Below are positions 1 to 64,000 of a stretch of 64,000 nt of DNA, piece after piece. Source of the DNA: Desulfoferula mesophila (GTDB lineage Bacteria > Desulfobacterota > Desulfarculia > Desulfarculales > Desulfarculaceae); assembly GCF_037076455.1 (NCBI RefSeq), contig NZ_AP028679.1, positions 4,231,501-4,295,500 of the forward strand, read 5' to 3'. Under the pieces are notes generated by a model. It made no database searches. It saw only the letters and a program-made list of their open reading frames with translations, and was not told the DNA's origin. Each line of letters starts with the position of its first letter. Within the stretch, counting starts at the first letter, position 1. The translations under genes were made by a program, and so were the position numbers.

Positions 1-364
1 CTCCCCGCTGATCGATTACTCCAAGCGCTACCGTTTCCTTAGCTTTTTGAGCCAACTTTTCCATTGCTGATACCGAAACTTGTCGCAAACCAAGATTTCT
101 TATAATCTTTGTATTCAGTTCTAGAATCTTATATCCGACACAATACTTGCTGTCTTCAGCGCGTTGGTGGAGGTATCCTTTGGAAACCAAAGCCTGTAAG
201 ATGCGATAAATTGTACTTTTATTTAAATTCAACTTATCGCTGAGTTCCAATACTCCGAGCGGTTTTTGCATATCAACTATATATTCCAGTATATTCAGAG
301 CTCTTTCCACAGTCTGGGGGGAATTATTCGGCTTGTTAGGTGTCATAAGGTATCTTTGATCCAT
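1..364 (-). CDS. IclR-family transcriptional regulator, N-terminal part (cut by window edge)
   Basis: About 121 codons are visible from ATG at 364 (a second in-frame ATG is at 346), and the frame runs off the left edge. Residues 16-80 form an IclR-type winged helix: PQTVERALNILEYI, then the recognition region NKSTIYRILQALVSKGYL, followed by the start of the effector-binding linker (YCVGYKILELN). IclR proteins usually sense small aromatic or carboxylic acids through a C-terminal domain that lies outside this window. The gene follows the hydroxylase/TctBAC operon in the same orientation, beyond a strong hairpin, so it is the natural candidate regulator of that operon. This stretch is visibly more AT-rich than its neighbours. 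Family is confident; the link to the operon is inference. Confidence 0.85.
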   Translation of the reverse strand, partial: MDQRYLMTPNKPNNSPQTVERALNILEYIVDMQKPLGVLELSDKLNLNKSTIYRILQALVSKGYLHQRAEDSKYCVGYKILELNTKIIRNLGLRQVSVSAMEKLAQKAKETVALGVIDQRG

Positions 365-421
365 GTTTAATTGCGCTTAAAGGGAACGAGTTACCCTGCG
401 CCGTATTTATCAGATAGTTAC

Positions 422-461
422 CGGTTTACGGCCGGGTCATGAAAGACCCGGTCGTAAACCG
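422..461 (-). terminator. Long inverted repeat downstream of tctC
   Basis: The arms CGGTTTACG-CCGGGTC and GACCCGG-CGTAAACCG face each other across a six-base loop, about ten bases after the stop codon of the binding-protein gene. There is no clear U-tract on the minus-strand side, so it may act as a transcript 3' stabiliser or a bidirectional hairpin rather than a classical intrinsic terminator. Confidence 0.6.
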
Positions 462-471
462 ATAGCCGACC

Positions 472-1455
472 TTACTTGATTTCAATCTTTGCTTGCTTAG
501 CCACCCGGACGAACTTTTCATCCTCCGCCTTTACGAAAGCGGAGAAATCCTCGGAGGTCCTGAAGAGGGGAACGTAGCCAATTTTCGCCAGCATTTTCTG
601 GACATCTTTGGTGGCGCAAGCCTTGTAGAACGCATCCTTGAGCTTGTTAAAGACATCCTTGGGAATGCCCTTGGGAGCGGCCACGCCGTACCACGCGGTC
701 ATTTTAATGGCCGGATAGCCCAATTCCGTGAAGGTTGGAGCATTGGGGAATTCTTCCAGCCGCTTTTCACCCGCCGTTGCCAATAGGCGAAGTCTGCCTG
801 CTTGCACGGGGCCCTTGAAGTCCACCAAGTAGAAGAAACTCATATTGATATGGCCACCCAGCAAAGCCGCCATCACCTCCGGGCCGGACTTGAACGGAAC
901 ATGGTTTATATTAAGATTGCCGGTGGCCATCTTTAAAAGTTCCATGCCAAAACCGCCCGAAGTACCAATTCCGCTAGTTCCGTAGGTAAATTTGCCCGGG
1001 TTCTTTTTGATATCCCCAACCAGTTCGGCCAAGGTTTTCCAAGGCGATTCCGCCGAGACCACTAGCCCCATAGGCTGTTCGGCATACTGACCCAACAGCT
1101 CGAAGTCGGAGTTCTTGTAGCGAACCTTGCGAGTCGCCACCGCCACTCCATTACTCCCGGAGTTAAAGACAAAAAGGGTATAACCATCAGGTTTAGAATG
1201 GGCCACGTATTCGGCCCCGATGGTGCCGCCCGCCCCCGTTTTGTTCAGCACTATCACCGGTTTTTGCAGGACTTCCCCCAGCGCACCGGCGATAATTCTG
1301 CTACCCATGGAGGTAGAGCCGCCGGCTCCATAGGGACACACAAGGGTAATGGGTTTGGTTGGAAACTCCTCGTCCGCCGCCAAGGCGGTAACCAGCGACC
1401 CCAAACAAAGTCCCATGGCCAATAAAACGACCAGACCACGCTTTATCGCACTCAT
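472..1455 (-). CDS. tctC: Tripartite tricarboxylate transporter substrate-binding protein (Bug/TctC family)
   Basis: Periplasmic receptor of a TTT-family uptake system, which delivers a carboxylate to the TctAB membrane pair. The start at 1455 is preferred over the upstream ATG at 1500 because GGGAGG lies just before it and a clean signal peptide follows (positive MSAIKRG, hydrophobic core, cleavage near ALAADEE). The mature protein begins with the Bug hallmark FPTKPITLVCPYGAGGSTS, whose glycine/serine loop binds the ligand carboxylate. Length of 327 aa is normal. It is last in an operon after tctB and tctA and after three molybdenum hydroxylase genes, so the imported acid is probably the hydroxylase substrate. 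Bug sequences do not reveal the ligand. Confidence 0.93.
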   Translation of the reverse strand: MSAIKRGLVVLLAMGLCLGSLVTALAADEEFPTKPITLVCPYGAGGSTSMGSRIIAGALGEVLQKPVIVLNKTGAGGTIGAEYVAHSKPDGYTLFVFNSGSNGVAVATRKVRYKNSDFELLGQYAEQPMGLVVSAESPWKTLAELVGDIKKNPGKFTYGTSGIGTSGGFGMELLKMATGNLNINHVPFKSGPEVMAALLGGHINMSFFYLVDFKGPVQAGRLRLLATAGEKRLEEFPNAPTFTELGYPAIKMTAWYGVAAPKGIPKDVFNKLKDAFYKACATKDVQKMLAKIGYVPLFRTSEDFSAFVKAEDEKFVRVAKQAKIEIK

Positions 1456-1509
1456 TTTTCCTCCCTTTCTAACAAATAGTGATCGACTCACTACGGTCAT
1501 GTATGCCCG

Positions 1510-3039
1510 TTATTCGTCATCGAGCTTTTCAACAACTTGCCGCCTTGCATTTTTGAATATTCCGAAAAGAGTGGAGCCAAGCAAAGCGATGGATAACGCG
1601 ATAGTTGTAGCCGCAATTGGTCGGGTTATGAATATCGTCAAGTCACCGTATGACATTACCAATGACTGTCGGAAGGCCTGCTCCAAAATGGGGCCAAGGA
1701 TAAAACCCAACAGAATCGGAGCTTCTTCATATTCGTATTTCTTTAAAACATATCCAACCACGCCAAAGAAAAGCATAATATAAATATCGAACACCATATT
1801 TCTGACGCTGTATACCCCTATCAAGGTAAACAAAAATATCAGAGGATAGAGTATTCTTGGCGGTATTTTCAGTACTTTAATCCACAAGCCAATCAAGGGA
1901 ATATTAAGTATGAGCAGCAATCCGTTGCCCACATACATGCTGGCGATGGTGCCGAAGAAAACGTCAGGATGCTGTTTCATCAGCAAGGGGCCGGGGGTTA
2001 TGCCATGGACAAGGAAGGCTCCCAAAAGAAGGGCCATTATCACGTTGGGGGGGATACCTAGGGCCAGCAGAGGAATAAAGGCGCCCCCAGTAGCGGCATT
2101 ATTAGCTGTTTCGGGACCTGCCACCCCTTCAATAGCACCACGGCCGAACCGTTCAGGATGCTTGGAAAGGCGCTTTTCCAAGGAATAGGACACGAAAGAA
2201 GAGAGAATGGCACCGCCGCCGGGCAATATACCCAATAAAAACCCAAGCACCGACCCCCTCCCGATGGGTCCGGCGGATTTTTTCCAATCCTCCCGGTTGG
2301 GCAGGATGTTCTTGACCTTTGTGGGCACCGTTATGGACTGGAGTTCGGTCTTCTCTATGTTGCGCAGGACCTCCGACACCCCAAACAGGCCCATGGCGAC
2401 GGGCGCTATTCCTACACCGTCATAAAGCTCAGGCAATCCCAAGGTGAAACGCAAAGTGCCGGTAATGACGTCGGTACCCACGCACCCTAAAAACAATCCA
2501 ACCAAGGCCATCATAATGGCCTTCATCAGAGAACCCTTAACCAAATACACTATGATGGTAAGCCCCATGCACATGAGGCCGAAATATTCCGGCGGCCCGA
2601 ACATGAGAGCCACTTCTGACAAAATGAAAACCGTAAAAGTAAGGGCGATGATGCTAAAGGTGCCGCCGATAAACGAACCAAAAGCCGAGATGCCCAGAGC
2701 TGGTCCGGCGCGACCGCGCCGCGCCATCTGGTAACCGTCCAGGCAAGTAATGCAGGAGGCTGCCTCGCCCGGGATGTTCACCAGGACGGAGGTGATTGTT
2801 CCTCCATACATCGCACCGTAATATATTCCCGCGAGCATGATTATGCCCGCTACTGGAGTACTGCCGAAGGTGGCCGGCAACAATATGGCCATCGCCCCTA
2901 TCGGCCCAATGCCTGGGAGCACGCCGATGAGGTTTCCTACGAAAACTCCGATAAAGCAGTAAAGTAAATTGGTTGGGTCCATTAGAAGTTGGAACCCGTA
3001 TAACGTATTGCTAAGCAGTTCCACGGTTAAATCTTCCAA
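1510..3039 (-). CDS. tctA: Tripartite tricarboxylate transporter large permease, TctA
   Basis: Large membrane subunit (509 aa, usual length about 500) with roughly 10-12 hydrophobic segments spread over the whole chain. Family signatures are visible in the first 120 residues: FVGNLIGVLPGIGPIGAMAI, GAMYGGTITSVLVNIPGE and DGYQMARRGRAGPALG. These form the TctA substrate-translocation motifs. Its start overlaps the end of tctB by 13 bases, implying translational coupling, and tctC follows 54 bases later. It forms the transport channel with TctB and receives ligand from TctC. Confidence 0.95.
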   Translation of the reverse strand: MEDLTVELLSNTLYGFQLLMDPTNLLYCFIGVFVGNLIGVLPGIGPIGAMAILLPATFGSTPVAGIIMLAGIYYGAMYGGTITSVLVNIPGEAASCITCLDGYQMARRGRAGPALGISAFGSFIGGTFSIIALTFTVFILSEVALMFGPPEYFGLMCMGLTIIVYLVKGSLMKAIMMALVGLFLGCVGTDVITGTLRFTLGLPELYDGVGIAPVAMGLFGVSEVLRNIEKTELQSITVPTKVKNILPNREDWKKSAGPIGRGSVLGFLLGILPGGGAILSSFVSYSLEKRLSKHPERFGRGAIEGVAGPETANNAATGGAFIPLLALGIPPNVIMALLLGAFLVHGITPGPLLMKQHPDVFFGTIASMYVGNGLLLILNIPLIGLWIKVLKIPPRILYPLIFLFTLIGVYSVRNMVFDIYIMLFFGVVGYVLKKYEYEEAPILLGFILGPILEQAFRQSLVMSYGDLTIFITRPIAATTIALSIALLGSTLFGIFKNARRQVVEKLDDE

Positions 3040-3494
3040 AACAATTTAACGGGTAGTTCAACTTCGAGTATCACCACGAACAAAACGTAGGAAACCAGCA
3101 CCGTCAAAAAAGAAGCCAGCAATATAGTTTTCCACTTTTGCTTTTCGACTATTCGGAAAAGGCAAATCAGGCAAAGCAACGCCGACAGAACAAAACCGGC
3201 ATATTCTAAAATTACCCCGAAGCCTAAAAGGGTGAGCAGGCACAGCCCAATTTTTCTCAGGTTAATTCCGTGCCAAGGACTCGTGCCGCTGCCGATGGAA
3301 CCGGCCGGCGCGGCCAGGAAAGCGGAGACCACCACCGGCAAGGAACTGAGCACAAGTAGTGTCCCTATCAAAAACGGCGCCATGCCGGGTCCGGGGACCC
3401 TAAGGCTACCCAGGCCTAGTATGTAGGAAACAACGGCGACCACGGCACCGAACAAAGCGATAATCAGGGCGGGTATCAGGTCATTCCTTTTCAC
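3027..3494 (-). CDS. tctB: Tripartite tricarboxylate transporter small permease, TctB
   Basis: Small membrane subunit of 155 aa with four predicted membrane spans. The first, at about residues 9-27, is followed by the typical SLRVPGPGMAPFLIG segment of TctB proteins. Two further spans lie at residues 88-118 and one at 124-145. The coding region overlaps the preceding molybdenum hydroxylase gene by 14 bases and the next gene, tctA, by 13 bases, so all are almost certainly on one transcript. Sequence conservation in TctB is low, so the call rests on length, topology and context. Confidence 0.9.
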   Translation of the reverse strand: MKRNDLIPALIIALFGAVVAVVSYILGLGSLRVPGPGMAPFLIGTLLVLSSLPVVVSAFLAAPAGSIGSGTSPWHGINLRKIGLCLLTLLGFGVILEYAGFVLSALLCLICLFRIVEKQKWKTILLASFLTVLVSYVLFVVILEVELPVKLFWKI

Positions 3495-5796
3495 TTGAAC
3501 AACCTTCTGCTTCCCTTTTAATTATCAATTCTCGCAATATCTTGTCGGGCGTGATCGGTAATTCTTTTATGCGTACACCGGTAGCGTTATAAACAGCGTT
3601 GGCTATGGCTGGAGCAGTAGCAATGAGAGGTGGCTCACCTATACCCTTGGCATTGAAAGGGCCGTGGGGATCCAAAGTCTCCACGAGTATCTCTTCCATC
3701 CACGGCATCTCGGTTGCGTTGAGTATTTTGTTGGTGGTGAAATTGTCGTTGACCACCCGGCCGTCCTTTTCCCGCGCCCCCTCGAACAGCGCGTAGCCCA
3801 TTCCCTGGGCCACACCGCCCTGAATCTGCCCTTCCACCAGCAGGGGATTTATGGCTTTGCCCACGTCGTGAGCCGCGACTATTCGCAACACCTTGACCCG
3901 GCCGGTCTCTGGATCGACCTCCACTTCCGCCGCCTGTGCCCCGAAAGCATAAGTTGGGCAATAATTGCCAAAACCGGTTTTGGGGTCGGGCGGGTTGGCA
4001 TTGGGGGGCTCATAAACCGCCTTAGCGGTCACCGGCTTGCCGAACTTCTGCACGCAGTAATTGGAGGCCTCTTCAATCCCTATGGATTGGCCGGAGCCCT
4101 CGAGATGAATCCTGCTATCGACAAAAGCGAAGCGGGCATCGTCCCCAACCTCCAATATCCGTTTGGCCGCAGCAGCAAGCTGCAGCCGCGCATCCTCCGC
4201 AGCCATCTTGACGGCATTGCCAGAAATGAAAGTGACTTTACTGCCCCAGGTCCCCATGGAAGGTGGAGTGAAGTTGGTGTCCTCGGAGGCAACGGTGATC
4301 TTGTTCAGCGGCACGCCCAGGACCTCAGACGCGATTTGGCTGAGGACCGTGTCCGATCCCTGGCCGATATCGCTTTCCCCCACGATCAGGCCTACCGCGC
4401 CATCGGAATAGACTTTTAATAAAACCTCACTGAAGTTACCCGCGCCATGCGTCCCTGCGGAACCTGACCCGGTGTGCAGCACGGAGGCGATCCCCACCCC
4501 GCGCAGGCCGCTCAAGTTACGTTTTTCTTGCCAGCCAATTTTTTCTGCCGCCTGCTCAAGGCACTCTGAGAGGCCGCAGGATGCAATCAGCCAACCCCAG
4601 GGGGTGGTGTCGCCGGTTTGGTTGGCGTTTTTCAGCCTCAGTTCCAGGGGATCCATGCCCAACTTCTCGGCGATGGTGTCCATCTGTGACTCCACCGCGA
4701 AGTGAGCCTGGGGCCCGCCCCATCCCCGCATCGCCCCGCCATATTGGGTGTTGGTGTACACGATAATGGCTTCGGTCCGACTATTGGGTATGCGGTACAG
4801 ATTTCCAATGCGGTTGCTGGTGAGTAGGGATATACCGGTGGCCTTGTTGTTGTAGGCCCCGTTGTTTGTTATCACCTTGGCCTCGCGGGCCAACAGCTTC
4901 CCGTCCCGGCTGACCCCAGTTTTTAGCTGAATGACCATGGCGTAGCGGCCTCGGGTGGTAGTGAACTCCTCCTCCCGAGAATTAACCAGTTTCACAGGTT
5001 GTCCGGCTTTTTTGGCCAGAAAGGCGGCAATGGGGTCCATGGGCAGGATCACGCTTTTGTTGCCAAATGCACCCCCTACCTTGGGCCGGATTACCCGAAT
5101 TCTGTTTTGCGGAATCTTGAGGACTTGACTGAGCGCCTTTTGATAGTTGTTAGGGTTCTGCGTGCTGACCCAGAAAGTAAGGTTGCCCAGGTGGTCAAAG
5201 GAGGCAATGCAGCAATGGGGTTCAATGCTGCAGGCCGGGATAAGCGGCGTCTTGTAAGTGTCCTCGAAGATGTAGTCCGCCTCTGCGAACCCTTTATCCA
5301 CGTCGCCGAAGTTGCGCGCGATCCTGGCGGGAATATTGTTGTCGCAATCCTCGTATATTTGGGGCGCGCCTGGTTGCATTGCTTCAAGGGGATCAAAGAC
5401 GGCGGGCAACAGCTCGTATTCCACCTCGATAAGGCCCAAGGCCTTGTCCGCCGTCTCCCAGTCCACCGCGGCCACCGCCGCCACCTCGTCCCCCACGAAA
5501 CGAACCTTCTCGTCATTGAGGGCTAACTTATTGGGCGTCACCGGCAGGTGGCAGAACTTCACCTTTTCTGTGTCGTCAGCGGTTATAACCGCCTTGACCC
5601 CGGGCAGGCTTTCGGCGGCCGCAGTATTTATGCGCTTGATAAGAGCATGGGGATGGGGGCTTCGGAAAATGCGGCCGTATAGCATGCCGGGCAGCTTAAG
5701 GTCGTCTAGGTACTTCGCCTCACCCGTGACCAGGGACTCACTGTCCTGCTTGGGGAGGCGCTTTCCTATCGCGGAATATGCTGGATTAGTCGCCAT
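3481..5796 (-). CDS. Xanthine dehydrogenase-family molybdenum hydroxylase, large (Mo-cofactor) subunit
   Basis: Catalytic subunit (771 aa) of a three-part molybdenum hydroxylase that inserts a water-derived oxygen into an activated C-H bond. The N-terminal 'a/b hammerhead' domain begins YLDDLKLPGMLYGRIFRSPHPHA (cut here for length: YLDDLKLPGMLYG then RIFRSPHPHA). Mo-pterin contacts include VGGAFGNK, GGAMRGWGGPQAHFAVE and VGESDIGQGSD. The C-terminal GIGEPPLIATAPA supplies the catalytic glutamate. The CO-dehydrogenase loop AYxCSFR is not seen, so it is not a form I CO dehydrogenase. ATG at 5796 is preferred to 5820 because GGAG sits seven bases upstream. Gene order is FAD, FeS, Mo subunit, then the TctBAC transporter. 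That context points to hydroxylation of an imported aromatic or N-heteroaromatic acid; nicotinate-like substrates and aryl-CoA are both possible. The substrate is not determined. Confidence 0.93.
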   Translation of the reverse strand: MATNPAYSAIGKRLPKQDSESLVTGEAKYLDDLKLPGMLYGRIFRSPHPHALIKRINTAAAESLPGVKAVITADDTEKVKFCHLPVTPNKLALNDEKVRFVGDEVAAVAAVDWETADKALGLIEVEYELLPAVFDPLEAMQPGAPQIYEDCDNNIPARIARNFGDVDKGFAEADYIFEDTYKTPLIPACSIEPHCCIASFDHLGNLTFWVSTQNPNNYQKALSQVLKIPQNRIRVIRPKVGGAFGNKSVILPMDPIAAFLAKKAGQPVKLVNSREEEFTTTRGRYAMVIQLKTGVSRDGKLLAREAKVITNNGAYNNKATGISLLTSNRIGNLYRIPNSRTEAIIVYTNTQYGGAMRGWGGPQAHFAVESQMDTIAEKLGMDPLELRLKNANQTGDTTPWGWLIASCGLSECLEQAAEKIGWQEKRNLSGLRGVGIASVLHTGSGSAGTHGAGNFSEVLLKVYSDGAVGLIVGESDIGQGSDTVLSQIASEVLGVPLNKITVASEDTNFTPPSMGTWGSKVTFISGNAVKMAAEDARLQLAAAAKRILEVGDDARFAFVDSRIHLEGSGQSIGIEEASNYCVQKFGKPVTAKAVYEPPNANPPDPKTGFGNYCPTYAFGAQAAEVEVDPETGRVKVLRIVAAHDVGKAINPLLVEGQIQGGVAQGMGYALFEGAREKDGRVVNDNFTTNKILNATEMPWMEEILVETLDPHGPFNAKGIGEPPLIATAPAIANAVYNATGVRIKELPITPDKILRELIIKREAEGCSSEKE

Positions 5797-6280
5797 GGTG
5801 ATTCTCCGTGGAGCTCTCACCTCGGCCTGCCTTTACACTGGTGATTGCCTCGACGATCTTCTGGTAGCCTGTGCAGCGGCACAGGTTACCGCTGATGGCC
5901 CGCCTAGCCTGTTCCTCCGTTGGGTTCGGCGTCTTCCGCAACAGGGCTTCGGCGGAAATGATCATGCCAGGTGTGCAGAAACCGCACTGTGCCGCCCCGT
6001 GCTCGATGAAGGCCTTCTGAATGGGGCGCAGTTCACCGTCGCTCTGAAGGCCCTCGATGGTGGTCACCTCGTGGCCGTCGGCCTCCACAGCCAACACCAA
6101 ACATGAGTTTACCGGCTTGCCGTCCAACAGGACCGTGCATGCACCGCAGTCTCCTGTGCCGCAGCCCTTCTTGGTGCCGGTAAGCCCGAAACCTTCTCGG
6201 ATTACATCAACCAGAGTTTGGTGGGGACTCACCGAAAGCTCGCGGGCCCGACCGTTCAGTTGCAAATTGAGCTTTGCCAT
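5786..6280 (-). CDS. Molybdenum hydroxylase 2Fe-2S subunit
   Basis: Small iron-sulfur subunit (164 aa, typical 150-170) passing electrons from the Mo site to FAD. The N-terminal plant-ferredoxin-like domain has GCGTGDCGACTVLLDGK with a further Cys in NSC. The C-terminal helical domain has QCGFCTPGMI and NLCRCTGYQKI. Together these ligate two 2Fe-2S clusters. It starts seven bases after the FAD-subunit gene and overlaps the Mo-subunit gene by 11 bases, as expected for a stoichiometric complex. Confidence 0.96.
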   Translation of the reverse strand: MAKLNLQLNGRARELSVSPHQTLVDVIREGFGLTGTKKGCGTGDCGACTVLLDGKPVNSCLVLAVEADGHEVTTIEGLQSDGELRPIQKAFIEHGAAQCGFCTPGMIISAEALLRKTPNPTEEQARRAISGNLCRCTGYQKIVEAITSVKAGRGESSTENHHGD

Positions 6281-6286
6281 GTCTGC

Positions 6287-7156
6287 CTACTCACAATCCT
6301 TAAGGGCCTTGGCGAGCCCTCGCCTGACCATGGCCTCCAACACCTGTTTTTTGTACCAAGCGGTGCCGTACACGTCGTCGATGGGTGCGGCTTCGCTGGC
6401 GGCAGCCAAGGCGCAATCCCCCAGTAATTCCTGGCTCGGCGCTTTGCCAGATAGCATCGCCTCCGCCGCATGAGCGCGCAGGGGAACGGGGGCCACCGAA
6501 GCCAGAGCTATGCGCGCCATCAAGCAGGTTTTACTTGAAGGGTCCAGCCTCAGAAAAACGGCGGCGCCTACCAGCGCGAGGTCAAGGGTTTCGCGGTAGC
6601 TGAAGCGCTGGTAAACCGCACCCGCGTTCGCCGGGAGTACCGGCACCAAAATTTGCGTGAGAAGTTCTCCCGGCCGGAGACTGGTTTTACCTGGGGCCAG
6701 AAACAGTTCCTCCACCGGGATGAATCGCTCTCCCTCCGGCCCCGCCAGCGCCAGGCTGGCGCCTAGGGCCATCAGGATGGGCGCGAAATCGCCTGAAGGC
6801 GCGGCCCGGCACAAATTCCCCCCGATGGTGGCTCGGTTGCGAATCTGCACCGACCCTATGACTCCGGCGGTCTCAGCCAAGACGGGGAGGTGTTGGGCCA
6901 CCTCGGGGGAAGCCACGATTTCACCGGCCGTTACCAATGCACCAAGGCGGATCACATGGTCCGGCTGGAAAACGATTTCACCGAGGCCCGGGATTTCCTT
7001 CAAATCAATCAAGTAGGCCGGTTGGGCATGACCCCGCTTCATTTGCACCATGAGGTCGGTGCCTCCGGCCAAGAGCTTGGCGTTTTTGACGGGATCGGCC
7101 AGCAGGCTGATGGCCTCGGCCAAGCTGGAAGGAGCGATATATTCGAAGGGTTCCAC
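6287..7156 (-). CDS. Molybdenum hydroxylase FAD-binding subunit
   Basis: Flavin subunit (289 aa) of the same hydroxylase. FAD contacts typical of the vanillyl-oxidase fold are visible: LLAGGTDLMVQMKRG near residue 30 and TIGGNLCRAAPSGDFAP near residue 105. The C-terminal CoxM-type domain follows (RFSYRETLDLALVGAAV). I place the start at the GTG at 7156, giving VEPFEYIAPSS, because GAGG lies six bases before it and relatives begin at this point; the longer frame from TTG at 7177 has no ribosome-binding site. It lacks the insert that carries an extra 4Fe-4S cluster in 4-hydroxybenzoyl-CoA reductase beta subunits, which argues against that exact enzyme. First gene of the operon; an AT-rich motif lies just upstream. 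Confidence 0.93.
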   Translation of the reverse strand: MEPFEYIAPSSLAEAISLLADPVKNAKLLAGGTDLMVQMKRGHAQPAYLIDLKEIPGLGEIVFQPDHVIRLGALVTAGEIVASPEVAQHLPVLAETAGVIGSVQIRNRATIGGNLCRAAPSGDFAPILMALGASLALAGPEGERFIPVEELFLAPGKTSLRPGELLTQILVPVLPANAGAVYQRFSYRETLDLALVGAAVFLRLDPSSKTCLMARIALASVAPVPLRAHAAEAMLSGKAPSQELLGDCALAAASEAAPIDDVYGTAWYKKQVLEAMVRRGLAKALKDCE

Positions 7157-7183
7157 GAGTACCTCACGACCAGCCAAAGGTTG

Positions 7184-7226
7184 TTTATTGTTTCAATATT
7201 TAAAACATAGTTTTATTTAATAAAAA
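7184..7226 (-). promoter_or_regulatory. AT-rich operator/promoter region of the hydroxylase operon, shared motif copy A
   Basis: Directly upstream of the FAD-subunit start. The segment starting TTTATTGTTTCAATATTT contains AAAAC-ATA-GTTTT, a perfect five-base inverted repeat at 7202-7214. A near-identical segment in the same order occurs at 9094-9136 upstream of the flavin cassette. No sequence between the two sites explains the similarity, so a common regulator is likely. The IclR protein at the left edge is one candidate. Confidence 0.55.
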
Positions 7227-7393
7227 TGATAATTAGGCGCCCAAATTATGTCAAGTCATTTATTAACTAAAGAGTCCAGCAGTGGTGAGTTTTGTGCCTC
7301 GGCTAACCTTACAATTTTGTTAATTTAATCTGGGTAGGTATTAGCTTTTCGCCAACCATAGTGGCGATTTGATCCCATAAGGCCACCAAAAGA

Positions 7394-8131
7394 CTAGCTG
7401 TTTATTTGTTTAAGGATGGGCATGTACGTTGTATCCGGGGCAAACGAACCTTGCAGGTTATTCATCCCCTGACGCAAAATGAGGGCCATTTCAGTCACCC
7501 GCATGCCCAAAGTACGGGCCGCCTGGACCGTGATTTCCGCATCCCGCTCGTTTTCCCCAAAATCGTTTTCAATAGCGGTCCGGTCCCGTTTCGTGATGGT
7601 CCATCCTGCGGCTCCCAAATATGATTGCCAGCCATCGCCCGACACGGGAATGCAATTCATAAGCACCGCGTGATGCAGCAGGAAAGTTATGGCCAGCTCT
7701 TGACCACCAAAGAGATGGGAACCTTGTGCAATTGCGCCCACCGACTTCATGAACTTGGGGGCCGCCACGTCCTTAATTTTCTTGCCCGAGTTGCCCAGCC
7801 GGTCAATGAAACACTTAAGTTGGCCTGGGATGGATACGTGATACACAGGCACGGAGTAGATGACAGCGTCGGCCTGCATCCATTTTTCCCGAAGTTCCTG
7901 GAAATCATCCTTGATGATACATTCGCCGTAATTTTTTTCCTTGGCGCAGGAAAAGCAACTATTACACGGCTCAAATTTTTTTCCCTTGAAAGAAAAAAGC
8001 TCCGTGACGACCAATTTGTCGTTTACCTCTTTGGCTGCTTCCAACGCCATTGATAGCAGATATTTGCTGTTGCCGTTTCGGGGGCTACCGGATATCCCCA
8101 GCACTCTCAACATGCTTTGTTTATCGCTCAC
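7394..8131 (-). CDS. Iron-sulfur flavoprotein, NADPH-dependent FMN reductase-like
   Basis: Flavodoxin-fold protein (245 aa) that probably carries FMN and a 4Fe-4S cluster. Residues 10-25 hold the FMN phosphate loop LGISGSPRNGNS. Residues 55-70 hold a compact CX2CX2CX8C cluster (CNSCFSC then GEC), the arrangement of archaeal and clostridial iron-sulfur flavoproteins. PVYHVSIPGQLKCFIDR is the isoalloxazine-side loop. Such proteins are electron carriers in anaerobes, often linked to O2 or H2O2 detoxification or to ferredoxin. It is the last gene of a cassette with a flavin reductase-like protein and a TIGR04076-type protein, 120 bases downstream of the former. The redox partner is unknown. Confidence 0.88.
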   Translation of the reverse strand: MSDKQSMLRVLGISGSPRNGNSKYLLSMALEAAKEVNDKLVVTELFSFKGKKFEPCNSCFSCAKEKNYGECIIKDDFQELREKWMQADAVIYSVPVYHVSIPGQLKCFIDRLGNSGKKIKDVAAPKFMKSVGAIAQGSHLFGGQELAITFLLHHAVLMNCIPVSGDGWQSYLGAAGWTITKRDRTAIENDFGENERDAEITVQAARTLGMRVTEMALILRQGMNNLQGSFAPDTTYMPILKQINS

Positions 8132-8251
8132 TTTTTAGCCCTTCGAGTTTATCTAGCAAGATGTAGACATTAGGGGAAGTTAATCGGTGGTTGCCTGGCC
8201 CATAACCACCTGTTTTTCAAACGAAGTCAATTTGCCTCCCCTATGCCCCGT

Positions 8252-8734
8252 TTATATTTCGCTCAGTTTGTAAAACTTTTTGGCACAATAGGCCAACGGC
8301 CATAACTCAGTGCCCAAGCAGCCGTCCAACATTTCAGCCAAGAAAAGGGTGTGATCGCCTGCTTCCATGTGTCGCACGACTTTGCAATCTATAAAAGCCA
8401 CGGTACCTTGGTTAAGAATAGGGTTGCCCAGGCCGGAAAATTTGAACTCCATGCCAGCGAATTTGTCAACGTCCCGGCCGGACTGGGAGCCGAAATGGTG
8501 CGCGGCCGCTTTTCCTCCCGTGCCCAGCAGATTGATGCCCAGGAATCCTTTTTCTTTTATTTGGCTGCTGGTAAAACTCTTATGGCTGAGGCTCACGGCA
8601 AGCATCAATGGCTCGCTGGACACCTTGCTCACCCAAGCCGCGGTCATGCCGAATGGCTTGCCGCCCACCGAGGTGGTCACCACCACCAGGCTGTAAACCA
8701 CCTTTCCAAGGATGCCATCCAGGTTGCCGGCCAT
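8252..8734 (-). CDS. Flavin reductase-like protein (FMN-binding split barrel)
   Basis: A 160-residue split-barrel flavin-binding protein. The N-terminus resembles flavoredoxin and rubredoxin-associated flavin reductases: YSLVVVTTSVGGKPFGMTAAW, here split as YSLVVVTTSVGG and KPFGMTAAW, then SLSHKSFTSSQIKEKGFLGINLL and SGRDVDKFAGMEF. The start codon directly abuts the stop codon of the upstream TIGR04076-like gene (TAA-ATG), so the two are translationally coupled. It probably binds FMN and exchanges electrons with the iron-sulfur flavoprotein encoded next. A more distant homologue is at 58809-59393. Confidence 0.88.
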   Translation of the reverse strand: MAGNLDGILGKVVYSLVVVTTSVGGKPFGMTAAWVSKVSSEPLMLAVSLSHKSFTSSQIKEKGFLGINLLGTGGKAAAHHFGSQSGRDVDKFAGMEFKFSGLGNPILNQGTVAFIDCKVVRHMEAGDHTLFLAEMLDGCLGTELWPLAYCAKKFYKLSEI

Positions 8735-9031
8735 TTAAACCTCGTCCTCTTCCTGGACCTCGATGACCAATGAAACCTGATTGACCCGGTCCGGACAATG
8801 GTATTCGAACTCGGTTTGCCCTTCCCGCCACCAAGGGTAGCACCCCCCATGCTGCAACACGGATATCCTGGGAAACAGGTCGTGGAAAAAATAGCCGCAA
8901 AGGGGACCGGGGTATCTACAACTCAAAGGAAAGGTGTCCCCCACCTCGTGGCCGGCGTTACAGACACCCTTGACCGCCACTACCTTGGCTTTCATCTTTC
9001 TACCTACATCCGGGATCCTTGATTCTTTCAT
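8735..9031 (-). CDS. TIGR04076-family small cysteine-rich protein
   Basis: Small protein (98 aa from ATG at 9031; a shorter form from 8995 and a longer GTG form from 9067 are possible). It matches the TIGR04076 pattern as I remember it: CNAGHEVGDTF, then LCGYFFHDLFPRISVLQHGG, PWW, and a C-terminal CPDRVNQVSLVIEVQE. Conserved Cys and His residues suggest metal or cluster binding. The function of the family is unknown; it is common in anaerobes and often sits beside redox genes. First gene of the flavin cassette, preceded by motif copy B. Confidence 0.75.
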   Translation of the reverse strand: MKESRIPDVGRKMKAKVVAVKGVCNAGHEVGDTFPLSCRYPGPLCGYFFHDLFPRISVLQHGGCYPWWREGQTEFEYHCPDRVNQVSLVIEVQEEDEV

Positions 9032-9093
9032 TGTGGCCGCCCTTTGACCTTTCAAGTACTCAAACACAAGTGAAGGTGCGCTACAGCGCCGAC

Positions 9094-9136
9094 TTTATTG
9101 TTTTAATATTTGAAAATATATTTTGAATAATAAAAT
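9094..9136 (-). promoter_or_regulatory. AT-rich operator/promoter region of the flavin cassette, shared motif copy B
   Basis: Starts TTTATTGTTTTAATATTT and contains the perfect 12-base palindrome AAAATATATTTT, aligning base for base with copy A at 7184-7226 (one block of 11 bases and one of 7 are nearly identical). It lies about 60 bases upstream of the TIGR04076-like start. The remaining upstream sequence to 9255 is AT-rich without a gene. Confidence 0.5.
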
Positions 9137-9338
9137 AGCTTGCTTTAATATTGCAGGTCAATTGAGAATTTGCGAAGCCAGCAAATTTTTTGCATTTTTT
9201 TATTGAGAATATTTTTCGGTATCTGCCCCTTTCCCGCAGGAGGTCAACGCCACAGTGACGTCCTCCCTGCATTTAGGTCCATCTTTGGGTTTAGGATTTG
9301 GCAGAATCTAGGTTGTTTTTACCTGAGAGGATTTTGCC

Positions 9339-9605
9339 ATGAAGAAGTCGAATTTCACCGAGGAGCAGATCGCCTTTGCCCTGCGGCAGGCGGAGCATGG
9401 GACCAAGGTGGTGGAGGTTTGCCGCAAGATGGGGGTAAGCGAGCAGACCTTCTACCGCTGGAAGCAGAAATACGGCGGTATGGGCCCTGGAGAGCTCAGA
9501 CGCCTGAAGCAGCTTGAGGAGGAAAACCGTAAGCTCAAGCGTCTTGTGGCTGATCTGAGCCTGGACAAGGCCATGCTGCAGGATGTCATAGAAAAAAAGC
9601 TTTAG
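9339..9605 (+). CDS. IS3-family transposase OrfA (IS407 type)
   Basis: 88-aa helix-turn-helix protein with an intact frame: FTEEQIAFALRQAEHGTKVV, CRKMGVSEQTFYRWK, then a leucine-zipper-like tail (LRRLKQLEEENRKLKRL). It ends in the slippery run A-AAA-AAG at 9593-9599 just before the stop. A ribosome slipping back one base would continue directly into the orfB frame, the standard IS3-family mechanism for making the OrfAB transposase. The element has lost most of orfB, so this OrfA can only act as a regulator at most. Confidence 0.9.
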   Translation: MKKSNFTEEQIAFALRQAEHGTKVVEVCRKMGVSEQTFYRWKQKYGGMGPGELRRLKQLEEENRKLKRLVADLSLDKAMLQDVIEKKL

Positions 9606-9925
9606 CGCCTGATCAGCGGCGGGGGCTGGTCAGGCATATGCTGGAAGCCTTTCAGGTGAGCGAGCGGCGGGCCTGCAAAGTGGCCAAGGTTTACCGATCG
9701 CTGTTTCGCTATCAGTCCCAGGCCGATGATCAGGCTTTTCTGCGCAAAAGGATCAGGGAGATCGCCGCGACGAGGGTGCGCTACGGCTACAAGCGCATTC
9801 ATGTGCTTTTGAGACGGGAGGGCTGGCTTATCAACGCCAAGCGGGTTTATAGGCTCTACTGCGAAGAGGGCCTTCACCTTCGCAATAAAAGACCTCGGCG
9901 GCACGTCAGCGCCGCTCACCGGCAG
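9599..9925 (+). pseudogene. IS3-family transposase OrfB, N-terminal fragment
   Basis: In the -1 frame after the slippery site, about 108 codons read through [39 protein letters not shown] and LRREGWLINAKRVYRLY, the HTH_21 region that precedes the catalytic core. The coding region is then cut by the left end of the element at 9926. The three DDE catalytic residues are missing, so the product cannot transpose. Confidence 0.85.
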
Positions 9926-10005
9926 TGACCTGCCCCCCGAATCCTGATCCACGAGTTTGAGTTAGGATTTAGGTACAATCGCGGTCTGTAGAGAGGAGGA
10001 CCGCG

Positions 10006-10272
10006 TTGAAGAAGTCCAAGTTCACCGAGGAGCAGATCACCTTTGCCCTTCGGCAGGCCGAAGCGGGCACGCCAGTGATTGAGATCTGCCGCAAGATGGG
10101 GGTGACCGAGCAGAGCTTTTACCGCTGGAAGCGTAAGTACGCAGGCATCGGAGTGGCCGAGCTGCGCCGACTCAAGGAGTTGGAGAAGGAAAACACCAAG
10201 CTCAAACAGTTGGTGGCCGACCTGACCCTGGATAAGCATCTGCTCCAGGAGGTGCTGCGAAAAAAGTTTTGA
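10006..10272 (+). CDS. IS3-family transposase OrfA, copy b
   Basis: 88-aa HTH protein starting at TTG 10006 after GAGGAGGACCGCG. The translation is identical to the OrfA at 52965-53231 and about two thirds identical to the copy at 9339. It ends over the slippery heptamer A-AAA-AAG (10260-10266), again placed for -1 frameshifting into orfB. Confidence 0.9.
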   Translation: MKKSKFTEEQITFALRQAEAGTPVIEICRKMGVTEQSFYRWKRKYAGIGVAELRRLKELEKENTKLKQLVADLTLDKHLLQEVLRKKF

Positions 10273-10425
10273 AACCGGCGCAGAAGCGATTGGTGGTGGA
10301 TTTTCTGACCACAGGGCTTCAGGTGAGCGAGCGCCGGGCTTGCCAATTGATCCGGATCGCCCGATCCACCCAGCGATACCAAAGCCAGGCCAGGGATGAC
10401 ACCGCCCTGCGCATTAGGCTTAAAG
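10266..10425 (+). pseudogene. IS3-family transposase OrfB, copy b, N-terminal fragment
   Basis: Reads [39 protein letters not shown] and ends in the arginine-rich stretch before the catalytic core, where the IS21-type end replaces it. Only about 53 of the 286 codons present in the intact copy at 52108-52968 remain. Confidence 0.88.
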
Positions 10426-10611
10426 TGTAAATGGCGGTCCAAAAGCGAGACGATTTTAGTGGCGGTTGAAAACCGTGACACATTGATTCAGTTTTCTTCA
10501 GGTGTTTTGGTGCGATGGTGTAAACGGCGGTCCAAAAGCGAGACGATTTTAGTGGCGGTTGAAAACCGTGACACACCGATTCAGTTTTCTTCAGGTGTTT
10601 TGGTGCGATGG
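10426..10611 (+). repeat. Tandem duplication of the IS21-type terminal segment (2 x 93 bp)
   Basis: Units 10426-10518 and 10519-10611 are almost identical. They differ at TGTAAATGG versus TGTAAACGG and at ACACATTGATT versus ACACACCGATT. The complete copy (58672-58764) has a single unit of the first kind. The internal sequence GGCGGTTGAAAACCGTGACAC contains a short inverted repeat, GGTT-GAA-AACC. Confidence 0.85.
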
Positions 10612-10974
10612 AGGCCATGGTGGCTTCCAGGCCAGGACTCTCTGGAGGAGCGGAAGGGGTGTACACGGACATGGATCAATGGGCCCGGATCAGACTTGAG
10701 TTGCGCGATGGCCAGGCGAGCAAGCGCGAGTTAATGCGTAGAGAGGGCATCCATTGGGATACCCTGCAAAAGATTCAGGATTATTCTGAGCCTCCCGGTT
10801 ACCGACTGAGTGTCCCCCGAGCCAAGCCCAAGCTTGGCCCCTACCTTGAGCTGATCGCCCGGATCATAAAAGAGGACAAAAAGGTTCCCAAGAAGCAAAG
10901 GCACACGGCCACGCGCATATATCACCGCATCAAGGAGGCGGGTTATCAGGGCAAGTACACCCAGGTAAAGGAGG
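10426..10974 (+). mobile_element. IS21-family element (type A), left end only
   Basis: Terminal sequence TGTAAATGGCGGTCC and the start of istA match the complete inverted copy at 56239-58764. The copy is cut at 10974 by a different IS21-type element. Its left end is unusual in carrying the 93-base terminal segment twice. Confidence 0.88.
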
Positions 10975-10979
10975 TGTGA
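10671..10979 (+). pseudogene. istA: IS21-family IstA transposase, N-terminal fragment (type A)
   Basis: From ATG at 10671, MDQWARIRLELRDGQ continues into the HTH region SKRELMRREGIHWDTLQKI, then KKVPKKQRHTATRIYHRIKE, and ends at 10974, where the IS21 type B left end supplies the stop. About 100 of roughly 510 codons remain and no catalytic residues are left. It preserves the original N-terminal reading frame that is broken in the copy at 57114-58583. Confidence 0.85.
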
Positions 10980-11088
10980 ATCGGCATGCAAAAATGACCC
11001 AGTTTTGTTAGTAATCGGCGTCCAAAATTGACCCACCCTCAGCCAGGGGTCACCCTTCGTTGTTTGGCGAAGGGAGGTACCCGAGGAG

Positions 11089-12597
11089 ATGCTGACGGTG
11101 GAAACAATCGGCAAGATCAGGCTGAAGCACAGGCAGGGTAAGTCCATCCGGTCCATATCCCGGGAGCTGCGGCTCTCTCGTAATACGGTCCGCAAGGTAC
11201 TGCGCGGAGACGAGACCGAGTTTAGCTACCAGCGCGGTCACCAGCCCTACCCCAAGCTGGGGGAATACATTAAAGATTTGGAAGGCTTTCTGGCGGAGGA
11301 CCAGAAGCTTCCCCAGAAGCGGCGGCGCTCGGCCCAGGTGCTTTTTGAGGATCTGGTGGTGCTGGGCTACGAGGGTGGCTACGACAGCGTGCGGCGCTAC
11401 GTGGGCCGGTGGCGGGATGAGCACAAGAGGCTGGCCGCGCCGGTTTTCATACCACTGAGCTTTGGGCCGGGACAGGCGTTTCAGTTTGATTGGAGCGAGG
11501 ACCAGGCCGAGTTGGATGGAGTGACGGTAAAGGTCAATTTGGCCCAGATCCGGCTTTGCCACAGCCGTCTGTTTCTGGTCCAGGCCTATCCCCGCCAAAG
11601 CCAGGAGATGCTCTTTGACGCCCACCGGCGGGGCTTCGCCTTTTTCGGCGGGGTCTGCTCCCAGGGCATCTACGACAATCCCAAGACCATGGTGAGCAAA
11701 ATCAAGCGGGGCAAAAAACGAGTGTTTCATCCTCGCTTCATCCAGCTTTGCTCTCACTATCTCTATGAGCCGGTGTTTTGCACCCCCGGCGCGGCCTGGG
11801 AGAAAGGTCAGGTGGAAAACCAGGTGGGTCTGGTGCGCCGCCGCTTTTTCACTCCCCGGCCCAAGGCCAAGGATCTTGCCGAGCTTAACCGCTGGCTACG
11901 GGACCAATGTGTGGCCTGGGCCATGGGCCGCAGGCACCCCAGCATTCCCGGCAAGACGGTTTGGGAGGTTTTTGAGCAGGAGCGGGAGCACCTGATCAAG
12001 GTGGGGCGTCCCTTTGACGGCTACTCAGAGGAAAACACCAGGGTGTCCAGCTACGGCCTGGTGAGCTTTGACCGCAATCGCTACAGCGTGGAGTGCACCC
12101 AGGTGGGCAAGACGGTGCAGATCAAAGCCTATGCCGATCACGTCGTCATAGTGAGCCAGGGCCAGGTGGTGGGCCGTCACCAGCGGAACTTTGGCCGGGA
12201 CAAGATGATCTTCGATCCCTGGCACTATCTGACGGTGCTGGAGAGAAAGCCGGGCGCCCTGCGCAATGGTGCCCCCTTTATGGACTGGGAGCTGCCCCGC
12301 CCCCTGGAAAGGGTGAAATCTTATCTGAAAAGGTTTTCCGATTGGGACCGTCAGTTTGTGTCCATTCTGGCCGCGGTGCCCAGTCATGGCCTGGAAGCGG
12401 TGGCCGCAGCCTGCCGGGAGGCCTTGGTCCAGAAGGCAGTGAGCCAGGAGATCATCCTAAACATCCTGCATCGGTCCCAGGACCAGGATGACCATCCCCG
12501 CCTGGAGCTTCCCGGCCATCTGATCCTCAAGCACGAGCCGGTGGCCGATTGTGGCCGGTACGACCTCCTGCGCCTGGAGGCCCGCCATGACGCGTGA
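11089..12597 (+). CDS. istA: IS21-family transposase IstA (type B)
   Basis: 502-aa DDE transposase. Residues 7-40 hold the HTH ([31 protein letters not shown]). The catalytic core shows D in [15 protein letters not shown] in IYDNPKTMV and E in [13 protein letters not shown]-terminal beta-barrel domain follows. The stop overlaps the istB start by 11 bases, the usual coupled arrangement. Full length and intact, so potentially active. Confidence 0.95.
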
Positions 12598-13315
12598 GGA
12601 TGTGATGCAGGCCATGAAGCGGCTGAGACTCAATGGCATGCAGTCCATCTATCCCGAGCTGCTGCCCGAGGGGATCAAGAACCGCTGGGGACCGGAGAGG
12701 ATTTTGCTGGAGCTTTTGCAGGCCGAGGAGGCCGAAAGGCGCCTGCGCTCCATCCGCTACCGTCTCTCCCAAGCCAAATTTCCCATGGGCAAGGACCTGG
12801 ACAGCTTCGATTTTAAAGACTCACCGGTGAATGAAGAGCACATCCGCCACCTTTACCAGGGCAGTTTCGTGAGCGACCGCCGTAATCTGATCTTCATCGG
12901 AGGCACCGGTAGCGGCAAGACCCACTTGGCCATCGCCATCGCCCGCCAGGCGGTCAAGGAGTGCTGCAAGGGGCGTTTCTATAACCTGGTGGACCTGGCC
13001 AATGACCTGGAGAGGGAAAAGCTGGAAGGCCAGGGCGGGAGGCTGGCCGACAAGCTGGCCCGCATGGACCTGGTGGTGCTGGACGAACTGGGCTATCTGC
13101 CCTTTTCCAAGAACGGCGGCCAGCTCATCTTCCACTTGGTGTCCAAGCTCTACGAGCGGACCTCCATCATCATCACCACCAATCTGGCCTTTGGGGAATG
13201 GACCCAGGTCTTCCACAGCGCCAAGATGACCACCGCCCTCTTGGATCGCCTGACCCATCACTGCGACATCATCGAAACCGGAAACGAAAGCTGGAGGCTC
13301 AAGAGCAGGTCCTGA
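12587..13315 (+). CDS. istB: IS21-family helper ATPase IstB (type B)
   Basis: 242-aa AAA+ ATPase that directs IstA to target DNA. ATG at 12587 is chosen for the overlap with istA and the family N-terminus [18 protein letters not shown]. Walker A is [15 protein letters not shown], Walker B is [14 protein letters not shown], and sensor and arginine residues follow ([23 protein letters not shown]). Intact. Confidence 0.95.
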
Positions 13316-13422
13316 CCAGGGACCACAAACACAAAAGCCCCCAACGGGGGCCAAACTACCACGCAGAGAGGTGGGTCAATTTTCAACGCCTACCCCGGGT
13401 CAGTTTTCAATGCCGATTGACA

Positions 13423-13793
13423 TCAGCCAACCCCAACCCCGCTCACGGGCGAATTTTCGGGACTGAAGGTTCTTTTTTTGGTGGGCCGGTGTTACTCCCA
13501 TTGGGACAAGAGATCGTCGATTCTGGAGGCAAAAGTGGCCCGTGAGTCCGCCATACGAAGGATGAATATGCGGAGGTCGAACTGCTTATCTTGTCTCCAA
13601 CTCCTTCAGACGCTTTGCGAGGGCCTTAAGCAGGTCTTCATTCTTGCTCTTGCCCTGGGTCCACCTGGTTTCTTCAAAGCGCTCGGCCAGATTCCCGTGG
13701 CTACTGAAACAGACCTTTTGGGCACAAGAACTCAATGCGGAGAACTGAAGAGTAATCTCTTACCCCGTAACCACAACGTGAAGCAGAAGCCAG
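13423..13793. other. Intergenic stretch between IS21 type B and the integrase module
   Basis: No confident gene. On the minus strand, codons from 13735 (TTG) to the stop at 13586 read ...HGNLAERFEETRWTQGK then SKNEDLLKALAKRLKELETR, a plausible small charged helical protein tail of about 49 codons. There is no good start, so it may be the 3' remnant of a lost gene. The rest shows nothing recognisable. Confidence 0.4.
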
Positions 13794-14237
13794 ATGGCCA
13801 GCAACCCTGAAAAACAACCCCATGCGGTGCAGGGTCTCGGTCCCAAGTGGACGGCAGAGGCTGTTGCTGAACTATTCGAGGTTGAAGTCAGTACGGTCAG
13901 GCGCTACCCTTCCGACTATGGCGGGGTGCGCATTCGAAACCGCTGGCTGTTCTTTGACAACCTTATAGAGCAAGCAGTGAGGAATGCGTATGCCCAGCAA
14001 ACGAGTACGCAAAGGCAAGACCCATTGGGTCGGCCAGGTGAGCAGGAGAAATTTTCGCAGGGAGAAACTCTTCAAGACCAAAACGGAAGCGACACAGTGG
14101 GAAAGCGAGGTGAAGACACTCATGCGGGGATGCATCCCAGAGGAGGACATCAAGCGCCTGCTGGACGAGGGGTTATCGCCCAAGGCCGTATCAGATGTAT
14201 GGGAGCGGGAGCAGACCCCCACGGTCTCCTTACATGA
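13794..14237 (+). CDS. Excisionase-like small HTH protein; C-terminal half overlaps the integrase gene
   Basis: The first 65 residues look like a genuine MerR/excisionase-type winged helix: GPKWTAEAVAELFEVEVSTV, RRYPSDYGGVRI, RNRWLFFDNLIEQAVRN. This kind of protein commonly precedes a tyrosine integrase. From residue 64 the frame runs 254 bases inside the integrase gene and becomes glycine- and glutamine-rich without pattern, so the real protein may originally have ended near 14000 and lost its stop by a small indel. It probably binds DNA near att to control excision. Confidence is good for the N-terminal half and low for the tail. Confidence 0.55.
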   Translation: MASNPEKQPHAVQGLGPKWTAEAVAELFEVEVSTVRRYPSDYGGVRIRNRWLFFDNLIEQAVRNAYAQQTSTQRQDPLGRPGEQEKFSQGETLQDQNGSDTVGKRGEDTHAGMHPRGGHQAPAGRGVIAQGRIRCMGAGADPHGLLT

Positions 14238-15093
14238 GTGGGCGACGGCCTATCTGGACCATGTCCGCGAAAACGTTTCTGCGAAAACCTATAAAGACAA
14301 ACTGAGAATCCTTAGGCGGTTCCTAAACTGGCACGGCAAACCTGGTCAACCTGTTCAGGGCCTTAGCACCGCAACGGCCCACAGATTCCTTATGAGTTAC
14401 GCCCGTTCTAAATCCCACAATACGGCCAACGTCTACAGGACGCATCTAGGCGCTGCCTGGAACTGGGCAATGAAGTACCAAATGTGCCCAGCCCCAAACC
14501 CCTTCCAGGTAGTCGATAAGTTCTCCCACGATAAGTCGCACCACTACATGCCACCTATGGAGGACTTTCTGAAAGTGGTCGACCTGTCCGAGGGACAGGA
14601 CAAAGCTCTCCTTTGGACCTACTACTACACTGGAGCCAGGAGGAAGGAACTATTCAACCTGATATGGGAGGACATCGACCTTGAAAGAGGTCGGCTGAGG
14701 CTATACACCAGGAAGAGACGTGGAGGCCTGAAAGAGGCAGACTGGGTTGGTATGACCGAAGCCCTGATCGGTGTCCTCAGGGAACAGCATGAAAGGACAG
14801 GACGCATCGAATGGGTTTTCCTAAATCGCTACGGCAAGCCCTTCAGGTCTCTTTCGAAGTTCCTGGGCAGGCTATGCGAAGAGGCGGGAGTCAAACCTTT
14901 TGGCTTCCATGGGATCAGAGCTTTGACCGCCACCTCTTTGGCCCGAGAGAACACACCCATGGTGGTGATCCAGCAGCACTTGAGGCACCGAAGCCTTCAG
15001 GTCACCGAGGACTACATCAGAGGCGTGCCCACCACCAAACCTTACCTTGAGGTCTTGGACGGAGGCCTTAGCAAAAGGACCAAGGCGGCATGA
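13984..15093 (+). CDS. int: Tyrosine-type site-specific integrase
   Basis: 369-aa phage-type integrase. The N-terminal part is an arm-binding domain (MRMPSKRVRKGKTHWVGQVS), followed by a SAM-like core-binding domain at about residues 80-165. The catalytic domain has R219 (YYTGARRKEL), H309 and R312 (GFHGIRAL), H335 (HLRHRSLQ) and nucleophile Y344 (TEDYI), all present, so it is probably functional. It overlaps the excisionase-like gene and ends 95 bases before a tRNA-Thr 3' fragment, the likely attachment core. The rest of the element that brought it in is gone. Confidence 0.93.
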   Translation: MRMPSKRVRKGKTHWVGQVSRRNFRREKLFKTKTEATQWESEVKTLMRGCIPEEDIKRLLDEGLSPKAVSDVWEREQTPTVSLHEWATAYLDHVRENVSAKTYKDKLRILRRFLNWHGKPGQPVQGLSTATAHRFLMSYARSKSHNTANVYRTHLGAAWNWAMKYQMCPAPNPFQVVDKFSHDKSHHYMPPMEDFLKVVDLSEGQDKALLWTYYYTGARRKELFNLIWEDIDLERGRLRLYTRKRRGGLKEADWVGMTEALIGVLREQHERTGRIEWVFLNRYGKPFRSLSKFLGRLCEEAGVKPFGFHGIRALTATSLARENTPMVVIQQHLRHRSLQVTEDYIRGVPTTKPYLEVLDGGLSKRTKAA

Positions 15094-15141
15094 CAGGTCC
15101 TTACATCTCTTTACGTCTAATTTACGTCCAAGCACCTTTTC

Positions 15142-15178
15142 AAAGAAAAAGCGGCCACGGCCATAAGCCGTAACCGCT
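15142..15178 (-). terminator. Intrinsic terminator-like hairpin downstream of the tRNA fragment
   Basis: Read on the minus strand, AAGCGGTTACGGC-TTATG-GCCGTGGCCGCTT followed by a T-rich tract forms a stem of about 12 pairs with two mismatches. It sits ten bases after the CCA end of the tRNA-Thr fragment, where a tRNA gene's own terminator would be. Confidence 0.6.
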
Positions 15179-15187
15179 TGATATTAC

Positions 15188-15232
15188 TGGAGCCGGCGGT
15201 AGGAATTGAACCAACGACCTGCTGATTACGAA
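15188..15232 (-). other. tRNA-Thr(CGT) 3' half, probable att core
   Basis: The minus strand reads TTCGTAA (anticodon loop, anticodon CGT), TCAGC (3' anticodon stem), AGGTC (variable loop), GTTGG-TTCAATT-CCTAC (T arm, one T-T mismatch) and CGCCGGCTCCA (acceptor 3' strand with encoded CCA). The sequence before the loop (CTCAA) cannot pair with TCAGC, and no D arm or 5' acceptor strand follows. This is therefore the 3' half only, the usual identity segment for a tyrosine integrase. From here to 15484 I see no gene; CTCACACAGACTCTCACAC at about 15353-15371 is a short direct repeat that could be an arm site. Confidence 0.75.
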
Positions 15233-15484
15233 TTGAGAACCCTCGAGTTTCCTAACCCTCTTAAATCAGTACAACTATCTGTAATTAAATGATTATTGTT
15301 TTCCAGGCTTTTTCCAGTTTTAGTCAATTTTGGCAGATTTTGGATGGTTTTTCTCACACAGACTCTCACACGGCAGGCGTTAAGAATAAAGTGAATGGTT
15401 CACCTTGTGAGGCTAATCCGAGGAGAATTTACCCAACGCCGGAACAGTCCTGCGCCCAGACCAAAAATACTAAACCATAATTAT

Positions 15485-16486
15485 CTAGCCTTTGATCAGG
15501 ATGTCTAAGTAGTCAAGCAGGTTGCTTCTGTCCAGATATTGCTGGTGCACCGCGCCTGCTAGTCCCCTCAATTCCTCCTTGAAGTTCTGGATGATCACCT
15601 GGTTGTCGGTGGTGAAGCCGGTGAGTTTGCCGGTGCGCGTGCCTTGAAAACGGTGCGGAGCCAAGCGGGTGATGAGCAGTTTATCGCTTTCGCCGGTGGC
15701 CGGGTCCGGAGTCTTGAGCACGAAGCTGAAGGTCGGGCAACTGTTGGTCAGCAGGAACTTCCATTTGGGAAAACGGTCCAAGCAGGACAATACATTCTGC
15801 ACGTGCTGGACCCGCCACGCCTTTTCGACCGGATCCTCACAGAGCCGCAAATAATCCTCCAAGCACTTCTTGCATATGTACTGCTCCACCTGGTGCTGTT
15901 CCAGGTTGTTCTCCATCACCTTGAGGCGCTCTCGACCAATAGCCTCCACCAATTCGCCATAAATGAGGTGGGTTTTGGCCAACAGGCGCTCGGAGTGGAG
16001 CCGATGCCCGGGGGCGCGGAGGCAAACCGTGGGCTCGGAGCTGACCACCACGTGGTGGCCGGGGAGACGTTCGGCGGCCAGCATCATAAGGTCCAGAGAA
16101 TAGCGATCGCGCACCGGCAATAGGGCCGAAGTGATGGTGCCCTTTTCAGCGGTGGCCAAAAAGATGGGGATGTCTTGTAGTGCCAGGGGCGCCCGGTCGA
16201 AGATGTTGAGCATTTTGTCGGTTTCGCCCAGGTCGAGGTTCAAAGCCACCGCCAGGGCGATAAGTTTTTCCCGGGCCACGTTGGCGATGATGCCCTGCTC
16301 CAGGTCGCGGATATAGGTATTGGAAAGGCCCGAAATCACCGCAACCTGGTTGCGAGGCATGGGGCTTTTGGCCAGCAACTTTTGAATAAACTCTGCGCTG
16401 GCCTGTCTGCGATCGTACAAAGTATATCGGCTCCCCTGAGGGTGGAAGGTTGCTACCTCCTTAATATGCCGAGTCCTTTTTGTCAA
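15485..16486 (-). CDS. XRE-type HTH transcriptional regulator with C-terminal sensor region
   Basis: Up to 333 aa. The HTH lies at residues 44-75: NQVAVISGLSNTYIRDLEQG with ARAxKL-like continuation AREKLIALAVALNLD. The long C-terminal part (residues 100-330) has MmyB-like length and contains two cysteine pairs (ICKKCLEDYLRLC), which may bind a metal. The start is unsure: the longest frame opens with TTG at 16486, which also reads as a -35 box (TTGACA), while TTG at 16420 follows AGGGGAG. It is transcribed away from the enoyl-CoA hydratase operon, and a perfect palindrome at 16530 lies between them, suggesting that it controls both itself and that operon. Confidence 0.75.
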   Translation of the reverse strand: MTKRTRHIKEVATFHPQGSRYTLYDRRQASAEFIQKLLAKSPMPRNQVAVISGLSNTYIRDLEQGIIANVAREKLIALAVALNLDLGETDKMLNIFDRAPLALQDIPIFLATAEKGTITSALLPVRDRYSLDLMMLAAERLPGHHVVVSSEPTVCLRAPGHRLHSERLLAKTHLIYGELVEAIGRERLKVMENNLEQHQVEQYICKKCLEDYLRLCEDPVEKAWRVQHVQNVLSCLDRFPKWKFLLTNSCPTFSFVLKTPDPATGESDKLLITRLAPHRFQGTRTGKLTGFTTDNQVIIQNFKEELRGLAGAVHQQYLDRSNLLDYLDILIKG

Positions 16487-16529
16487 TGGGCGTGCTCTTG
16501 CCCACTCGCATCCTTAATATAACACACAG

Positions 16530-16545
16530 TAATTTATATAAATTA
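16530..16545. promoter_or_regulatory. Perfect 16-base palindrome in the divergent promoter region
   Basis: TAATTTATATAAATTA is its own reverse complement and lies midway between the XRE regulator and the CoA operon, in a very AT-rich 200-base region. A TTGACA box is at 16590-16595 on the plus strand. It is a good candidate operator for the neighbouring regulator. Confidence 0.5.
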
Positions 16546-16693
16546 AGCAATTATAAGATAAAATATTAAATGTATTTAAAATAATAGAGTTGACATGGTT
16601 AAAATCTATTTGCTAACAGATTTGGTGGTGGGCCGCTCCGGCCACGGATCGCTATCCCTACCACGCCGCCTCTTTGCCCAGGAGATGCACATC

Positions 16694-17467
16694 ATGAAGG
16701 TTTTATTTTCAGTGGAAGACCATATCGCCTACATCACCATCAACCGCCCCGAGGTGATGAACGCCATGGACCCAGAGACCTACCACCTGCTTTCTGAGGC
16801 CTGGTGCAAGGTGCGCGACGATCCGGGAATATGGGCGGCGGTTGTCACCGGCGCGGGCGACAAGGCCTTCACCGCGGGGGCGGACCTTAAAACCACCATC
16901 CCCCGCCAACCCGAAAAATTTGAGTTCTGGCAGACCCAAAAAGATCAGATCCTCAATCGGGGCCTGGAGGTCTGGAAGCCCATAGTGGCCGCGGTAAACG
17001 GCTACTGCCTGGCCGGGGGCATGACCCTGCTGCTGGCCACCGATATCCGGGTGGCCTGCGAGGACGCGGTGTTCCAGATCCCGGAGGTGAAGCGGGGCAT
17101 TTTGCCGGCCAACGGGGGCACCCAGCGCATCGCCCGCCAGCTCCCCTATGCCGTGGCCATGGAGATGGTGCTTCTGGGCCGGCGGCTCAATGCCCAGGAG
17201 GCCCTTCAATTCGGTCTTGTAAACAAGGTGGTGCCTCGTGAGAAGCTCATGGAGGCGGCCCAGGAGTACGCCCGAGCCCTGGCCGCAAGCCCGCCCCTGG
17301 CCCTGCAGGCCATCAAGGAACTGGTGGTACGCTCCCAGAGCATGACCCTGGACGAGGGCATCCGCCTAGAGACCACCGTTTTCGAGCTTCTTAAGACCAC
17401 CGAGGACGCCAAAGAGGGGCCCAAGGCCTTCGCGGAGAAGCGCCCACCGGTGTGGCAGGGCAAGTAA
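16694..17467 (+). CDS. Enoyl-CoA hydratase/isomerase family protein
   Basis: Crotonase-fold enzyme, 257 aa from ATG 16694. An AGGAG lies nine bases before this start, and relatives begin MKVLFSVEDHIAYITINRP. Oxyanion-hole segments are AFTAGADLKT (about residue 65) and AVNGYCLAGGMTLLLATD (about residues 100-117). The catalytic acid region reads FQIPEVKRGILPANGGTQRI, with a Glu at the first position that is usually acidic. It probably hydrates an enoyl-CoA made by the CoA-transferase encoded 25 bases downstream, giving a 3-hydroxyacyl-CoA for the CitE-like lyase. First gene of the operon. Confidence 0.92.
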   Translation: MKVLFSVEDHIAYITINRPEVMNAMDPETYHLLSEAWCKVRDDPGIWAAVVTGAGDKAFTAGADLKTTIPRQPEKFEFWQTQKDQILNRGLEVWKPIVAAVNGYCLAGGMTLLLATDIRVACEDAVFQIPEVKRGILPANGGTQRIARQLPYAVAMEMVLLGRRLNAQEALQFGLVNKVVPREKLMEAAQEYARALAASPPLALQAIKELVVRSQSMTLDEGIRLETTVFELLKTTEDAKEGPKAFAEKRPPVWQGK

Positions 17468-17492
17468 AAGGCGAAAACGGCGGGAGGCAGCT

Positions 17493-18671
17493 ATGTCGGT
17501 GTTCGAAAAGATCAAGGTCCTGGACATGAGCCACGCCTTGGCCGGCCCCTTTGCGGGCATGCTCTTGGCCGACTTTGGAGCCCAGGTGATAAAGGTGGAG
17601 CATCCCCACGGGGACCATTTTCGTCCTCTGCTGGGCGGCGCTTATCATGCGGCGGTCAACCGCAACAAGCGCGACATCTCTCTGGACTTAAAGAATCCTG
17701 AGGCGGTGGGGGTGGTTAAAAAGTTGATGGTCGAGTCCGACGTGCTCATCGAAAGCTTCACCCCCGGGGCCATGGACCGCCTGGGTTTGGGATACGAGGC
17801 GGCCCGGGAAATAAACCCGTGCCTCATCTACTGCTCCATTTCCGGCTACGGCCAGACCGGGCCCTACCACAGCCTGCCCGGCTACGATGTGGTGGCCCAG
17901 GCCATGTGCGGCATCATGCTATGCACCGGCCACGCGGACGGCCCGCCGGTGCGGATCGGGGCCTCCTGGATCGACATGGGCGCCGGCATGTACACCGCCT
18001 TGGCCGTTCTCAAAGCCTTGCTAGAGCGACAAGACAGCGGGCGCGGCCAGCGGGTGGATATAAGCCTGATGGACACGGCCCTGTCCTGGATGTCTCCCCT
18101 GATCGCCCGCTTTTCCATGAGCGGCGAGCTGCCGGTGAGGGCGGGCTCGGCCCTGGCCGCCTTTTCGCCCTACCAGGTGTTCAAGGCCAAGGACGGTTAT
18201 CTGTTCATCGGGGCCTCCACCGAGCGTTTTTGGCTGGCCCTGTGCCAGATGCTGGGGTTGGAGGAACTGACCCGGGACTCGCGCTTCGCCACCAATCAGG
18301 ACCGGGTAGATAACCGCGAGGAACTGACCAAACTGATCGAGCAGGCCTTGGCATCCCGCTTTCGGGACGAGGTGGTGGCGGGGTTGCGCCGGGCGGGTAT
18401 TCCCGGGGGGCCGGTGCTGGATGTGGGCCAGGTATTGGACGATCCCCACGTGCAACAGCGCGGCGTGCTGCACCACCTGGAACACCCGGACCTGGGGCCA
18501 CTGACCCAGGTGAAGACCCCCATTGCGGCCGACGGCGAGATGCCGCTCATCAAAACGCCCGCCCCGGCGGTGGGCCAAGACACCCGGCAGGTCCTGGCCG
18601 ATTTGGGTTACGAAGACGGAGAGATCGAGCGGCTGCTGACCAGCGGGGCGGCCGCGGCCCCTCCGTCGTAA
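17493..18671 (+). CDS. Class III CoA-transferase (CaiB/BaiF family)
   Basis: 392-aa family III CoA-transferase that moves CoA between carboxylic acids through an aspartyl-CoA intermediate. The N-terminal motif is KVLDMSHALAGPFAGMLLAD then GAQVIKVEHPHGDHFR, and the central GYGQTGPYHSLPGYDVVAQA is typical. Catalytic Asp is D161 in GASWIDMGAGMY. C-terminal HHLEHPDLGPLTQVKTPI fits the family. It lies between the hydratase and the CitE-like lyase in a tight operon with a TRAP carboxylate transporter, so it probably activates the imported acid. Succinyl-CoA or acetyl-CoA would be the CoA donor; this cannot be told from sequence. Confidence 0.93.
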   Translation: MSVFEKIKVLDMSHALAGPFAGMLLADFGAQVIKVEHPHGDHFRPLLGGAYHAAVNRNKRDISLDLKNPEAVGVVKKLMVESDVLIESFTPGAMDRLGLGYEAAREINPCLIYCSISGYGQTGPYHSLPGYDVVAQAMCGIMLCTGHADGPPVRIGASWIDMGAGMYTALAVLKALLERQDSGRGQRVDISLMDTALSWMSPLIARFSMSGELPVRAGSALAAFSPYQVFKAKDGYLFIGASTERFWLALCQMLGLEELTRDSRFATNQDRVDNREELTKLIEQALASRFRDEVVAGLRRAGIPGGPVLDVGQVLDDPHVQQRGVLHHLEHPDLGPLTQVKTPIAADGEMPLIKTPAPAVGQDTRQVLADLGYEDGEIERLLTSGAAAAPPS

Positions 18672-18700
18672 GAGTGATTTTGGCAACAGAAAGGCGAACC

Positions 18701-19585
18701 ATGCGCCCCATGCGCTCCATGTTGTTTGTGCCCGGCCACAAGCCGTCCTGGGTGGAAAAAGCCTGGAAGGCCGAGCCCGACGGCCTGATCCTGGACCTGG
18801 AAGACGCGGTGCCGCTAGGCCACAAAGAGGCGGCGCGGCGTGAGGTGCGCGCGGTGCTGGAGCAGGCCAGGCCAGAGGAACATTACTGCGTGCGCCTCAA
18901 CAGTTTGGCCTCCGGCCTCACCCAGGGAGACCTGGAGGCGGTGGTCCATCCGGGCCTGAGCGCGGTGATGCTGCCCAAGGTGTATCGGGCGGAGGAATTG
19001 GCCGAGTTGGACCAGGCCTTGAGCGGGCTGGAGCAGGAGGCGGGCCTAAAACCGGGCTCCATCGCTACCCCGCTGCTGTTGGAGACCGCGTCAGGCATGC
19101 GCCACGCCTACGACATCGCGATGTCCAACCCCCGGGTGGGGATGATCCTAATGTCCGCAGGCCCCGGCGGCGACGCGGCCCGGGCAATCGGCTACCAGTG
19201 GAGCAAGCAAGGCACCGAGACCCTCTACCTGCGCTCCAAGCTGGTCCTGGACGCTCGGGCGGCTGCCGTCACGCCCCTGATCAACTCCTGGTATGACGTC
19301 GCGGATTTGGATGGCCTGGCCCGCGACGCCCGCCTCAACCGCAGCCTGGGATATTCGGGCATGGCCCTGATCCATCCTAGCCATGTGGCGGTGGTCAACG
19401 AGATATTTTCGCCAACCGAGCAGGATGTGGCGTTTTTCCGTGGGCTGCTCGCCGCCTTTGAAGAGGCGGAGCGTCAGGGGCACGCGGCCGTGGTTTACGA
19501 AGGGGATATGGTGGATTACGCCATGGCCCAAACCGCGCGAGAATTTCTGGAGTTCGCCCGCCAATTGGGGATACCGGCAGAGTAA
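18701..19585 (+). CDS. HpcH/HpaI aldolase/citrate lyase beta-like (CitE-type) lyase
   Basis: 294-aa TIM-barrel lyase from ATG 18701 (AAAGGCG upstream). Family features are SMLFVPGHKPSWVEKA at the N-terminus, LILDLEDAVPLGHKEAAR with the metal-site acid, RLNSL with substrate-binding Arg, and LLLETASGMRHAYDIA with the second metal Glu. Stand-alone CitE homologues cleave malyl-, citramalyl- or related acyl-CoA into acetyl-CoA (or propionyl-CoA) and a 2-oxoacid. With a class III CoA-transferase and a hydratase, the scheme acid to enoyl-CoA to 3-hydroxyacyl-CoA to acetyl-CoA plus pyruvate (itaconate/mesaconate type) is attractive but inferred. Confidence 0.9.
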   Translation: MRPMRSMLFVPGHKPSWVEKAWKAEPDGLILDLEDAVPLGHKEAARREVRAVLEQARPEEHYCVRLNSLASGLTQGDLEAVVHPGLSAVMLPKVYRAEELAELDQALSGLEQEAGLKPGSIATPLLLETASGMRHAYDIAMSNPRVGMILMSAGPGGDAARAIGYQWSKQGTETLYLRSKLVLDARAAAVTPLINSWYDVADLDGLARDARLNRSLGYSGMALIHPSHVAVVNEIFSPTEQDVAFFRGLLAAFEEAERQGHAAVVYEGDMVDYAMAQTAREFLEFARQLGIPAE

Positions 19586-19655
19586 GTCGTCATTGACGAT
19601 TTCAGCCAGGCGGGCAATTCCGATACTTGGCAAGCGTTCCTAAGGGAGGGAAGCT

Positions 19656-20711
19656 ATGAAACGTTTGATCATTCTTTTGGTGGCTTTTCTGGCCGTGACC
19701 CTGTGCCTGTCGGCTCCGGCCCCGGCCCAGGCGGCGGGAAAGCAGTTCACTCTGGTCTATGAGTCCGTGTACCCCAAGGGACACATGCGCTTTTTGGTGG
19801 TGGACGACTTGTTGGACCGCATCGAGGCCAACTCCAAGGGCCGCATCAAATTCGAACGCCACTATGGCGGCGAACCGGTAAGTAAAAAAGAGGCCCTCAA
19901 CGCCCTGAGCAACGGAGTCATAGACCTGCTCATGGCCTACCCCACTTACTACGACGGCAAGATAGCCATTGGCGACTGGCAGCAGATGCCCTCCAATTTC
20001 CGGGGTTGGGAAGACTGCTGGGCCCTGGGCGTGGCCGGTCCGGTGGCCGCGATCATGGACAAGGCCTATAGTAAAGTGGCCAAGGTCAAGTACATCACCT
20101 GCACTCCAGTGGCTCCCTACAACTTCCAAGTAGCCACCCGGGCCCACAAAATTCACAAGACCGCCGACTTCGAGGGGATGAAGATCCGATCCGCCGGCGG
20201 CTCGGCCTCCATCGCCATCAAGATGCTGGGCGCCTCCCCGGTGATGACCATTGGCGGTGAATATTATCAGGCCATGCAGAAGGGCGTGGTGGACGCCGGT
20301 CTGATGACCACCTATTCCCTGAAGCAGTACCGCCTGTGGGAGGTGGCCGACCAGGTGGTTAACCCGCCGCTAATCGGCTACGCGGCCGGCTTCTTGTGGA
20401 TGAGCAACAAGGCCTGGCGCAAGCTGCCCAAGGATCTGCAGGAGATGATCATCAAGACCGCCCGGGCCAAGGACCTGTGGGCCAAGTGGGTGGGCATCTA
20501 CGAAAAGGACCAAGACGGCCCCATCATCGCCGAGGCTAAAAAGCGCGGTGTCGAATTTTATGTGCTGCCCCCGGATCAGGCCGAGGAGATGTACAAGAAA
20601 ACCCAACCGGTGTGGGACTGGTACGTTAAGCAGTGCGAAAAGCAAGGCCTGGGGGCGGAGGCCCGCGAAGTACGCAAGGTGATTCTGGAGCGTTTTAACA
20701 AAGGTAAGTAG
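19656..20711 (+). CDS. dctP: TRAP transporter substrate-binding protein, DctP type
   Basis: 351-aa periplasmic receptor. GGGAGGG lies seven bases before the ATG, and the signal peptide MKRLIILLVAFLAVTLCLS is cleaved near AQAAGKQ. The body begins FTLVYESVYPKGHM. FEGMKIRSAGGSASIAIKML carries the conserved Arg that pairs with the substrate carboxylate, and GEYYQAMQKGVVDAGLM is the hinge motif. It feeds the DctQM permease encoded next, after a GC-rich hairpin. It should bind the dicarboxylate used by the CoA enzymes upstream. Confidence 0.93.
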   Translation: MKRLIILLVAFLAVTLCLSAPAPAQAAGKQFTLVYESVYPKGHMRFLVVDDLLDRIEANSKGRIKFERHYGGEPVSKKEALNALSNGVIDLLMAYPTYYDGKIAIGDWQQMPSNFRGWEDCWALGVAGPVAAIMDKAYSKVAKVKYITCTPVAPYNFQVATRAHKIHKTADFEGMKIRSAGGSASIAIKMLGASPVMTIGGEYYQAMQKGVVDAGLMTTYSLKQYRLWEVADQVVNPPLIGYAAGFLWMSNKAWRKLPKDLQEMIIKTARAKDLWAKWVGIYEKDQDGPIIAEAKKRGVEFYVLPPDQAEEMYKKTQPVWDWYVKQCEKQGLGAEAREVRKVILERFNKGK

Positions 20712-20721
20712 ACTGCCCCAG

Positions 20722-20757
20722 CCCGGGGCCGGGAGGCTTCGGCCGACCAGCCCCGGG
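20722..20757 (+). terminator. GC-rich hairpin between dctP and dctQ
   Basis: CCCGGGGC (20722-20729) and GCCCCGGG (20750-20757) form a perfect eight-pair stem 10 bases after the dctP stop. It is not followed by a T-run, so it more likely stabilises the dctP message or attenuates read-through, giving more receptor than permease. Similar hairpins lie at the same place in the other two TRAP operons. Confidence 0.6.
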
Positions 20758-20786
20758 GTTCTTAGCGTCCCAAAGGGAGCGAAAAA

Positions 20787-21338
20787 ATGAGCAGCGTGGT
20801 CCCGAGGAGCAGGTTCGACCGCTTCGTGGGCGCGGTGACCTGGTTGTCCCTGCAAACCGGCTGGGTGGCCGGTGCCCTGGCCGTGATCATGATGGGGGCC
20901 CTGGTCCGCGAGGTGGGGGGGCGATATTTCTTCAACGCCCCCACCGACTGGGCGGTTGATCTCAACGCCTTTCTTTTGGTGGGCATGGTTTATATAGGCT
21001 CCGCCTTCACCACCTCGGTGGATGGCCATGTACGGGCCGACTTCTTCTATGGGCGTTTCACCAAAAAGGGAAAGGCGCGCCTGGACCTCTTCATCGACGC
21101 GGTCTGCATCTACTACGCTGCGGTCATGGTATGGGAGGGGTGGCAACTGGCCTGGGAGGCGCTGGAGTACGGCGAGGTCTCCTCTGGCGGGGTGCGTTGG
21201 CCACTGTTCCCCTTTGAAGTGCTGGTCCCTTTGGGCGCCGGCTTGGTCATCCTGCTGCTTGTGGTGCGGATCATTTGTAACGTCCGTTACCTGCTGGGCA
21301 AGGGCGAACCTTATGTCGCCCAGGAAGGCGGTCACTGA
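20787..21338 (+). CDS. dctQ: TRAP transporter small permease, DctQ type
   Basis: 183-aa membrane protein with four spans (about residues 15-40, 53-72, 95-120, 140-165). The typical pattern is REVGGRYFFNAPTDWAVDLN in loop 1, then FLLVGMVYIGSAF and HVRADFFYGRF. GGGAG precedes the ATG. The last base of its TGA is the first base of the dctM start, so the pair is translationally coupled. Confidence 0.9.
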   Translation: MSSVVPRSRFDRFVGAVTWLSLQTGWVAGALAVIMMGALVREVGGRYFFNAPTDWAVDLNAFLLVGMVYIGSAFTTSVDGHVRADFFYGRFTKKGKARLDLFIDAVCIYYAAVMVWEGWQLAWEALEYGEVSSGGVRWPLFPFEVLVPLGAGLVILLLVVRIICNVRYLLGKGEPYVAQEGGH

Positions 21339-22639
21339 TGGAATGGTGGCTGCTCCTCAGTCTGATCCTGGTCTGCCTGCTGCTGCTCATCTTCATCGGG
21401 GTGCCCATCGCCTTCAGTCTGGGGGCCCTTTCCCTTACTCTGGTGCTGGTGTTCTTGGGGCCGGACAAGTTGATGCTGGTCTCCACCACCGCGTTTGGGC
21501 AGATAAACAACTTCGCCCTGGCGGCCATACCATTATTCATATTCATGGCGGAAATAATCCTCCATTCCGGGGTGAGCACCGATGCCTTTGACATGCTTTC
21601 CAAGTGGACCGGTCGCCTCCCCGGTGGTCTGGCCGTTGCCAGCCAGCTAACCTGCACTCTATTCGCCTCGGTGTCAGGGGCCAGCACGGCCACCGCGGCG
21701 GCGGTGGGCCGTATCGCCGTGCCGGAAATGCTCTCCCGAGGATATGAAAAGCGCCTGTCCTGCGGCTCTATCGCCGCAGGTGGCGCCTTGGGGGCGTTGA
21801 TCCCTCCTAGTATCTATATGATCATCTACGGCACCCTGGTGGAAGAATCCATCGGGCAACTCTTCATGGGCGGGGTCGTGCCCGGGCTCATGCTCAGCGG
21901 CATGTTCATCACCTACATCATCATCCGCTGCGCCATCAGTCCCCAACTGGCCCCCCGGGTGGAAGGCATTACCTGGAGGGAAAGATGGCGCTCGCTTTAC
22001 AAGGTGTGGGCCATCCTTTTTTTGGCCCTGGCCATGCTCATTTCCATCTACCTGGGCATAGCCACTCCGGCGGAGATAGCGGGCGTGGGCTGTTTCCTGG
22101 CCCTGGTCATAGGGTTCGCCTACCGCCGCCTGACCTGGAAGGCCATCAAGGGCGCCTTTTTGAGCACCTGCCGCATCACTTGCTTCATCGGCTGGGTTCT
22201 GGTGGCTGCCTCGTTGTTCGGCTTTGTGCTTTCCTACCTCCAACTGCCCCAGCAACTCTCCCAATGGCTGGTGGAGCAGTCAGCCTCGCCCTGGTTGGTG
22301 ATCGTTGGCATCAACATCATCCTAATCTTTCTGGGCTGCATCATGGACCCGGCGGGCATTCTGCTGGTCACCATCCCCATCTTCGTGCCCATCATCAAGG
22401 CTCTGGGCTTTGATCCGGTTTGGTTCGGAGTCATGTTCGTGGTCAACACCGAGATGGCCCAGATAACCCCGCCCCTTGGGTTGAATCTCTACATCATCAA
22501 GGGCATCGCGCCTTCCAATGTATCCTTGAAAGATATCCTGATAGGAGCGGGGCCTTTTATGCTCCTGGACTCGGTGGGTTTGGCGCTGGTCATTATCTTC
22601 CCCCAGATAATCCTGTGGTTGCCCTCCACCATGATGTAG
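21338..22639 (+). CDS. dctM: TRAP transporter large permease, DctM type
   Basis: 433-aa sodium-coupled transport subunit with about 12 hydrophobic segments. Signatures are IGVPIAFSLGALSL, AAIPLFIFMAEIIL, ASTATAAAVGRIAVPEML, GGALGALIPPSIYMIIYG and a C-terminal MAQITPPLGLNLYI. Length is normal for the family. It completes the DctPQM importer of this operon. Confidence 0.94.
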   Translation: MEWWLLLSLILVCLLLLIFIGVPIAFSLGALSLTLVLVFLGPDKLMLVSTTAFGQINNFALAAIPLFIFMAEIILHSGVSTDAFDMLSKWTGRLPGGLAVASQLTCTLFASVSGASTATAAAVGRIAVPEMLSRGYEKRLSCGSIAAGGALGALIPPSIYMIIYGTLVEESIGQLFMGGVVPGLMLSGMFITYIIIRCAISPQLAPRVEGITWRERWRSLYKVWAILFLALAMLISIYLGIATPAEIAGVGCFLALVIGFAYRRLTWKAIKGAFLSTCRITCFIGWVLVAASLFGFVLSYLQLPQQLSQWLVEQSASPWLVIVGINIILIFLGCIMDPAGILLVTIPIFVPIIKALGFDPVWFGVMFVVNTEMAQITPPLGLNLYIIKGIAPSNVSLKDILIGAGPFMLLDSVGLALVIIFPQIILWLPSTMM

Positions 22640-22673
22640 CTGGCAGCGCGACCCTGAGAATGGAGCGAAAGGC

Positions 22674-23045
22674 ATGGAGTGTTTCATAGACCTGGAAAAC
22701 CTAAGTGGCCAGCCATCCTTCGCACCACCGGGCCACTCCGGCACCCTGAACCACCACTTGGCCCACCAGGGAAACGGGGCCCGGCACTTGGCCGTCTGGC
22801 ATGGCTGCATCGAGCCGGGCGGCGAAGCGCACGAGCATTTGCACCCAGAGACGGATCAGGCCTTCTATGTGCTGGCCGGCGAGTGCCTTTTCCGGCTGGG
22901 CCGAGATGATCACCGCCTGGGGCCGGGCAACTTTGTCTTCGTCCCCCAGGGAGTGGACCATCGCATTCTATCGACCGGCACGGAGAGCCTGAGACTTTTG
23001 GTAATTATGGCCCCTATGCCGCAGGAAACAGCGCCCACCGAGTGA
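22674..23045 (+). CDS. Cupin-domain protein
   Basis: 123-aa single-cupin protein. The metal site is in EPGGEAHEHLHPETDQAFYV (His-X-His, Gln/Glu) with the second motif at PGNFVFVPQGVDHRIL, so a divalent metal is likely. Start ATG 22674 has GGAG ten bases upstream. It closes the hydratase/CoA-transferase/lyase/TRAP operon and could be an isomerase, a small dioxygenase or a substrate sensor; nothing in the sequence decides. Confidence 0.85.
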   Translation: MECFIDLENLSGQPSFAPPGHSGTLNHHLAHQGNGARHLAVWHGCIEPGGEAHEHLHPETDQAFYVLAGECLFRLGRDDHRLGPGNFVFVPQGVDHRILSTGTESLRLLVIMAPMPQETAPTE

Positions 23046-23770
23046 CGCGTCTCCCTAGTGCTGTCCTTTTTTTAAAAAAGCCGTCCGGTTGGATCCTCGC
23101 ATAGCAGCAATTTGATGGAGTACCGATATGATGCTCTGTCTTGCTGGCCAGTTTGCCATTTCACACCGGTTACAGGTGCGATAGGCCATTATAGCTGCCG
23201 CGCTCAAACAACCGGTCAATAAGGCTCACACAGGCCGGAGAAAAACGAGGCCAACTCACACTGATTTGCCTTTTCACGTTCTCCCGCAGCCCCAGAGCAG
23301 CCAGACGGCACGACACTTATTTCAATATTTATAGAAGCCCCTACCGCTCTTGCGGCCCAACCAGCCCTGGTCCACGCATTTCTCGAGCAGGGGGCAGGGG
23401 CGGTACTTGCTGTCGCCATGACCTGCCCCACTCGGGCCCTGGACGCCGGTCCCCTGGAGGAACTTCAGGCCAAATACGGAAGGATCGACCAAGCGGTTGG
23501 CTTTAAGTATTCAAAACGTACCCAACCTGCGGCTGTGTTTAAGTCTAAAAAGGAGATTATTTAAAAAGCCAAGCTCGTAGTGGAATCGCACTTGTTCGGA
23601 AAAACCCATTACGAAGTGCTTAGGGAAAAGCTACAATCGGCATGATCAATGCGTGGCGAGGTCTGAGTCCTCACAATCTGTATGTTTCCGACTGGTCGCG
23701 AGCTGACCGCAGTTTTCTCCCGCGAAGTTCCGCGACCAGCACTTCCGTTTGACATATCGAGGAGCCCGTA
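23046..23770. other. 725-base stretch with only a gene remnant
   Basis: No intact gene. TTTTTTTAAAAAA at about 23069 is a short inverted run after the cupin gene. A 3-hydroxyacyl-CoA dehydrogenase remnant occupies 23322-23498. The remainder to 23770 is without recognisable structure apart from the ribosome-binding site GAGG-type sequence before the nitroreductase at 23771. Confidence 0.5.
23322..23498 (-). pseudogene. 3-hydroxyacyl-CoA dehydrogenase, C-terminal remnant
   Basis: On the minus strand, about 58 codons before a TGA read [36 protein letters not shown] and [12 protein letters not shown]. The last 30 match the highly conserved end of the dehydrogenase C-terminal domain (GDxKYRP-P-L...GxLGRKxGRGFYxY). 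No NAD-binding domain is found upstream; the frame has a stop at 23499 or just beyond. It is not a fragment of the intact homologue at 37910-38893, whose tail differs (GVKTGRGFFDY), so it marks a lost beta-oxidation gene. Confidence 0.75.
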
Positions 23771-24595
23771 ATGAGCTTGTTGACCATAGATGATTCCAAG
23801 TGCAAGCGAGATGGCATATGCACCAAGGTGTGCCCCCGGCAATTGATAAGCCAGAAAACCGATGATGCCCTGCCAGCCATTGCCCCCGAGAAAGAGGTTT
23901 TGTGCTTGGCCTGCGGGCAATGCGTGGCAGTATGCCCCCATGGGGCCTTGAACAACCGCAAGGCGCCCCTGGAGGACTGTCTCCCGCTGGACAAAAGCCT
24001 GGAAGTTTCCTGGGATCAGGCCCGGCAGTTCCTGCGCTCCCGGCGCTCCATACGGGCCTATAAGGCCCAGCCCTTGGAGCGGGCCACCCTGCAAGAGCTG
24101 ATCGACAATGCACGCTACGCGCCCACGGGCGGCAACTCCCAGACCGTTCATTGGGTGGTCATCAACGGGCGTGACAAGCTGCGGCAACTTTCCGAGAGGA
24201 CCATTGCCTGGATGCGCCAAGTGGTGGAGCAGCAAAGCGATCCGGTGCTGGCAGGCTATTACGGGCCGGTGGTGGAGAGTTGGGATACCGGACATGACAG
24301 CATCCTGCGGTCCGCCCCCGCCTTACTGATCGCCTCCTCACCCGGCCAAAACCGCAATGGCCTGGTGGATACCAGTATCGCCCTCAGTTACCTGGAGTTG
24401 TTGGCCCTGCCCCTGGGGCTGGGCACCTGTTGGGCCGGCCTGCTTCGAGGGGCGATGCTTAACATGGAGGGAATGGCCATGGAAATGGAGGTGCCGGAAG
24501 GTAACACGTGGTTCTACCCCATGATGATCGGCTATCCTCAGTTCAAATACCAGCGCCTGCCGGAACGCAAAAAACCCAGCATAGTCTGGGTATAG
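23771..24595 (+). CDS. Nitroreductase with N-terminal 4Fe-4S ferredoxin domain
   Basis: 274 aa in two parts. Residues 1-60 form a two-cluster ferredoxin: CKRDGICTKVCPRQLI and CLACGQCVAVCPHGAL. Residues 75-265 are an FMN-dependent nitroreductase: RSRRSIRAYKAQPLER, NARYAPTGGNSQTVHW and PLGLGTCWAGLLRG are flavin contacts. Proteins of this design take electrons from ferredoxin pools to reduce quinone-like, nitro or unsaturated compounds; the real substrate is usually unknown. It stands alone between a remnant-bearing gap and a convergent hydrolase gene. Confidence 0.92.
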   Translation: MSLLTIDDSKCKRDGICTKVCPRQLISQKTDDALPAIAPEKEVLCLACGQCVAVCPHGALNNRKAPLEDCLPLDKSLEVSWDQARQFLRSRRSIRAYKAQPLERATLQELIDNARYAPTGGNSQTVHWVVINGRDKLRQLSERTIAWMRQVVEQQSDPVLAGYYGPVVESWDTGHDSILRSAPALLIASSPGQNRNGLVDTSIALSYLELLALPLGLGTCWAGLLRGAMLNMEGMAMEMEVPEGNTWFYPMMIGYPQFKYQRLPERKKPSIVWV

Positions 24596-24689
24596 ACCAG
24601 GCCCTGCCGAATCTGCTGGTCATTCCGGCAGGAACCGGGAAAGCAGCGCTGCTTGGCCCGGCTATGCTCGGCCTCCAGGCCAAAGCCAC

Positions 24690-25508
24690 TCAGCCCGCAC
24701 AGGTAGCCGTCCGGTAGGTGTCCGGGGAGTTTTCCCCGTGCTCCTGGCGACCTAGAAAGCCCAGCAGAATGCGCAGATAGTCCTGGGGGTGGTGGTCGTA
24801 GGAATTGTGCCCGCAGGCCGGCATCACGGCCAACTCGCCCTGGGGTAGGCTGCGGTACATGGCCAACCCTTCCTCCACCGGGAACAGGGCACTGCGGTCG
24901 GGGTAGAGCACCAGGGCCGGGGCCGCCACCTCGGGAAGCTGGGGCCGGAGGTCGAACATCCCGCAGCCGTAGGAGCCGCCCATATAGCTGTAGAGATCAA
25001 AGCGCTCCTCGGCCTTCTCAGGTCCTTGCCATTTGATCATCTTGTTTTTGACCGCCTGATCAAGCTGGGCATAGGAAATGGGGAACTTGGCCTGGTTCAG
25101 CTCAGGCATGGGCACCGAGGAGTAGCACTGGGTGCTGGCCGCCACCAGGCTCTTGACCGATTCGGGGTGAAGGCGGGCCATATCCAGGGCCACCACCCCG
25201 CCCTCGCACTGGCCCACAAGATGAGCCGGGCCGAGATCCAGGGCGGCCATGAGCCCGGTCAGTTCGGCCACCGACGCGTCGCGGAAGCCCTCGCTAAAGT
25301 AGAACTCTCGGTAATCCTCGCCCTGCTCGCTTTGGCCGTAGCAGCGGCGGTCGTAAGTCACTACCCGGTAGCCGGCCATGACCAGGTGGGGCAGCACCCC
25401 CCGCCACATCTCGCTGCTGCCGAAGCCGTGGTGCAGCAGAACCACCAGAGGCCCCTCGCCGTGCTGCTCAAAATAGACCTGCCGCCCGACCAACTCCAAA
25501 AACGCCAT
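24690..25508 (-). CDS. Alpha/beta hydrolase with Cys in the nucleophile position
   Basis: 272-aa alpha/beta hydrolase. The oxyanion HG is in LLHHGFGSSEMWRG; the nucleophile elbow reads LVGQCEGGVV, with C101 where Ser is usual; the acid is D in LVLYPDRSALFP; the His is in MPACGHNSYDHHP. A Cys nucleophile is known in dienelactone hydrolases and a few thioesterases but is rare in the SMGG-type branch this most resembles. GGAGAGG precedes the ATG. It converges on the nitroreductase gene and could cleave a lactone, ester or C-C bond. Confidence 0.88.
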   Translation of the reverse strand: MAFLELVGRQVYFEQHGEGPLVVLLHHGFGSSEMWRGVLPHLVMAGYRVVTYDRRCYGQSEQGEDYREFYFSEGFRDASVAELTGLMAALDLGPAHLVGQCEGGVVALDMARLHPESVKSLVAASTQCYSSVPMPELNQAKFPISYAQLDQAVKNKMIKWQGPEKAEERFDLYSYMGGSYGCGMFDLRPQLPEVAAPALVLYPDRSALFPVEEGLAMYRSLPQGELAVMPACGHNSYDHHPQDYLRILLGFLGRQEHGENSPDTYRTATCAG

Positions 25509-25782
25509 GCCCTCTCCTGCTTAACTGAGATTATGCGGCAGCCGCCGCGCTTTACTTCTATTTGAGCCTTCTTACCCCCCGTCCTCCTAACCGGATGGGC
25601 TACAAAGGCTTCATTAACTTCCCGCCAAAGCGATCTCGCGCAGAAAATAAAACCAAACTCGCAATTACCTTGATTTTTAGCATAGTGGCTCAAAATCCTA
25701 CCTTAAAATACGGACCACTTTAAGGAGGGGAGGTCATTTTAGCTTGATCTGGGGAGGGTCAGTGTGGCGATACATTATGTAT

Positions 25783-27123
25783 TCAAAATTCGGATAAGGA
25801 ATGATCCAATACCGCCAACATGAAATCAACGTCGGCTTCTGTAATGCACATGGGGGGTTTGATTCTAAGGATGTTGCCGTAAAAGCCGCCCTTGCCGATC
25901 AATAGCCCAAGTTCCTTGGCCCGCTCAAGCACCTGGGCACATTTGGCCGTGGCCGGCTCTTTGCTCTCACGGTTCTCAACCAACTCAACGCCGATCATGA
26001 GCCCCCGCCCCCGCACATCGCCGATGAGTTCATATCGCCCCATCAGTTCCTTCAAACCTGCAAACACAAGGTCACCCATCTGGGCGCAGCGTTGCTGTAG
26101 GTTTTCCATATCCACCACCTCAAGCACCGCCTTGCCCGCCGCGCAGGATACTGGGTTGCCACCAAAGGTGTTGAAGTGGATGCGCTGGGCCAAGGCTTGG
26201 GATATTTCCTGGGTGGTCACCACCGCCGCTAGAGGCAAACCATTGCCGATACCCTTAGCCATGGTCACGATGTCTGGAATCACATCTTGCGCCTCAAAAC
26301 CCCAGTAATGCTCTCCAGTGCGGCCAAAACCAGTCTGCACTTCATCCGCGATGCACAGGCCACCAGCATTACGCACTTGCTCATAAACATTTTTTAGATA
26401 ACCAGAAGGTAGAGGTACAGTGCCTCCCACGCCTTGAATGGTTTCTGCAATGAAGGCCGCCACCGCACCCGGAGTGGCCATGGAGATCAGATCTCCCACA
26501 TCCGAGGCATATTTGGCTCCGGCTTGTGGGTCGTCGTAGCCATGGGGCCCTCTGTAACAGTCAGGAGCCATAGCATGATGTATACCTTGCCCGTGCGGAT
26601 AGTTATATTTCCATGTGCTATGCGAGGTAAGTCCCATCGATGCCCCGGCGCCCCCATGATACCCATTACGCAATGCAATCGCTTCATAATTGCCGGTATA
26701 TAGACGAGCCATCATTAAGGCTAAATCATTGGCCTCGGAACCGGAGTTCACGAAGTAGCAAACGGAAAGATCTCCAGGAAGGCGTTCGGCCAGCATCTCG
26801 GCGTATTGGGCAATAGTGGGATGCAAGTAGATGGTGGTCGTGTGCTGTAATGTACGTAACTGCTCAATTACTTTTTGGGTAATGTAGGGATGACAGTGAC
26901 CTGCGCAAACCGTAACAATTCCTGCGAATCCGTCAAGATACCGCTTACCCGTATCGTCGTAGAGGTATTGCATTGAGCCCTCCACTATCATCACGGGCCT
27001 TTTGTAGTAGGTCATTATCGCCGGTGAAAGATAGCGTTGGCGCAGTGCGAGGACCTCACTAGAGGACGGCCCGGCATAGGGGCGCGGCTGATGGTCAAAG
27101 GGAGGCAACCCTACAAATTTCAT
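25783..27123 (-). CDS. Class III aminotransferase (AGXT2-like, beta-alanine/3-aminoisobutyrate type)
   Basis: 446-aa PLP enzyme; ATG 27123 is chosen over 27138 because of GAGG seven bases upstream. It shows [57 protein letters not shown] and [20 protein letters not shown] with the PLP lysine. The sequence looks like alanine-glyoxylate aminotransferase 2 and (R)-3-amino-2-methylpropionate:pyruvate transaminases. The next gene upstream on the same strand is a methylmalonate-semialdehyde dehydrogenase, which would accept the semialdehyde product. A taurine or other omega-amino acid role is possible because xsc lies close by. Confidence 0.9.
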
Positions 27124-27274
27124 GATTAAGCCTCGCATGCTTTGATTAATGGTGAACCAACTGTTTTTTTATTATTTATTTCAGAGTAATTAAGCCTCCG
27201 CCTGGCCTGTCCCTCTTCAATTGGTCCACTTTTCCGACTCAATGGCTTCGAAACAGATAGAACCGTAGAGGGGC

Positions 27275-28882
27275 TCACTTGTCTTTGGGCAGGGAAGTAA
27301 TCGTCCCGTCCCAGGTGTCCACCTTGCAGGAAGCCATCTCCTCTTCGCTTTCCGGGAACCAGGTCTGGGTGACACACTTGCTCTCGGTGAAGAAGTTGAA
27401 GCCGTCGCGGCCCATGACGTGCAGGTCACCGAAGAACGACTGCTTGTGGCCGGTGAAACCGAAGATGCCCAGCGGCACCGGGATGCCCACGTTCACCCCC
27501 ACCATGCCCGCCTGGGTACGCTGGGCAAACTGGCGCGCGAAGTAGCCGTTCTGGGTGTAGATCACCGAGCCGTTGCCAAAGGGGCTGTTGTTCATCAGGG
27601 TGATGCCTTCCTCGAAGTCCTCCACCCGCTTCACGCACAGCACCGGGCCGAATATCTCCTCGCGGCCGCAGGCCATCTCCTCGGTCACGTGGTCGATGAT
27701 GGTGGGGCCCACCCAGAAGCCGTTCTCGCAGCCCTCGGGAGGCTTGGGGTCGCGGCCGTCCAGCACGATGGTGGCTCCTTCCTGCTCGGCCTTGTCGATC
27801 CAGCCCCGCACGAATTGTTTATGGCCTTCGTTGACCACCGGGCCCATTCCGGTTTCGGGCAGCCAGGCCTTGCCCAGGCTGATCTGGGCGGCCTCCGTCT
27901 TGAGCAAATCCACCAACTCATCGGCTATGGCCTCTTCCACCACGATCACCGGCAGGGCCATGCAGCGTTGCCCGGCGCAGCCTGTGAAGGCGTTCATGAT
28001 CCCGCTGGCGGTGCGCTCAAGCTTGCAGTCCCGAAGCACCAGAGCGTGGTTCTTGGCCTCGCAAAGGGCTTGCACCCGCTTTCCGTGGGACGCGGCGGTG
28101 GAATAGATGTGCAGCCCCACCTTGGTGGAGCCCACAAAGGTGATGCCCTTGATGTCCGGGTGCCGGAGCAGCAACTCGGCCTGGTCGCGCCCCGCGGTGA
28201 CAACGTTGATCACCCCATCGGGTATACCCGCCTCTTGCCACAGTTCCATAATGCGCATGGCGGACTGGGGTACGAAGCTGGCGACCTTGAGCACCATGCA
28301 GTTGCCCGTGGCCACGCAGATTGGGGTCATCCAGCCGTGGGGAATCATCGCCGGGAAGTTCCATGGAGGAATGCCCGCGAACACTCCGACGGGCTCTCGG
28401 TACAGGGCAGTGTCATAGCCATCGGAAACCTGCATAAGGGCCTCACCTTTCATCAGATGGGGTGCCCCGCAGGCGAACTCCACCACCTCGGTGACCTTTA
28501 GCACATCGCCCATGGCTTCCTGGTATTTTTTGCCCATCTCTCGGGCCAGCAGAACGGTCAACTCGTCCAGGTGCTCGTCCAGTAGGGCCTTCATATTGAA
28601 CAGCACCTGTACCCGCTTGCTGACAGGAGTCGTGGACCACTCCGGGTAGGCAGCCAGCGCCGCCTGCACCGCGTCTTCCACTTCGTCGGTGGTGCATTGG
28701 GGCGCCAGGGCGATGACCGCGCCGGTGGAGGGGTTGTAGCAGGGCATGTACTTGTCGGTGGTCGATTCCTTCCAATGGCCGCCAGCGTGATACTTGAGCT
28801 TGATCGGCGCCTCGCCACTGATGGGGTCAAGCCCAATCCCTTTGTCAATTAAGTAATATCGCTCATGTTGCTGGTCCGACAT
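27275..28882 (-). CDS. mmsA: CoA-acylating methylmalonate/malonate-semialdehyde dehydrogenase
   Basis: 535-aa aldehyde dehydrogenase; ATG 28882 follows AGAGGAG. Catalytic Cys lies in MNAFTGCAGQRCMALPV, the GQRCMA context being the mark of MmsA. NAD contacts are PPWNFPAMIPHGWM and FVGSTKVGLHIY. It oxidises methylmalonate or malonate semialdehyde to propionyl- or acetyl-CoA with loss of CO2, completing valine, pyrimidine or beta-alanine breakdown. It has extra N-terminal residues (about 40) compared with usual MmsA. The aminotransferase gene follows after about 150 bases. Confidence 0.93.
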   Translation of the reverse strand: MSDQQHERYYLIDKGIGLDPISGEAPIKLKYHAGGHWKESTTDKYMPCYNPSTGAVIALAPQCTTDEVEDAVQAALAAYPEWSTTPVSKRVQVLFNMKALLDEHLDELTVLLAREMGKKYQEAMGDVLKVTEVVEFACGAPHLMKGEALMQVSDGYDTALYREPVGVFAGIPPWNFPAMIPHGWMTPICVATGNCMVLKVASFVPQSAMRIMELWQEAGIPDGVINVVTAGRDQAELLLRHPDIKGITFVGSTKVGLHIYSTAASHGKRVQALCEAKNHALVLRDCKLERTASGIMNAFTGCAGQRCMALPVIVVEEAIADELVDLLKTEAAQISLGKAWLPETGMGPVVNEGHKQFVRGWIDKAEQEGATIVLDGRDPKPPEGCENGFWVGPTIIDHVTEEMACGREEIFGPVLCVKRVEDFEEGITLMNNSPFGNGSVIYTQNGYFARQFAQRTQAGMVGVNVGIPVPLGIFGFTGHKQSFFGDLHVMGRDGFNFFTESKCVTQTWFPESEEEMASCKVDTWDGTITSLPKDK

Positions 28883-29231
28883 GTGAGTCTCCTCTTGTGT
28901 ATGCGGAGCCGCCACTCCAAGGGGCCGACCTGATTCTACGCGCCAGGCAAAGGCTGTTCAACCTGAGGGGATGCGGCACAAAGCAATGTATCAGGTTCGT
29001 GTGGGCAGTTACCGTCTGGTTTTGTCGATTTTAGTCTAATGATCCCAAATCGGTCTATCCGGTCACCCCTGGCCCCCGTCCTAGAGGAAAGCAACCCAGG
29101 ACGTAACTTTCCAACTCGCACTGCCAGCCGTTGGATGCAATCTACTGAGCATATCCGTAATAGCCGGTCAAATGGGGTCATTTGGGCTTGCCGGTCGGTT
29201 CCTGGAGCTCGGGGCGTGCCTCATAAAAGAT
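28883..29231. other. Intergenic stretch between mmsA and the xsc terminator
   Basis: About 350 bases that must hold the mmsA promoter on the minus strand. I see no gene, no clear -10/-35 pair and no repeat. Confidence 0.4.
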
Positions 29232-29268
29232 ATGCCCCCGGCCGGGCCCCAAGGGGCCCAACCGGGAG
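29232..29268 (-). terminator. Terminator hairpin downstream of xsc
   Basis: On the minus strand CCCGGTTGGGCCCC-TT-GGGGCCCGGCCGGG forms a 14-pair stem with two G-U pairs, followed within eight bases by ATCTTTT. It ends the long minus-strand operon that starts upstream of 41456 and separates it from mmsA. Confidence 0.75.
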
Positions 29269-29284
29269 CACTAGACAAGACAAG

Positions 29285-31015
29285 CTAAATATTCAAATGC
29301 TTGTACTTGGGTAGCAGGTTGAAGGCCGGCTTCAAGGCGTCGCGCCGGAAGGGCTCGGCCAGGACCTTCTCGCCGCCCTCCAGGATGGCGTTGATCACCA
29401 CCGGCTTGCCGCAGGAAACGGCTTCCTTGATGGCGTCGCCCACCTGGTCCGGGTGGTCCAGCTTCATGCCCACCGCGCCCATGTCCTCGGCCAGCTGGGC
29501 GTAGTCCGGGTTGGTGGGCAGGTTGGCGCCCACGAAGCGGTTGTTGTAGTAGTCGATCTGGTTCTTCTTCTCCGCGCCCCACTCGAAGTTGTTGGCCACG
29601 ATGGCGATCACCGGGATGTTCTCGCGCACCGCGGTCATCACTTCGGCGATACCGCTGATGCCGTAGGCGCCGTCACCTTGGAAGGCCACCACCGGCGCCT
29701 CGGGGTTGGCCATCTTGGCCCCCATGGCCGCGCCGTAGGCAAAGCCGCAGTTGCCCCAGCTCAGGGCGCTGATGTGCTGGCGCACGCCATTGAACTTCAG
29801 GTAGCCGTTGATGATCGAGGAGTTGTTGCCGATGTCCGTGGCCACGATGGCGTTCTTGGGCAGCGCCTTGGTCCACTCGGCGTGGAAGCGCCGCGGATGC
29901 ATGGGCGCCGACTGGCTGGAAGAGCTCCACTCGCCCAGCTCCTGGTCCCATACCGCCTTTTCCTGGGCCACGTCGTCGATGCGCGCCTGGTTGCGGCCCA
30001 GGTCCGGGGAAAGCTCCTTGACCCGGCCCAGCAGCAGGCCGGTGAACTCCTTGACGTCGCCGCAGGAGTACACGTCGGCCTTTTTGGCCACCCCCAGCAC
30101 CGCCACGTTGGTGTCGCACTGGATCAGCTTGGCGTTCTCGGGCCAGTAGGTGATGTCGTACTGGGGCAAGGTGCCGAATGGTCCCAAGCGGGTGCCCAGG
30201 GCGATCACCAGGTCGGCCTTGGCCAGGGTGCGCATGGCCGCCTTGGAGCCGCAGTAGCCGATGGGCCCGCAGGCCAGCTCATGATCCGCCGGGAAGGTGT
30301 CGTTGTGCAGGTAGCTGTTGACCACCGGCGCGCTGAGATACTCGGCCAGGGCGGTCACCTCGGCCAGGGCGTCGCTCTGGCTCACCCCGCCGCCCGAGAC
30401 GATGACCGGGTACTTGGCCTGCAGGGCCAGCTTGGCCGCCTCCTCCAGGTCTTCCATGGAGCCGGCGCCGCGCCTGATCAGCGGAGTGCGGTAGATCTCG
30501 TCGTTCACCTCGCCGTAGAAGTAGTCGCGGGGGATGTTGAGGTGGCTGGGGCCGTTGAAATTCTTAGCCATGTAAAAGGCCCGGCGGCCCAGCTCGGCCA
30601 TGCGCTCGGCCCGGTTCACCCGCACCTGGTACACCGTCTGGGCCTGGAACATGGGCATCTGGTCCAGTTCCTGGAAGCCGCCGGTGCCGATGCCCATGCT
30701 GCCCGTCTCCGGGGCGATGGCCACCACCGGGCTGTGGGCCCAGTAGGCCGCGGTGATCGCCGAGACGAAGTTGGCCGCGCCGGGGCCGTTCTGGGCGATG
30801 CAGGCCTGGGGCATACCGGTGACCCGGGCCAGGCCGTCGGCCGCGTGGGCCGCGGCCTGCTCGTGGGCCACGGGTATGAAACGGATGCCCGCGTCCGGGA
30901 AAAGGTCCAGGGCGTCCATGAACGCGCTGCCCACAATGCCGAATACGTACTTCACGCCCTCCGCGGCCATGGTTTCAACCAGCGCCTCGCTGGGGGTCAT
31001 CTTTTGTTTGCTCAT
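29285..31015 (-). CDS. xsc: Sulfoacetaldehyde acetyltransferase
   Basis: ThDP enzyme that cleaves the C-S bond of sulfoacetaldehyde using phosphate, giving acetyl phosphate and sulfite. 576 aa from ATG 31015 (AAGGAG eight bases upstream); the ATG at 31024 is too close to that site. Cofactor-activating Glu is E52 in PVAHEQAAAHAADG; Mg/ThDP motif GDG at 447-449 with NN at 475-476. Features I associate with Xsc rather than acetolactate synthase are NIPRDYFYGEV (161-170), VVNSYLHNDTFPADH (231-245), GTRLGPFGTLPQ (274-285) and WGAEKKNQIDYYNNRFVG (479-496). Acetate kinase is encoded directly upstream in the operon, fitting ATP formation from acetyl phosphate. This anchors the operon as organosulfonate catabolism. 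Confidence 0.92.
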   Translation of the reverse strand: MSKQKMTPSEALVETMAAEGVKYVFGIVGSAFMDALDLFPDAGIRFIPVAHEQAAAHAADGLARVTGMPQACIAQNGPGAANFVSAITAAYWAHSPVVAIAPETGSMGIGTGGFQELDQMPMFQAQTVYQVRVNRAERMAELGRRAFYMAKNFNGPSHLNIPRDYFYGEVNDEIYRTPLIRRGAGSMEDLEEAAKLALQAKYPVIVSGGGVSQSDALAEVTALAEYLSAPVVNSYLHNDTFPADHELACGPIGYCGSKAAMRTLAKADLVIALGTRLGPFGTLPQYDITYWPENAKLIQCDTNVAVLGVAKKADVYSCGDVKEFTGLLLGRVKELSPDLGRNQARIDDVAQEKAVWDQELGEWSSSSQSAPMHPRRFHAEWTKALPKNAIVATDIGNNSSIINGYLKFNGVRQHISALSWGNCGFAYGAAMGAKMANPEAPVVAFQGDGAYGISGIAEVMTAVRENIPVIAIVANNFEWGAEKKNQIDYYNNRFVGANLPTNPDYAQLAEDMGAVGMKLDHPDQVGDAIKEAVSCGKPVVINAILEGGEKVLAEPFRRDALKPAFNLLPKYKHLNI

Positions 31016-31051
31016 CTCATCCACTCCTTGGATTGTGCGGTTACAACAAGT

Positions 31052-32296
31052 TTATTGAGCCGTCAGCCAGGCGTACCGGCCGGCCGCATTAAGATTTGGT
31101 TGAATCAAATGCACTGTCTGTTGGGCTATGGCCAATTCCTCGTCGGTGGGAATCACCAAAAGTTTCACCGCCGCCCCGGGAGCCTGAATCTCACGCAGGC
31201 CTTTCCCCGGGGCGTCGTTAAGGGAGTCGTCCAGATCGATGCCCAAGAATTCCAGCCCCTGACAAGCCAGGCGCCGGATCAGGGGCGAGTTTTCGCCTAT
31301 GCCCGCGGTGAACACCACGGCATCCAGCCCGCCCAGGACGGCGGCATAGCTGCCAAGGTACTTCTTGATGCGGTAGGCAAAAATCTGGAGGGCTTGCAGG
31401 GCATGGTGATCGCCTTGGTCCATGGCCTCCACGATGTCGCGCAGATCGCCGGAGGCCACCCCGGACAGGGCCGCCAGACCGGACTGCTTGTTCAGCAAGT
31501 CGTTGACTTGCGCGGGGGTGATACCGTGGCGCTCCTGCAGGTACACGATGATGGCCGGGTCCAGATCGCCGCAGCGGGTGCCCATCATCAGGCCCTCCAG
31601 GGGGGTGAAGCCCATGCTGGTGTCCAAGCTGCGGCCGCCGGTTATCGCCGCCATGCTGCAGCCGTTGCCCAAGTGGCAGGTGACTACCCGCCGGGACTCC
31701 GGTGGGCCTGGCAGGTGTTCGAGGGCCTGCAGGTAAACGTATTGGTGGCTGGTGCCGTGGAAGCCGTAGCGGCGGATCTTGTCCCTTTCATATAGCTCCC
31801 TGGGCAGGGGGTAGAGATAGGCCACCGGCGGCATCTTGGCGTGAAAGGCGGTGTCGAACACCACCACGTGAACCGCATGGGGCAGCGAAAGCTCGGCCGC
31901 TTCGATGCCGGCCAAGCCATGCGGGTTGTGCAAGGGGGCCAGAGCGGACCAGCGGCGAATGATGTTCGTGGTGTTCTCGTTGAGCAGCACCGGCTGGGTG
32001 ACGGAATCGCCGCCATGCACCACCCGATGACCCACCGCGCCGATCTGGGCTAGGGAGGATAGTACCCCCTCCTCGGGGTCCACCAGGCGGGCGAGGAGCA
32101 GTTCCACCGCCCGCCTGATGTCCGTCACTTGAATCGGGCGGCAAAGCGTAGCCTGGCCGGAGGCCCACAAGTGCAAGGTGGTGCCGTCTTGCCCCACCCG
32201 CTCCACCAGGCCCTTGGCCAGAACCCGGAAGCCTTCGGAGTCAAAACAGGTCAGTTTCACCGAGGAACTGCCCGCGTTGATCACCAGAACAATCAT
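31052..32296 (-). CDS. ackA: Acetate kinase
   Basis: 414-aa ASKHA kinase converting acetyl phosphate and ADP to acetate and ATP. The start at 32296 gives MIVLVINAGSSSVKLTCF with the essential Asn7; the frame upstream of it has no family similarity. Other active-site motifs are AVGHRVVHGGD (substrate Arg), VVFDTAFHAKMP (Asp), YGFHGTSHQYV (His), MGFTPLEGLMMGTRCGDLDP (Arg) and TAGIGENSPLIRR (Glu). It lies 36 bases upstream of xsc on the same strand. No phosphate acetyltransferase is nearby, so acetyl phosphate is probably used for energy rather than for acetyl-CoA. Confidence 0.96.
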   Translation of the reverse strand: MIVLVINAGSSSVKLTCFDSEGFRVLAKGLVERVGQDGTTLHLWASGQATLCRPIQVTDIRRAVELLLARLVDPEEGVLSSLAQIGAVGHRVVHGGDSVTQPVLLNENTTNIIRRWSALAPLHNPHGLAGIEAAELSLPHAVHVVVFDTAFHAKMPPVAYLYPLPRELYERDKIRRYGFHGTSHQYVYLQALEHLPGPPESRRVVTCHLGNGCSMAAITGGRSLDTSMGFTPLEGLMMGTRCGDLDPAIIVYLQERHGITPAQVNDLLNKQSGLAALSGVASGDLRDIVEAMDQGDHHALQALQIFAYRIKKYLGSYAAVLGGLDAVVFTAGIGENSPLIRRLACQGLEFLGIDLDDSLNDAPGKGLREIQAPGAAVKLLVIPTDEELAIAQQTVHLIQPNLNAAGRYAWLTAQ

Positions 32297-32327
32297 CCGA
32301 CCGAATCTCCCACCTCGCGTGTCACCC

Positions 32328-34046
32328 CTAGAGAGCCACGGTGTCCGAGGCGGGCACGTAGCTGGCCGCCGGGTCGACCTTGGCCTCAACCACCACCGGG
32401 CCGTCCTGCTTGTGGGCCTCGCGCAGGGCGTCCTCCAGGCCGGAGAAGCTGTCCACCCGCATGCCCACGGCGCCCAGGCCCTCGGCGGTCTTGGCGAAGT
32501 TCACCTCGGCGAAGTCCACTCCTATCTTCTTGTCCCCCATGTTGTCGCGCACCATGCCCAGCCCGCAGTTGTTGGAGACCACGAACACAACCGGCACGTT
32601 GTGTTGGACGCAGGAGGCCACTACGTCGATGGTCATCAGGAAGCCACCATCGCCGGCCAGGCAGGTGACCCTCTTCTCGGGCAGGGCCAGCTTGGCCGCC
32701 GCCGCCGCGGGACCGCCCCAACCCATGCCGCCCACGCCGCCGGGCACCAGGATGTGGTTGGGGTGGCGGATGCGCAGGCTGTTGGTGTTCCAGATGCGGT
32801 TGCTGCCGGCGTCCAGGCTGACCACGTCGTCGGGACCCAGGAATTTCTGCACCGCAGCCACCACGTCGGTGTGGTGCAAGGTTCCCGGCGCGGAAGGCAG
32901 ACGGGGCGGATCGTTATAACCGGTATCCTCGCGCAGCTTATCGATGACCGCCTGACGCTTCGGCTTTTTGTCGGCGGGCAGGTTTTGCGCTTGCAGGTAG
33001 GCCACCACGTCGCGCACATCGCCCTGGATGGCCAGATCGACGGGGTAGACCCACCCCGCGTTGCGGGGATCGATATCCACCTGCACGATCTTCTGGTCGC
33101 CCGGACGGATCATCTTTGGATCGCGGAAGCGGGTGTAGTCCGGGCCCATGCTGGCGCCCAGGATGAGCACCAAGTCGGCCTTGGCCAGCATGCGGTTGGC
33201 GGTGGGGTTGCCCCAGGTGCCCAACATGCCGCAGGCCACCGGAGACAGCTCGTCCACCGTGCCTTTGCCGTTGTAGCTGGTCACCACCGCGCATCCCAGC
33301 TTTTCGGCCAACTCTTGCAGATCGGCGCCAATGCGGGCGTCGTACACCCCCTGGCCCGAAACGATGACCGGCTGCTCGGCCTCGATCAGCATCTGGGCCA
33401 GCTTGGCCAGGGACTCGGGGTCCGGCTTGGCGGGGCTGTAGGCCCAATAACCGTCCGGCGGGTAGAGCCGGGCCCGAGGCTCGGCGGGCATTTCCTCTTT
33501 GATGATGGTCGATTTCATGATTACCGCCGCCGGGCCCATGCGGGGAGTGGAGGCGTGCTTGTAGGCCATTTGGAAGCCGTACACCGCCGCCTCGGGCTCG
33601 GTGGCGTAGGTGCAATACTTGGTGATGGCCTTGAGGCTCTGCTGGATGTCGGCTCCGCCGTAATCGCCGGTCATGGTCTGGTACACGCCGTACTGGCCAA
33701 AGCCATCGTAGTCCGAGGTCTCGGTGAGCAACACCATGGGGGAGCCGGAGAAAAGGGCCTCCAGCACACCGAAGGAACCCGTGGTGGAGACCCAGGGGCC
33801 CTGCCCCATGAACACGCCGGGCTTGCCGGTGAGCCGGCCGGTAACCTGGGCCATCACCGAGGCCACCTGCTCGCTGCGGGTGAGGAAGACGTCTATTTCC
33901 TTGCGGCGCTCATAGAAGGCCGGCAAGGTCCAGGTCACTCCCAGCCCTGGGAGGGTGAAAACCCTTTTGACCCCCGCCTTGATAACATTGTCGACCACAA
34001 AATCGCGCGTCATTTGAGGCGCCGCCTTAAGCGGTGAAGTTGCCAT
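32328..34046 (-). CDS. Acetolactate synthase-like ThDP enzyme of an unusual subgroup (copy 2)
   Basis: 572-aa ThDP enzyme with the three-domain layout PYR, central and PP. Cofactor Glu is E59 in LTRSEQVASVMAQ; ThDP/Mg motif is GDGGFLM (465-471) with NN at 492-493. Between them it departs from known acetolactate synthases: GVFMGQGPWVSTTGSFG, LEALFSGSPMVLL, TSDYDGFGQYGVYQTMTGDY, then GASMGPDYTRFRDPKMIRPG and VDIDPRNAGWV. These are shared with the enzyme at 41754-43457 but not with Xsc or the enzyme at 39759. It lies immediately upstream of ackA-xsc and downstream of a GntR regulator. Single-chain sulfopyruvate decarboxylase-like activity, supplying sulfoacetaldehyde to Xsc, would fit the context, but a different 2-oxoacid or diketone cleavage is equally possible. 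Confidence 0.8.
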   Translation of the reverse strand: MATSPLKAAPQMTRDFVVDNVIKAGVKRVFTLPGLGVTWTLPAFYERRKEIDVFLTRSEQVASVMAQVTGRLTGKPGVFMGQGPWVSTTGSFGVLEALFSGSPMVLLTETSDYDGFGQYGVYQTMTGDYGGADIQQSLKAITKYCTYATEPEAAVYGFQMAYKHASTPRMGPAAVIMKSTIIKEEMPAEPRARLYPPDGYWAYSPAKPDPESLAKLAQMLIEAEQPVIVSGQGVYDARIGADLQELAEKLGCAVVTSYNGKGTVDELSPVACGMLGTWGNPTANRMLAKADLVLILGASMGPDYTRFRDPKMIRPGDQKIVQVDIDPRNAGWVYPVDLAIQGDVRDVVAYLQAQNLPADKKPKRQAVIDKLREDTGYNDPPRLPSAPGTLHHTDVVAAVQKFLGPDDVVSLDAGSNRIWNTNSLRIRHPNHILVPGGVGGMGWGGPAAAAAKLALPEKRVTCLAGDGGFLMTIDVVASCVQHNVPVVFVVSNNCGLGMVRDNMGDKKIGVDFAEVNFAKTAEGLGAVGMRVDSFSGLEDALREAHKQDGPVVVEAKVDPAASYVPASDTVAL

Positions 34047-34133
34047 AACTTGATTTCTCCTATGCTAATAGACTCTTATATGAATAGGAGCCCTGGTGTA
34101 ACCTGCTGTGAGATGGTTATCGGTTGCCTCGCC

Positions 34134-34808
34134 TTATTTGATGCTGGCCAGGAACCTGTCCCGAGCCTTGTCGATATGATCGATGACAAAGCGTTCCAGC
34201 TTGTCGGGATCGGTTTGCGGGTTGTCGAACATATCCATTATCTTCACATGGTTCGCCAAATGACTGTCAAAGTCATCATCCTGATGGGGGAAAACCATGC
34301 GATGCCTATAACTGTGCAGTCGCAACATGCGCAGCAAGGCCGAGAGCAGCCCCAGCCCGCAGGCATTTATGAATGTGCTGTGGAACTTGTTATGGGACGC
34401 CCAAAAGCCATCGTGATCTTGACTCTCCGTGGCGACGCGCATCTGTTGGAGGGCCTTTCTCAAGGCCACCCTATCTTTCTCGTCCATGTTTAGGAAGGCG
34501 TATTTGGCGGCCAGGCCCTCCAACGGAGCACGCACGATGTGGCTTTCCTCGATGTCCTTTTTGGTGATTACCTTGACCACGGTGCCCTTGCGGGGCACGA
34601 TGTCCACAAGCCCCATCTTCTCCAGGTCTCGGATGGCCTCGCGGATGGGCGAGCGGCTGACCCCGAATTTCTTTTCCAGGTCCCGCTCCACCAACTTCTC
34701 TCCACCGGCCAATTCGCCGTTGACGATCGCCTCCTTGAGGAGACTGGTCAACTGCTGTCCGATGGCCTTAGGCCTAAAGTCCATATCATCTATGAACCGG
34801 GAGGACAT
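34134..34808 (-). CDS. GntR-family regulator, FadR/FCD subfamily
   Basis: 224 aa. The winged helix at residues 15-75 reads LTSLLKEAIVNGELAGGEKL, FGVSRSPIREAIRDLEKMG and VDIVPRKGTVV. The FCD effector domain at 80-220 carries likely metal-binding residues in HNKFHSTFIN and HLANHVKIMD. FCD regulators usually bind a small carboxylate or sulfonate. It sits between the TRAP genes and the ThDP-ackA-xsc genes. Candidate operators are GTATATAC in its own promoter (34842) and TATGGTCGACCATA upstream of the operon (41505). Confidence 0.9.
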   Translation of the reverse strand: MSSRFIDDMDFRPKAIGQQLTSLLKEAIVNGELAGGEKLVERDLEKKFGVSRSPIREAIRDLEKMGLVDIVPRKGTVVKVITKKDIEESHIVRAPLEGLAAKYAFLNMDEKDRVALRKALQQMRVATESQDHDGFWASHNKFHSTFINACGLGLLSALLRMLRLHSYRHRMVFPHQDDDFDSHLANHVKIMDMFDNPQTDPDKLERFVIDHIDKARDRFLASIK

Positions 34809-34837
34809 GCTATCCTTACTCCTAGGACTAAGTAATA

Positions 34838-34853
34838 ATACGTATATACATAC
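34838..34853 (-). promoter_or_regulatory. Palindrome GTATATAC in the GntR gene promoter
   Basis: ATACGTATATACATAC around 34842-34849 contains a perfect eight-base palindrome of the T-GTATAC-A kind used by many FCD-type GntR proteins. It lies 34 bases upstream of the gntR start. Likely an autoregulatory site; unproven. Confidence 0.4.
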
Positions 34854-34878
34854 AATCGCAGAGCAGACCTTACCAACA

Positions 34879-36168
34879 TCAATTCACAAAACCAAAGTAT
34901 TTTGGGAAAAACATCGTTATTTCTGGTACATATGTAACCAGCAACAACACGACTACCTCGGCCAACAGGAAAGGCATTATCCCTATACTAACCTTAGTGA
35001 GAGTTGTCTTGCAGATGCCGCACACCGCAAACAGCACCAAGCCAAAAGGCGGCGTGGCCAGCCCAATGGTGAGATTAACGCACATTATGAGCCCGAAATG
35101 GATGGGGTCCACGCCCATCTTGTAAGCTACCGGCGCCATTAACGGACCCAGCACTATAATGGCGAATCCCATGTCCAAAAACATGCCCACGACCAGTAGG
35201 ATCGCGTTGACAATCAGCAAGAAAATAATCTTGTCGTCCGTGATTGCCAAGAACATCGAGGCCACATGCTCCACTAGATTGTAGTAGGTCACCAACCAAC
35301 TGAAGCTCTTGGCACAAGCCAGCAGGAACATGAGCATGGCCGTGGACCTAACAGTGTGCTTTAGGATGGGAGCCAAATCCTTCAACTTGAGGGTCCGGTA
35401 ATAGATAAAGCCAACGAATAGGCCATAGAGCACGGCGATGGCCGAAGCCTGGGTAGGGCTGAAAAATCCGCCCAGGATGCCACCCATAATGATGACCGGC
35501 ATGAGCAGGGCCGGCACGCCACGGGCCACTGCCAAGAGTAGGTTCGTGACCCCAATGAAGGGGATACGCTCGCCGTAGCCCTTGCGCACCGCCACCAAAT
35601 AGGCGGCGGCCATTAGGGCCAGGCCCACCAGTATGCCCGGCACCATTCCGCCCAAGAACAGACCGGCGATGGACACGTTCATCACCGAGGCGTAGATGAG
35701 CATGGGGATGCTGGGCGGGATGATGGGCCCGATGACCGAACTGGCGGCGGTGACCGCAGCGCTGTAGGTCTCGCCATAGCCCTGCTTATTCATGGCCGGG
35801 ATCATGATGCTGCCGATGGCCACGGTATCCGACACGGCGGAACCTGTGATGCCGGCGAAAAGCATGCTGGCCACGATGTTGGTGTGGGCTAGTCCGCCGC
35901 GCATGAAGCCTACCAGGGCCGAGGCAAGGTTCATGAGCTTGTCGGTAATTTGAGCGCGATTCATCACCTCGCCGGTCATGATGAAGAAGGGAATGGCCAA
36001 CAGCAGCGGATCCTCCATGCTGGCCACCATCTTCTGCGGAATTTGCATGAAAAGTCGAGGATCGCCCATTTGGTAGTAGACAAATATGGTCGTCAACACC
36101 AGGCAGAACGCGACGGGTACCCCGATCAACATCATCGGGAAGAACGTGGAAAATATCAGTGCGACCAT
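34879..36168 (-). CDS. dctM: TRAP transporter large permease, DctM type
   Basis: 429-aa permease with about 12 hydrophobic spans. Motifs are IGVPVAFCLVLTT, LAIPFFIMTGEVMN, GSAVSDTVAIGSIMIPAM, SSVIGPIIPPSIPMLIYA and NLTIGLATPPFGLVLF. It follows the dctQ gene at 31 bases and is followed by the GntR gene. With the adjoining receptor it imports the substrate of the ThDP/xsc operon; TRAP systems TauKLM and HpsKLM are known for taurine and dihydroxypropanesulfonate. Confidence 0.94.
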   Translation of the reverse strand: MVALIFSTFFPMMLIGVPVAFCLVLTTIFVYYQMGDPRLFMQIPQKMVASMEDPLLLAIPFFIMTGEVMNRAQITDKLMNLASALVGFMRGGLAHTNIVASMLFAGITGSAVSDTVAIGSIMIPAMNKQGYGETYSAAVTAASSVIGPIIPPSIPMLIYASVMNVSIAGLFLGGMVPGILVGLALMAAAYLVAVRKGYGERIPFIGVTNLLLAVARGVPALLMPVIIMGGILGGFFSPTQASAIAVLYGLFVGFIYYRTLKLKDLAPILKHTVRSTAMLMFLLACAKSFSWLVTYYNLVEHVASMFLAITDDKIIFLLIVNAILLVVGMFLDMGFAIIVLGPLMAPVAYKMGVDPIHFGLIMCVNLTIGLATPPFGLVLFAVCGICKTTLTKVSIGIMPFLLAEVVVLLLVTYVPEITMFFPKYFGFVN

Positions 36169-36198
36169 GGTTTCACTTCTCCTGCCGTACGGGGAACC

Positions 36199-36708
36199 TT
36201 AATCCGGTTGCGCATTCAATTCTTTTTTTCTGGGGTCGGGCAACACGTAGGCGATACTGAAAATGCCCAGAATCAGCCCCGCCACGGGCACCGCGAAATA
36301 GTACCAAGACATGTTTATGTCCAAATAAAGGGATGATTGGGATTTGCCGACAAACCTGGCGAGTTGCGTACCATATTGCACCATCACCCAAACGACGACC
36401 AAGGCGAGCAGCGCATGGAGCACCTTAAACCCGTATTGGACCGGAGAAGAAAAGCGCTCTGTGATGGTGTCTACACCGATATGCCCACCGTATCGGGCGA
36501 TGACCCCCGCGCCCAGCAGGGCGACCCAAATGAACAGTAGGGTGTTGACCTCTTCGGTCCAGGGGATGGATTCGCCCACAAAGTGATCGAAAAACATGCC
36601 CAAGGTGGTGTTAAACAACAGCAGCCCGGCCAGTAAGATCACTACGGCATAGGTTGCTTTTTCCAGGTAGTCCAACGCCGTATGAAAAGAGGATAAAAAC
36701 TTTTGCAT
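36199..36708 (-). CDS. dctQ: TRAP transporter small permease, DctQ type
   Basis: 169 aa, four spans (about residues 17-37, 48-66, 90-110, 132-155). FFDHFVGESIPWTEEVNTLLFIW (read as FFDHFVGESIPWTEE and VNTLLFIW) and ARYGGHIGVDTITERF fit DctQ. It is separated from dctP by a strong GC-rich hairpin. Confidence 0.9.
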   Translation of the reverse strand: MQKFLSSFHTALDYLEKATYAVVILLAGLLLFNTTLGMFFDHFVGESIPWTEEVNTLLFIWVALLGAGVIARYGGHIGVDTITERFSSPVQYGFKVLHALLALVVVWVMVQYGTQLARFVGKSQSSLYLDINMSWYYFAVPVAGLILGIFSIAYVLPDPRKKELNAQPD

Positions 36709-36741
36709 GGTCAGGCTCCCTGTTATCGAACTAAGTGGTTC

Positions 36742-36774
36742 GGCGGCCGGCCCTGCCCCCGTGGACCGGCCGCC
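36742..36774 (-). terminator. GC-rich hairpin between dctP and dctQ
   Basis: Minus strand GGCGGCCGGTCC and GGGCCGGCCGCC form a 12-pair stem (one G-U) around a nine-base loop, ten bases after the dctP stop. There is no T-run. Position and kind match the hairpins at 20722 and 49928. Confidence 0.6.
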
Positions 36775-36783
36775 GCATAAAGC

Positions 36784-37863
36784 CTACTTAATGTTCAATT
36801 GGGTCTGTATTTCCTGGGCCAGCTCTTCCTCGGCCTTTTTGGAAGCGGCGAAGATCTTGTCTACCCACTTCTGACCGTTCTCGCCGATCTTGCGGACGGT
36901 GAAGTCAATATAGGGCTTCTGGCCCAACTTCTTGAATTCCTCAAGCTGCGCATCAGTGGGATAGTAAAATTTGCATCCCTGTTTCTTGAGTGCCTCCACC
37001 ACAGCGATCTCGGTGGCGTAAGAATAGGAATTCATAACTTCGCGGCAGATGTCGGCGCCGCGCAGAATAATTTTTTGATATTCCGGGGAAAGCGACCGGA
37101 AGAATTTCTCGTTGATCATCAGGGGGTGCAGGTTGTAGCTGTGCCGGGTCATGGTGATGTTCTTGCAAACCTCGTACAGCTTGACCGAGTACATGGAGTA
37201 TAGTTCGGTTTCGCAGGCCTGGGCCATACCGGTCTGCAAGGCGGTGTAGAGTTCCTTCCAGTTCACGGTTACCGTACGGGCCCCATAGGCGCGGAACATG
37301 GCCAGTAAACCGGGGTTTTCGGGCACACGAACCTTCATCCCCTTTAGGTCGGCAACGCTCTTGACCAGCTTATCCTTAGTATAAAGATTTCGATAACCGG
37401 AGCCTTCGGGCCAAATCAGCACCCTGAGCCCAGTGTTCTTGAGAAACAGTTCGGTCAGTTCCTTGCCCACCGGTCCGGCCATGACCTTCCAGGCCACGCG
37501 GTTGTCTTTGAACAAATAGGGAATTTGGGTGACCGCCACTTCCGGCGCAAAGGGAACCATAATCGAGGTGTACGTGCCGACCATTTGGATGACACCGGTT
37601 TGGCACTGCTCGATCATTGCCCTGACGCCGCCCAGAGAGTAGTTGGGATGTATCTCGAAGGTTATGCCTCCGTTGGTAGCGGCTTCCACGTAGTTGGCAA
37701 AGGCCAAAACGCCGGCGGTGCGGCCCGCACCGGGCATGCGCATTTCGCCTTCTGAACCGTGTCCCAGTCTGATGACTATCGGTTTGTCCGCGGCCGCAGC
37801 CGCACCCACTAGGGCAAGCACCAGCAGCCCCGCCAAGAGCAAAGCAACTATTGATCGTTTCAT
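36784..37863 (-). CDS. dctP: TRAP transporter substrate-binding protein, DctP type
   Basis: 359-aa periplasmic receptor with a clear signal peptide (MKRSIVALLLAGLLVLALVG, cleavage near AAAADKP). IRLGHGSEGEMRMPG opens the first domain; LKGMKVRVPENPGLLAMFRA has the conserved substrate Arg; NWKELYTALQTGMAQACETE is the hinge helix. Its ligand is unknown; context suggests a C2-C3 sulfonate or hydroxy acid. It is encoded 46 bases after the hydroxyacyl-CoA dehydrogenase gene. Confidence 0.93.
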   Translation of the reverse strand: MKRSIVALLLAGLLVLALVGAAAAADKPIVIRLGHGSEGEMRMPGAGRTAGVLAFANYVEAATNGGITFEIHPNYSLGGVRAMIEQCQTGVIQMVGTYTSIMVPFAPEVAVTQIPYLFKDNRVAWKVMAGPVGKELTELFLKNTGLRVLIWPEGSGYRNLYTKDKLVKSVADLKGMKVRVPENPGLLAMFRAYGARTVTVNWKELYTALQTGMAQACETELYSMYSVKLYEVCKNITMTRHSYNLHPLMINEKFFRSLSPEYQKIILRGADICREVMNSYSYATEIAVVEALKKQGCKFYYPTDAQLEEFKKLGQKPYIDFTVRKIGENGQKWVDKIFAASKKAEEELAQEIQTQLNIK

Positions 37864-37909
37864 ATCTTCTCCTCCTCAGTTAAAAACCTGGTCGCCTGCG
37901 GCAACCTTT

Positions 37910-38893
37910 CTAAGACTCGTTTTGCGGCCTTTCCGAAAAAAGGATGTCCATGACCACTTTTTTGACCTTGAGCAATTTGAGATCGCGCTCGCGCAGGACC
38001 TCGGTGGTATCGCGCCCGGCGTAATCGAAAAAGCCACGTCCGGTTTTCACCCCGTAGTGACCTTGGGCCACCAGCTCCTGGAGAATGGCCGGGGCCTCTT
38101 GGCGCTCCTCCTCACTCAGAGGCGCTTCTTGGATGCCCGAGAGCACCATGTCCAATCCCGCGTAGTCGTAACGGGCCACCGCTCCCAGCACGGGCAGACG
38201 GATGCCGATGCTGGCCCGCACGGCGCGGTCGATCTCCCGGGGATCGGCCACCTCCTGGCCCAGCAAATGAAAAACCTCGCGCCCCATGGCCCGTTGAAAA
38301 CGATTGACGATAAAACCGGGCACGAACTTTTTGAGCGCCACGCAGACCATGCCCAAGCTTTCGAACAGCGCCTTTACCCGCATTACCTCCGGCTGGGGCG
38401 TGCGCGGAGCACCCACCACCTCCACCAGGGGGATGATGTAGGGAGGCGTGAAGAAATGGGTCATCATGAAACGTTGGTTCAAAGCGGGGGGAATGAGCTC
38501 AAAGGCGTTAAGAAAGGAGGTGTTGCTGCTAACCAAGGTATGCGGCCCCAAATGAGGCGCCAGAGTGGCAAACAACTCCCGCTTTACCTCCCTTTTTTCA
38601 ATAACCGCCTCTACCACCAGGTCCGATCGGCCAACCGCCTCTTGCCAGCTCTCCGAGGTGTCCACCAGGTCCAAAACCTGGGAGGGGGTTCGGCCCGCCG
38701 CATCGGCGAGGCCGAGGTGCTCCAGGTGTGAAGCCATAAGGTCGCGGGCTTTTAGCAGTTGCGCAGCCTGATGATCCGCCAGGCATACCCGGTGACCACC
38801 CAAAGCCAAGAGCATGGCAATGCCGTGGCCCATGGTGCCGGCCCCGATCACGGTGGCCGTGTATTTTACTTGGCTTAGGCTTGCGTCCCGCAT
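37910..38893 (-). CDS. 3-hydroxyacyl-CoA dehydrogenase-family NAD enzyme
   Basis: 327 aa. The Rossmann N-terminus has VIGAGTMGHGIAMLLALGG (GxGxxG) and an Asp-type NAD selector (CLADHQ). The catalytic His is in MMTHFFTPPYIIPLVEVV, preceded by SSNTSFLNAFE. The C-terminal helical domain ends GHYGVKTGRGFFDY. The HFFTPP loop differs from the HFFNP of fatty-acid enzymes. This places it with family members acting on free hydroxy acids or carnitine-like compounds, so oxidation of a small hydroxy acid or hydroxysulfonate is plausible. Confidence 0.88.
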   Translation of the reverse strand: MRDASLSQVKYTATVIGAGTMGHGIAMLLALGGHRVCLADHQAAQLLKARDLMASHLEHLGLADAAGRTPSQVLDLVDTSESWQEAVGRSDLVVEAVIEKREVKRELFATLAPHLGPHTLVSSNTSFLNAFELIPPALNQRFMMTHFFTPPYIIPLVEVVGAPRTPQPEVMRVKALFESLGMVCVALKKFVPGFIVNRFQRAMGREVFHLLGQEVADPREIDRAVRASIGIRLPVLGAVARYDYAGLDMVLSGIQEAPLSEEERQEAPAILQELVAQGHYGVKTGRGFFDYAGRDTTEVLRERDLKLLKVKKVVMDILFSERPQNES

Positions 38894-38915
38894 ACTCGCC
38901 TAGGGTCCTTTCCAA

Positions 38916-39734
38916 CTAGTACATAACCGCGCCCGCCGAGACGTTGATGTCCTGGCCGGTCACGGCCCGTGCATCGGGAAGGCATAAAAACGCCACCACT
39001 CCGGCCACGTCCTCGGGATCCACCAGTGTCTGCAGCGGCGAGGCGGCGGCCTTTTTTTGGCGCAACTGCTCCACGCTCTCGCCGGTGCGGCGGCTTACGG
39101 CTTGCAGAATTTGGTCTTGGCGAGGGCCGGCCACCGCGCCGGGGCATACCGCATTGACGCGCACTCCCCAGGGCCCGGCCTCGGCGGCCAGGGTCCTGGT
39201 GAGGCCTATAACGGCCATTTTGGAGGCGGCATAGGGGGTACGTTGCACCAAGGGGCGTTTGGCGCTGACTGAGCTGACGTTGACGATGCACCCCCCACGG
39301 TGCACCTTCATGATCGGCATCGCGTGCTTGCAGCAAAGGAAAACGCCCCGCAGGTTCACCGCCATGGTGTCTTCCCACTCCCCCAGGGTTATCTCTTCGA
39401 TCGGAGCGGTGGGACCGGCTATGCCCGAGTTGTTAACCAGGATGTCCAGACGGTCTTGCAGGCCCAGGGCACGGGCCATCAGATTCTTGACCTGCTCCTC
39501 GCTGGAGACGTCGGCGGCGAAGACCTCAGCCGGTGCCCCTCCCTCTTCGGCGATGAATTGGGCGGTTTCGTGGCAGCCGGTTAGGTTCACGTCACCCAAA
39601 ACCAGGTGAGCCCCCTCCGCAGCCAGGCGCAGCGCAATGGCCCGGCCTATACCCTGACCTCCGCCGGTGACCACGGCCACCTGCCCGGACAAGGGGCCCG
39701 TTTGATCGACAAGTGGCGTGGCTGCAGGGCTCAT
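38916..39734 (-). CDS. Short-chain dehydrogenase/reductase
   Basis: 272-aa classical SDR: TGGGQGIGRAIALRLA cofactor loop, VLGDVN selector (Asp, so NAD), NNSGIAGP, catalytic SSVSAKRPLVQRTPYAASK (Ser, Tyr, Lys), and the C-terminal TGQDINVSAGAVMY. Coding regions on both sides are 23-25 bases away, so it belongs to the long minus-strand operon. It is not a close relative of the two SDRs at 43475 and 45313, which lack the second loop glycine. Probably oxidises a secondary alcohol of the imported substrate. Confidence 0.93.
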   Translation of the reverse strand: MSPAATPLVDQTGPLSGQVAVVTGGGQGIGRAIALRLAAEGAHLVLGDVNLTGCHETAQFIAEEGGAPAEVFAADVSSEEQVKNLMARALGLQDRLDILVNNSGIAGPTAPIEEITLGEWEDTMAVNLRGVFLCCKHAMPIMKVHRGGCIVNVSSVSAKRPLVQRTPYAASKMAVIGLTRTLAAEAGPWGVRVNAVCPGAVAGPRQDQILQAVSRRTGESVEQLRQKKAAASPLQTLVDPEDVAGVVAFLCLPDARAVTGQDINVSAGAVMY

Positions 39735-39758
39735 GGTCTTTTTACTCGCCTTTCGGGG

Positions 39759-41456
39759 CTAGCCGCCGGCCCACTGGGGTTGCCAGGGCACGGGGGAAAG
39801 ACAGTCAATGTCGGTCATCACTTCCACCAGGCTGGGGCGGCCCGAGGCCAGGGCTTCGGTGATGGCCGGACCGATGCGCGCGGGGTCCTCCACCCGTTCA
39901 CCTTCGCAACCCATCTCCCGGGCTACTTGGGCCAAGTTGACCTTGTGGAATAGATACTGGTCTTCCTTTCGGCCCGGATGCTGGCCATAGGCGCCGCGGA
40001 TGCCCCGCAGGCACTGGCCGTAGCCTCCGTTGTTGTTGACCAGCACCACCACCGGGATATTCCAGCGAGCCGCGGTCTCCAACTCGGAGAGGTGGTAATA
40101 GAGGCCGCCGTCGCCGGTGAAGCAAACCACCGGCCGCTCCGGAGCCCCGCACTTGACTCCCAGGGAGGCCGGGAAGGCCCAACCCAGGGAACCGCCCGTG
40201 GCCCGGATATAGCGCTGGCCCGGCTTGGCCAGCTCGATCATGGTCCCGCTCCAAATGGCCGAGTTGCCAGTGCAGGAAACCAGGATGGCGTTTTCGGGCA
40301 GGGCCTTGGTAACCTCGCGGCACAGGCGTTCAGGGCGGATGGGCCGGGCGTCGGAACTCATCAAGAGCTCCACCTCCGCCCGCCAAGCCCGCACCAACTC
40401 CGCCGCGCGGCGGCTCCAATCGGTTTCTCCACGTTGGGGTTTCACCGTCTGGGCCAGCAGGCCCACGGCCACCTTGGCGTCACCGATCAACGAACAGAGA
40501 TTGGGGTAGTTCACCCCCACCTGAGCGGGCTCGATGTTCACCTCGATGACCTGGGTGCCCGACCTGGGGATGCTCCACATGTTGGTCACCTGGTCGCCGG
40601 TGCCCGAGCCCACGAATAGCACCAGGTCTGCCTCGGAGACGCATTGGTTGGCGCACCAGCGGCTGTAGGTGCCCACCGGCCCCAGGCAGAGGGGATGCCC
40701 AGGGGGCACCATCCCGTTGCCGTCCACCGCGTAGGCGATGGGCATGGCCAGCTTCTCGGCCAGGGCCAGTATCTCGGGGCCCGCTTCAGAGATCACCGCC
40801 CCGCTGCCGGCCACAATCACCGGGTGCTCGGCCTTTTCGAGTGCCTCGACCGCCTTTTCCACGTCTGCCGCGGCCGGCGCGGGGCGCTCGGCCGGATAAG
40901 CTGCATAGCGCTCCTCGCAGACCATAGACAACTCGCCGGCTGCGCGCTCCAACTCGTCGCCCAGGATGCCGTACACGTCGATATGGGCCGGGCCGGGGCA
41001 ACCGGTGGTGGCCTCGCGGAAGGCCTGGCGCAGCAGGAGGGGGAGTTGGCTAAGGGTGTTTACCTCCACGTTATATTTGGTCACCGGCTCATAATAGGGG
41101 CGGTGATAGACCTCCTGGTAGGCGTTGCGATAGCGGTGGGACACTTGCTTCTGCCCGGTGATGGCCACCACCGGCGAGTGGGCCAGCCAGGGCTCCTGCA
41201 GGCCGGCGGCCATGTTGCCCGCGCCCACCGACTGGGCCATGCACACCGCCGGCTTGCCGGTGGCCCGGGCCATACCGTCGGCCATGTAGACGGCCGACTT
41301 CTCGGCGTGGGTCACAATTCGCTTGATCCCCAGCTCCTCCAAGCGGATCAGGGTCTGCCGCAGGACGGCTTCCACATAAAAGACATGGGTGATTCCATAG
41401 CCTTTAATGGCCTCAGCCAGGATTTGGGCTCCATTCGCTTGGTTGGAGGACTCCAT
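39759..41456 (-). CDS. Acetolactate synthase-like ThDP enzyme (copy 3)
   Basis: 565 aa from ATG 41456 (GAGAAAG upstream); the frame extends to 41531 without similarity. Cofactor Glu is in IVTHAEKSAVYMADGMARA; ThDP motif GDGGLYYHL with NNN downstream (VLVNNNGGYG). The central domain has VIVAGSGAVISEAG. It is a full-length ThDP lyase/decarboxylase but not in the same subgroup as the enzymes at 32328 and 41754, having the ordinary MAQSVGAGN and AHSPVVAITG segments. First gene of the operon that ends in xsc. Reaction unknown; decarboxylation of a 2-oxoacid is the default reading. Confidence 0.85.
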   Translation of the reverse strand: MESSNQANGAQILAEAIKGYGITHVFYVEAVLRQTLIRLEELGIKRIVTHAEKSAVYMADGMARATGKPAVCMAQSVGAGNMAAGLQEPWLAHSPVVAITGQKQVSHRYRNAYQEVYHRPYYEPVTKYNVEVNTLSQLPLLLRQAFREATTGCPGPAHIDVYGILGDELERAAGELSMVCEERYAAYPAERPAPAAADVEKAVEALEKAEHPVIVAGSGAVISEAGPEILALAEKLAMPIAYAVDGNGMVPPGHPLCLGPVGTYSRWCANQCVSEADLVLFVGSGTGDQVTNMWSIPRSGTQVIEVNIEPAQVGVNYPNLCSLIGDAKVAVGLLAQTVKPQRGETDWSRRAAELVRAWRAEVELLMSSDARPIRPERLCREVTKALPENAILVSCTGNSAIWSGTMIELAKPGQRYIRATGGSLGWAFPASLGVKCGAPERPVVCFTGDGGLYYHLSELETAARWNIPVVVLVNNNGGYGQCLRGIRGAYGQHPGRKEDQYLFHKVNLAQVAREMGCEGERVEDPARIGPAITEALASGRPSLVEVMTDIDCLSPVPWQPQWAGG

Positions 41457-41504
41457 ACTGACTTTCTCGCAAAAATTTTGTTTGATAGTGGTTTTACAGT
41501 GTGC

Positions 41505-41518
41505 TATGGTCGACCATA
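41505..41518. promoter_or_regulatory. Perfect palindrome TATGGTCGACCATA upstream of the long operon
   Basis: The core TGGT-CG-ACCA resembles the TGGTnnnACCA half-site layout of FadR-type GntR regulators, with a spacer one base shorter. It lies 49 bases before the ThDP gene at 41456 and about 235 bases before the divergent ThDP gene at 41754, so one regulator could control both operons. The GntR gene at 34134 is the candidate. The rest of 41519-41753 shows no gene. Confidence 0.5.
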
Positions 41519-41753
41519 ACAGCAATTGCAAACGCGTGTCAAGCCAATTCGGCCGCTGGAGGCAAAAAGGTTAACTAGTGAATATTTGGGGTAAAACCTT
41601 TTGGCGCCAATCATGGAGCCCACTGGCGGCTGCCTTTACCTTTCCCCTTACATGCCCGGCGATGATAGCCGGCGAGCCCTTCCTATCTAAAGGTCTGGCA
41701 TCAGGGCCGGACCGCAACGATTCATAGACGGCCGTAATTCAGGAGGAACTGAA

Positions 41754-43457
41754 GTGTCTGATGTCAAAACTCGCGACAAGATGGTGGATGTGTTCATCCA
41801 AGCTGGAATCAAACAAATCTTTACATTCCCTGGTTTGGGAATCACCTGGCTGGCCCCGGCCTTCTATGAGCGTCGCGATGAAATCCAGGTTATTTTGGGC
41901 CGCAGCGAACAATCGGCTTCCATCATGGCCCAAGCCTACGGCCGAATAAAGGACGCACCCGGCGTGTTTATGGGCCAAGGCCCCTGGGCGGTGACCACCG
42001 GCGCCTTTGGCTGCCTGGAGGCCTTCTTCTCCGGCACCCCCATGATGTTCCTTGCCTGCACCTCCGATTACAACGGCATGGGCGCCTACGGAGTTTATCA
42101 GTCCATGACCGGTGACTACGGCGCAGGCGACGCCAAGGCCTCCATCTCCCATCTTTGCAAGTACTCCAGCTTGGCCACCCGCCCCGACGAGGCTATCTTC
42201 GGCATGCAGATGGCCCTCAAGCATTGCAACACCCCCCGCAAGGGCGTGGGCGCCCTGATCTTCCGAACCGATTTCGTGCGCGAGGACTACCCGGCGGTGC
42301 TCAAGAGCACGGTCTACGACACCACCAACTACCTGCTCTACACCCCGCCCTCCCCCAACCAGGAGGCCATGGACAAGCTGGCCGAGATGATCAACCAGGC
42401 CAAGCGCCCGGTGGTGCTGGCCGGTTTCGGCGCACGCCAGGCCGGGGCGGGCGAGGCCCTGTTCAAGCTGGCCAACGAGGTGGGCCTGGGCGTGGTCACC
42501 AGCACCAACGGCAAGAGCATCATCGATGAGACCTCGGCGGTGTGCGCCGGCACCATGGGCTCCTTCGGCGGCACCAAGGCCTCGCACCGGCTCCTAGCCG
42601 AGTCGGACATGGTGCTCATCCTGGGAGCCAGCCTGGGGGCCGACTACACCCGCTTCCGCGACCCAGGCATGATCCGCCCGGGCAGCCAGAAGTTGGTGCA
42701 GGTGGACATCGACCCGCGCAACGCCTCCTGGGTGGTGCCGGTGGATCTGCCTATTACCGGCGATTGCAAGGACGTGGTGGAGTACCTGCTGGCCAAGAAG
42801 CTGGACAGCTCCAATAAAGAGGCCCGCATGAACTGGATCACCAAGCTCAAGGAGCGCAACAAATACGACGAAGTTCGCACCTTCAACAACGCGCCGGGCA
42901 AGGTGCACTACGCTGACGTATACAACGCCCTGAACCGCTATATGACCGCCGATGACCTGCTGGTGACCGATGCGGGCAACAACAGCATCTGGTGCAAACA
43001 CATCATCCGCTGCCGCTACCCCAACCATTACATCACCCCAGGCGGCACAGGGGCCATGGGCTGGGGCGCGCCGGCTGCAGTGGGCGTGAAGTTCGCCTGC
43101 CCGGACAAGCGGGTGACCATGGTGGCCGGCGACGGCGGCTTCATGATGACCCACGACGCAGTGGCCACCGCGGTGCAGTTCAATCAGCCCATCACCTTCG
43201 TAGTACTCAACAACTCGGGCCTGGGCATGGTGCGCGACAACCAGCTCAACAACATGGTCTACTGCAACTTCGGCTACATCAACTTCTCCGAGATGGCTCG
43301 CGGCATGGGCGCCGAGGCGATGCAGGTTGATTCGAGCGACACCTTCATGGACGCGCTCAAGGCCTCCCACGACAGCAATAAGGTCACGGTAATTGAGGTG
43401 GCTCTGGACCCCGAGGCGCGGCATGGCGACGCCACGGACATGGGCTCCCTTTTCTAA
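41754..43457 (+). CDS. Acetolactate synthase-like ThDP enzyme of an unusual subgroup (copy 1)
   Basis: 567 aa from GTG 41754 with AGGAGG seven bases upstream. Cofactor Glu is E52 in LGRSEQSASIMAQ; ThDP motif GDGGFMM near residue 459 with NNSGLGMVRDN downstream. It shares with the enzyme at 32328 the rare segments GVFMGQGPWAVTTGAFG, TSDYNGMGAYGVYQSMTGDY, GADYTRFRDPGMIRPG, VDIDPRNASWVVPVDLP and PGGTGAMGWGAPAA. It is followed at short intervals by SDR, MDR, SDR, MDR, amidohydrolase and TRAP genes. It may cleave or decarboxylate the ketone made by those dehydrogenases. IolD- or cyclohexanedione hydrolase-like ring opening is an alternative. Confidence 0.8.
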   Translation: MSDVKTRDKMVDVFIQAGIKQIFTFPGLGITWLAPAFYERRDEIQVILGRSEQSASIMAQAYGRIKDAPGVFMGQGPWAVTTGAFGCLEAFFSGTPMMFLACTSDYNGMGAYGVYQSMTGDYGAGDAKASISHLCKYSSLATRPDEAIFGMQMALKHCNTPRKGVGALIFRTDFVREDYPAVLKSTVYDTTNYLLYTPPSPNQEAMDKLAEMINQAKRPVVLAGFGARQAGAGEALFKLANEVGLGVVTSTNGKSIIDETSAVCAGTMGSFGGTKASHRLLAESDMVLILGASLGADYTRFRDPGMIRPGSQKLVQVDIDPRNASWVVPVDLPITGDCKDVVEYLLAKKLDSSNKEARMNWITKLKERNKYDEVRTFNNAPGKVHYADVYNALNRYMTADDLLVTDAGNNSIWCKHIIRCRYPNHYITPGGTGAMGWGAPAAVGVKFACPDKRVTMVAGDGGFMMTHDAVATAVQFNQPITFVVLNNSGLGMVRDNQLNNMVYCNFGYINFSEMARGMGAEAMQVDSSDTFMDALKASHDSNKVTVIEVALDPEARHGDATDMGSLF

Positions 43458-43474
43458 GCGGAGGGGGATAGCAA

Positions 43475-44245
43475 ATGAGCAGCGATAGACCGGTAGCCCT
43501 GGTGGCCGGCGGAGCCAACAACATAGGCGCAGCCACTGCACGCCTCATGGCCGAGGACCATTTCGTGGTGGTTGCCGATATGGGAGACCCCACGGCGGTG
43601 GTGCATGAGCTGGGACCGGAGCGGGCGATGGGCCTACGCGGCGACATCAGCAACTATGACGACTGCCGAGCCTGGGTGGACGAGGCCGAAAAGCATGGCC
43701 CCCTCAAAAGCCTAATCAACACCGTGGGCATTAGCTCGCCCGGCGAGTTCGTGGAAAACCTTGACCTGGACGAATGGGACCGGGTGCTCAAGGTGAACCT
43801 GACCGGCAGCTTCTACCTATCGCGAGCGGCTATCCCGGCCCTGAAGCGTTCGGGCTTCTCCGACAAGTCAATCGTGCTCATCTCCTCCCGCTCGGGCAAG
43901 GGCGGCACCGCCAGCCTTGGCTCTACCAAGATGTCCAAGGCCCACTATTGCTGCTCCAAGGCCGGGGTGATCTGCCTGGTCAAGTGCCTGGCCTACGAGC
44001 TGAGCGAAGATCAGATACGGGTAAACAGCGTGGCCCCGGGCCCCATCAAGAGCCTCAATCCCGATGGTCGCCCGGGGGCCACCATCAACCCGGACTTCTG
44101 GGAGAGCATCGCCCAGAGGGTGCCACTCAAGCGCATGGGTGAACCTGAAGACATAGCCAATGCCTGCCGCTTCCTTTGCTCGGACCAGGCCCGCTTCATA
44201 ACCGGGCACACCATGGACGTCAACGGTGGCACCCTTATGGATTGA
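43475..44245 (+). CDS. SDR-family oxidoreductase, first of a duplicated pair
   Basis: 256 aa. The nucleotide loop reads AGGANNIGAATARLM, with Asn where the second Gly of GxxxGxG is usual. VVVADMGD gives an Asp selector for NAD. The NNAG motif is changed to NTVG. Catalytic Ser is in LISSRSGKGG and Tyr/Lys in AHYCCSKAG, after an inserted STKMSK. C-terminal ITGHTMDVNGGTLMD. The same changes and the same last eight residues are found in the SDR at 45313, so they are duplicates. Seventeen bases after the ThDP gene. Confidence 0.92.
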   Translation: MSSDRPVALVAGGANNIGAATARLMAEDHFVVVADMGDPTAVVHELGPERAMGLRGDISNYDDCRAWVDEAEKHGPLKSLINTVGISSPGEFVENLDLDEWDRVLKVNLTGSFYLSRAAIPALKRSGFSDKSIVLISSRSGKGGTASLGSTKMSKAHYCCSKAGVICLVKCLAYELSEDQIRVNSVAPGPIKSLNPDGRPGATINPDFWESIAQRVPLKRMGEPEDIANACRFLCSDQARFITGHTMDVNGGTLMD

Positions 44246-44263
44246 GGACCCGGAGCACAACAC

Positions 44264-45286
44264 ATGAAAGCAGTGATTTGTTCGCGGAAGCAGGGCCTGG
44301 TCTTCACCGAGGTGCCCACACCCCAGGCGGGCCCGGGCGAGGTGGTGGTCCGCGTGGCTGACACCGGAGTCTGCGGCTCTGACATATCGTTCATCAAGAA
44401 GGGCTTTTTTGAAGAAGGCTACATCCTGGGGCACGAGATAAGCGCGGTGGTGCACCAGGTGGGTCAAGGGGTGGAGGGTATAGAGCCCGGCCAGCGGGTG
44501 ATGATGCGGCCCACCTTTTGCGGCCAATGCGCTTTTTGCACCAGCGGCAAGCCCCACTTTTGCTCGGAGTACCGCCGCCTGCTGGGGGTGCGCGACCTGC
44601 CCGGCGGATTCGCGGAGTATGTGCGGGTGTTGCCGGGCATGCTCATCCCCATCCCCGAGGGGGTGGACTCGCGCAACGCGGCCCTGGCCGAGGTCTTCGC
44701 CTCGTCCTATCACGGCCTGAATTGCTCACAAGCCCAGGGCGGCTCGGCCCTGGTCATGGGCGGCGGGCCCATAGGTTTGGCCATGGTGGCCCTGCTCAAG
44801 CTGCACGGATTCGGCCCCATCCTGCTCAGCGAGCCGGTGGCGGCCAAGCGGGAAGTGGGCCTGGCCTTCGGGGCCGACGCGGCGGTGGACCCCTTGCGGG
44901 AAAACCTGGGCTACCACGTCTTCGACCTCACCCAGGATCGTGGATTTGACGCCGTCTTCGAGTGCTCGGGCATCGCAGACAACGTGCCCCTGGCCCTGGA
45001 TTTCATCGCCGTGCAGGGGCGCATCACCGTGGTGAGCGTCATCAGCGACTTCGCCCGCATCCCCATGCGGCGCCTGACCTTCACCGAAGCCAAGCTCACC
45101 GCCTCCATCTCCAACACCCACGAGGAAAACAAGCAAATATTACAGTGGATGGCCCAAGGGCGCCTGGACGGCCGCCCCATGATCAGCGAGATCATCAGCC
45201 TGGAGGAGCTACCTCAGGTTTTTAACGAACGCATCCTGGCCGGCAAGTCGATCAAGACCCTGTTAAAAATCGGGCCCGAATTCTAG
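44264..45286 (+). CDS. Zinc-dependent medium-chain dehydrogenase (MDR), first of a duplicated pair
   Basis: 340 aa. Catalytic Zn ligands: Cys in DTGVCGSDISFIKKG and GHE. The structural Zn loop has CGQCAFCTSGKPHFC. The NAD fold is MGGGPIGLAMVALLKLHG with SEP as selector region. The family includes threonine, sorbitol and butanediol dehydrogenases, enzymes acting on secondary alcohols of polyols. It lies between the two SDR genes at 18-27 bases, so the SDR-MDR pair is co-transcribed. Confidence 0.92.
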   Translation: MKAVICSRKQGLVFTEVPTPQAGPGEVVVRVADTGVCGSDISFIKKGFFEEGYILGHEISAVVHQVGQGVEGIEPGQRVMMRPTFCGQCAFCTSGKPHFCSEYRRLLGVRDLPGGFAEYVRVLPGMLIPIPEGVDSRNAALAEVFASSYHGLNCSQAQGGSALVMGGGPIGLAMVALLKLHGFGPILLSEPVAAKREVGLAFGADAAVDPLRENLGYHVFDLTQDRGFDAVFECSGIADNVPLALDFIAVQGRITVVSVISDFARIPMRRLTFTEAKLTASISNTHEENKQILQWMAQGRLDGRPMISEIISLEELPQVFNERILAGKSIKTLLKIGPEF

Positions 45287-45312
45287 GGTCCGTGAGGAAA
45301 AGAAGACTATCG

Positions 45313-46056
45313 ATGAGCGATAATAGAGAAGTGGTCCTAATAAGCGGCGCTGCCAGCAACATCGGTCTGGCCTGCGCCCAACGTTTCGCCCGCGACCACT
45401 TCGTGGTCTTGGCCGACCTGGGGGACGCTGGCCAACAGGCCCAGGCCATCGGCGGCAACGCCCTGGCGTTGCAAGGCGACGTGACCAACCCGGATGACTG
45501 CGCGCAGTGGGTGGCTCAGGCCCGCAATGAGGGCCCTTTGAAGGCCGTAGTGCATTCGGCGGGCATCACCAAACCGGCCAAGCCCATCGAACAAACCAGC
45601 TTGGAAGAATGGGAAAGCGTCATCCGGGTGAACCTAACCGGAGCCTTCAATATGTGCCGAGCAGCCATACCGGCCCTGCGGGAGTACGGACCGGGGGCGG
45701 CCATGGTGCTGGTCAGTTCCCGCGCCTCCAAAACCGGCTTCGCCGCCCTGGGGGCCAACTCCGGCGCCACCAAGGCCCACTACTGCGCCTCCAAGGCGGG
45801 AGTCAACTCGCTGACCAAGTCCCTGGCCGTGGAATTGGCGGTAGAGGGCATCCGGGTGAACTGCGTGGCGCCCGGCCCCATGGAAGGCACGATGATACCG
45901 CAGGCCCAATGGGGGACCTTGGCGGCCAAGGTGCCTCTGGGCCGCCTGGGAAAACCTGAGGAGATCGCCGAAGCCGCCTATTTCTTGTGTTCCCCAAAAG
46001 CCGCCTTTATCACCGGTCACATCCTGGACGTGAATGGCGGCACCCTTATGGACTAA
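45313..46056 (+). CDS. SDR-family oxidoreductase, second of a duplicated pair
   Basis: 247 aa from ATG 45313 (GAGGAAAAG upstream). Nucleotide loop SGAASNIGLACAQRF, again with Asn at the second Gly position; selector VVLADLGD; HSAG in place of NNAG; catalytic VSSRASKTG and AHYCASKAG after an inserted SGATK; C-terminal ITGHILDVNGGTLMD. About half of the residues match the SDR at 43475 in my alignment by eye. Probably the same reaction on the other enantiomer or on a later intermediate. Confidence 0.92.
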   Translation: MSDNREVVLISGAASNIGLACAQRFARDHFVVLADLGDAGQQAQAIGGNALALQGDVTNPDDCAQWVAQARNEGPLKAVVHSAGITKPAKPIEQTSLEEWESVIRVNLTGAFNMCRAAIPALREYGPGAAMVLVSSRASKTGFAALGANSGATKAHYCASKAGVNSLTKSLAVELAVEGIRVNCVAPGPMEGTMIPQAQWGTLAAKVPLGRLGKPEEIAEAAYFLCSPKAAFITGHILDVNGGTLMD

Positions 46057-46087
46057 CTCCGCCACCGGCGGATAGGGAGGCAACGAT

Positions 46088-47140
46088 ATGCTCGCCGTGG
46101 TCAAGGACCTGCCCCAGGCCCAACGCGTGGCGGTAATGGAAGTGCCGGAGCCCAAACTCCAACCCGGCTGGGTGCTGGTCAAGGTGGAGCTGGCCGGCAT
46201 TTGCGGCAGTGACCTGCACGCCTACCACTGGACTCCCGACTATCAGGAGCGTTTCGCCGGCATGCTGCCCGCCATCCTGGGCCACGAGTACACCGGCGTG
46301 GTGCAAGAGCTGGGGCCGGGGGTGGAGGACGTGGCCGTAGGCGACCGGGTGGTCTCGCGCACCCCCATCTCCTGCGGGCGCTGCCCCGCCTGTCTGGCCG
46401 GGCAAGAGGCCATTTGCGACCACCGGCGGCTTCTGGGAGTGCACTACGCGGGTGCCATGGCCCAATACGTGGCCGTGCCGGCGCGCAACTGCCACGTGCT
46501 GCCTCCAGATTACCCGGTGGAGCTGGCGGTATTGTCTGAGCCCATATCCATCGCCTTCAACGCGGTGCTCAAGTTGGGCAGCATGCAAGGGCGCAACGTC
46601 GCCATCATCGGCCCGGGACCCATCGGCTACCTGGTGGCCCTGCTGGCCGAGCTAGGTGGAGCCAACCGCATTTTCGTGCTGGGCCTGCCCAAGGATGAAC
46701 CCCGCCTGGCCATCTTCCAGGAAAACCTGGCCCGGGTTAGCACCGCCACGAACCTGGACGAGATGCAGGACCTGATCAAAGAACGGACTAGGAGCGGAGG
46801 AGCCGACGCGGCGTTTGAGGTGAGTGGTGCGCCCGTGGGCCTGGACATAGGCCTGCGGCTGGTACGCAAACGGGGCACGGTGGTGCTCCTGGGCATTATC
46901 TCCTCTACGGCCCAGGTCAATACCAACCTGGCGGTGCGCACAGAAACCACCATCATTGGCTCACCCGCCGCCCCGGAGCGCACCTGGAGGCGCATGTTGG
47001 ATTATCTGGCCAACCTTCCCGAGGCGAACCAGGCTTCCTTCATGCGGGCCATCGGTGAGACCTTGCCCCTGGAAAAGGCCGCGGAGGCTATCGAGCGCCT
47101 GGCCGCGGGACAGGGGTTCAAGACGGTTCTGCGCCCTTAG
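46088..47140 (+). CDS. Zinc-dependent medium-chain dehydrogenase (MDR), second of a duplicated pair
   Basis: 350 aa. Catalytic Zn: Cys in LAGICGSDLHAYHWTP and GHEYTG; structural Zn CGRCPACLAGQEAIC; NAD fold IGPGPIGYLVALLAELGG. GGAGG lies eight bases before the ATG. It is homologous to the MDR at 44264 but clearly diverged. Together the two SDRs and two MDRs give four dehydrogenases in a row. Confidence 0.92.
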   Translation: MLAVVKDLPQAQRVAVMEVPEPKLQPGWVLVKVELAGICGSDLHAYHWTPDYQERFAGMLPAILGHEYTGVVQELGPGVEDVAVGDRVVSRTPISCGRCPACLAGQEAICDHRRLLGVHYAGAMAQYVAVPARNCHVLPPDYPVELAVLSEPISIAFNAVLKLGSMQGRNVAIIGPGPIGYLVALLAELGGANRIFVLGLPKDEPRLAIFQENLARVSTATNLDEMQDLIKERTRSGGADAAFEVSGAPVGLDIGLRLVRKRGTVVLLGIISSTAQVNTNLAVRTETTIIGSPAAPERTWRRMLDYLANLPEANQASFMRAIGETLPLEKAAEAIERLAAGQGFKTVLRP

Positions 47141-47591
47141 GCGCTCCGCTGAAGAAAAGGTGTAACTGCCGGCAACTAGGAGTTGTCTTAATTATCGTAC
47201 AATCGTTTTCACTTGAATTCGCAATCGCCGCAAAACGGCCATTGCCGCATAACAGGAAATCTATCCTGATATGGCCATGCGCAAGCCAGCTAACCCAGTC
47301 CCTTTAGCGATGGAGGGGAACATGAGCAGGGGTAGTCCGATGGGCGGAACGCGATTTTTATTCCTGAAAGCAAAAGCTCCTCGCCCTGATTTTTCCGACC
47401 AAACCCACCCACATGATTTCCGCCGCACCGCGCCCAGGCGGCGGCTCGCCCTCTGGATTGCCCGGAACCGGTACCAGCTGCGCAAGAATAATTCCCAACC
47501 CGCCGGGTCGCCCGCGAAGTTTTGGCAGCTGGAAGCGGCCGGGCCGGCCCCAAACCTAGACCATCTAGCTTTTATTGATTGGTGAGGACTC
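47141..47591. other. 450-base gap inside the dehydrogenase/amidohydrolase cluster
   Basis: A frame from 47271 to 47585 (104 codons, many Arg and Pro, no family resemblance) is open on the plus strand and ends just before the amidohydrolase, but it has no convincing ribosome-binding site. I do not call it a gene. The gap probably holds a promoter for the amidohydrolase-TRAP genes; AATTATCGTACAATCG at about 47189-47204 is the only near-palindromic AT-rich stretch. Confidence 0.4.
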
Positions 47592-48758
47592 GTGGTGGAA
47601 GACCTCCTGCTTAAAAACGCCATGCTTATCGATCCCTCCATGGGAATCAAGGGGCAACGAGACATTGTCATCACCAACGGCCACATAAAGACAGTGGCCA
47701 CGGAGATTTCTACCGGCACCGCCCAACGGGTCATCGACGTCGAAGGTAAAATCGTCACCTCCGGCCTGATAGACCTGCACACCCACGTAGCCGACGGTCT
47801 CATACCCATCGGCTGCTCACCGGACGAATGCGGCGTCTACTCCGGAGTGACCACGGTCTGCGATGGTGGCAGCCTGGGCTGGGCCAATTTCCGGGGACTA
47901 CCCAGATACATCACCCCCGCGGTCAAGACCGAGGTCCTTTCTTTCCTAAACCTCGCTTCCACAGGTCTGGCAGTCATGCCGGAGATCTGGGACCGACGCA
48001 ACCTGGATCTGGCGTCCACCCTGGACACCATCCAGGAATTCCCTGAAACCATTAAGGGCCTCAAGGTGCGGGCCATCGGCGCCTTTGTGCGCAATCTGGG
48101 CCTGGAAGGCTTCAGCTTGGTCAAGGGATTGTCCCGCAAAGCTGGGCTGCCACTCATGGTGCATCTGGGTACGGAACCCGAAGAGGAGGTCGGCGAAACA
48201 GAACTGGCCGAGTTCACCAAGGGGATGCTCGGCATGTTGGAAGCGGGAGACATCCTGACCCACGTCTTCACCTGGAAAAGGGGTGGAGTGATCGATCAGG
48301 ACGGTGTCATGCTGCACGAAGCCGAAGAAGCGAGGCGTCGTGGGGTGATTTTCGACGTGGCCAACGCTAAGACCAACTTCAGCTTTTCCATCGCCCGCAA
48401 GGCCATCGGGCGCGGCTTCCGCCCCTCATGCATCAGTACCGACCTGACCGGTGTGAACTTACAGTCGGTCCATAGCCTGCCGGTCAGCATGTCCAAATTC
48501 ATGGCCGCCGGGCTGACCCTGGAAGAGGTGGTGGCCATGACCACCTGCAACCCCGCCCAGGTCATCAAGGAAAGCCACCGGAAGGGATGTCTGCGAGCCG
48601 GTTATCCAGCCGATCTAACCATATTGGAACTCAAGCAAGGCGAATTTAATTTTTCCGACGGCATCCAGGGTCGATCCTTCACGGGTGATTACCTGCTGGT
48701 GCCCAGGTTGACCATTAAGAAGGGGGTGTTGATAAAAGCCAACCCACAATTTCCGTAA
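47592..48758 (+). CDS. Metal-dependent amidohydrolase (COG3964/EF0837-like deacetylase family)
   Basis: 388 aa from GTG 47592 (GGTGAGG upstream). Metal ligands: HTH in GLIDLHTHVADGL; the bridging Lys in IKGLKVRAIGAF; His in LMVHLGTEP; His in ILTHVFTWKRGG; Asp in PSCISTDLTG. The DxGHG segment of most relatives is DVANAKTNFSFS here, which could change specificity. The family hydrolyses cyclic amides or N-acyl groups and includes dihydroorotase-like enzymes. It opens a subcluster with a TRAP transporter, suggesting that the imported compound is amide-linked or cyclic. Confidence 0.87.
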   Translation: MVEDLLLKNAMLIDPSMGIKGQRDIVITNGHIKTVATEISTGTAQRVIDVEGKIVTSGLIDLHTHVADGLIPIGCSPDECGVYSGVTTVCDGGSLGWANFRGLPRYITPAVKTEVLSFLNLASTGLAVMPEIWDRRNLDLASTLDTIQEFPETIKGLKVRAIGAFVRNLGLEGFSLVKGLSRKAGLPLMVHLGTEPEEEVGETELAEFTKGMLGMLEAGDILTHVFTWKRGGVIDQDGVMLHEAEEARRRGVIFDVANAKTNFSFSIARKAIGRGFRPSCISTDLTGVNLQSVHSLPVSMSKFMAAGLTLEEVVAMTTCNPAQVIKESHRKGCLRAGYPADLTILELKQGEFNFSDGIQGRSFTGDYLLVPRLTIKKGVLIKANPQFP

Positions 48759-48854
48759 ACCGCAGGAAGGCCCATGATAAAAGGCCTCCGACGGAGTGGA
48801 TGTGTCATTAGTCGATACCTAACAACACAAAAGCAAAGTAGAGGAGGGCGAAAG

Positions 48855-49901
48855 ATGAATAAATTTTTTAAGGTCCTTTTATTGCAAACCATGATCGCGG
48901 CCCTGGTCTTGGGAACCTGGGGCAGTGCACTGGCCGCTTCCAATCCCCGCATGACCATCAAGATAGCCCAGTGCTGCCCGGCGGATCAGGCTTATGGAGT
49001 GTACGTGCACGGCCTGGCCAACGTGGTTGAGAGTAAATCAAAGGGCCAGATTAAAGTCGACACCCTGGACGGAGGGGTCCTGGGTGGCGAGCAGGACATG
49101 GCCCAAGCGGTACAGATCGGCACCATCCAGATGGCGGCGATCACCGGCAACAACGTAGCCCAACTGGCCCCTTCCTTGAACATCCTGGTGCTGCCCTACC
49201 TAAACGCCACCATGGAAGACGTGGTGGGCAAGGGCGGATTGCTGGCTCCCGGACCCTATTTCGACGAGTTGCGCAAACGCGTTCTCAAGGAGTCGGGCAG
49301 CCTGCTGCTAATGGGCGGCTACACCAACGGGTTCCGCTATTTCTTCACCAAGAACAGGTGCGTGCGAACCCTGGCCGATCTGCAGGGCCTAAAGATCAGG
49401 ATCCCCAAGAACCCGGTAATGGAAGCCATGTGGAAGGCCCTGGGCGTTTCGCCCTACCCGGTGGCCTGGTCCGAGACCTTCACCGCGATCCAGCAAGGGG
49501 TGGTGGACGCCTTTGACAGTCCCTTGGATACCATTCTCAGGATGGGCTTTTACCAAGACATCAAGTACGTCATCGAAACGCACTACACGCCGCAAGCCGC
49601 CGTGCTGATCGTCAACAACACCTGGTTCCAGAGCCTCTCCAAGGAGGATCAGGAACTGATCAAGGAGGCCGCCAAACAAAATGACGTGAACCACTACCAC
49701 TACGTCAAGGCGGAGCAGGGCAAGATCAAGGAAACCCTCATCAAGAAGCACGGCACCCACTTCTGCACGCTCACCGATGAGAATGTGTGGAAGGAAAAAT
49801 GCGTGGCCATCTGGCCCAGTCTGTACAAGTACGTGGGCGGCGGCAAGGCCTGGGTCGACGCCACCCTGGAGTACAAGAAGACCGGCAAGATGCCCCAATA
49901 A
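48855..49901 (+). CDS. dctP: TRAP transporter substrate-binding protein, DctP type
   Basis: 348 aa from ATG 48855 (GAGGAGGG upstream). Signal peptide MNKFFKVLLLQTMIAALVLG, cleavage near ALAASNP. ITIKIAQ-like opening MTIKIAQCCPADQAYG; substrate Arg in LQGLKIRIPKNPVMEAMWKA; AWSETFTAIQQGVVDAFDSP is the hinge helix. Two adjacent Cys (QCCP) near the binding cleft are unusual. It serves the DctQM genes 140 bases downstream. Confidence 0.93.
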   Translation: MNKFFKVLLLQTMIAALVLGTWGSALAASNPRMTIKIAQCCPADQAYGVYVHGLANVVESKSKGQIKVDTLDGGVLGGEQDMAQAVQIGTIQMAAITGNNVAQLAPSLNILVLPYLNATMEDVVGKGGLLAPGPYFDELRKRVLKESGSLLLMGGYTNGFRYFFTKNRCVRTLADLQGLKIRIPKNPVMEAMWKALGVSPYPVAWSETFTAIQQGVVDAFDSPLDTILRMGFYQDIKYVIETHYTPQAAVLIVNNTWFQSLSKEDQELIKEAAKQNDVNHYHYVKAEQGKIKETLIKKHGTHFCTLTDENVWKEKCVAIWPSLYKYVGGGKAWVDATLEYKKTGKMPQ

Positions 49902-49927
49902 GGGGGCGCGCGGCCTTATAGGAAGTT

Positions 49928-49953
49928 GGTTCCCCGGCAAGGGCCGGGGAGCC
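49928..49953 (+). terminator. GC-rich hairpin between dctP and dctQ
   Basis: GGTTCCCCGGC and GCCGGGGAGCC form an 11-pair stem (one G-U) around AAGG, 26 bases after the dctP stop, without a T-run. It is the third example of such a hairpin in this window. Confidence 0.6.
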
Positions 49954-50039
49954 GGCTTCGCCCCAGCACCATTGAAAGGCAAAATGGCGGGCGCGGTTTT
50001 GCGCAACCTGTTCACCCATAAATTTCGGTGGTTACTGGC

Positions 50040-50552
50040 ATGAAAAAAACTCTTGTCTATTTGTTCAACAATTTTGAAAAGCTGGTGGCTAACTTCTGCC
50101 TCCTTTCCTTGGTCATCTTATTGGGAGCCCAGGTTTTTTCCCGTTATATACTGCATACCGGCATTTCCTGGACCGAGGAATTGTCGCGCTTTTCCTTTAT
50201 ATGGTTTGTTTATATCTCCGGAAGCCTGGCCGCCCAGGCCGGAACCCACATCAGGGTGACGGTCATCGTTGACCGGCTCCCCCCAGCCTGGAAAAACGCC
50301 TGCCTCATCCTGGCTGACTTTATGTGGGTGATGTTCAACTGCGCCATTGTGGCCTCCGGAGTTATGCTCCTGCAAATCATGCTGAAACACCCCATGTACT
50401 CGTCTTCTCTATACGTATCCATGGCGTATATCTACGCGGTCATTCCTCTGGCCCATGCGCTGATGACGGTGCGAATCATATGGGGCTATTGGAAGAAATT
50501 TCGGAGCAATGGCGCCTCCGAGGCCAATTCTGAACTAACCACCGGGGCCTAA
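50040..50552 (+). CDS. dctQ: TRAP transporter small permease, DctQ type
   Basis: 170 aa from ATG 50040 (an in-frame GTG is at 50028). Four spans; VFSRYILHTGISWTEELSRF and YISGSLAAQAGTHIRV are typical DctQ loops. Followed by dctM after 12 bases. Confidence 0.9.
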   Translation: MKKTLVYLFNNFEKLVANFCLLSLVILLGAQVFSRYILHTGISWTEELSRFSFIWFVYISGSLAAQAGTHIRVTVIVDRLPPAWKNACLILADFMWVMFNCAIVASGVMLLQIMLKHPMYSSSLYVSMAYIYAVIPLAHALMTVRIIWGYWKKFRSNGASEANSELTTGA

Positions 50553-50564
50553 AGGAACGCTGAG

Positions 50565-51839
50565 ATGCTATTCACCGCGACATTCATATTCTGCCTGTTC
50601 ATCGGAGTGCCGATATTCGCCACCCTGGGCATACCGGCCGTTATCGAACTCCTGCGCTCCCCCATTCCTTTGGTCACCTTGTCCCAAAACCTGTTCACCG
50701 GGGTCGATCAGTTTCCCCTGTTGGCCATCCCCTGTTTCATCTTGGCCGGCGGGATAATGATCCGCAGCGAGATCACCAATGAAATTATCGAAGTAATGAA
50801 CATTCTGGTGGGCAAGATTCCCGGCGGGCTGGCCGTGGTTACGGTGTTTTCCTGCATGTTTTTCGCGGCCATTTCCGGTTCCGGTCCCGGCACCACCGCC
50901 GCCATCGGCTCCATCATGATCCCGGCCATGCTCCGCAAAGGCTACCAAGTGGATTTCGCCGGCGCGGTCTCCGCCTCGGGAGGCGCCTTGGGAGTCATCA
51001 TTCCGCCCAGCAACCCGATGATCGTCTATGGCGTGTTGGCCAACGTATCCATCGCCGATCTTTTCATCGCCGGCGTGGTGCCCGGCATGCTCCTCGGTCT
51101 GGCCATGATTGCGGTCTGCTTGTTCACGGGCATTACCAAAGGATATGCCGCTGATCAGGAACCCTTCAGCATCCGGCGTCTGCTCAGGGCAATAAACAGG
51201 GGTAAATTCTCTATTTTCATGCCCTTTTTAATCCTGGGCGGAATATATTTGGGGATATTCACGCCCACCGAGGCCTCGGTAGTGGCCGTGCTCTACGCTC
51301 TGTTTGTCGGTTTCGTGGTCAAAAGAATCTTTACGTTCAAGGCCTTTTGGGACTCCCTGTCCGAAACCAGCCTGATTTGCGGTGGGCTGGTGTTGATCAT
51401 GGGCACCGCCATGTTCTTTGGACGTTTCCTGGCCCTGGAGCAAGTGCCGCAAAAAATTGCCAATATCATTCTTTCTATTTCCAAAGATCCGACCATCCTA
51501 TTGATCGTGATCACTCTTTTCCTGATGGCCATCGGGACCTTCATGGAAACCCTTTCCACCGTGATTATCCTGACCCCGATTTTCCTGCCCATTCTCAAAA
51601 TATTGGGGATCAATCCCATCCATTTCGGAATCATCTTCGTAGTCACAAATGAGATCGGCTTCCTGACGCCGCCCTTGGGAGTTAACCTGTTTGTCGCCTG
51701 CGGCCTGACCAAGCGAACCCTGGAGCAGATATCCATTAAAATGATCCCCTTCATCATAGCCATTTGCATCACTTTGCTAATTTTGATCTATTTCCCGAAG
51801 ATAACCTTGTTCCTGCCTGAGTTGATGCGCGGGCGTTAA
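50565..51839 (+). CDS. dctM: TRAP transporter large permease, DctM type
   Basis: 424 aa with about 12 spans: LFIGVPIFATLGIPAVI, LLAIPCFILAGGIMI, ISGSGPGTTAAIGSIMIPAM, GALGVIIPPSNPMIVYG and NEIGFLTPPLGVNLFVACG. Last gene of the plus-strand cluster. From 51840 to 52022 no gene is seen before the IS407-type element begins. Confidence 0.94.
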   Translation: MLFTATFIFCLFIGVPIFATLGIPAVIELLRSPIPLVTLSQNLFTGVDQFPLLAIPCFILAGGIMIRSEITNEIIEVMNILVGKIPGGLAVVTVFSCMFFAAISGSGPGTTAAIGSIMIPAMLRKGYQVDFAGAVSASGGALGVIIPPSNPMIVYGVLANVSIADLFIAGVVPGMLLGLAMIAVCLFTGITKGYAADQEPFSIRRLLRAINRGKFSIFMPFLILGGIYLGIFTPTEASVVAVLYALFVGFVVKRIFTFKAFWDSLSETSLICGGLVLIMGTAMFFGRFLALEQVPQKIANIILSISKDPTILLIVITLFLMAIGTFMETLSTVIILTPIFLPILKILGINPIHFGIIFVVTNEIGFLTPPLGVNLFVACGLTKRTLEQISIKMIPFIIAICITLLILIYFPKITLFLPELMRGR

Positions 51840-52107
51840 GCTACAGGAGTTAAAGTAAAAGAAATGGCCATGGTGGAAGTGTTATCGCCCGGCTCGCTTG
51901 GCGGGCATCCCCGCGGAGAAATGCCACAGGCGATCAATCACGCGCTCCGGGTGATCTCCCACACCTCTCTCGGCGATTGGCCAGGCCAAGATCTGGTTCC
52001 TCCAGAAAAATTTCTACCCTAGTGACCTGCCCCCCTCAGAGTGGTCCAGATTTTAAGTTAGGATTTTGGGCCATGACCTTCCCCCAAATTCTGTACCAGC
52101 GGAAGGG

Positions 52108-52968
52108 TTAGGATTTTAGGCCCACCGCGATCAGGGGTATGGGTTCGGGAGACTCCCAGCTTTGGACAAAAGCCCTAGGGGTCTGATTGCCCAAAGAGCT
52201 GTGAGGACGCTCCCAGTTGTAGTCTCTCCTCCACGCCTCGATCTTGGATTGGGCATCCTGCAGCGAGGCAAACCAATTTTGATTCAGGCACTCCAGGCGG
52301 AATTTTCCGTTGAAAGACTCGATGTAGGCATTATCAGTGGGCCTGCCAGGCCGGGTAAAGTCCAATTTTACCCCGTTGCGATAGGCCCACTCGTCTAAGG
52401 CCCGCGAGGTAAACTCGGGACCATGGTCCACGGTGATCATCGTGGGCAGCCCATGTAGGGTCTTCAGACGGTCCAAGACCATCGCCACCCGCTTGCCGGT
52501 GATCGAAACCCCCACCTCAATGGCCGGGCTAACCCGGGTAAAGTTATCCACTATCGTTAAGGCTCGAAAGCGCCGGCCATCGTGCAGGCTGTCCGATACG
52601 AAATCCATGCTCCATCGCTCATTGGGACGCCTGGCCACGGGCACCAGCCCGCGCACCTGGCTGGGCCGCTTCTTGGAGCGCTTCAGCCGCAAGGACAGAC
52701 CCATCTCGCGATAAAGGCGGTAGACCTTCTTATGATTGACTGCCCAGCCCTCCCTCAAGAGCAGCACATGCAGACGGCGGTAGCCGTAGCGCACCCTTGA
52801 GGCGGCCAGGTCTTTAAGCCTAATGCGCAGGGCGGTGTCATCCCTGGCCTGGCTTTGGTATCGCTGGGTGGATCGGGCGATCCGGATCAAATGGCAAGCC
52901 CGGCGCTCGCTCACCTGAAGCCCTGTGGTCAGAAAATCCACCACCAATCGCTTCTGCGCCGGTTTCAA
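52108..52968 (-). CDS. IS3-family transposase OrfB (IS407 type)
   Basis: 286 aa. HTH_21 region [23 protein letters not shown] catalytic core with D in [13 protein letters not shown] in [12 protein letters not shown] and E in [13 protein letters not shown]. The TTG at 52968 overlaps the OrfA stop, but the slippery A-AAA-AAG just before suggests that the active product is an OrfAB fusion made by -1 frameshifting. Intact. Confidence 0.94.
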
Positions 52969-53231
52969 AACTTTTTTCGCAGCACCTCCTGGAGCAGATG
53001 CTTATCCAGGGTCAGGTCGGCCACCAACTGTTTGAGCTTGGTGTTTTCCTTCTCCAACTCCTTGAGTCGGCGCAGCTCGGCCACTCCGATGCCTGCGTAC
53101 TTACGCTTCCAGCGGTAAAAGCTCTGCTCGGTCACCCCCATCTTGCGGCAGATCTCAATCACTGGCGTGCCCGCTTCGGCCTGCCGAAGGGCAAAGGTGA
53201 TCTGCTCCTCGGTGAACTTGGACTTCTTCAA
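52965..53231 (-). CDS. IS3-family transposase OrfA (IS407 type)
   Basis: 88-aa HTH/leucine-zipper protein identical in translation to 10006-10272. TTG start after GAGGAGGACCGCG. Overlaps orfB by four bases. Confidence 0.93.
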
Positions 53232-53311
53232 CGCGGTCCTCCTCTCTACAGACCGCGATTGTACCTAAATCCTAACTCAAACTCGTGGATCAGGATTCGG
53301 GGGGCAGGTCA

Positions 53312-53683
53312 CCATTGACCTTCCTGGTGTAACACCCACTTTTGGGCGAGGGGGGCTACAGGTCCCAGTTCTGCGGTTCAACTCTGCCCATCAACATCAA
53401 ATATATTGATTGCTTATGTCTTTGGGCTTAGCCTATCTTTTTTTGCGTCTAAAGCAGGGCATAGGCAATAGGCTGCATTTAGAAATTGAATGTGCCCTAT
53501 AGGAACCATATGAATATTTTGGGAATATTTTGAAGGGCATAATTTCATGGTTGCGTTCGCTTCATTGACCATGTGACCACTAGTGGCCTATAGTTGAGTC
53601 GTTTTTAAAAAGTATCCTCCAATTCAAAAATAAACATCACACCCAGGTGTGCTGACTGGCGAGATTTTGACGGAAGGATTGCC
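53312..53683. other. AT-rich leader region of the truncated helicase gene
   Basis: No gene. A markedly AT-rich stretch with several TATAAT-like hexamers and the repeated AATATTTTG (about 53514 and 53524). It probably contains the helicase promoter. GGAAGGA precedes its ATG. Confidence 0.4.
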
Positions 53684-55072
53684 ATGCTCCGTCTTGAGGA
53701 CCTCAAACCCAGCGCGACTCTCCGGGGGATAGTGCCCGACAGTTTGGTCACCGTGGTAAGCGTCCAGTGGTACGGCTCTGAGGCCCTGGAGCTTACCTAT
53801 AAAACACCTACCGGCAAGGTGGCAAACGAACTGCTCTATCGGCATGACGAGGCACGCCTGGAGATCGTGGAGCAAGGGCGGCCTTGGAGTTTCGATGGCG
53901 ATGGGGCACTTTTCCGCCTTGTTTCCGAGGCCCAGCGTATTAACCTCGCGCACCTGTTTGATCCAGTCCTCGCGGTTCACACCTCGGTGGTTGACCCCCT
54001 ACCGCATCAGATAACAGCGGTCTATGAGGTGATGCTGCCAAGGCAGCCCCTGCGCTTCCTTCTCGCCGATGACCCCGGTGCCGGTAAGACCATTATGGCC
54101 GGCCTGCTGATCAGGGAGTTGATCGCGCGGGGTGATTTACAACGCTGCCTGATCGTCTGTCCGGGGAGTTTGGCGGAGCAATGGCAAGACGAACTTTATC
54201 GCCGCTTCCAACTGCCTTTTGAGATTCTGACCAATAACAAGCTGGAGGCCGCGCGCACGGGCAACTGGTTCCTGGAGACGAACCTGGTCATCGCCCGGCT
54301 TGACAAGCTTTCGCGCAACGAAGATGTGCAGCAGAAGCTTCAGGCCCCGGATTGTCGATGGGACCTTGTCGTATGCGATGAGGCCCACAAAATGTCCGCG
54401 ACGTTCTTCGGCGGTGAGGTGAAATACACCAAGCGCTACAAGCTTGGGCAGCTCCTCTCCACCCTCACGCGCCACTTCCTTTTGATGACCGCTACGCCTC
54501 ATAACGGCAAAGAGACGGACTTCCAGCTATTCATGGCCTTGGTGGACGGTGACCGCTTTGAGGGAAGATTCCGCGATGGGGTCCACGTAGCCGATGTTTC
54601 CGATTTGATGCGCCGAATGGTTAAGGAGAGCCTGCTTAAATTTGACGGGACGCGGTTATTCCCCGAGCGCATTGCCAAGACCGTGCCCTACAAGCTCTCG
54701 GAGTTGGAAGCTCACCTATATAAGATCGTCACGGAGTATGTACGCGAGGAATTTAATCGCGCCGAAGCCTTGGAAAATGATAAGCGCGCGGGGACGGTCG
54801 GTTTCGCGCTCACCGTGCTACAGCGGCGCCTGGCATCATCTCCAGAGGCGATTTATCAATCGCTACGCAGGCGGCGGGAGCGCCTGGAAAGCAGGCTGCG
54901 CGAGCTTGAGGTGCTGCAACGAGGAGGCCAGGTGACGCCAGTCTTTGCCGTCACTGGGCCAATGCTGGACGCCGAGGATATGGAGGACTTGGAAGACGCC
55001 CCCGAAGTCGAAATAGAGGAGGCTGAGGATCAGGTAATTGATCAGGCCACTGTTTGGTGTCAGAGCCCCTGA
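53684..55072 (+). pseudogene. SNF2/HepA-type defence helicase, C-terminal part lost to an IS insertion
   Basis: The 458 native codons encode the N-terminal half of a superfamily 2 ATPase. Walker A DPGAGKT at residues 130-136 (LADDPGAGKTIMAGLL); DEAH box at 232-235 (VVCDEAHKM); motif III TATPHNGK at 269-276. The second RecA-like domain and any nuclease or DUF3883 part are absent because the frame enters an IS3-type end at 55058 and stops at 55072. Relatives are about 1,000 aa or longer and sit in phage-defence islands (for example DISARM DrmD and DUF1156-linked clusters). No partner genes remain here. Still translatable as an ATPase fragment, but not expected to translocate DNA. Confidence 0.85.
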
Positions 55073-56238
55073 GACAGATTTGAGGTTTTAGCTAATGGAG
55101 ACTCCTGGGTAGAATCGGCACCCAAAGGAGTGAGCCATGAGCCAGAGTGAAGCAGTGGAAGACAAGGTCCGGGAGATCAGGCGTAAAACCCGAAGGAAGT
55201 ACTCGGCGGAGGAGAAGATCCGGATCGTCTTGGAGGGTCTTAGGGGCGAGGAGAGCATCGCCGAACTCTGTCGCCGAGAGGGCATAGCCCCCAATCTCTA
55301 CTACAGCTGGAGCAAGGAGTTTCTGGAGGCTGGCAAGCGGCGCCTGATGGGCGACACCAAGCGTCAGGCCACCAGCGGCGAGGTGCGGTCCTTGCGTCTG
55401 GAAAACAGCCAGCTCAAGGAACTGGTGGCTGATCTGTCCCTGAAGAACGTGGTGCTTAAAAAAAGCTTGGCTGGCACGGGCGAAGATCTGGATCAGTGAT
55501 GCGCTTCAGCCAAGCTGAGAAGATGGAGATCATCCGGCTGGTGGAGGGGTCGTCCCTGCCGGTGAAGCAGACGCTGCGCGAGATGGACGTGCCGCGCAGC
55601 TCCTTCTACCGCTGGTATCGACGATATCTGGATTATGGCTACGATGGCCTGGCCAGCCAGCCTCCCCATGCCAGGAGATTCTGGAACAAGATCCCTGAGA
55701 GCGAGAAGAAGCATATTGTTTCAGAGGCCAAGCAGATGCCTGAGCTCACCCCCCGAGAGCTGGCCTGGCACATCACCGACAGCCAGGGGGCCTTCATCAG
55801 CGAGTCCAGCGTCTATCGCATCTTGAGGGACTATGACCTGGTGGCCAGTCCGGCCTATATCGTGCTCACGGCCGCCGATGAGTATAGGCACAAGACCAAA
55901 CGGGTGCACCAGCTTTGGCAGACCGACTTCACCTATTTCAAGATCATCGGCTGGGGCTGGTACTACCTGTCCACGATCCTGGATGACTACAGCCGCTATA
56001 TCATCGCCTGGCTTCTGACCAGCACCATGTCGGCGGAGGACGTGAAGAACACTCTGGACTTGGCCATCACCAAGACCGGGATTACCGGGGTCAAGGTCCG
56101 GCACCGGCCGCGGCTGCTATCGGACAACGGGCCCTGCTACCTGGCCGGGGACCTGAAGCAGTACCTGGACCAGCATGGCATCAGACACACCAGGGGCAAG
56201 CCCTACCACCCCATGACTCAGGGCAAGATCGAGCGATA
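55058..56238 (+). mobile_element. IS3-family element of a third type, right end lost
   Basis: Left end TGTCAGAGCCCCTGAGACAG; contains orfA and most of orfB. It stops at 56238, where an IS21-type end begins (TGTGAATGGCGG). The missing right part is not found on the far side of that IS21 copy, so a deletion has occurred. Confidence 0.85.
55137..55499 (+). CDS. IS3-family transposase OrfA, third type
   Basis: 120 aa; HTH in RRKYSAEEKIRIVLEGLRG, ESIAELCRREGIAPNLYYSW, then a coiled-coil tail (SLRLENSQLKELVADLSLK). Its end overlaps the orfB start by four bases. Different in sequence from the IS407-type OrfA proteins in this window. Confidence 0.92.
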   Translation: MSQSEAVEDKVREIRRKTRRKYSAEEKIRIVLEGLRGEESIAELCRREGIAPNLYYSWSKEFLEAGKRRLMGDTKRQATSGEVRSLRLENSQLKELVADLSLKNVVLKKSLAGTGEDLDQ

Positions 56239-56278
56239 TGTGAATGGCGGAGTAAGTGCGGGACAGTTGGCGGTCTAA
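55496..56278 (+). pseudogene. IS3-family transposase OrfB, third type, truncated at its C-terminus
   Basis: The catalytic D in QLWQTDFTYFKI, D in LLSDNGPCYLAG and E in TQGKIERY are all present, but the frame passes into IS21-type sequence at 56239 (…ERY then VNGGVSAGQLAV) and stops at 56278. About the last 30-60 residues usually following the catalytic Glu are missing, so activity is doubtful. Confidence 0.88.
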
Positions 56279-56340
56279 AACCGTGACACTTGTTTTAGAG
56301 ATATAGTCCTGTTGTTCATGCTGTCAATCATGATCTTGCC

Positions 56341-57117
56341 TTAGTTGGTTTTGGGCTTTGCCTGGGATCGTCTTTTGGCTTGGCGGAGCCGGTAGCTTTC
56401 TCCATTGGCCTCGATGATGTGGCACCTATGGGTCAGTCTGTCCAGCAGTGCACCGGTGAGTCTTTCGGAGCCGAAGACCTCCGTCCATTGCTGGAAAGGG
56501 AGATTGGTGGTGATCATGAGGCTTTGTTGTTCATATGCCCTACCCACCACCTCGAATAGCATTTGAGCGCCTATCTTGGAGAAGGGCACATAGCCCAGTT
56601 CATCGATGACCAGCAGGTGTAGGCGCTGGAGCTGTTTCTGCAGGCGTTGCAGACGTCTTTCCTCGCGGCATTCCATGAGCTCTGTGACCAGGGCGGTGGC
56701 GCTGTAGAATTTCACCTTGCTTCCCTGGGCGCAGGCCGCAAAGGCCATGGCGCTGGCCAGGTGGGTCTTGCCGGTGCCGGAGTTTCCGATCAGGAGCACG
56801 TTTTCCTTTTTGGCGATGTACTCGCCCCTCATCAGCTCCCTGACCAGCTGCTGATTGATGGAGGGCTGTGCCTTGAAATCAAAGGTGTCCATGGTCTTGA
56901 TCACCGGAAAGGCGGCTTGCTTGATGCGCCTTTCGGCTGCCCGCTTCTCGCGGTCCAGAAGCTCCCGCTCGGTCAGGCGCAGCAGGTAGGTCATGTAATC
57001 GGAGCGGTCTTGGCTGCAGACCTTGGCCATGGCCGCGTATTCCCGGAGAATGGTGGGCAGCTTCAGCTTTTTGAGGTGGTACTCCAAGAGCACGGTGGGT
57101 TTGTCCTGGTCCTTCAT
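56341..57117 (-). CDS. istB: IS21-family helper ATPase IstB (type A)
   Basis: 258-aa AAA+ ATPase: LLIGNSGTGKTHLASAMAF (Walker A), LLVIDELGYVPFSKIGAQ (Walker B), ITTNLPFQQWTEVF, LLDRLTHRCHIIE. Overlaps the end of istA by four bases. Intact. Confidence 0.94.
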   Translation of the reverse strand: MKDQDKPTVLLEYHLKKLKLPTILREYAAMAKVCSQDRSDYMTYLLRLTERELLDREKRAAERRIKQAAFPVIKTMDTFDFKAQPSINQQLVRELMRGEYIAKKENVLLIGNSGTGKTHLASAMAFAACAQGSKVKFYSATALVTELMECREERRLQRLQKQLQRLHLLVIDELGYVPFSKIGAQMLFEVVGRAYEQQSLMITTNLPFQQWTEVFGSERLTGALLDRLTHRCHIIEANGESYRLRQAKRRSQAKPKTN

Positions 57118-58583
57118 GACAGCGCCCCTCCCTGCGCGAGGAGGGAGTCATAGACTGTGATATCGGGCCCGGCCACGCTCACTCGGCCCAGGTGCTCACG
57201 ACCGTCCAGCAGGAAGGTGGCCGCGGGCCCTGATGATGGCGGCTCCAGCAGGTGGACAATGGCCTCCGGGGCATAGGCTCCCGCGTACAATGCCTGCTCC
57301 ACCGCCCGCTTCAGTCTGGCCATGGAGTGGTCCTCCAGCAAACGTAGGACCTTTATGTATTTACGGGTGCCCTGGCCAGGCATGTCTTCCCCGGCCACCA
57401 GCCGCCGCCTCAAGACCTCAAAGCACTCAGACAGATCTAGGTCAGCCAGGGGGCGGGCGTGGTCCAGGGAGCCAGGCTTGCGCTCCAGCAAGGGCAGATA
57501 ATGCCGGTAGTCGAAAAACACCCCTTCCTTGCCCCAGGATCGGGAGTGGCGGGCCACCACCACGTCATGGTGGCAGAGCACCACCCGATCCACATAGCCC
57601 TTGGCCACAATTTCATGGTGGGCACAAGCCACCGGCACCGAGTAGTCATTGTCGTCGAAGCGGACCAGGGACAATGAATTGGCCCGGGTAGGCTGTTTGC
57701 GGCAGGCATCGAAGCGGGAGGGAGGCAGGGGGACAAAGGCTGTCTGGTCTTCCTGCAAAACCTCGGCCTTGCTACCGCCCTTGCCACGCAAACGGCGCTT
57801 CATGTCGTCGCGGCACTGCCTTAAAAGCATGGCATTGAGCTCGGCCAGGTCCTTCACCTGGGGCACTGGCACCAAAAAATTCTGCCGGGCGTACTTGACC
57901 ACCCCTTCCACCACGCCCTTCTCGTTTGGACGCCGCACCCGACAAAAATGCTCCCGAAAAAGGTAATGGCTCTGCAGCTTGAGAAAACCATCGGTCAGCT
58001 TGCGCTCATGAGGCCCTATGATCTTGGAAACCAGGACCTTGCTATTGTCGTAACTGATCCGGTGGGGCACCCCACCGAAAAACTCGAACGCCCTGGCATG
58101 CCCTTCCCAGTAGCTCTCGCTGCACTCCTTGTCGAAGGCCGCCACGAAAAAGGCATCGGAGTACGGCAAGGCCATGATAAAAAGCGCTATCTTGCGAAGC
58201 TCCCCGGAAACCTTGGCCAGGGCATAGCCAAAGTCCACCTGCGCCTCGCCGGGACGATGGACCAGGGGCATGTACACCTCCTGGCTCACGCGCTTGATTG
58301 CGCGCACCGCCTCCTTTACCTGGGTGTACTTGCCCTGATAACCCGCCTCCTTGATGCGGTGATATATGCGCGTGGCCGTGTGCCTTTGCTTCTTGGGAAC
58401 CTTTTTGTCCTCTTTTATGATCCGGGCGATCAACTCAAGGTAGGGGCCAAGCTTGGGCTTGGCTCGGGGGGTGCTGAGCCGGTATCCGGGAGGCTCGGGA
58501 AAATTCTGAATCTTTTGCAGGGTATCCCAATGGATGCCCTCTCTACGCATTAACTCGCGCTTGCTCGCCTGGCCATCGCGCAC
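57114..58583 (-). CDS. istA: IS21-family transposase IstA (type A), 5' frameshift
   Basis: 489 readable codons from GTG 58583. HTH region SKRELMRREGIHWDTLQKI; DDE residues in AQVDFGYALAKV, SYDNSKVLVSK and NEKGVVEGVVKY. In the truncated copy at 10671 the gene starts 15 codons earlier (MDQWARIRLEL). Here the same stretch reads GACTTGAGTGCGCG instead of GACTTGAGTTGCGCG, one T fewer, so the original start is out of frame. Translation may begin at the GTG created by the deletion. Confidence 0.85.
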   Translation of the reverse strand: MRDGQASKRELMRREGIHWDTLQKIQNFPEPPGYRLSTPRAKPKLGPYLELIARIIKEDKKVPKKQRHTATRIYHRIKEAGYQGKYTQVKEAVRAIKRVSQEVYMPLVHRPGEAQVDFGYALAKVSGELRKIALFIMALPYSDAFFVAAFDKECSESYWEGHARAFEFFGGVPHRISYDNSKVLVSKIIGPHERKLTDGFLKLQSHYLFREHFCRVRRPNEKGVVEGVVKYARQNFLVPVPQVKDLAELNAMLLRQCRDDMKRRLRGKGGSKAEVLQEDQTAFVPLPPSRFDACRKQPTRANSLSLVRFDDNDYSVPVACAHHEIVAKGYVDRVVLCHHDVVVARHSRSWGKEGVFFDYRHYLPLLERKPGSLDHARPLADLDLSECFEVLRRRLVAGEDMPGQGTRKYIKVLRLLEDHSMARLKRAVEQALYAGAYAPEAIVHLLEPPSSGPAATFLLDGREHLGRVSVAGPDITVYDSLLAQGGALS

Positions 58584-58808
58584 TCAAGTCTGATCCGGGC
58601 CCATTGATCCATGTCCGTGTACACCCCTTCCGCTCCTCCAGAGAGTCCTGGCCTGGAAGCCACCATGGCCTCCATCGCACCAAAACACCTGAAGAAAACT
58701 GAATCAATGTGTCACGGTTTTCAACCGCCACTAAAATCGTCTCGCTTTTGGACCGCCATTTACAAGCCAAAATGCCGTTCGAGGTACTTCATCGGTCACA
58801 GAGGCTGT

Positions 58809-59393
58809 TTAACCCCTCTTTTTGGCCAGGAGGTCCTTACCTAGGTCATGGGCCGCACCCAACACGCGGCTCAATCCTAGATATTGCCGATACTCGGGCA
58901 GGTAAGCCAAAGGTTCAAACTTGACCAGATCGATCATGCCCTTTTCGTCCAAACACGCTTCATCGAGCTTCACATCAAGTACTTGGCCAACGAACTGGGT
59001 GTGCAGACCCAACTCGTTGGTCACCACAACCTTACATTCCAGGCTGAGAGGAGCCTCGGCCACCATAGGAGCATTGACAAGTTCGCTTTTGACGGCAGTC
59101 CAGCCCAGCTCAGCAAACTTGTCCCGATCGCGACCGCTGGCCATTCCAATGAAATCAGCCTCCTTGGCCTGGGAGGCGGTGGGTACGTTGAGCGTGAATG
59201 CCTGATTGTTGACTATCTGCCTATGGCTGTAGGTGGCCGCACGAAGGCTGACATTTACACAGACGGGTTTGGAACAGCAGATACCGGCCCAAGCTGCGGT
59301 CATAAGGTTTGGTTTGCCTTCTTGGTCATAAGTACCCACCAGGACCACTGGTGTTGGGCATAAGAGCGTTTTGGGGCCTAGAGATTTCTTCAT
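58809..59393 (-). CDS. Flavoredoxin-like flavin reductase
   Basis: 194-aa FMN-binding split-barrel protein closely resembling Desulfovibrio flavoredoxin: TPVVLVGTYDQEGKPNLMTA, AAWAGICCSKPVCVNVSLRA, TYSHRQIVNNQAFTLNVP, ASGRDRDKFAELGWT and ELGLHTQFVGQVLDVK. Flavoredoxin takes part in electron flow to sulfite or thiosulfate reduction in sulfate reducers. In a region that makes sulfite through Xsc this is suggestive, although the gene is separated from that operon by the IS cluster. The terminal TAA lies 44 bases from the IS21 end. Confidence 0.92.
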   Translation of the reverse strand: MKKSLGPKTLLCPTPVVLVGTYDQEGKPNLMTAAWAGICCSKPVCVNVSLRAATYSHRQIVNNQAFTLNVPTASQAKEADFIGMASGRDRDKFAELGWTAVKSELVNAPMVAEAPLSLECKVVVTNELGLHTQFVGQVLDVKLDEACLDEKGMIDLVKFEPLAYLPEYRQYLGLSRVLGAAHDLGKDLLAKKRG

Positions 59394-59612
59394 AGCGGTC
59401 TCCTTTTAGTCGTTTGACAATATTCTACCCCTTTACTGCCTTCCGGGTTATGAAGGGACAAGACACTATAAAGATCGTCTCTAAAACTCAAAACAGGCAT
59501 ATAGACGTTAAGTGCAATTATATCAAGTCTTTTTAGCCTTGACGGCCTCCCTTATTTCTCTCCATAATCCCTTCAAGTGCTTTATATTTGCCAGGATCGT
59601 TCCTACGCATTT

Positions 59613-59690
59613 CCCCCATAAAAAACTCCTCGCCGACCCGAAAAGTGGTATCGACAAGGGGGCGAATCAGTCAGCTATTAGTAGGCACTG
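59613..59690 (-). repeat. Hairpin repeat, copy 1
   Basis: Degenerate version of the repeat at 61177-61262: CTCCTCGCCGACCCG-AAAAGTGGTA-TCGACAAGGGGG. On the minus strand the stem is followed by GTTTTTTATG. The reading frame LVDTTFRVGEEFF is open across it. Confidence 0.6.
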
Positions 59691-60189
59691 ACGTCCATCT
59701 GTACACCCACACTCAATACAGTCTGCTGGACTTGACCACCCGTCTGCCAAACCTTATGACGCGTGCCAATGATCTAGGCATGGGCCAAAACCTGGGGCTG
59801 AGGCCCCTAAACGAAGAGGTGATCAGACCAAAGGTCTACAGGGAATGTATCCTTTAGCAAAAACCAATTCTTGTCCCAAACGCTTTGACGACGTACAGGC
59901 TGAATCTCATTCAAAAAGGCCTTTTGTCGGGGGTTGACACCTCGGTCCGCAGAGCCTACTTCCAGCCAACCCAGACCCCTAGGACGACCAGGCTTGAGGG
60001 ACGTTGAGAGGGGGGCACAACAATTTCCACTTGCATCTATCTGTCTGCTTTTTGTCAGCCCCCCAAAAGACTTTTTTATATATAATTTAAGGCATTTATC
60101 TCAACTAGCCATGGGGCAACACACCGGGTGCATAGAACTAGAGTATTTAACCCTATCCCCCGAATGTGCCCCAATTGTGCCGGGACTAG

Positions 60190-60276
60190 CCGCCAGCAAA
60201 AACCCCCTCGCCGAAGCCATAATTGGAGTCGACGAGGGAGGGAATCCGTCAACTTCTCGTCAACCTAAAATTCAGC
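60190..60276 (-). repeat. Hairpin repeat, copy 2
   Basis: CCCCCTCGCCGAAGCC and GTCGACGAGGGAGGG form the stem; the minus strand continues GTTTTTGCTGG. The flank TCAACTTCTCGTCAACCTAAA matches TCAGCTTTTCGTCTGCCTAAA of copy 3. Frame on the minus strand: LVDSNYGFGEGVFAGG, then stop. Confidence 0.65.
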
Positions 60277-60634
60277 CGGTTGGGCGGAGCGAATTCACCA
60301 AGTCCTTCTCCATCCAGATAAAACCAAGTCTGCCAAAATTTCAGTACGTAGCAGTTCGGGATTATGGGCCGTCTCATATCTAGGCGCTCGATATTCGCCG
60401 CTAGACTCAAGGCTGCCAAGTCCAGGATCGCATCCATAGCCACCCTCTCTCCCATTTGTCCGGTTCCGTGAAAATTCAACAATTAAGGATTTTGGATTCG
60501 CTTGCCCAATTGTGTATGAAAAAGAAAAAGCCCTTACAACCTACTCAGGGAAAAGTTACAATCATGCTAATCAGCGTGACGCGAAGTCAGTTTCCTCACA
60601 GGAGCGCATGTAGTAACTGAAAATCGGATAAGAA

Positions 60635-60958
60635 ATGGGCCGTTTAGGAACAACCATATTGTGTGTTTGTTATGGTATTGCTCTACTCGGGTTAATATTT
60701 CTCATTGATAAACATGAAGACCTAGTATCCAGCATAGCCTTGTTTATTATGGCCGGGTGGGGTATCTGGTGGGTTATCAAAAAAATAGCACATTCGGAAG
60801 ATAAACGAGAAGCCGTTAAACTTCTTTTTTTTATAGTCGCGGGCATCGTTGCACTTGTGCTGCTGGTTATTGTGTTGCATTTCAGCCTAGTGATTGGATT
60901 TTTATTTGTTTGGGTTTTTGAGTACCTTTTGTTCAAAATCGATTCCAAACAAGACTGA
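60635..60958 (+). CDS. Small hypothetical membrane protein
   Basis: 107 aa with three or four hydrophobic spans (about residues 6-24, 31-49, 62-100, the last long enough for two). Charged loops HEDL and HSEDKREA lie between spans 2 and 3, and the tail is FKIDSKQD. GGATAAGAA precedes the ATG. AT-rich relative to neighbours. I do not recognise the family. Confidence 0.6.
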   Translation: MGRLGTTILCVCYGIALLGLIFLIDKHEDLVSSIALFIMAGWGIWWVIKKIAHSEDKREAVKLLFFIVAGIVALVLLVIVLHFSLVIGFLFVWVFEYLLFKIDSKQD

Positions 60959-60985
60959 TCGTCTGAAGCAAAGAGCCCTCCATGG

Positions 60986-61165
60986 GTAGTGGTGCGGGAC
61001 CCAGTCGGCAATAGATAAATCGTACTCTTGACCAAACACCACAAACTGGCTGCCTCCACCATTTCCACCAGTCACAAAGACCGTCGGGAAATCGAGTTGT
61101 TTTTTAAGGCCCTGAGGCAGAACTTGAAATTAAAAACTCATTCTTCTCTCAAACGCTTTGACGAT
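60986..61165 (+). pseudogene. IS4-family transposase remnant
   Basis: The frame VVVRDPVGNR-stop-IVLLTKHHKLAASTIS then HKDRREIELFFKALRQNLKL matches the C-terminal segment of IS4-type transposases (LAASTIxxxYKDRWxIELFFKxxKQNLKIKT), including the catalytic Glu of the YREK-like motif. An in-frame TAA and loss of both sides show that it is dead. Confidence 0.75.
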
Positions 61166-61176
61166 GTACAGCATTT

Positions 61177-61262
61177 ACCCCATAAAAACCCCCTCGCCGA
61201 CCCAAAAAGCGGCATCGACGAGGGGGCGAATGTGTCAGCTTTTCGTCTGCCTAAAAATCAGC
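61177..61262 (-). terminator. Hairpin repeat, copy 3, acting as terminator of the HTH gene
   Basis: Minus strand CCCCCTCG-TCGATGCCG...GGTCGG-CGAGGGGG followed by TTTTTATGG: an outer eight-pair stem (61189-61226) with inner GCCG/CGGC pairs and a U-tract, directly after the stop of the gene at 61251. Strong intrinsic terminator. The same sequence is repeated, degenerate, at 60190 and 59613. Confidence 0.8.
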
Positions 61263-61631
61263 CAAGTTTTCTTGTTTTTCCTTAGCTCGCAGCGCCCGCA
61301 GGACATCCATGAGGACTTGCTTCTCCCACGGGGTGAGATTGTCATCTAGCGCTGCGATGTCTGGAGCAATGTTGTCCAGATTCACCTCTGGCGACTCTCC
61401 CCTGATGACCTTATCCCCAATGGTGAGTAGCTCCAACATGGATAGTCCAAGAGCCCTAGCAACTGTAGCTTGAGTATCCAGCTTGCGGCCCTTCTTCCGG
61501 TTAAGCATCTCGTTTATTGTCGATTGAGCCATGCCTGCCCTCCGGGCGAATTCCGATTGGGTCATGCCGGTTTTCGGGAATATGTACGAGAATGCCGCCC
61601 AGAACTGTATCGTGGTCTCTTGTTCTTGCAT
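61251..61631 (-). CDS. XRE-type HTH protein
   Basis: 126 aa. HTH at about residues 22-62: TGMTQSEFARRAGMAQSTIN, EMLNRKKGRKLDTQATVARA, LGLSMLELLTIGD. A charged C-terminal helix follows (EKQVLMDVLRALRAKEKQEN). Small phage- or plasmid-type repressor or antitoxin size. It is 18 bases downstream of the gene at 61650 and ends in a strong terminator, so the two form a two-gene operon. Confidence 0.85.
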   Translation of the reverse strand: MQEQETTIQFWAAFSYIFPKTGMTQSEFARRAGMAQSTINEMLNRKKGRKLDTQATVARALGLSMLELLTIGDKVIRGESPEVNLDNIAPDIAALDDNLTPWEKQVLMDVLRALRAKEKQENLADF

Positions 61632-61649
61632 TTGTTCTCTTCCCTTTGG

Positions 61650-62549
61650 TTATTCGTCGTCGGAGGATGACGTTTCCTTCCTAACATGGTGGGGAAATAA
61701 TTCCAGTAACTCGCGGTGCAGCGTTTCCATGACTTGCTGGTGACCCCGATCCGCGTAAACCTGCCGCTCCGCTTCCGTCATGTCCTCCCAGCGTTTGGTA
61801 TTCGGAAAGGAGTCGCTCGTAATCCATCCGCCGACTTGAAAGCCCTGAGTGTAGATTGGATCGTCCGGTGGGAGTTCCCTTATAGTGAAGCCTCTTTCCT
61901 TGAGGGTTGGTTGATTATGCGTAAAGGAATCAGTCTTGATAAAACCACCAACCTGAACGCTACGAGTGTAGATTGGATCGGTCGGCAAGGCTTCTACTGC
62001 GAATAAGCGCTTCCCCTTGCGGATCAGTTCCCCATTCTTTCGAGTAGTCTTGGCCTCTGGAACAGGAACCATCTCGGGCTCGGGTTCCTGGTATCGCTCA
62101 TCATCGGGCCACGCGATCCTGGCGATGGCTTCGAGTTGGGGGACCTTAAGGAGGCCAACTTCGTCTATTTCGTGGAAAGCGTTAGTAAGCCTTTCCTTTC
62201 GATTGTCATAGGTGAACGCATCAACGAGGAGATAGAGCGCGGCGGTTTCTGGAGGCACATCTCTCTTGGGCCCGAAGGCGTACAACTCCGTTTTCCACTC
62301 CCAGTCCGCGTTCGCCCATTGCAACCAGAGCAACCAGTGGCTGCCTTGCTCATTGGAAGAAAGGAAAAAGCGATCCACTAGGCAATGCGCTGGAGACCAG
62401 GACCAGAACACCCCGGCCAAGAATTGGGCTTCTTCTGGTATCTCTGTTGCCACCAGTTCTGGGGGTAGGTTCTCCTCGCCCGCTCTGTGGCAGATGAATC
62501 CCTTGGGTCTTTCGGGCAGTACAAGGCTCTTTCTAGGCTTGGTGACCAT
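61650..62549 (-). CDS. Hypothetical protein with a two-copy internal repeat, upstream of an HTH gene
   Basis: 299 aa from ATG 62549 (AGGAAGG eight bases upstream; 62576 is an alternative). Residues 1-165 are aromatic-rich (AGVFWSWSPAHCLVDRFF, WLLWLQWANADWEW) without a known family. After an acidic linker (EPEPEMVPVPEA), two 38-residue repeats follow: ALPTDPIYTRSVQVGGFIK at 187-205 and LPPDDPIYTQGFQVGGWIT at 226-244, each ending in a SDSF/TDSF motif. The C-terminus is a charged helix. No signal peptide. It is read toward the XRE gene. I do not recognise it. Confidence 0.7.
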   Translation of the reverse strand: MVTKPRKSLVLPERPKGFICHRAGEENLPPELVATEIPEEAQFLAGVFWSWSPAHCLVDRFFLSSNEQGSHWLLWLQWANADWEWKTELYAFGPKRDVPPETAALYLLVDAFTYDNRKERLTNAFHEIDEVGLLKVPQLEAIARIAWPDDERYQEPEPEMVPVPEAKTTRKNGELIRKGKRLFAVEALPTDPIYTRSVQVGGFIKTDSFTHNQPTLKERGFTIRELPPDDPIYTQGFQVGGWITSDSFPNTKRWEDMTEAERQVYADRGHQQVMETLHRELLELFPHHVRKETSSSDDE

Positions 62550-62692
62550 GACGGTTTCCTTCCTGCCAAAAGCCAAAGCCCCACACCAGAACGGCGCGGG
62601 GCTCGACTCTGGCGCTTTAGCTAGATTTGTTTAAGGTGAGCTGCAAGCTGCCGTTCAAATCGCTCACCGGCTCCGCCACTGGGCGGCAGGCC

Positions 62693-62719
62693 AAAAAAAT
62701 GCCCCCTCAAGGAGGAGGC
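62693..62719 (-). terminator. Expression-platform terminator of the S-box riboswitch
   Basis: Minus strand GCCTCCTC-CTT-GAGGGGGC (one U-G pair) followed by ATTTTTTTGG: an eight-pair stem with seven Us, 20 bases beyond the aptamer. It would stop transcription when S-adenosylmethionine is bound. Confidence 0.8.
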
Positions 62720-62738
62720 CTCCCCTTTGTCATCATGA

Positions 62739-62832
62739 CCTCATCGTTCCCTCTCGGGCTGGCTTTGGCACCTTGCGGGTGCAGGTTGCCGAGCGGTCAT
62801 AGGGCCAGTTCCCTCGCGCCTCTCTTGATATT
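62739..62832 (-). ncRNA. SAM-I (S-box) riboswitch aptamer
   Basis: Minus strand: TATCAAGAGAGGCGCGAGGG, AACTGGCCCTATGACC, GCTCGGCAACC, TGCACCCGCAAGGTGCCAAA, GCCAGC, then GAGAGGGAACGATGAGG. These match the S-box core as I know it: AAGAGAGG..GAGGGA.UGGCCC..UGA..C..GGCAACC, AAGGUGC.AA..CC, and GAU-AG closing helix P1 (UAUC with GAUG). A TATAAT -10 box ends eight bases before the 5' end. The usual targets are methionine synthesis or transport genes; here the next gene is the unknown at 61650. Confidence 0.85.
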
Positions 62833-62839
62833 TAATTTA

Positions 62840-62845
62840 ATTATA
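62840..62845 (-). promoter_or_regulatory. -10 box of the riboswitch transcript
   Basis: TATAAT on the minus strand, in GTGCTATAATTAAATT. Seven to eight bases downstream would place the transcript start at about 62832, exactly where the aptamer begins. The -35 region at about 62863 (GAGGGC) is weak. Confidence 0.6.
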
Positions 62846-63186
62846 GCACTCTTTTTCGGATTGCCCTCCCTACCAACGCATGCAAGCCGCTACAGACAGC
62901 TTTTCTGCAGGAACCTCTACCCCAACCCTTCGCCGGATGGGACCATCGATTCTGGTCAAGGAATTCTCCCATGATACCCACAGAAAGATGCTCTCCGCAG
63001 GGTCCCCAGCTTACCTTGTAAATACTCTTATGATTTTGGTTGGGTGGGGATTATTCAAAGGTATAGCCGACTACATTCATTTGACCGCGTGGTCGTCGTT
63101 TTGCAACTGCAAGTGTAAAACACCTCGCTAACTTGGGGTGGTTTGGTGACCACAATGCTAATCACGGCTCCCCCGGGGCTCGAGCT

Positions 63187-64000
63187 TTACTCGCTCGGCG
63201 TACTCAGGGGCAGGCGCAGGGCGAAGGGCGTACCGATGAGGCCAAGGCAGGCAGCGATGGCAAAGGCGGTCTGAAAGCCCAGCATGTCCACTAGCCACCC
63301 CACCAGCACCAGCACTCCCGAGGAGGTGGCGAAGGCCATGCCCATGTACAAGCCGTTTGCCGCCCCCCTCCGCCCGGCGGAGTGGTCCTGCACCAGGGCC
63401 AAGATCACCGGATTGGAGGCAAAGACGCTAAGACCCAGCACGGCCAGCAGCGGCCAGAGCAGCCAGCCGGAGCTGTAGTTGAAAGCCAGCATGGCCAGGG
63501 GGGCCACCAGCATTACGGCCACCAGTACCGGACGACGGCCGACCCGGTCGGAAAGCCAGCCGCCCAAGAAGGCGCCCCCCACTCCGGCCAGCTCCAGTAC
63601 GGCCAGGCCAGTGCCGCCCAGGGCCACACTGTAACCCCGCCCCACTAGATACACCGGCAAATAGATCATCAGGGTCCACAGCACGAAGCTGCGGCAGGCC
63701 ACTAGGCCCAGCAGGGGCAGTAGGAGGCCCTTCAGGGCCCGCCACACCTTAACCAGCGACTCGGGGTCACGTCCGGTGGCCCCCACGGTGGAGGCGCGGC
63801 GGAACACTGACCACAGATACAGCGAGCAGGCTAATCCCAATGTCATGAGGGGCCACATATGGCCGAAGCCCAGCCAGGTCAGGGCGCCAACCGCAGCCAG
63901 GGGCCCAAGGGTGCGGGCCGACTCGCCGCCCACCATGAAAAAGCTCATGCCCCGGCCCAGCTGGCTGCCCGCGGACCGGGTAATGAACACCGGCCCTATG
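63187..64000 (-). CDS. MFS transporter, fosmidomycin-resistance (FSR)-like, N-terminus outside the window
   Basis: The frame stays open through the right edge; about 271 C-terminal codons are visible. FITRSAGSQLGRGMSFFMVG then GESARTLGPLAAVGALTW resembles the loop and helix 5 of FSR-type MFS exporters. GWLSDRVGRRPVLVAVML is the loop 8-9 MFS motif, and at least eight further hydrophobic spans follow. Likely a proton-driven exporter of a small organic compound. It converges with nothing nearby; its stop lies about 60 bases from a weak hairpin. Confidence 0.87.
   Translation of the reverse strand, partial: IGPVFITRSAGSQLGRGMSFFMVGGESARTLGPLAAVGALTWLGFGHMWPLMTLGLACSLYLWSVFRRASTVGATGRDPESLVKVWRALKGLLLPLLGLVACRSFVLWTLMIYLPVYLVGRGYSVALGGTGLAVLELAGVGGAFLGGWLSDRVGRRPVLVAVMLVAPLAMLAFNYSSGWLLWPLLAVLGLSVFASNPVILALVQDHSAGRRGAANGLYMGMAFATSSGVLVLVGWLVDMLGFQTAFAIAACLGLIGTPFALRLPLSTPSE

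Follow-up and report, generated by a model that had tools for sequence, protein, structure and literature searches.

Which reactions are carried out by two unusual ThDP enzymes, A and B, is the question raised by a locus of Desulfoferula mesophila that lies in a window of 64,000 nt, the whole stretch of DNA analysed here (contig NZ_AP028679.1, positions 4,231,501 to 4,295,500). A preliminary description of this DNA had singled out A and B as an unusual enzyme subgroup present twice, and the genes bear this out: both ORFs are of full length with zero internal stops, their products are 51% identical across 561 aa, and they are the sole two members of the subgroup in the 4.48 Mb genome, where the next matches reach at most 31%. 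The interval given for A holds a real ORF, but its coding strand is the minus strand, and the plus-strand reading corresponds to another frame. Compared with a congener, dN/dS is 0.17 for A and 0.18 for B, similar to the 0.19 of Xsc, and therefore both genes are maintained under purifying selection.

The three domains of ThDP enzymes (PF02776, PF00205 and PF02775) all score above the Pfam cut-off in A and B. The cofactor motifs, already described as intact, are so in both proteins, with the catalytic Glu59 and a GDGG...NN motif with a spacing of about 26 residues. Four long segments that had been reported as shared (GVFMGQGPW..TTG.FG, TSDY.G.G.YGVYQ.MTGDY, DYTRFRDP.MIRPG and VDIDPRNA.WV) were likewise found in A and B, and their exact forms occur in none of 21 other ThDP sequences of the C-type, PRK06112, AHAS, GCL, POX, OXC, Xsc, AlsS and BbmA kinds. 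A comparison of 51 sequences separates marks of different range: YTRFRD is present in 9/9 sequences of the A/B clade and in 0/42 others, including 0/21 of a wider clade around it, and QG.[WFY] and the DxDxRNxxW region are common to all 21 of these wider-clade members and are thus wider-clade marks. The substrate-pocket loop is altered as had been noticed, with QGPW standing where relatives have GPG (QGxW/F/Y being one hallmark of the wider clade). In addition, across the whole wider clade the loop before the active-site Gln is 8 residues longer, a feature missed before, and a 3-residue insertion is located near residue 310. In AHAS, the Arg of the FDDR motif is the acceptor-binding residue; the residue aligned with it here is Asp303. 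An AF2 model reached a pLDDT of 78, but loops 113-131 and 301-307, the very ones specific to the clade, are of low confidence, and therefore no claim about the pocket is drawn from it.

The two genes head for opposite directions in divergent operons (Table 1), as had been proposed. The minus-strand operon runs from 41531 to 29285 in the order C-SDR1-3HCDH-DctP-DctQ-DctM-GntR-A-AckA-Xsc with gaps of at most 87 bp and starts with the gene of a third ThDP enzyme, C, at a distance of 222 bp from B. The plus-strand operon has the order B-SDR2-ZnADH1-SDR3-ZnADH2. Counting Xsc along with A, B and C, the locus has four ThDP enzymes, and the main functional clue, which the preliminary description did not use, is that A shares an operon with Xsc.

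Table 1. Features of the A operon (minus strand) and the B operon (plus strand), positions in the window
Feature	Position	Strand	Remarks
Terminator-like hairpin	29232..29271	minus	strong, with 18-pair stem; directly after the Xsc stop codon
Xsc, sulfoacetaldehyde acetyltransferase	29285..31024	minus	TIGR03457 734 bits (cut-off 676); last gene of A operon; conserved beside A in relatives
AckA, acetate kinase family	31052..32308	minus	TIGR00016 461 bits (cut-off 293); 19 bp downstream of A
ThDP enzyme A	32328..34046	minus	572 aa; member of uncharacterised clade; Glu59 and GDGG..NN intact
GntR/FCD regulator	34134..34808	minus	within A operon; 43% homologue adjoins Xsc in HyVt-363
TRAP transporter DctM-DctQ-DctP	34879..37863	minus	
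3-Hydroxyacyl-CoA-dehydrogenase-type NAD oxidoreductase (3HCDH-type)	37910..38893	minus	
SDR1 oxidoreductase	38916..39734	minus	PF13561
ThDP enzyme C	39759..41531	minus	third ThDP enzyme, unassigned; first gene of A operon; clade with HyVt-363 and Achromobacter copies
ThDP enzyme B	41754..43457	plus	567 aa; 51% identical to A; heads divergent operon
SDR2 oxidoreductase	43475..44245	plus	PF13561
Zn-dependent alcohol dehydrogenase 1 (ZnADH1)	44264..45286	plus	PF08240/PF00107
SDR3 oxidoreductase	45292..46056	plus	homologues in HyVt-363 (65%) and D. cuneatus (60%), each immediately downstream of the A-type gene
Zn-dependent alcohol dehydrogenase 2 (ZnADH2)	46088..47140	plus	

Relatives of C occur in HyVt-363 (58%) and on Achromobacter plasmids (45%), where they adjoin SMP-30, SDR and tripartite-transporter genes. 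Between congeners, AckA shows 58-60% identity with a dN/dS of 0.47, versus 82-89% identity for A, B, C and Xsc, and judging from these values the AckA-family kinase looks replaced or respecialised.

In a maximum-likelihood tree, the A/B clade (9 sequences) is nested in a wider unnamed clade of 30 sequences, each with support of 100/100, and AHAS, GCL, POX, OXC, Xsc, AlsS and PRK06112 all fall outside the latter. The phylogeny, which the preliminary description had named as a possible refutation, thus leaves its claim of a separate subgroup standing with respect to these families; for IolD, of which the tree contains no sequence (none was found among 148 Desulfobacterota searched), the separation is by profile score only. 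A is 62-67% identical to its counterparts in HyVt-363 and D. cuneatus, where they are single-copy, as against 51% to B, so the split between A and B is old and a local tandem duplication is ruled out as their origin. The suggestion that two paralogues in one locus imply two related substrates or enantiomers is unsupported in that form and stays a guess.

Members of the A/B clade are rare. Two of its peptide patterns, run against the genomes of 84,980 species, matched three members, and neither the 297 Desulfovibrionales nor the 291 Desulfobacterales searched yielded any beyond the one already known in each; Martelella pMM593 and the congeners bring the clade to nine. The Desulfarculaceae MAG contig JAIPEN010000004.1 encodes an enzyme 89% identical to A. 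Sequences of the wider clade (35-39%) are found on haloarchaeal plasmids, on roseobacter plasmids and in about 3% of the sampled Desulfobacterota. The clade members found all lack both a solved structure and an assigned function, and a literature search of partial coverage yielded no paper on the A/B clade and nothing relevant on D. cuneatus sulfonates, Desulfarculaceae Xsc or BbmA/CsmA.

By curated profile score, A and B belong to none of AHAS, Xsc, GCL and IolD, by tree not to Oxc, and not to ComDE. With AHAS/acetolactate synthase (TIGR00118, AlsS) they have in common the three-domain fold, the catalytic Glu and GDG..NN, and here the closest known structures are found, at an identity of 27% or less; A and B differ from them in the replaced FDDR Arg, in QGPW for GPG and in the longer pocket loop, and reach 260 and 248 bits, respectively (cut-off 538 bits). 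Xsc is of the same ThDP superfamily as A and shares its operon, but forms a separate clade with different loops, and A obtains 182 bits with the Xsc profile TIGR03457 (cut-off 676 bits). For ComE (TIGR03846, cut-off 221.5) the scores are 27 bits for A and 43 bits for B. With glyoxylate carboligase B scores 191 bits (cut-off 791 bits), and the Val-for-Glu trait of that enzyme is absent, Glu being present in both A and B. IolD and cyclohexane-1,2-dione hydrolase (CDH) are ThDP enzymes cleaving C-C bonds of cyclic diketones; B scores 177 bits with the IolD profile (TIGR04377, cut-off 715 bits), and CDH gives 231 bits to the clade profile versus 369 for the best PDB match. The latter is BbmA, a ThDP-dependent HKA synthase (PDB 8x3x, 188 bits to A), which lies outside the clade in the tree and is a biosynthetic natural-product enzyme.

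The linkage between A and Xsc extends beyond this genome. Five Desulfobacterota genomes, from three lineages, carry the A-type gene, and each of them has a true Xsc at a distance of about 10 kb or less from it. Both genes share one operon in three congeneric genomes, and two congeners retain the order A-AckA-Xsc. In D. cuneatus, Xsc is on the strand of the A-type gene, 6.6 kb downstream of it, and it lies at 10.3 kb in HyVt-363, where AckA follows and a GntR gene related to that of the window adjoins; both distances represent linkage, not adjacency. By contrast with these 5/5 genomes, Xsc scores above its cut-off in 29 of the 390 sampled Desulfobacterota (7%), and in none of the congeners without A/B (G002, G004 and G005). 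For a genome of 4.5 Mb, we estimate the probability that Xsc falls by chance inside a distance of about 11 kb at roughly 0.5% per lineage, and its recurrence in three independent lineages therefore argues for a functional link. Among the genomes of the wider clade, Xsc occurs in 3 of the 12 examined, never on the contig of the ThDP gene, and the plasmid of the Martelella relative (56%) was searched and has no Xsc. ComE (TIGR03846) exceeds the cut-off in only one of the five A-bearing genomes, HyVt-363 (G418), and in none of the other four (G000, G001, G006 and G419). The D. cuneatus contig with the A-type gene also carries SuyA (61%) and SuyB (73%) in a separate gene group. In this group (L091, 9173-12460, minus strand), a gene for a LarAH5-type malate racemase, which may be a sulfolactate racemase, comes after the SuyA-SuyB homologues.

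From the linkage of A-type genes to Xsc, the mostly missing ComE and the presence of SuyAB in D. cuneatus, we infer A as the supplier of sulfoacetaldehyde. Our tentative answer, to which we give a little less than an even chance, is that A, as a ThDP enzyme with three domains from a clade so far undescribed, makes sulfoacetaldehyde for Xsc in the anaerobic breakdown of a C3-type organosulfonate. Its reaction would most likely be that of a single-chain, non-ComDE sulfopyruvate decarboxylase, which is the simplest chemistry considered. The sulfonate, such as sulfolactate or 2,3-dihydroxypropanesulfonate (DHPS), would be taken up by the TRAP transporter, and the SDR, Zn-ADH or 3HCDH-type dehydrogenases would oxidise it to a 2-oxo compound, for which sulfopyruvate is the most likely candidate. 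With ThDP as its cofactor, A would then decarboxylate this compound to sulfoacetaldehyde, from which Xsc, with phosphate, would form acetyl phosphate and sulfite; AckA would yield acetate and ATP, and the sulfite would enter respiration. B, a diverged paralogue, may act on a related substrate supplied by the pair of SDRs and the pair of Zn-ADHs in its own operon.

The conversion of sulfolactate to sulfopyruvate, by ComDE to sulfoacetaldehyde and by Xsc to acetyl phosphate is an established route (PMC11382572), and a survey of HpsN clusters reported the HpsN-ComDE-Xsc route only from Alphaproteobacteria (PMC11382572). A and ComDE would have the proposed reaction and the place just before Xsc in common, but ComDE consists of two short subunits and A of one chain with a central domain; that A works like ComDE is a claim separate from membership in that family. 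Compared with the DHPS and sulfolactate pathways (HpsNOP, SlcC/ComC, SuyAB, ComDE-Xsc), the locus is alike in Xsc and in the SDR and Zn-ADH families, and SuyAB is present on the D. cuneatus contig; it differs in that the window has no match to HpsN, no recognisable SlcC/ComC and ComE scores below the cut-off. With no more than 25-30% identity to HpsO/HpsP, its SDRs and Zn-ADHs are ruled out as orthologues of these enzymes.

Neighbours in the wider clade, among them genes resembling those of a 2-hydroxyacid racemase and a galactarate dehydratase and the order aminotransferase-ThDP-ALDH, would be in keeping with a 2-oxoacid decarboxylase, and Asp303 in place of the AHAS acceptor Arg likewise counts in favour of the role proposed for A. 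Against the role proposed for A stand the HyVt-363 genome, which carries both A and ComE, and the Martelella plasmid without Xsc. Furthermore, sulfopyruvate decarboxylation alone gives no account of the six dehydrogenases and of the ThDP enzymes B and C. The main rival to a decarboxylase is a retro-acyloin lyase: from a vicinal-diol sulfonate, or else from a longer sulfo-polyol, the SDR and Zn-ADH dehydrogenases would produce an alpha-hydroxyketone or a diketone, and ThDP-dependent C-C cleavage would release sulfoacetaldehyde (A) or a related aldehyde or acid (B). Such a reaction is suggested by SDR3, the constant partner of the clade in HyVt-363, D. cuneatus and the B operon, together with the many dehydrogenases. 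The missing AHAS acceptor Arg points in the same direction, as do the two SDRs and two Zn-ADHs of the B operon, which are of the same families as the DHPS 2-dehydrogenases HpsO/HpsP (PF13561; PF00107-PF08240) (PMC11382572). We nevertheless consider it rather improbable, as no sulfonate-cleaving ThDP lyase with this type of reaction is characterised among the close relatives and the known C-C-cleaving relatives IolD and CDH are far below the cut-off or distant.

Xsc and AckA might also form an independent module, for example for taurine, within a shared operon, with A, B and C acting on non-sulfonated hydroxyacids or polyols. Wider-clade members without linked Xsc, which lie beside lactonases, epimerase-type dehydrogenases and hydroxyacid genes, are consistent with this, and so are a class-III aminotransferase and an ALDH just past the Xsc terminator; these two are not kept beside Xsc in the congener G001, and the Xsc linkage in three lineages and the lack of Xsc in congeners without A/B make such a module unlikely, though it deserves to be taken seriously. 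That A and B are acetolactate synthase-like carboligases in a misleading context is highly improbable. AHAS/ALS and BbmA are indeed the top profile and structure matches, but the scores are about half the curated cut-offs or less, the clade is separate, the AHAS acceptor Arg is missing, and another ThDP protein of the genome (own_L005), which groups with E. coli IlvB in the tree, looks like its normal AHAS.

Organosulfonates such as sulfolactate, DHPS and sulfoquinovose products are major pools of sulfur and carbon. If A makes sulfoacetaldehyde, bacteria of the sulfate-reducing type would possess a ThDP-Xsc route of their own, with sulfite freed for respiration, which escapes annotation based on ComDE. 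The clade, which ranges from haloarchaea and roseobacters to Desulfobacterota, would then gain a first testable function. It is conceivable, if somewhat doubtful, that A and B found a new ThDP family which cleaves sulfonated hydroxy-keto skeletons (or decarboxylates sulfopyruvate free of ComDE) with different substrates for each, in an anaerobic sulfonate-respiration pathway of Desulfobacterota encoded by operons with the four ThDP enzymes named above.

The plasmid loci of the wider clade show recurrent gene orders. On haloarchaeal plasmids (L023 11688-14743, L034 7679-11173, L025 9661-13143), an EthD-family protein, the wider-clade ThDP enzyme and an NAD-epimerase-type oxidoreductase are repeated as a conserved cassette beside an IclR regulator. 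Roseobacter plasmids (L024 9403-14683, L032 11358-16649) again carry a divergent pair of two ThDP enzymes, a PRK06112-type gene being divergent from GntR, the wider-clade ThDP gene and an SMP-30 lactonase, plus a Zn-ADH and an SDR. The "acetolactate synthase" of these plasmids is ruled out as an orthologue of C, since it is of the PRK06112 type and nearest to own_L007 in the tree. In the D. mesophila genome, a PRK06112-type ThDP enzyme (L082 10894-12930, at about 0.94 Mb) is encoded near genes with counterparts at two wider-clade loci, L077 (63-70% identity) and L080 (53%).

Elsewhere in the window, an enoyl-CoA hydratase, a CaiB-type CoA transferase and a CitE/RipC-like lyase are followed by a TRAP transporter (16595-22639, plus strand), a cluster which resembles itaconate/citramalyl-CoA-type degradation by its gene content. 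Tripartite tricarboxylate transporter genes adjoin a molybdenum hydroxylase (MoCoBD and FAD subunits) and flavin reductases at 472-8734 on the minus strand. At 52108-58583, IS3/IS481 and IS21 transposases flank a SNF2/DrmD-like helicase of 462 aa, which is probably a fragment, DrmD having about 1000 aa.

What the first reader, a model, noticed from the sequence alone, without database searches (positions are those of the whole stretch)
43475..47140. Duplicated SDR-MDR dehydrogenase pairs in tandem
The order SDR-MDR-SDR-MDR is seen. Both SDRs share an Asn in place of the second glycine of the nucleotide loop (GANNIG, AASNIG), altered NNAG motifs (NTVG, HSAG), an insert before the catalytic Tyr and an identical DVNGGTLMD end. 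This points to tandem duplication of a two-gene unit followed by divergence. Paired SDR/MDR enzymes can interconvert two stereoisomers through a ketone, as the dehydrogenases HpsO and HpsP are proposed to do for dihydroxypropanesulfonate. Here the unit precedes a ThDP enzyme that could consume the ketone.
Basis: partly seen in the sequence, partly recalled or inferred. Interest (0 to 1): 0.65.

Follow-up and report, generated by a model that had tools for sequence, protein, structure and literature searches.

The report
Sulfonate-breakdown gene cluster with doubled dehydrogenases
A sulfate-reducer-type bacterium carries two related short-chain and two unrelated zinc alcohol dehydrogenases beside thiamine enzymes and a known sulfonate-cleaving enzyme, pointing to an unstudied route for eating sulfonated alcohols rather than to one copied pair of genes.

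Summary
The four genes, their order and the SDR motifs are as described, but the ThDP enzyme lies upstream (41754-43457), not downstream. The duplication model fails for the pair: SDR1 and SDR2 are close paralogues (50-52%), whereas MDR1 and MDR2 (29%) have different origins (AU p 3e-35; MDR1 has 49-55% orthologues in 11 other Desulfobacterota genomes, MDR2 a 43% one). The shared SDR oddities are hallmarks of a wider SDR family that sits directly beside a ThDP1/ThDP3-type enzyme in 23 of 78 loci. The doubled partners are more likely ThDP and SDR; the MDRs joined separately.

The context is organosulfonate catabolism. The core conserved in three genomes of the genus ends in acetate kinase and a true sulfoacetaldehyde acetyltransferase (Xsc). 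Genomes with this ThDP type carry Xsc in 39 of 47 cases, against 31/250 and 32/289 in order and class samples. In other sulfate reducers the MDR1 orthologue stands with Xsc, AckA and DsrP. HpsO/HpsP are now reported to oxidise C3 without a ketone, so the cited precedent fails. Best guess: SDRs and MDRs oxidise a hydroxysulfonate, ThDP enzymes cleave the product to sulfoacetaldehyde, Xsc frees sulfite. Substrate unknown.

The parts
41754..43457 (+). ThDP1, three-domain ThDP enzyme heading the operon
   Evidence: Pfam TPP_enzyme N, M and C; 51% to ThDP3; below every NCBIfam cut-off shown
43475..44245 (+). SDR1, diverged member of the Asn-loop SDR family
44264..45286 (+). MDR1, zinc alcohol dehydrogenase
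   Evidence: Pfam; 49-55% orthologues in 11 phylum genomes outside the genus
45313..46056 (+). SDR2, conserved member of the same SDR family (longest ORF starts at 45292)
   Evidence: 65% to L049 gene
46088..47140 (+). MDR2, zinc alcohol dehydrogenase of other origin
   Evidence: Pfam; 43% orthologue in G177; AU test
39759..41531 (-). ThDP2, second ThDP subfamily, divergent operon
   Evidence: conserved with HCDH in 9 of 78 loci
38916..39734 (-). SDR3
37910..38893 (-). HCDH, 3-hydroxyacyl-CoA-dehydrogenase-type oxidoreductase
34879..37863 (-). TRAP transporter DctP, DctQ, DctM
   Evidence: ORFs; in the table the matching genes are kept in G001 and G006; DctP-type by PDB relatives; DctQ and DctM named by me from sequence
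34134..34808 (-). GntR/FCD regulator
32328..34046 (-). ThDP3, conserved member of the ThDP1/ThDP3 type
31052..32389 (-). AckA, acetate kinase (start codon uncertain, overlaps ThDP3)
   Evidence: TIGR00016 461 vs 293.4 bits
29285..31024 (-). Xsc, sulfoacetaldehyde acetyltransferase
   Evidence: TIGR03457 733.6 vs 676.4 bits

Best explanation
The cluster is a catabolic island for a hydroxylated organosulfonate, or for a mixture of its stereoisomers. Proposed order: TRAP import; NAD-linked oxidation of the sulfonated alcohol by SDR1/SDR2 and the zinc enzymes MDR1/MDR2; ThDP-dependent C-C cleavage or decarboxylation by ThDP1/ThDP3 (ThDP2 in an earlier or side step) to sulfoacetaldehyde; Xsc turns sulfoacetaldehyde and phosphate into acetyl phosphate and sulfite; AckA makes ATP; sulfite serves as electron acceptor. 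Shown here: gene content, conservation in three genomes, Xsc and AckA by curated cut-offs, co-occurrence of the ThDP type with Xsc, adjacency of the SDR family to the ThDP type, and separate origins of the MDRs. Inferred: substrate, order of steps, the ThDP reaction, and the use of sulfite (DsrP seen only in relatives). In origin the doubled unit is more likely ThDP with SDR, the MDRs having been added independently.
For: Xsc and AckA over cut-off in the window and the core kept in G001 and G006 with Xsc at 89%. Xsc over cut-off in 39 of 47 genomes holding the ThDP type against 31 of 250 and 32 of 289 in samples; Fisher p 1e-25 overall, 1e-10 for the beta rows. Xsc inside 5 of 78 loci, all over cut-off. 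An SDR2-type gene in 27 of 78 loci, 23 directly beside the ThDP gene. MDR1 orthologue with Xsc, AckA and DsrP in L184, with the same layout in L187 and Xsc also in L183. No ComE-type match in the window's genome. A ThDP enzyme releasing sulfoacetaldehyde is known from the sulfo-TK pathway (PMC12890257, passages).
Against: No substrate is shown. Xsc is common in catabolically rich genomes; the samples were not matched for family or genome size. 73 of 78 loci have no Xsc within the stretch held. MDR1 orthologues also stand with a 2-oxoacid dehydrogenase complex (L182), PLP decarboxylases (L181, L186) and sulfatases (L186), so MDR1 need not be sulfonate-specific. PhyH and SMP-30 neighbours in other loci are unexplained. 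The ThDP model matches acetolactate-synthase-like folds only. DctP gives no clear ligand.
Confidence: 0.55

Rival explanations
1. Sulfolactate route: the SDRs and MDRs are stereo-complementary sulfolactate dehydrogenases giving sulfopyruvate, and ThDP1/ThDP3 are single-chain sulfopyruvate decarboxylases in place of ComDE. This is the most specific version of the best explanation.
For: The MDR1 clusters of L184 and L187 hold carrier, MDR, SDR, ThDP, Xsc and AckA, enough for such a route. ComE-type genes are over cut-off in 5 of 48 genomes, none in the window's own.
Against: ThDP1/3 have the three-domain build of acetolactate synthases, unlike the ComDE subunits (recalled). MDRs acting on 2-hydroxy acids are unusual (recalled). 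Nothing distinguishes sulfolactate from other substrates here.
Confidence: 0.2
2. DHPS route: SDR and MDR enzymes oxidise R- and S-DHPS as HpsO and HpsP do, and the product is cleaved by ThDP enzymes.
For: HpsO is an SDR for R-DHPS and HpsP a zinc MDR for S-DHPS (PMC11131964, passages); Xsc in the core.
Against: SDR2 has Ala where HpsO has Gln147 and a 21-residue Ser-Tyr spacing against 13. No sulfolactaldehyde dehydrogenase is part of the conserved core.
Confidence: 0.15
3. Non-sulfonate diol or acyloin catabolism: the dehydrogenases make an alpha-hydroxyketone or diketone from a diol or polyol and the ThDP enzymes cleave it; Xsc belongs to a neighbouring, unrelated pathway.
For: MDR1 and MDR2 orthologues stand beside 2-oxoacid dehydrogenase complexes in L182 and L188; an own-genome SDR-MDR pair stands beside such genes (L032, my reading of the translations). 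The best NCBIfam matches of the MDRs are inositol and threonine dehydrogenases, below cut-off.
Against: Xsc enrichment and one operon-like run from ThDP2 to Xsc in three genomes.
Confidence: 0.2
4. One reading: tandem duplication of a two-gene SDR-MDR unit whose pairs interconvert stereoisomers through a ketone.
For: SDR1/SDR2 50% identity; their sister relation is not rejected (AU p 0.41).
Against: MDR1 with MDR2 as one clade is rejected (p 3.4e-35); both have closer orthologues elsewhere; HpsO and HpsP act at C3.
Confidence: 0.03

Closest known systems
HpsO / HpsP / HpsN, DHPS dehydrogenases (PMC11131964, passages read)
   Same: An SDR and a zinc MDR used side by side on sulfonated alcohols.
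   Different: No ThDP partner is described there; SDR2 lacks HpsO's Gln147 and spacing; HpsN is not among the core genes.
Xsc / AckA branch of sulfonate catabolism
   Same: Xsc over its curated cut-off with acetate kinase next to it.
   Different: The upstream part, a ThDP-SDR-MDR set, is not one I found described (listings).
Desulfovibrio sp. DF1 DHPS pathway, DhpA-SlaB-SuyAB (PMC6278857, passages read)
   Same: Anaerobic C3-sulfonate use with sulfite as electron acceptor.
   Different: DhpA is a beta-hydroxyacid dehydrogenase and SuyAB, not Xsc, releases sulfite.
Sulfo-TK pathway, SqwGH (PMC12890257, passages read)
   Same: A ThDP enzyme cleaves a sulfonated ketone to sulfoacetaldehyde.
   Different: SqwGH is a transketolase in sulfoquinovose breakdown; ThDP1/3 are acetolactate-synthase-like.
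Rhodobacterales MDR plus acetolactate-synthase-like gene clusters on plasmids (L043, L044, L155, L157)
   Same: An MDR beside a ThDP gene.
   Different: Branched-chain-type ABC transporters and only distant ThDP relatives, 31% or ThDP2-like.

Membership tests
Tandem duplicated SDR-MDR unit | SDR1 and SDR2 are close paralogues | tested here: met
   50% identity; sister relation not rejected, p 0.41
Tandem duplicated SDR-MDR unit | MDR1 and MDR2 are sisters | tested here: not met
   29%; AU p 3.4e-35
HpsO (R-DHPS dehydrogenase) | Gln two residues after the catalytic Ser, Ser-Tyr spacing of 13 | tested here: not met
   SDR2: Ala138 and spacing 21 against Ser145, Gln147, Tyr158 in the paper
HpsO (R-DHPS dehydrogenase) | Oxidation of R-DHPS at C3 | not testable with these tools
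   needs enzyme assay
HpsP (S-DHPS dehydrogenase) | Zinc MDR with the GHE motif | tested here: met
   GHE and a four-Cys lobe in MDR1 and MDR2; shared by many MDRs, so weak
HpsP (S-DHPS dehydrogenase) | Oxidation of S-DHPS at C3 | not testable with these tools
   needs enzyme assay
Xsc (gene at 29285-31024) | TIGR03457 over cut-off | tested here: met
   733.6 vs 676.4 bits
Xsc (ThDP1) | Xsc models over cut-off | tested here: not met
   PRK07525 183.1 vs 620 bits
Acetolactate synthase (ThDP1, ThDP3) | TIGR00118 over cut-off | tested here: not met
   248.2 and 259.6 vs 538.35 bits
ComDE sulfopyruvate decarboxylase | TIGR03846 match in the window's genome | tested here: not met
   no match in G000 at E<=1e-15; over cut-off in 5 of 48 genomes
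Sulfopyruvate decarboxylase activity (ThDP1/ThDP3) | Sulfoacetaldehyde from sulfopyruvate | not testable with these tools
   needs enzyme assay

The most novel reading that the evidence does not exclude
ThDP1/ThDP3 define an undescribed sulfoacetaldehyde-forming ThDP enzyme family, with a dedicated Asn-loop SDR partner, that feeds Xsc in Alphaproteobacteria, Burkholderiales and sulfate reducers: a widespread organosulfonate pathway with an unidentified substrate, to which Desulfarculaceae added two unrelated zinc dehydrogenases and coupled sulfite respiration.
Probability: 0.4. Interest if true: 0.75.

Novelty: new variant of a known kind. Interest (0 to 1): 0.52.

Why it matters
If right, it adds an uncharacterised entry to the Xsc branch of the organosulfur cycle, present in aerobic proteobacteria and in relatives of sulfate reducers, and gives two linked marker genes (the ThDP1/3 type and its SDR) with a testable product, sulfoacetaldehyde. 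It also shows how an operon can mix true paralogues with unrelated dehydrogenases so that it looks like a duplicated pair.

Tried and rejected
Duplication of the SDR-MDR pair: rejected for the MDRs. First SDR tree: wrong, because minus-strand loci had not been reverse-complemented; redone, and one search is not used. Deep position of ThDP1 against ThDP3: unresolved, four tested groupings p 0.14-0.24. SDR model and fold search: ordinary SDR fold, the insert (141-148) poorly predicted, no substrate hint. ThDP fold search: acetolactate-synthase-like only. DctP nearest solved relatives: mixed. BbmA literature: nothing relevant in the listing. Searches for a prior description of such a cluster (listings only) showed none that I recognised; most subscription papers are not in that library.

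Choice of rows: 47 of the 77 loci outside the genus (L047 and L125 left out) were put to the whole-genome searches, picked by me to span the main groups because a call takes at most 50; the other 30 were not searched. Of the 8 of 47 below the Xsc cut-off, 3 (G439, G473, G481) have partial matches that look like contig-edge fragments. The split into alpha and beta is mine and uncertain for some MAGs. The MDR1/Xsc count (at least 4 of 11, p 0.004) is a lower bound on a count from two different draws: the 265 genomes need not contain all 11. The ThDP tree uses 22 of the loci, chosen by me for speed; one search used 37.
Full report
What is there. The four genes run in one direction with short gaps: SDR1 43475-44245, MDR1 44264-45286, SDR2 (ATG 45313)-46056, MDR2 46088-47140. 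A ThDP enzyme, ThDP1 (41754-43457), heads the operon 17 bases before SDR1; the finding placed it after the unit. Divergent to it run ThDP2, SDR3, an HCDH-type oxidoreductase, a TRAP transporter, a GntR regulator, ThDP3, acetate kinase and Xsc. Xsc passes its curated cut-off (733.6 vs 676.4 bits). ThDP1 and ThDP3 are 51% identical.

Conservation. Two other genomes of the genus, G001 and G006, keep the same order on both sides, from MDR2 to Xsc. G001's contig has the length of JAIPEN010000004.1, a Desulfarculaceae MAG. Of 60 relatives searched, 3, the window's own genome among them, held SDR1-type genes at E<=1e-40; of 395 phylum genomes, 3 held SDR2-type genes at E<=1e-55. The genes outside the core in this window (amidohydrolase, second TRAP transporter, aldehyde dehydrogenase, aminotransferase) were not found with the core in the stretches held of the sister genomes, apart from a 34% aminotransferase match on the other strand in L046.

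Duplication. SDR1 and SDR2 are 50% identical. In the own genome SDR2 is SDR1's best match after itself, the next SDRs reaching at most 40%. MDR1 and MDR2 share 29%. MDR1 has 49-55% orthologues in 11 of 297 phylum genomes outside the genus, MDR2 a 43% one. One clade of MDR1 and MDR2 is rejected, p 3.4e-35. In the tree SDR1, SDR2 and the Desulfobacterales gene form one group (87/85) whose inner order is not resolved.

The ThDP-SDR link. A scan with a ThDP1/ThDP3 alignment gave 79 loci; one (L125) is a distant relative at 25%, and 78 were used. An SDR2-type gene lies in 27 of 78, in 23 directly beside the ThDP gene on the same strand. MDR1 and MDR2 orthologues appear in 1 of 78, the sister genome L047. 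So the widely kept partnership is ThDP with SDR. In the window's genus both partners exist twice, with ThDP1 and SDR1 on long branches and ThDP3 and SDR2 on shorter ones. A doubled ThDP-SDR unit would explain this, but the trees do not prove it.

The sulfonate link. Of 47 genomes with the ThDP type, 39 have Xsc over the cut-off. Samples gave 31 of 250 in the order of a Burkholderiales member and 32 of 289 in the class of an alphaproteobacterial member, each counting its centre. Fisher tests: p 1e-25 overall; 17 of 22 against 30 of 249 for the beta rows, p 1e-10. These p values overstate the case, because relatives are not independent and the samples are not matched. Xsc lies inside 5 of the 78 loci, all over cut-off, with a Cons_hypoth698 membrane gene in L058 and a TauE gene in L078 nearby. 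ComE-type sulfopyruvate decarboxylase is over cut-off in 5 of 48 genomes, with no match in the window's own.

MDR1 elsewhere. Around MDR1 orthologues stand an MFS carrier, an SDR and a ThDP enzyme of another subfamily in several loci. In three loci of one family (L183, L184, L187) Xsc is there too; it was scored in L184 and L187 (846.7 and 844.9 bits). AckA is in L184 and L187. DsrP was scored in L184 (485.2 vs 350 bits), with look-alike ORFs in L183 and L187. Other loci differ: a 2-oxoacid dehydrogenase E2 in L182, PLP decarboxylases in L181 and L186, sulfatases in L186. Over the phylum, Xsc is over cut-off in 21 of 265 genomes, among them at least 4 of the 11 MDR1 genomes.

Mechanism. The simplest reading is oxidation of a hydroxysulfonate by the SDRs and MDRs, ThDP cleavage to sulfoacetaldehyde, then Xsc and AckA. 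ThDP cleavage to sulfoacetaldehyde has a precedent in the sulfo-TK pathway (PMC12890257, passages). The HpsO/HpsP precedent does not support a ketone shuttle: both oxidise C3 (PMC11131964, passages). SDR2 lacks HpsO's Gln and has a longer Ser-Tyr spacing. An Arg right after the catalytic Ser is invariant in 24 aligned family members and could bind an anion; that is inference. The substrate stays open; sulfolactate and DHPS are the leading candidates, and a non-sulfonate diol is not excluded.

Verdict. I place it as a new variant of Xsc-dependent sulfonate catabolism, with its biochemistry untested.

Noticed in passing
window 16595-22639: Enoyl-CoA hydratase, family III CoA-transferase, HpcH/HpaI lyase and a DctPQM TRAP transporter in a row. 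The gene set resembles an itaconate (ict-ich-ccl) operon with a TRAP carrier; that operon is named in an abstract in the listing.
   Followed up: no
window 47592-51839: Amidohydrolase (PRK09237 361.8 vs 371 bits, just under cut-off) and a second TRAP transporter follow MDR2 in this genome but not in the stretches held of the sister genomes.
   Followed up: partly
window 24690-28915: Alpha/beta hydrolase, class III aminotransferase and a methylmalonate-semialdehyde-type aldehyde dehydrogenase (535.4 vs 448.5 bits) lie beyond Xsc on the same strand; not part of the conserved core.
   Followed up: partly
window 11089-13315, 13984-15093, 52108-52968, 55496-58583: IS21-type transposase and helper genes at both ends, a phage-type integrase, and further transposase-like ORFs flank the island (the ORFs at 52108 and 55496 named by me from their translations).
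   Followed up: no
window 53684-55072: A helicase-like ORF of 462 aa that looks cut short and is followed by transposase-like ORFs; possibly a broken defence-type helicase (recalled, not searched).
   Followed up: no
L073 and L074 against window 34879-37863: The DctM permease is 72-74% identical between roseobacter loci and this Desulfarculaceae cluster, far above the dehydrogenases; suggests transfer of the ThDP2-HCDH-SDR-TRAP module.
   Followed up: no
L049 3181-4266: A URO-D-type (methyltransferase-like) gene lies between ThDP2- and ThDP3-type genes in the Desulfobacterales MAG, with a peptide-type ABC transporter by sequence.
   Followed up: no
L114 and other alphaproteobacterial loci; L070 and other loci: A PhyH dioxygenase gene (14 loci in the cluster count) or an SMP-30 lactonase gene (7 loci) recurs near the ThDP gene; either may hint at other substrates.
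   Followed up: no
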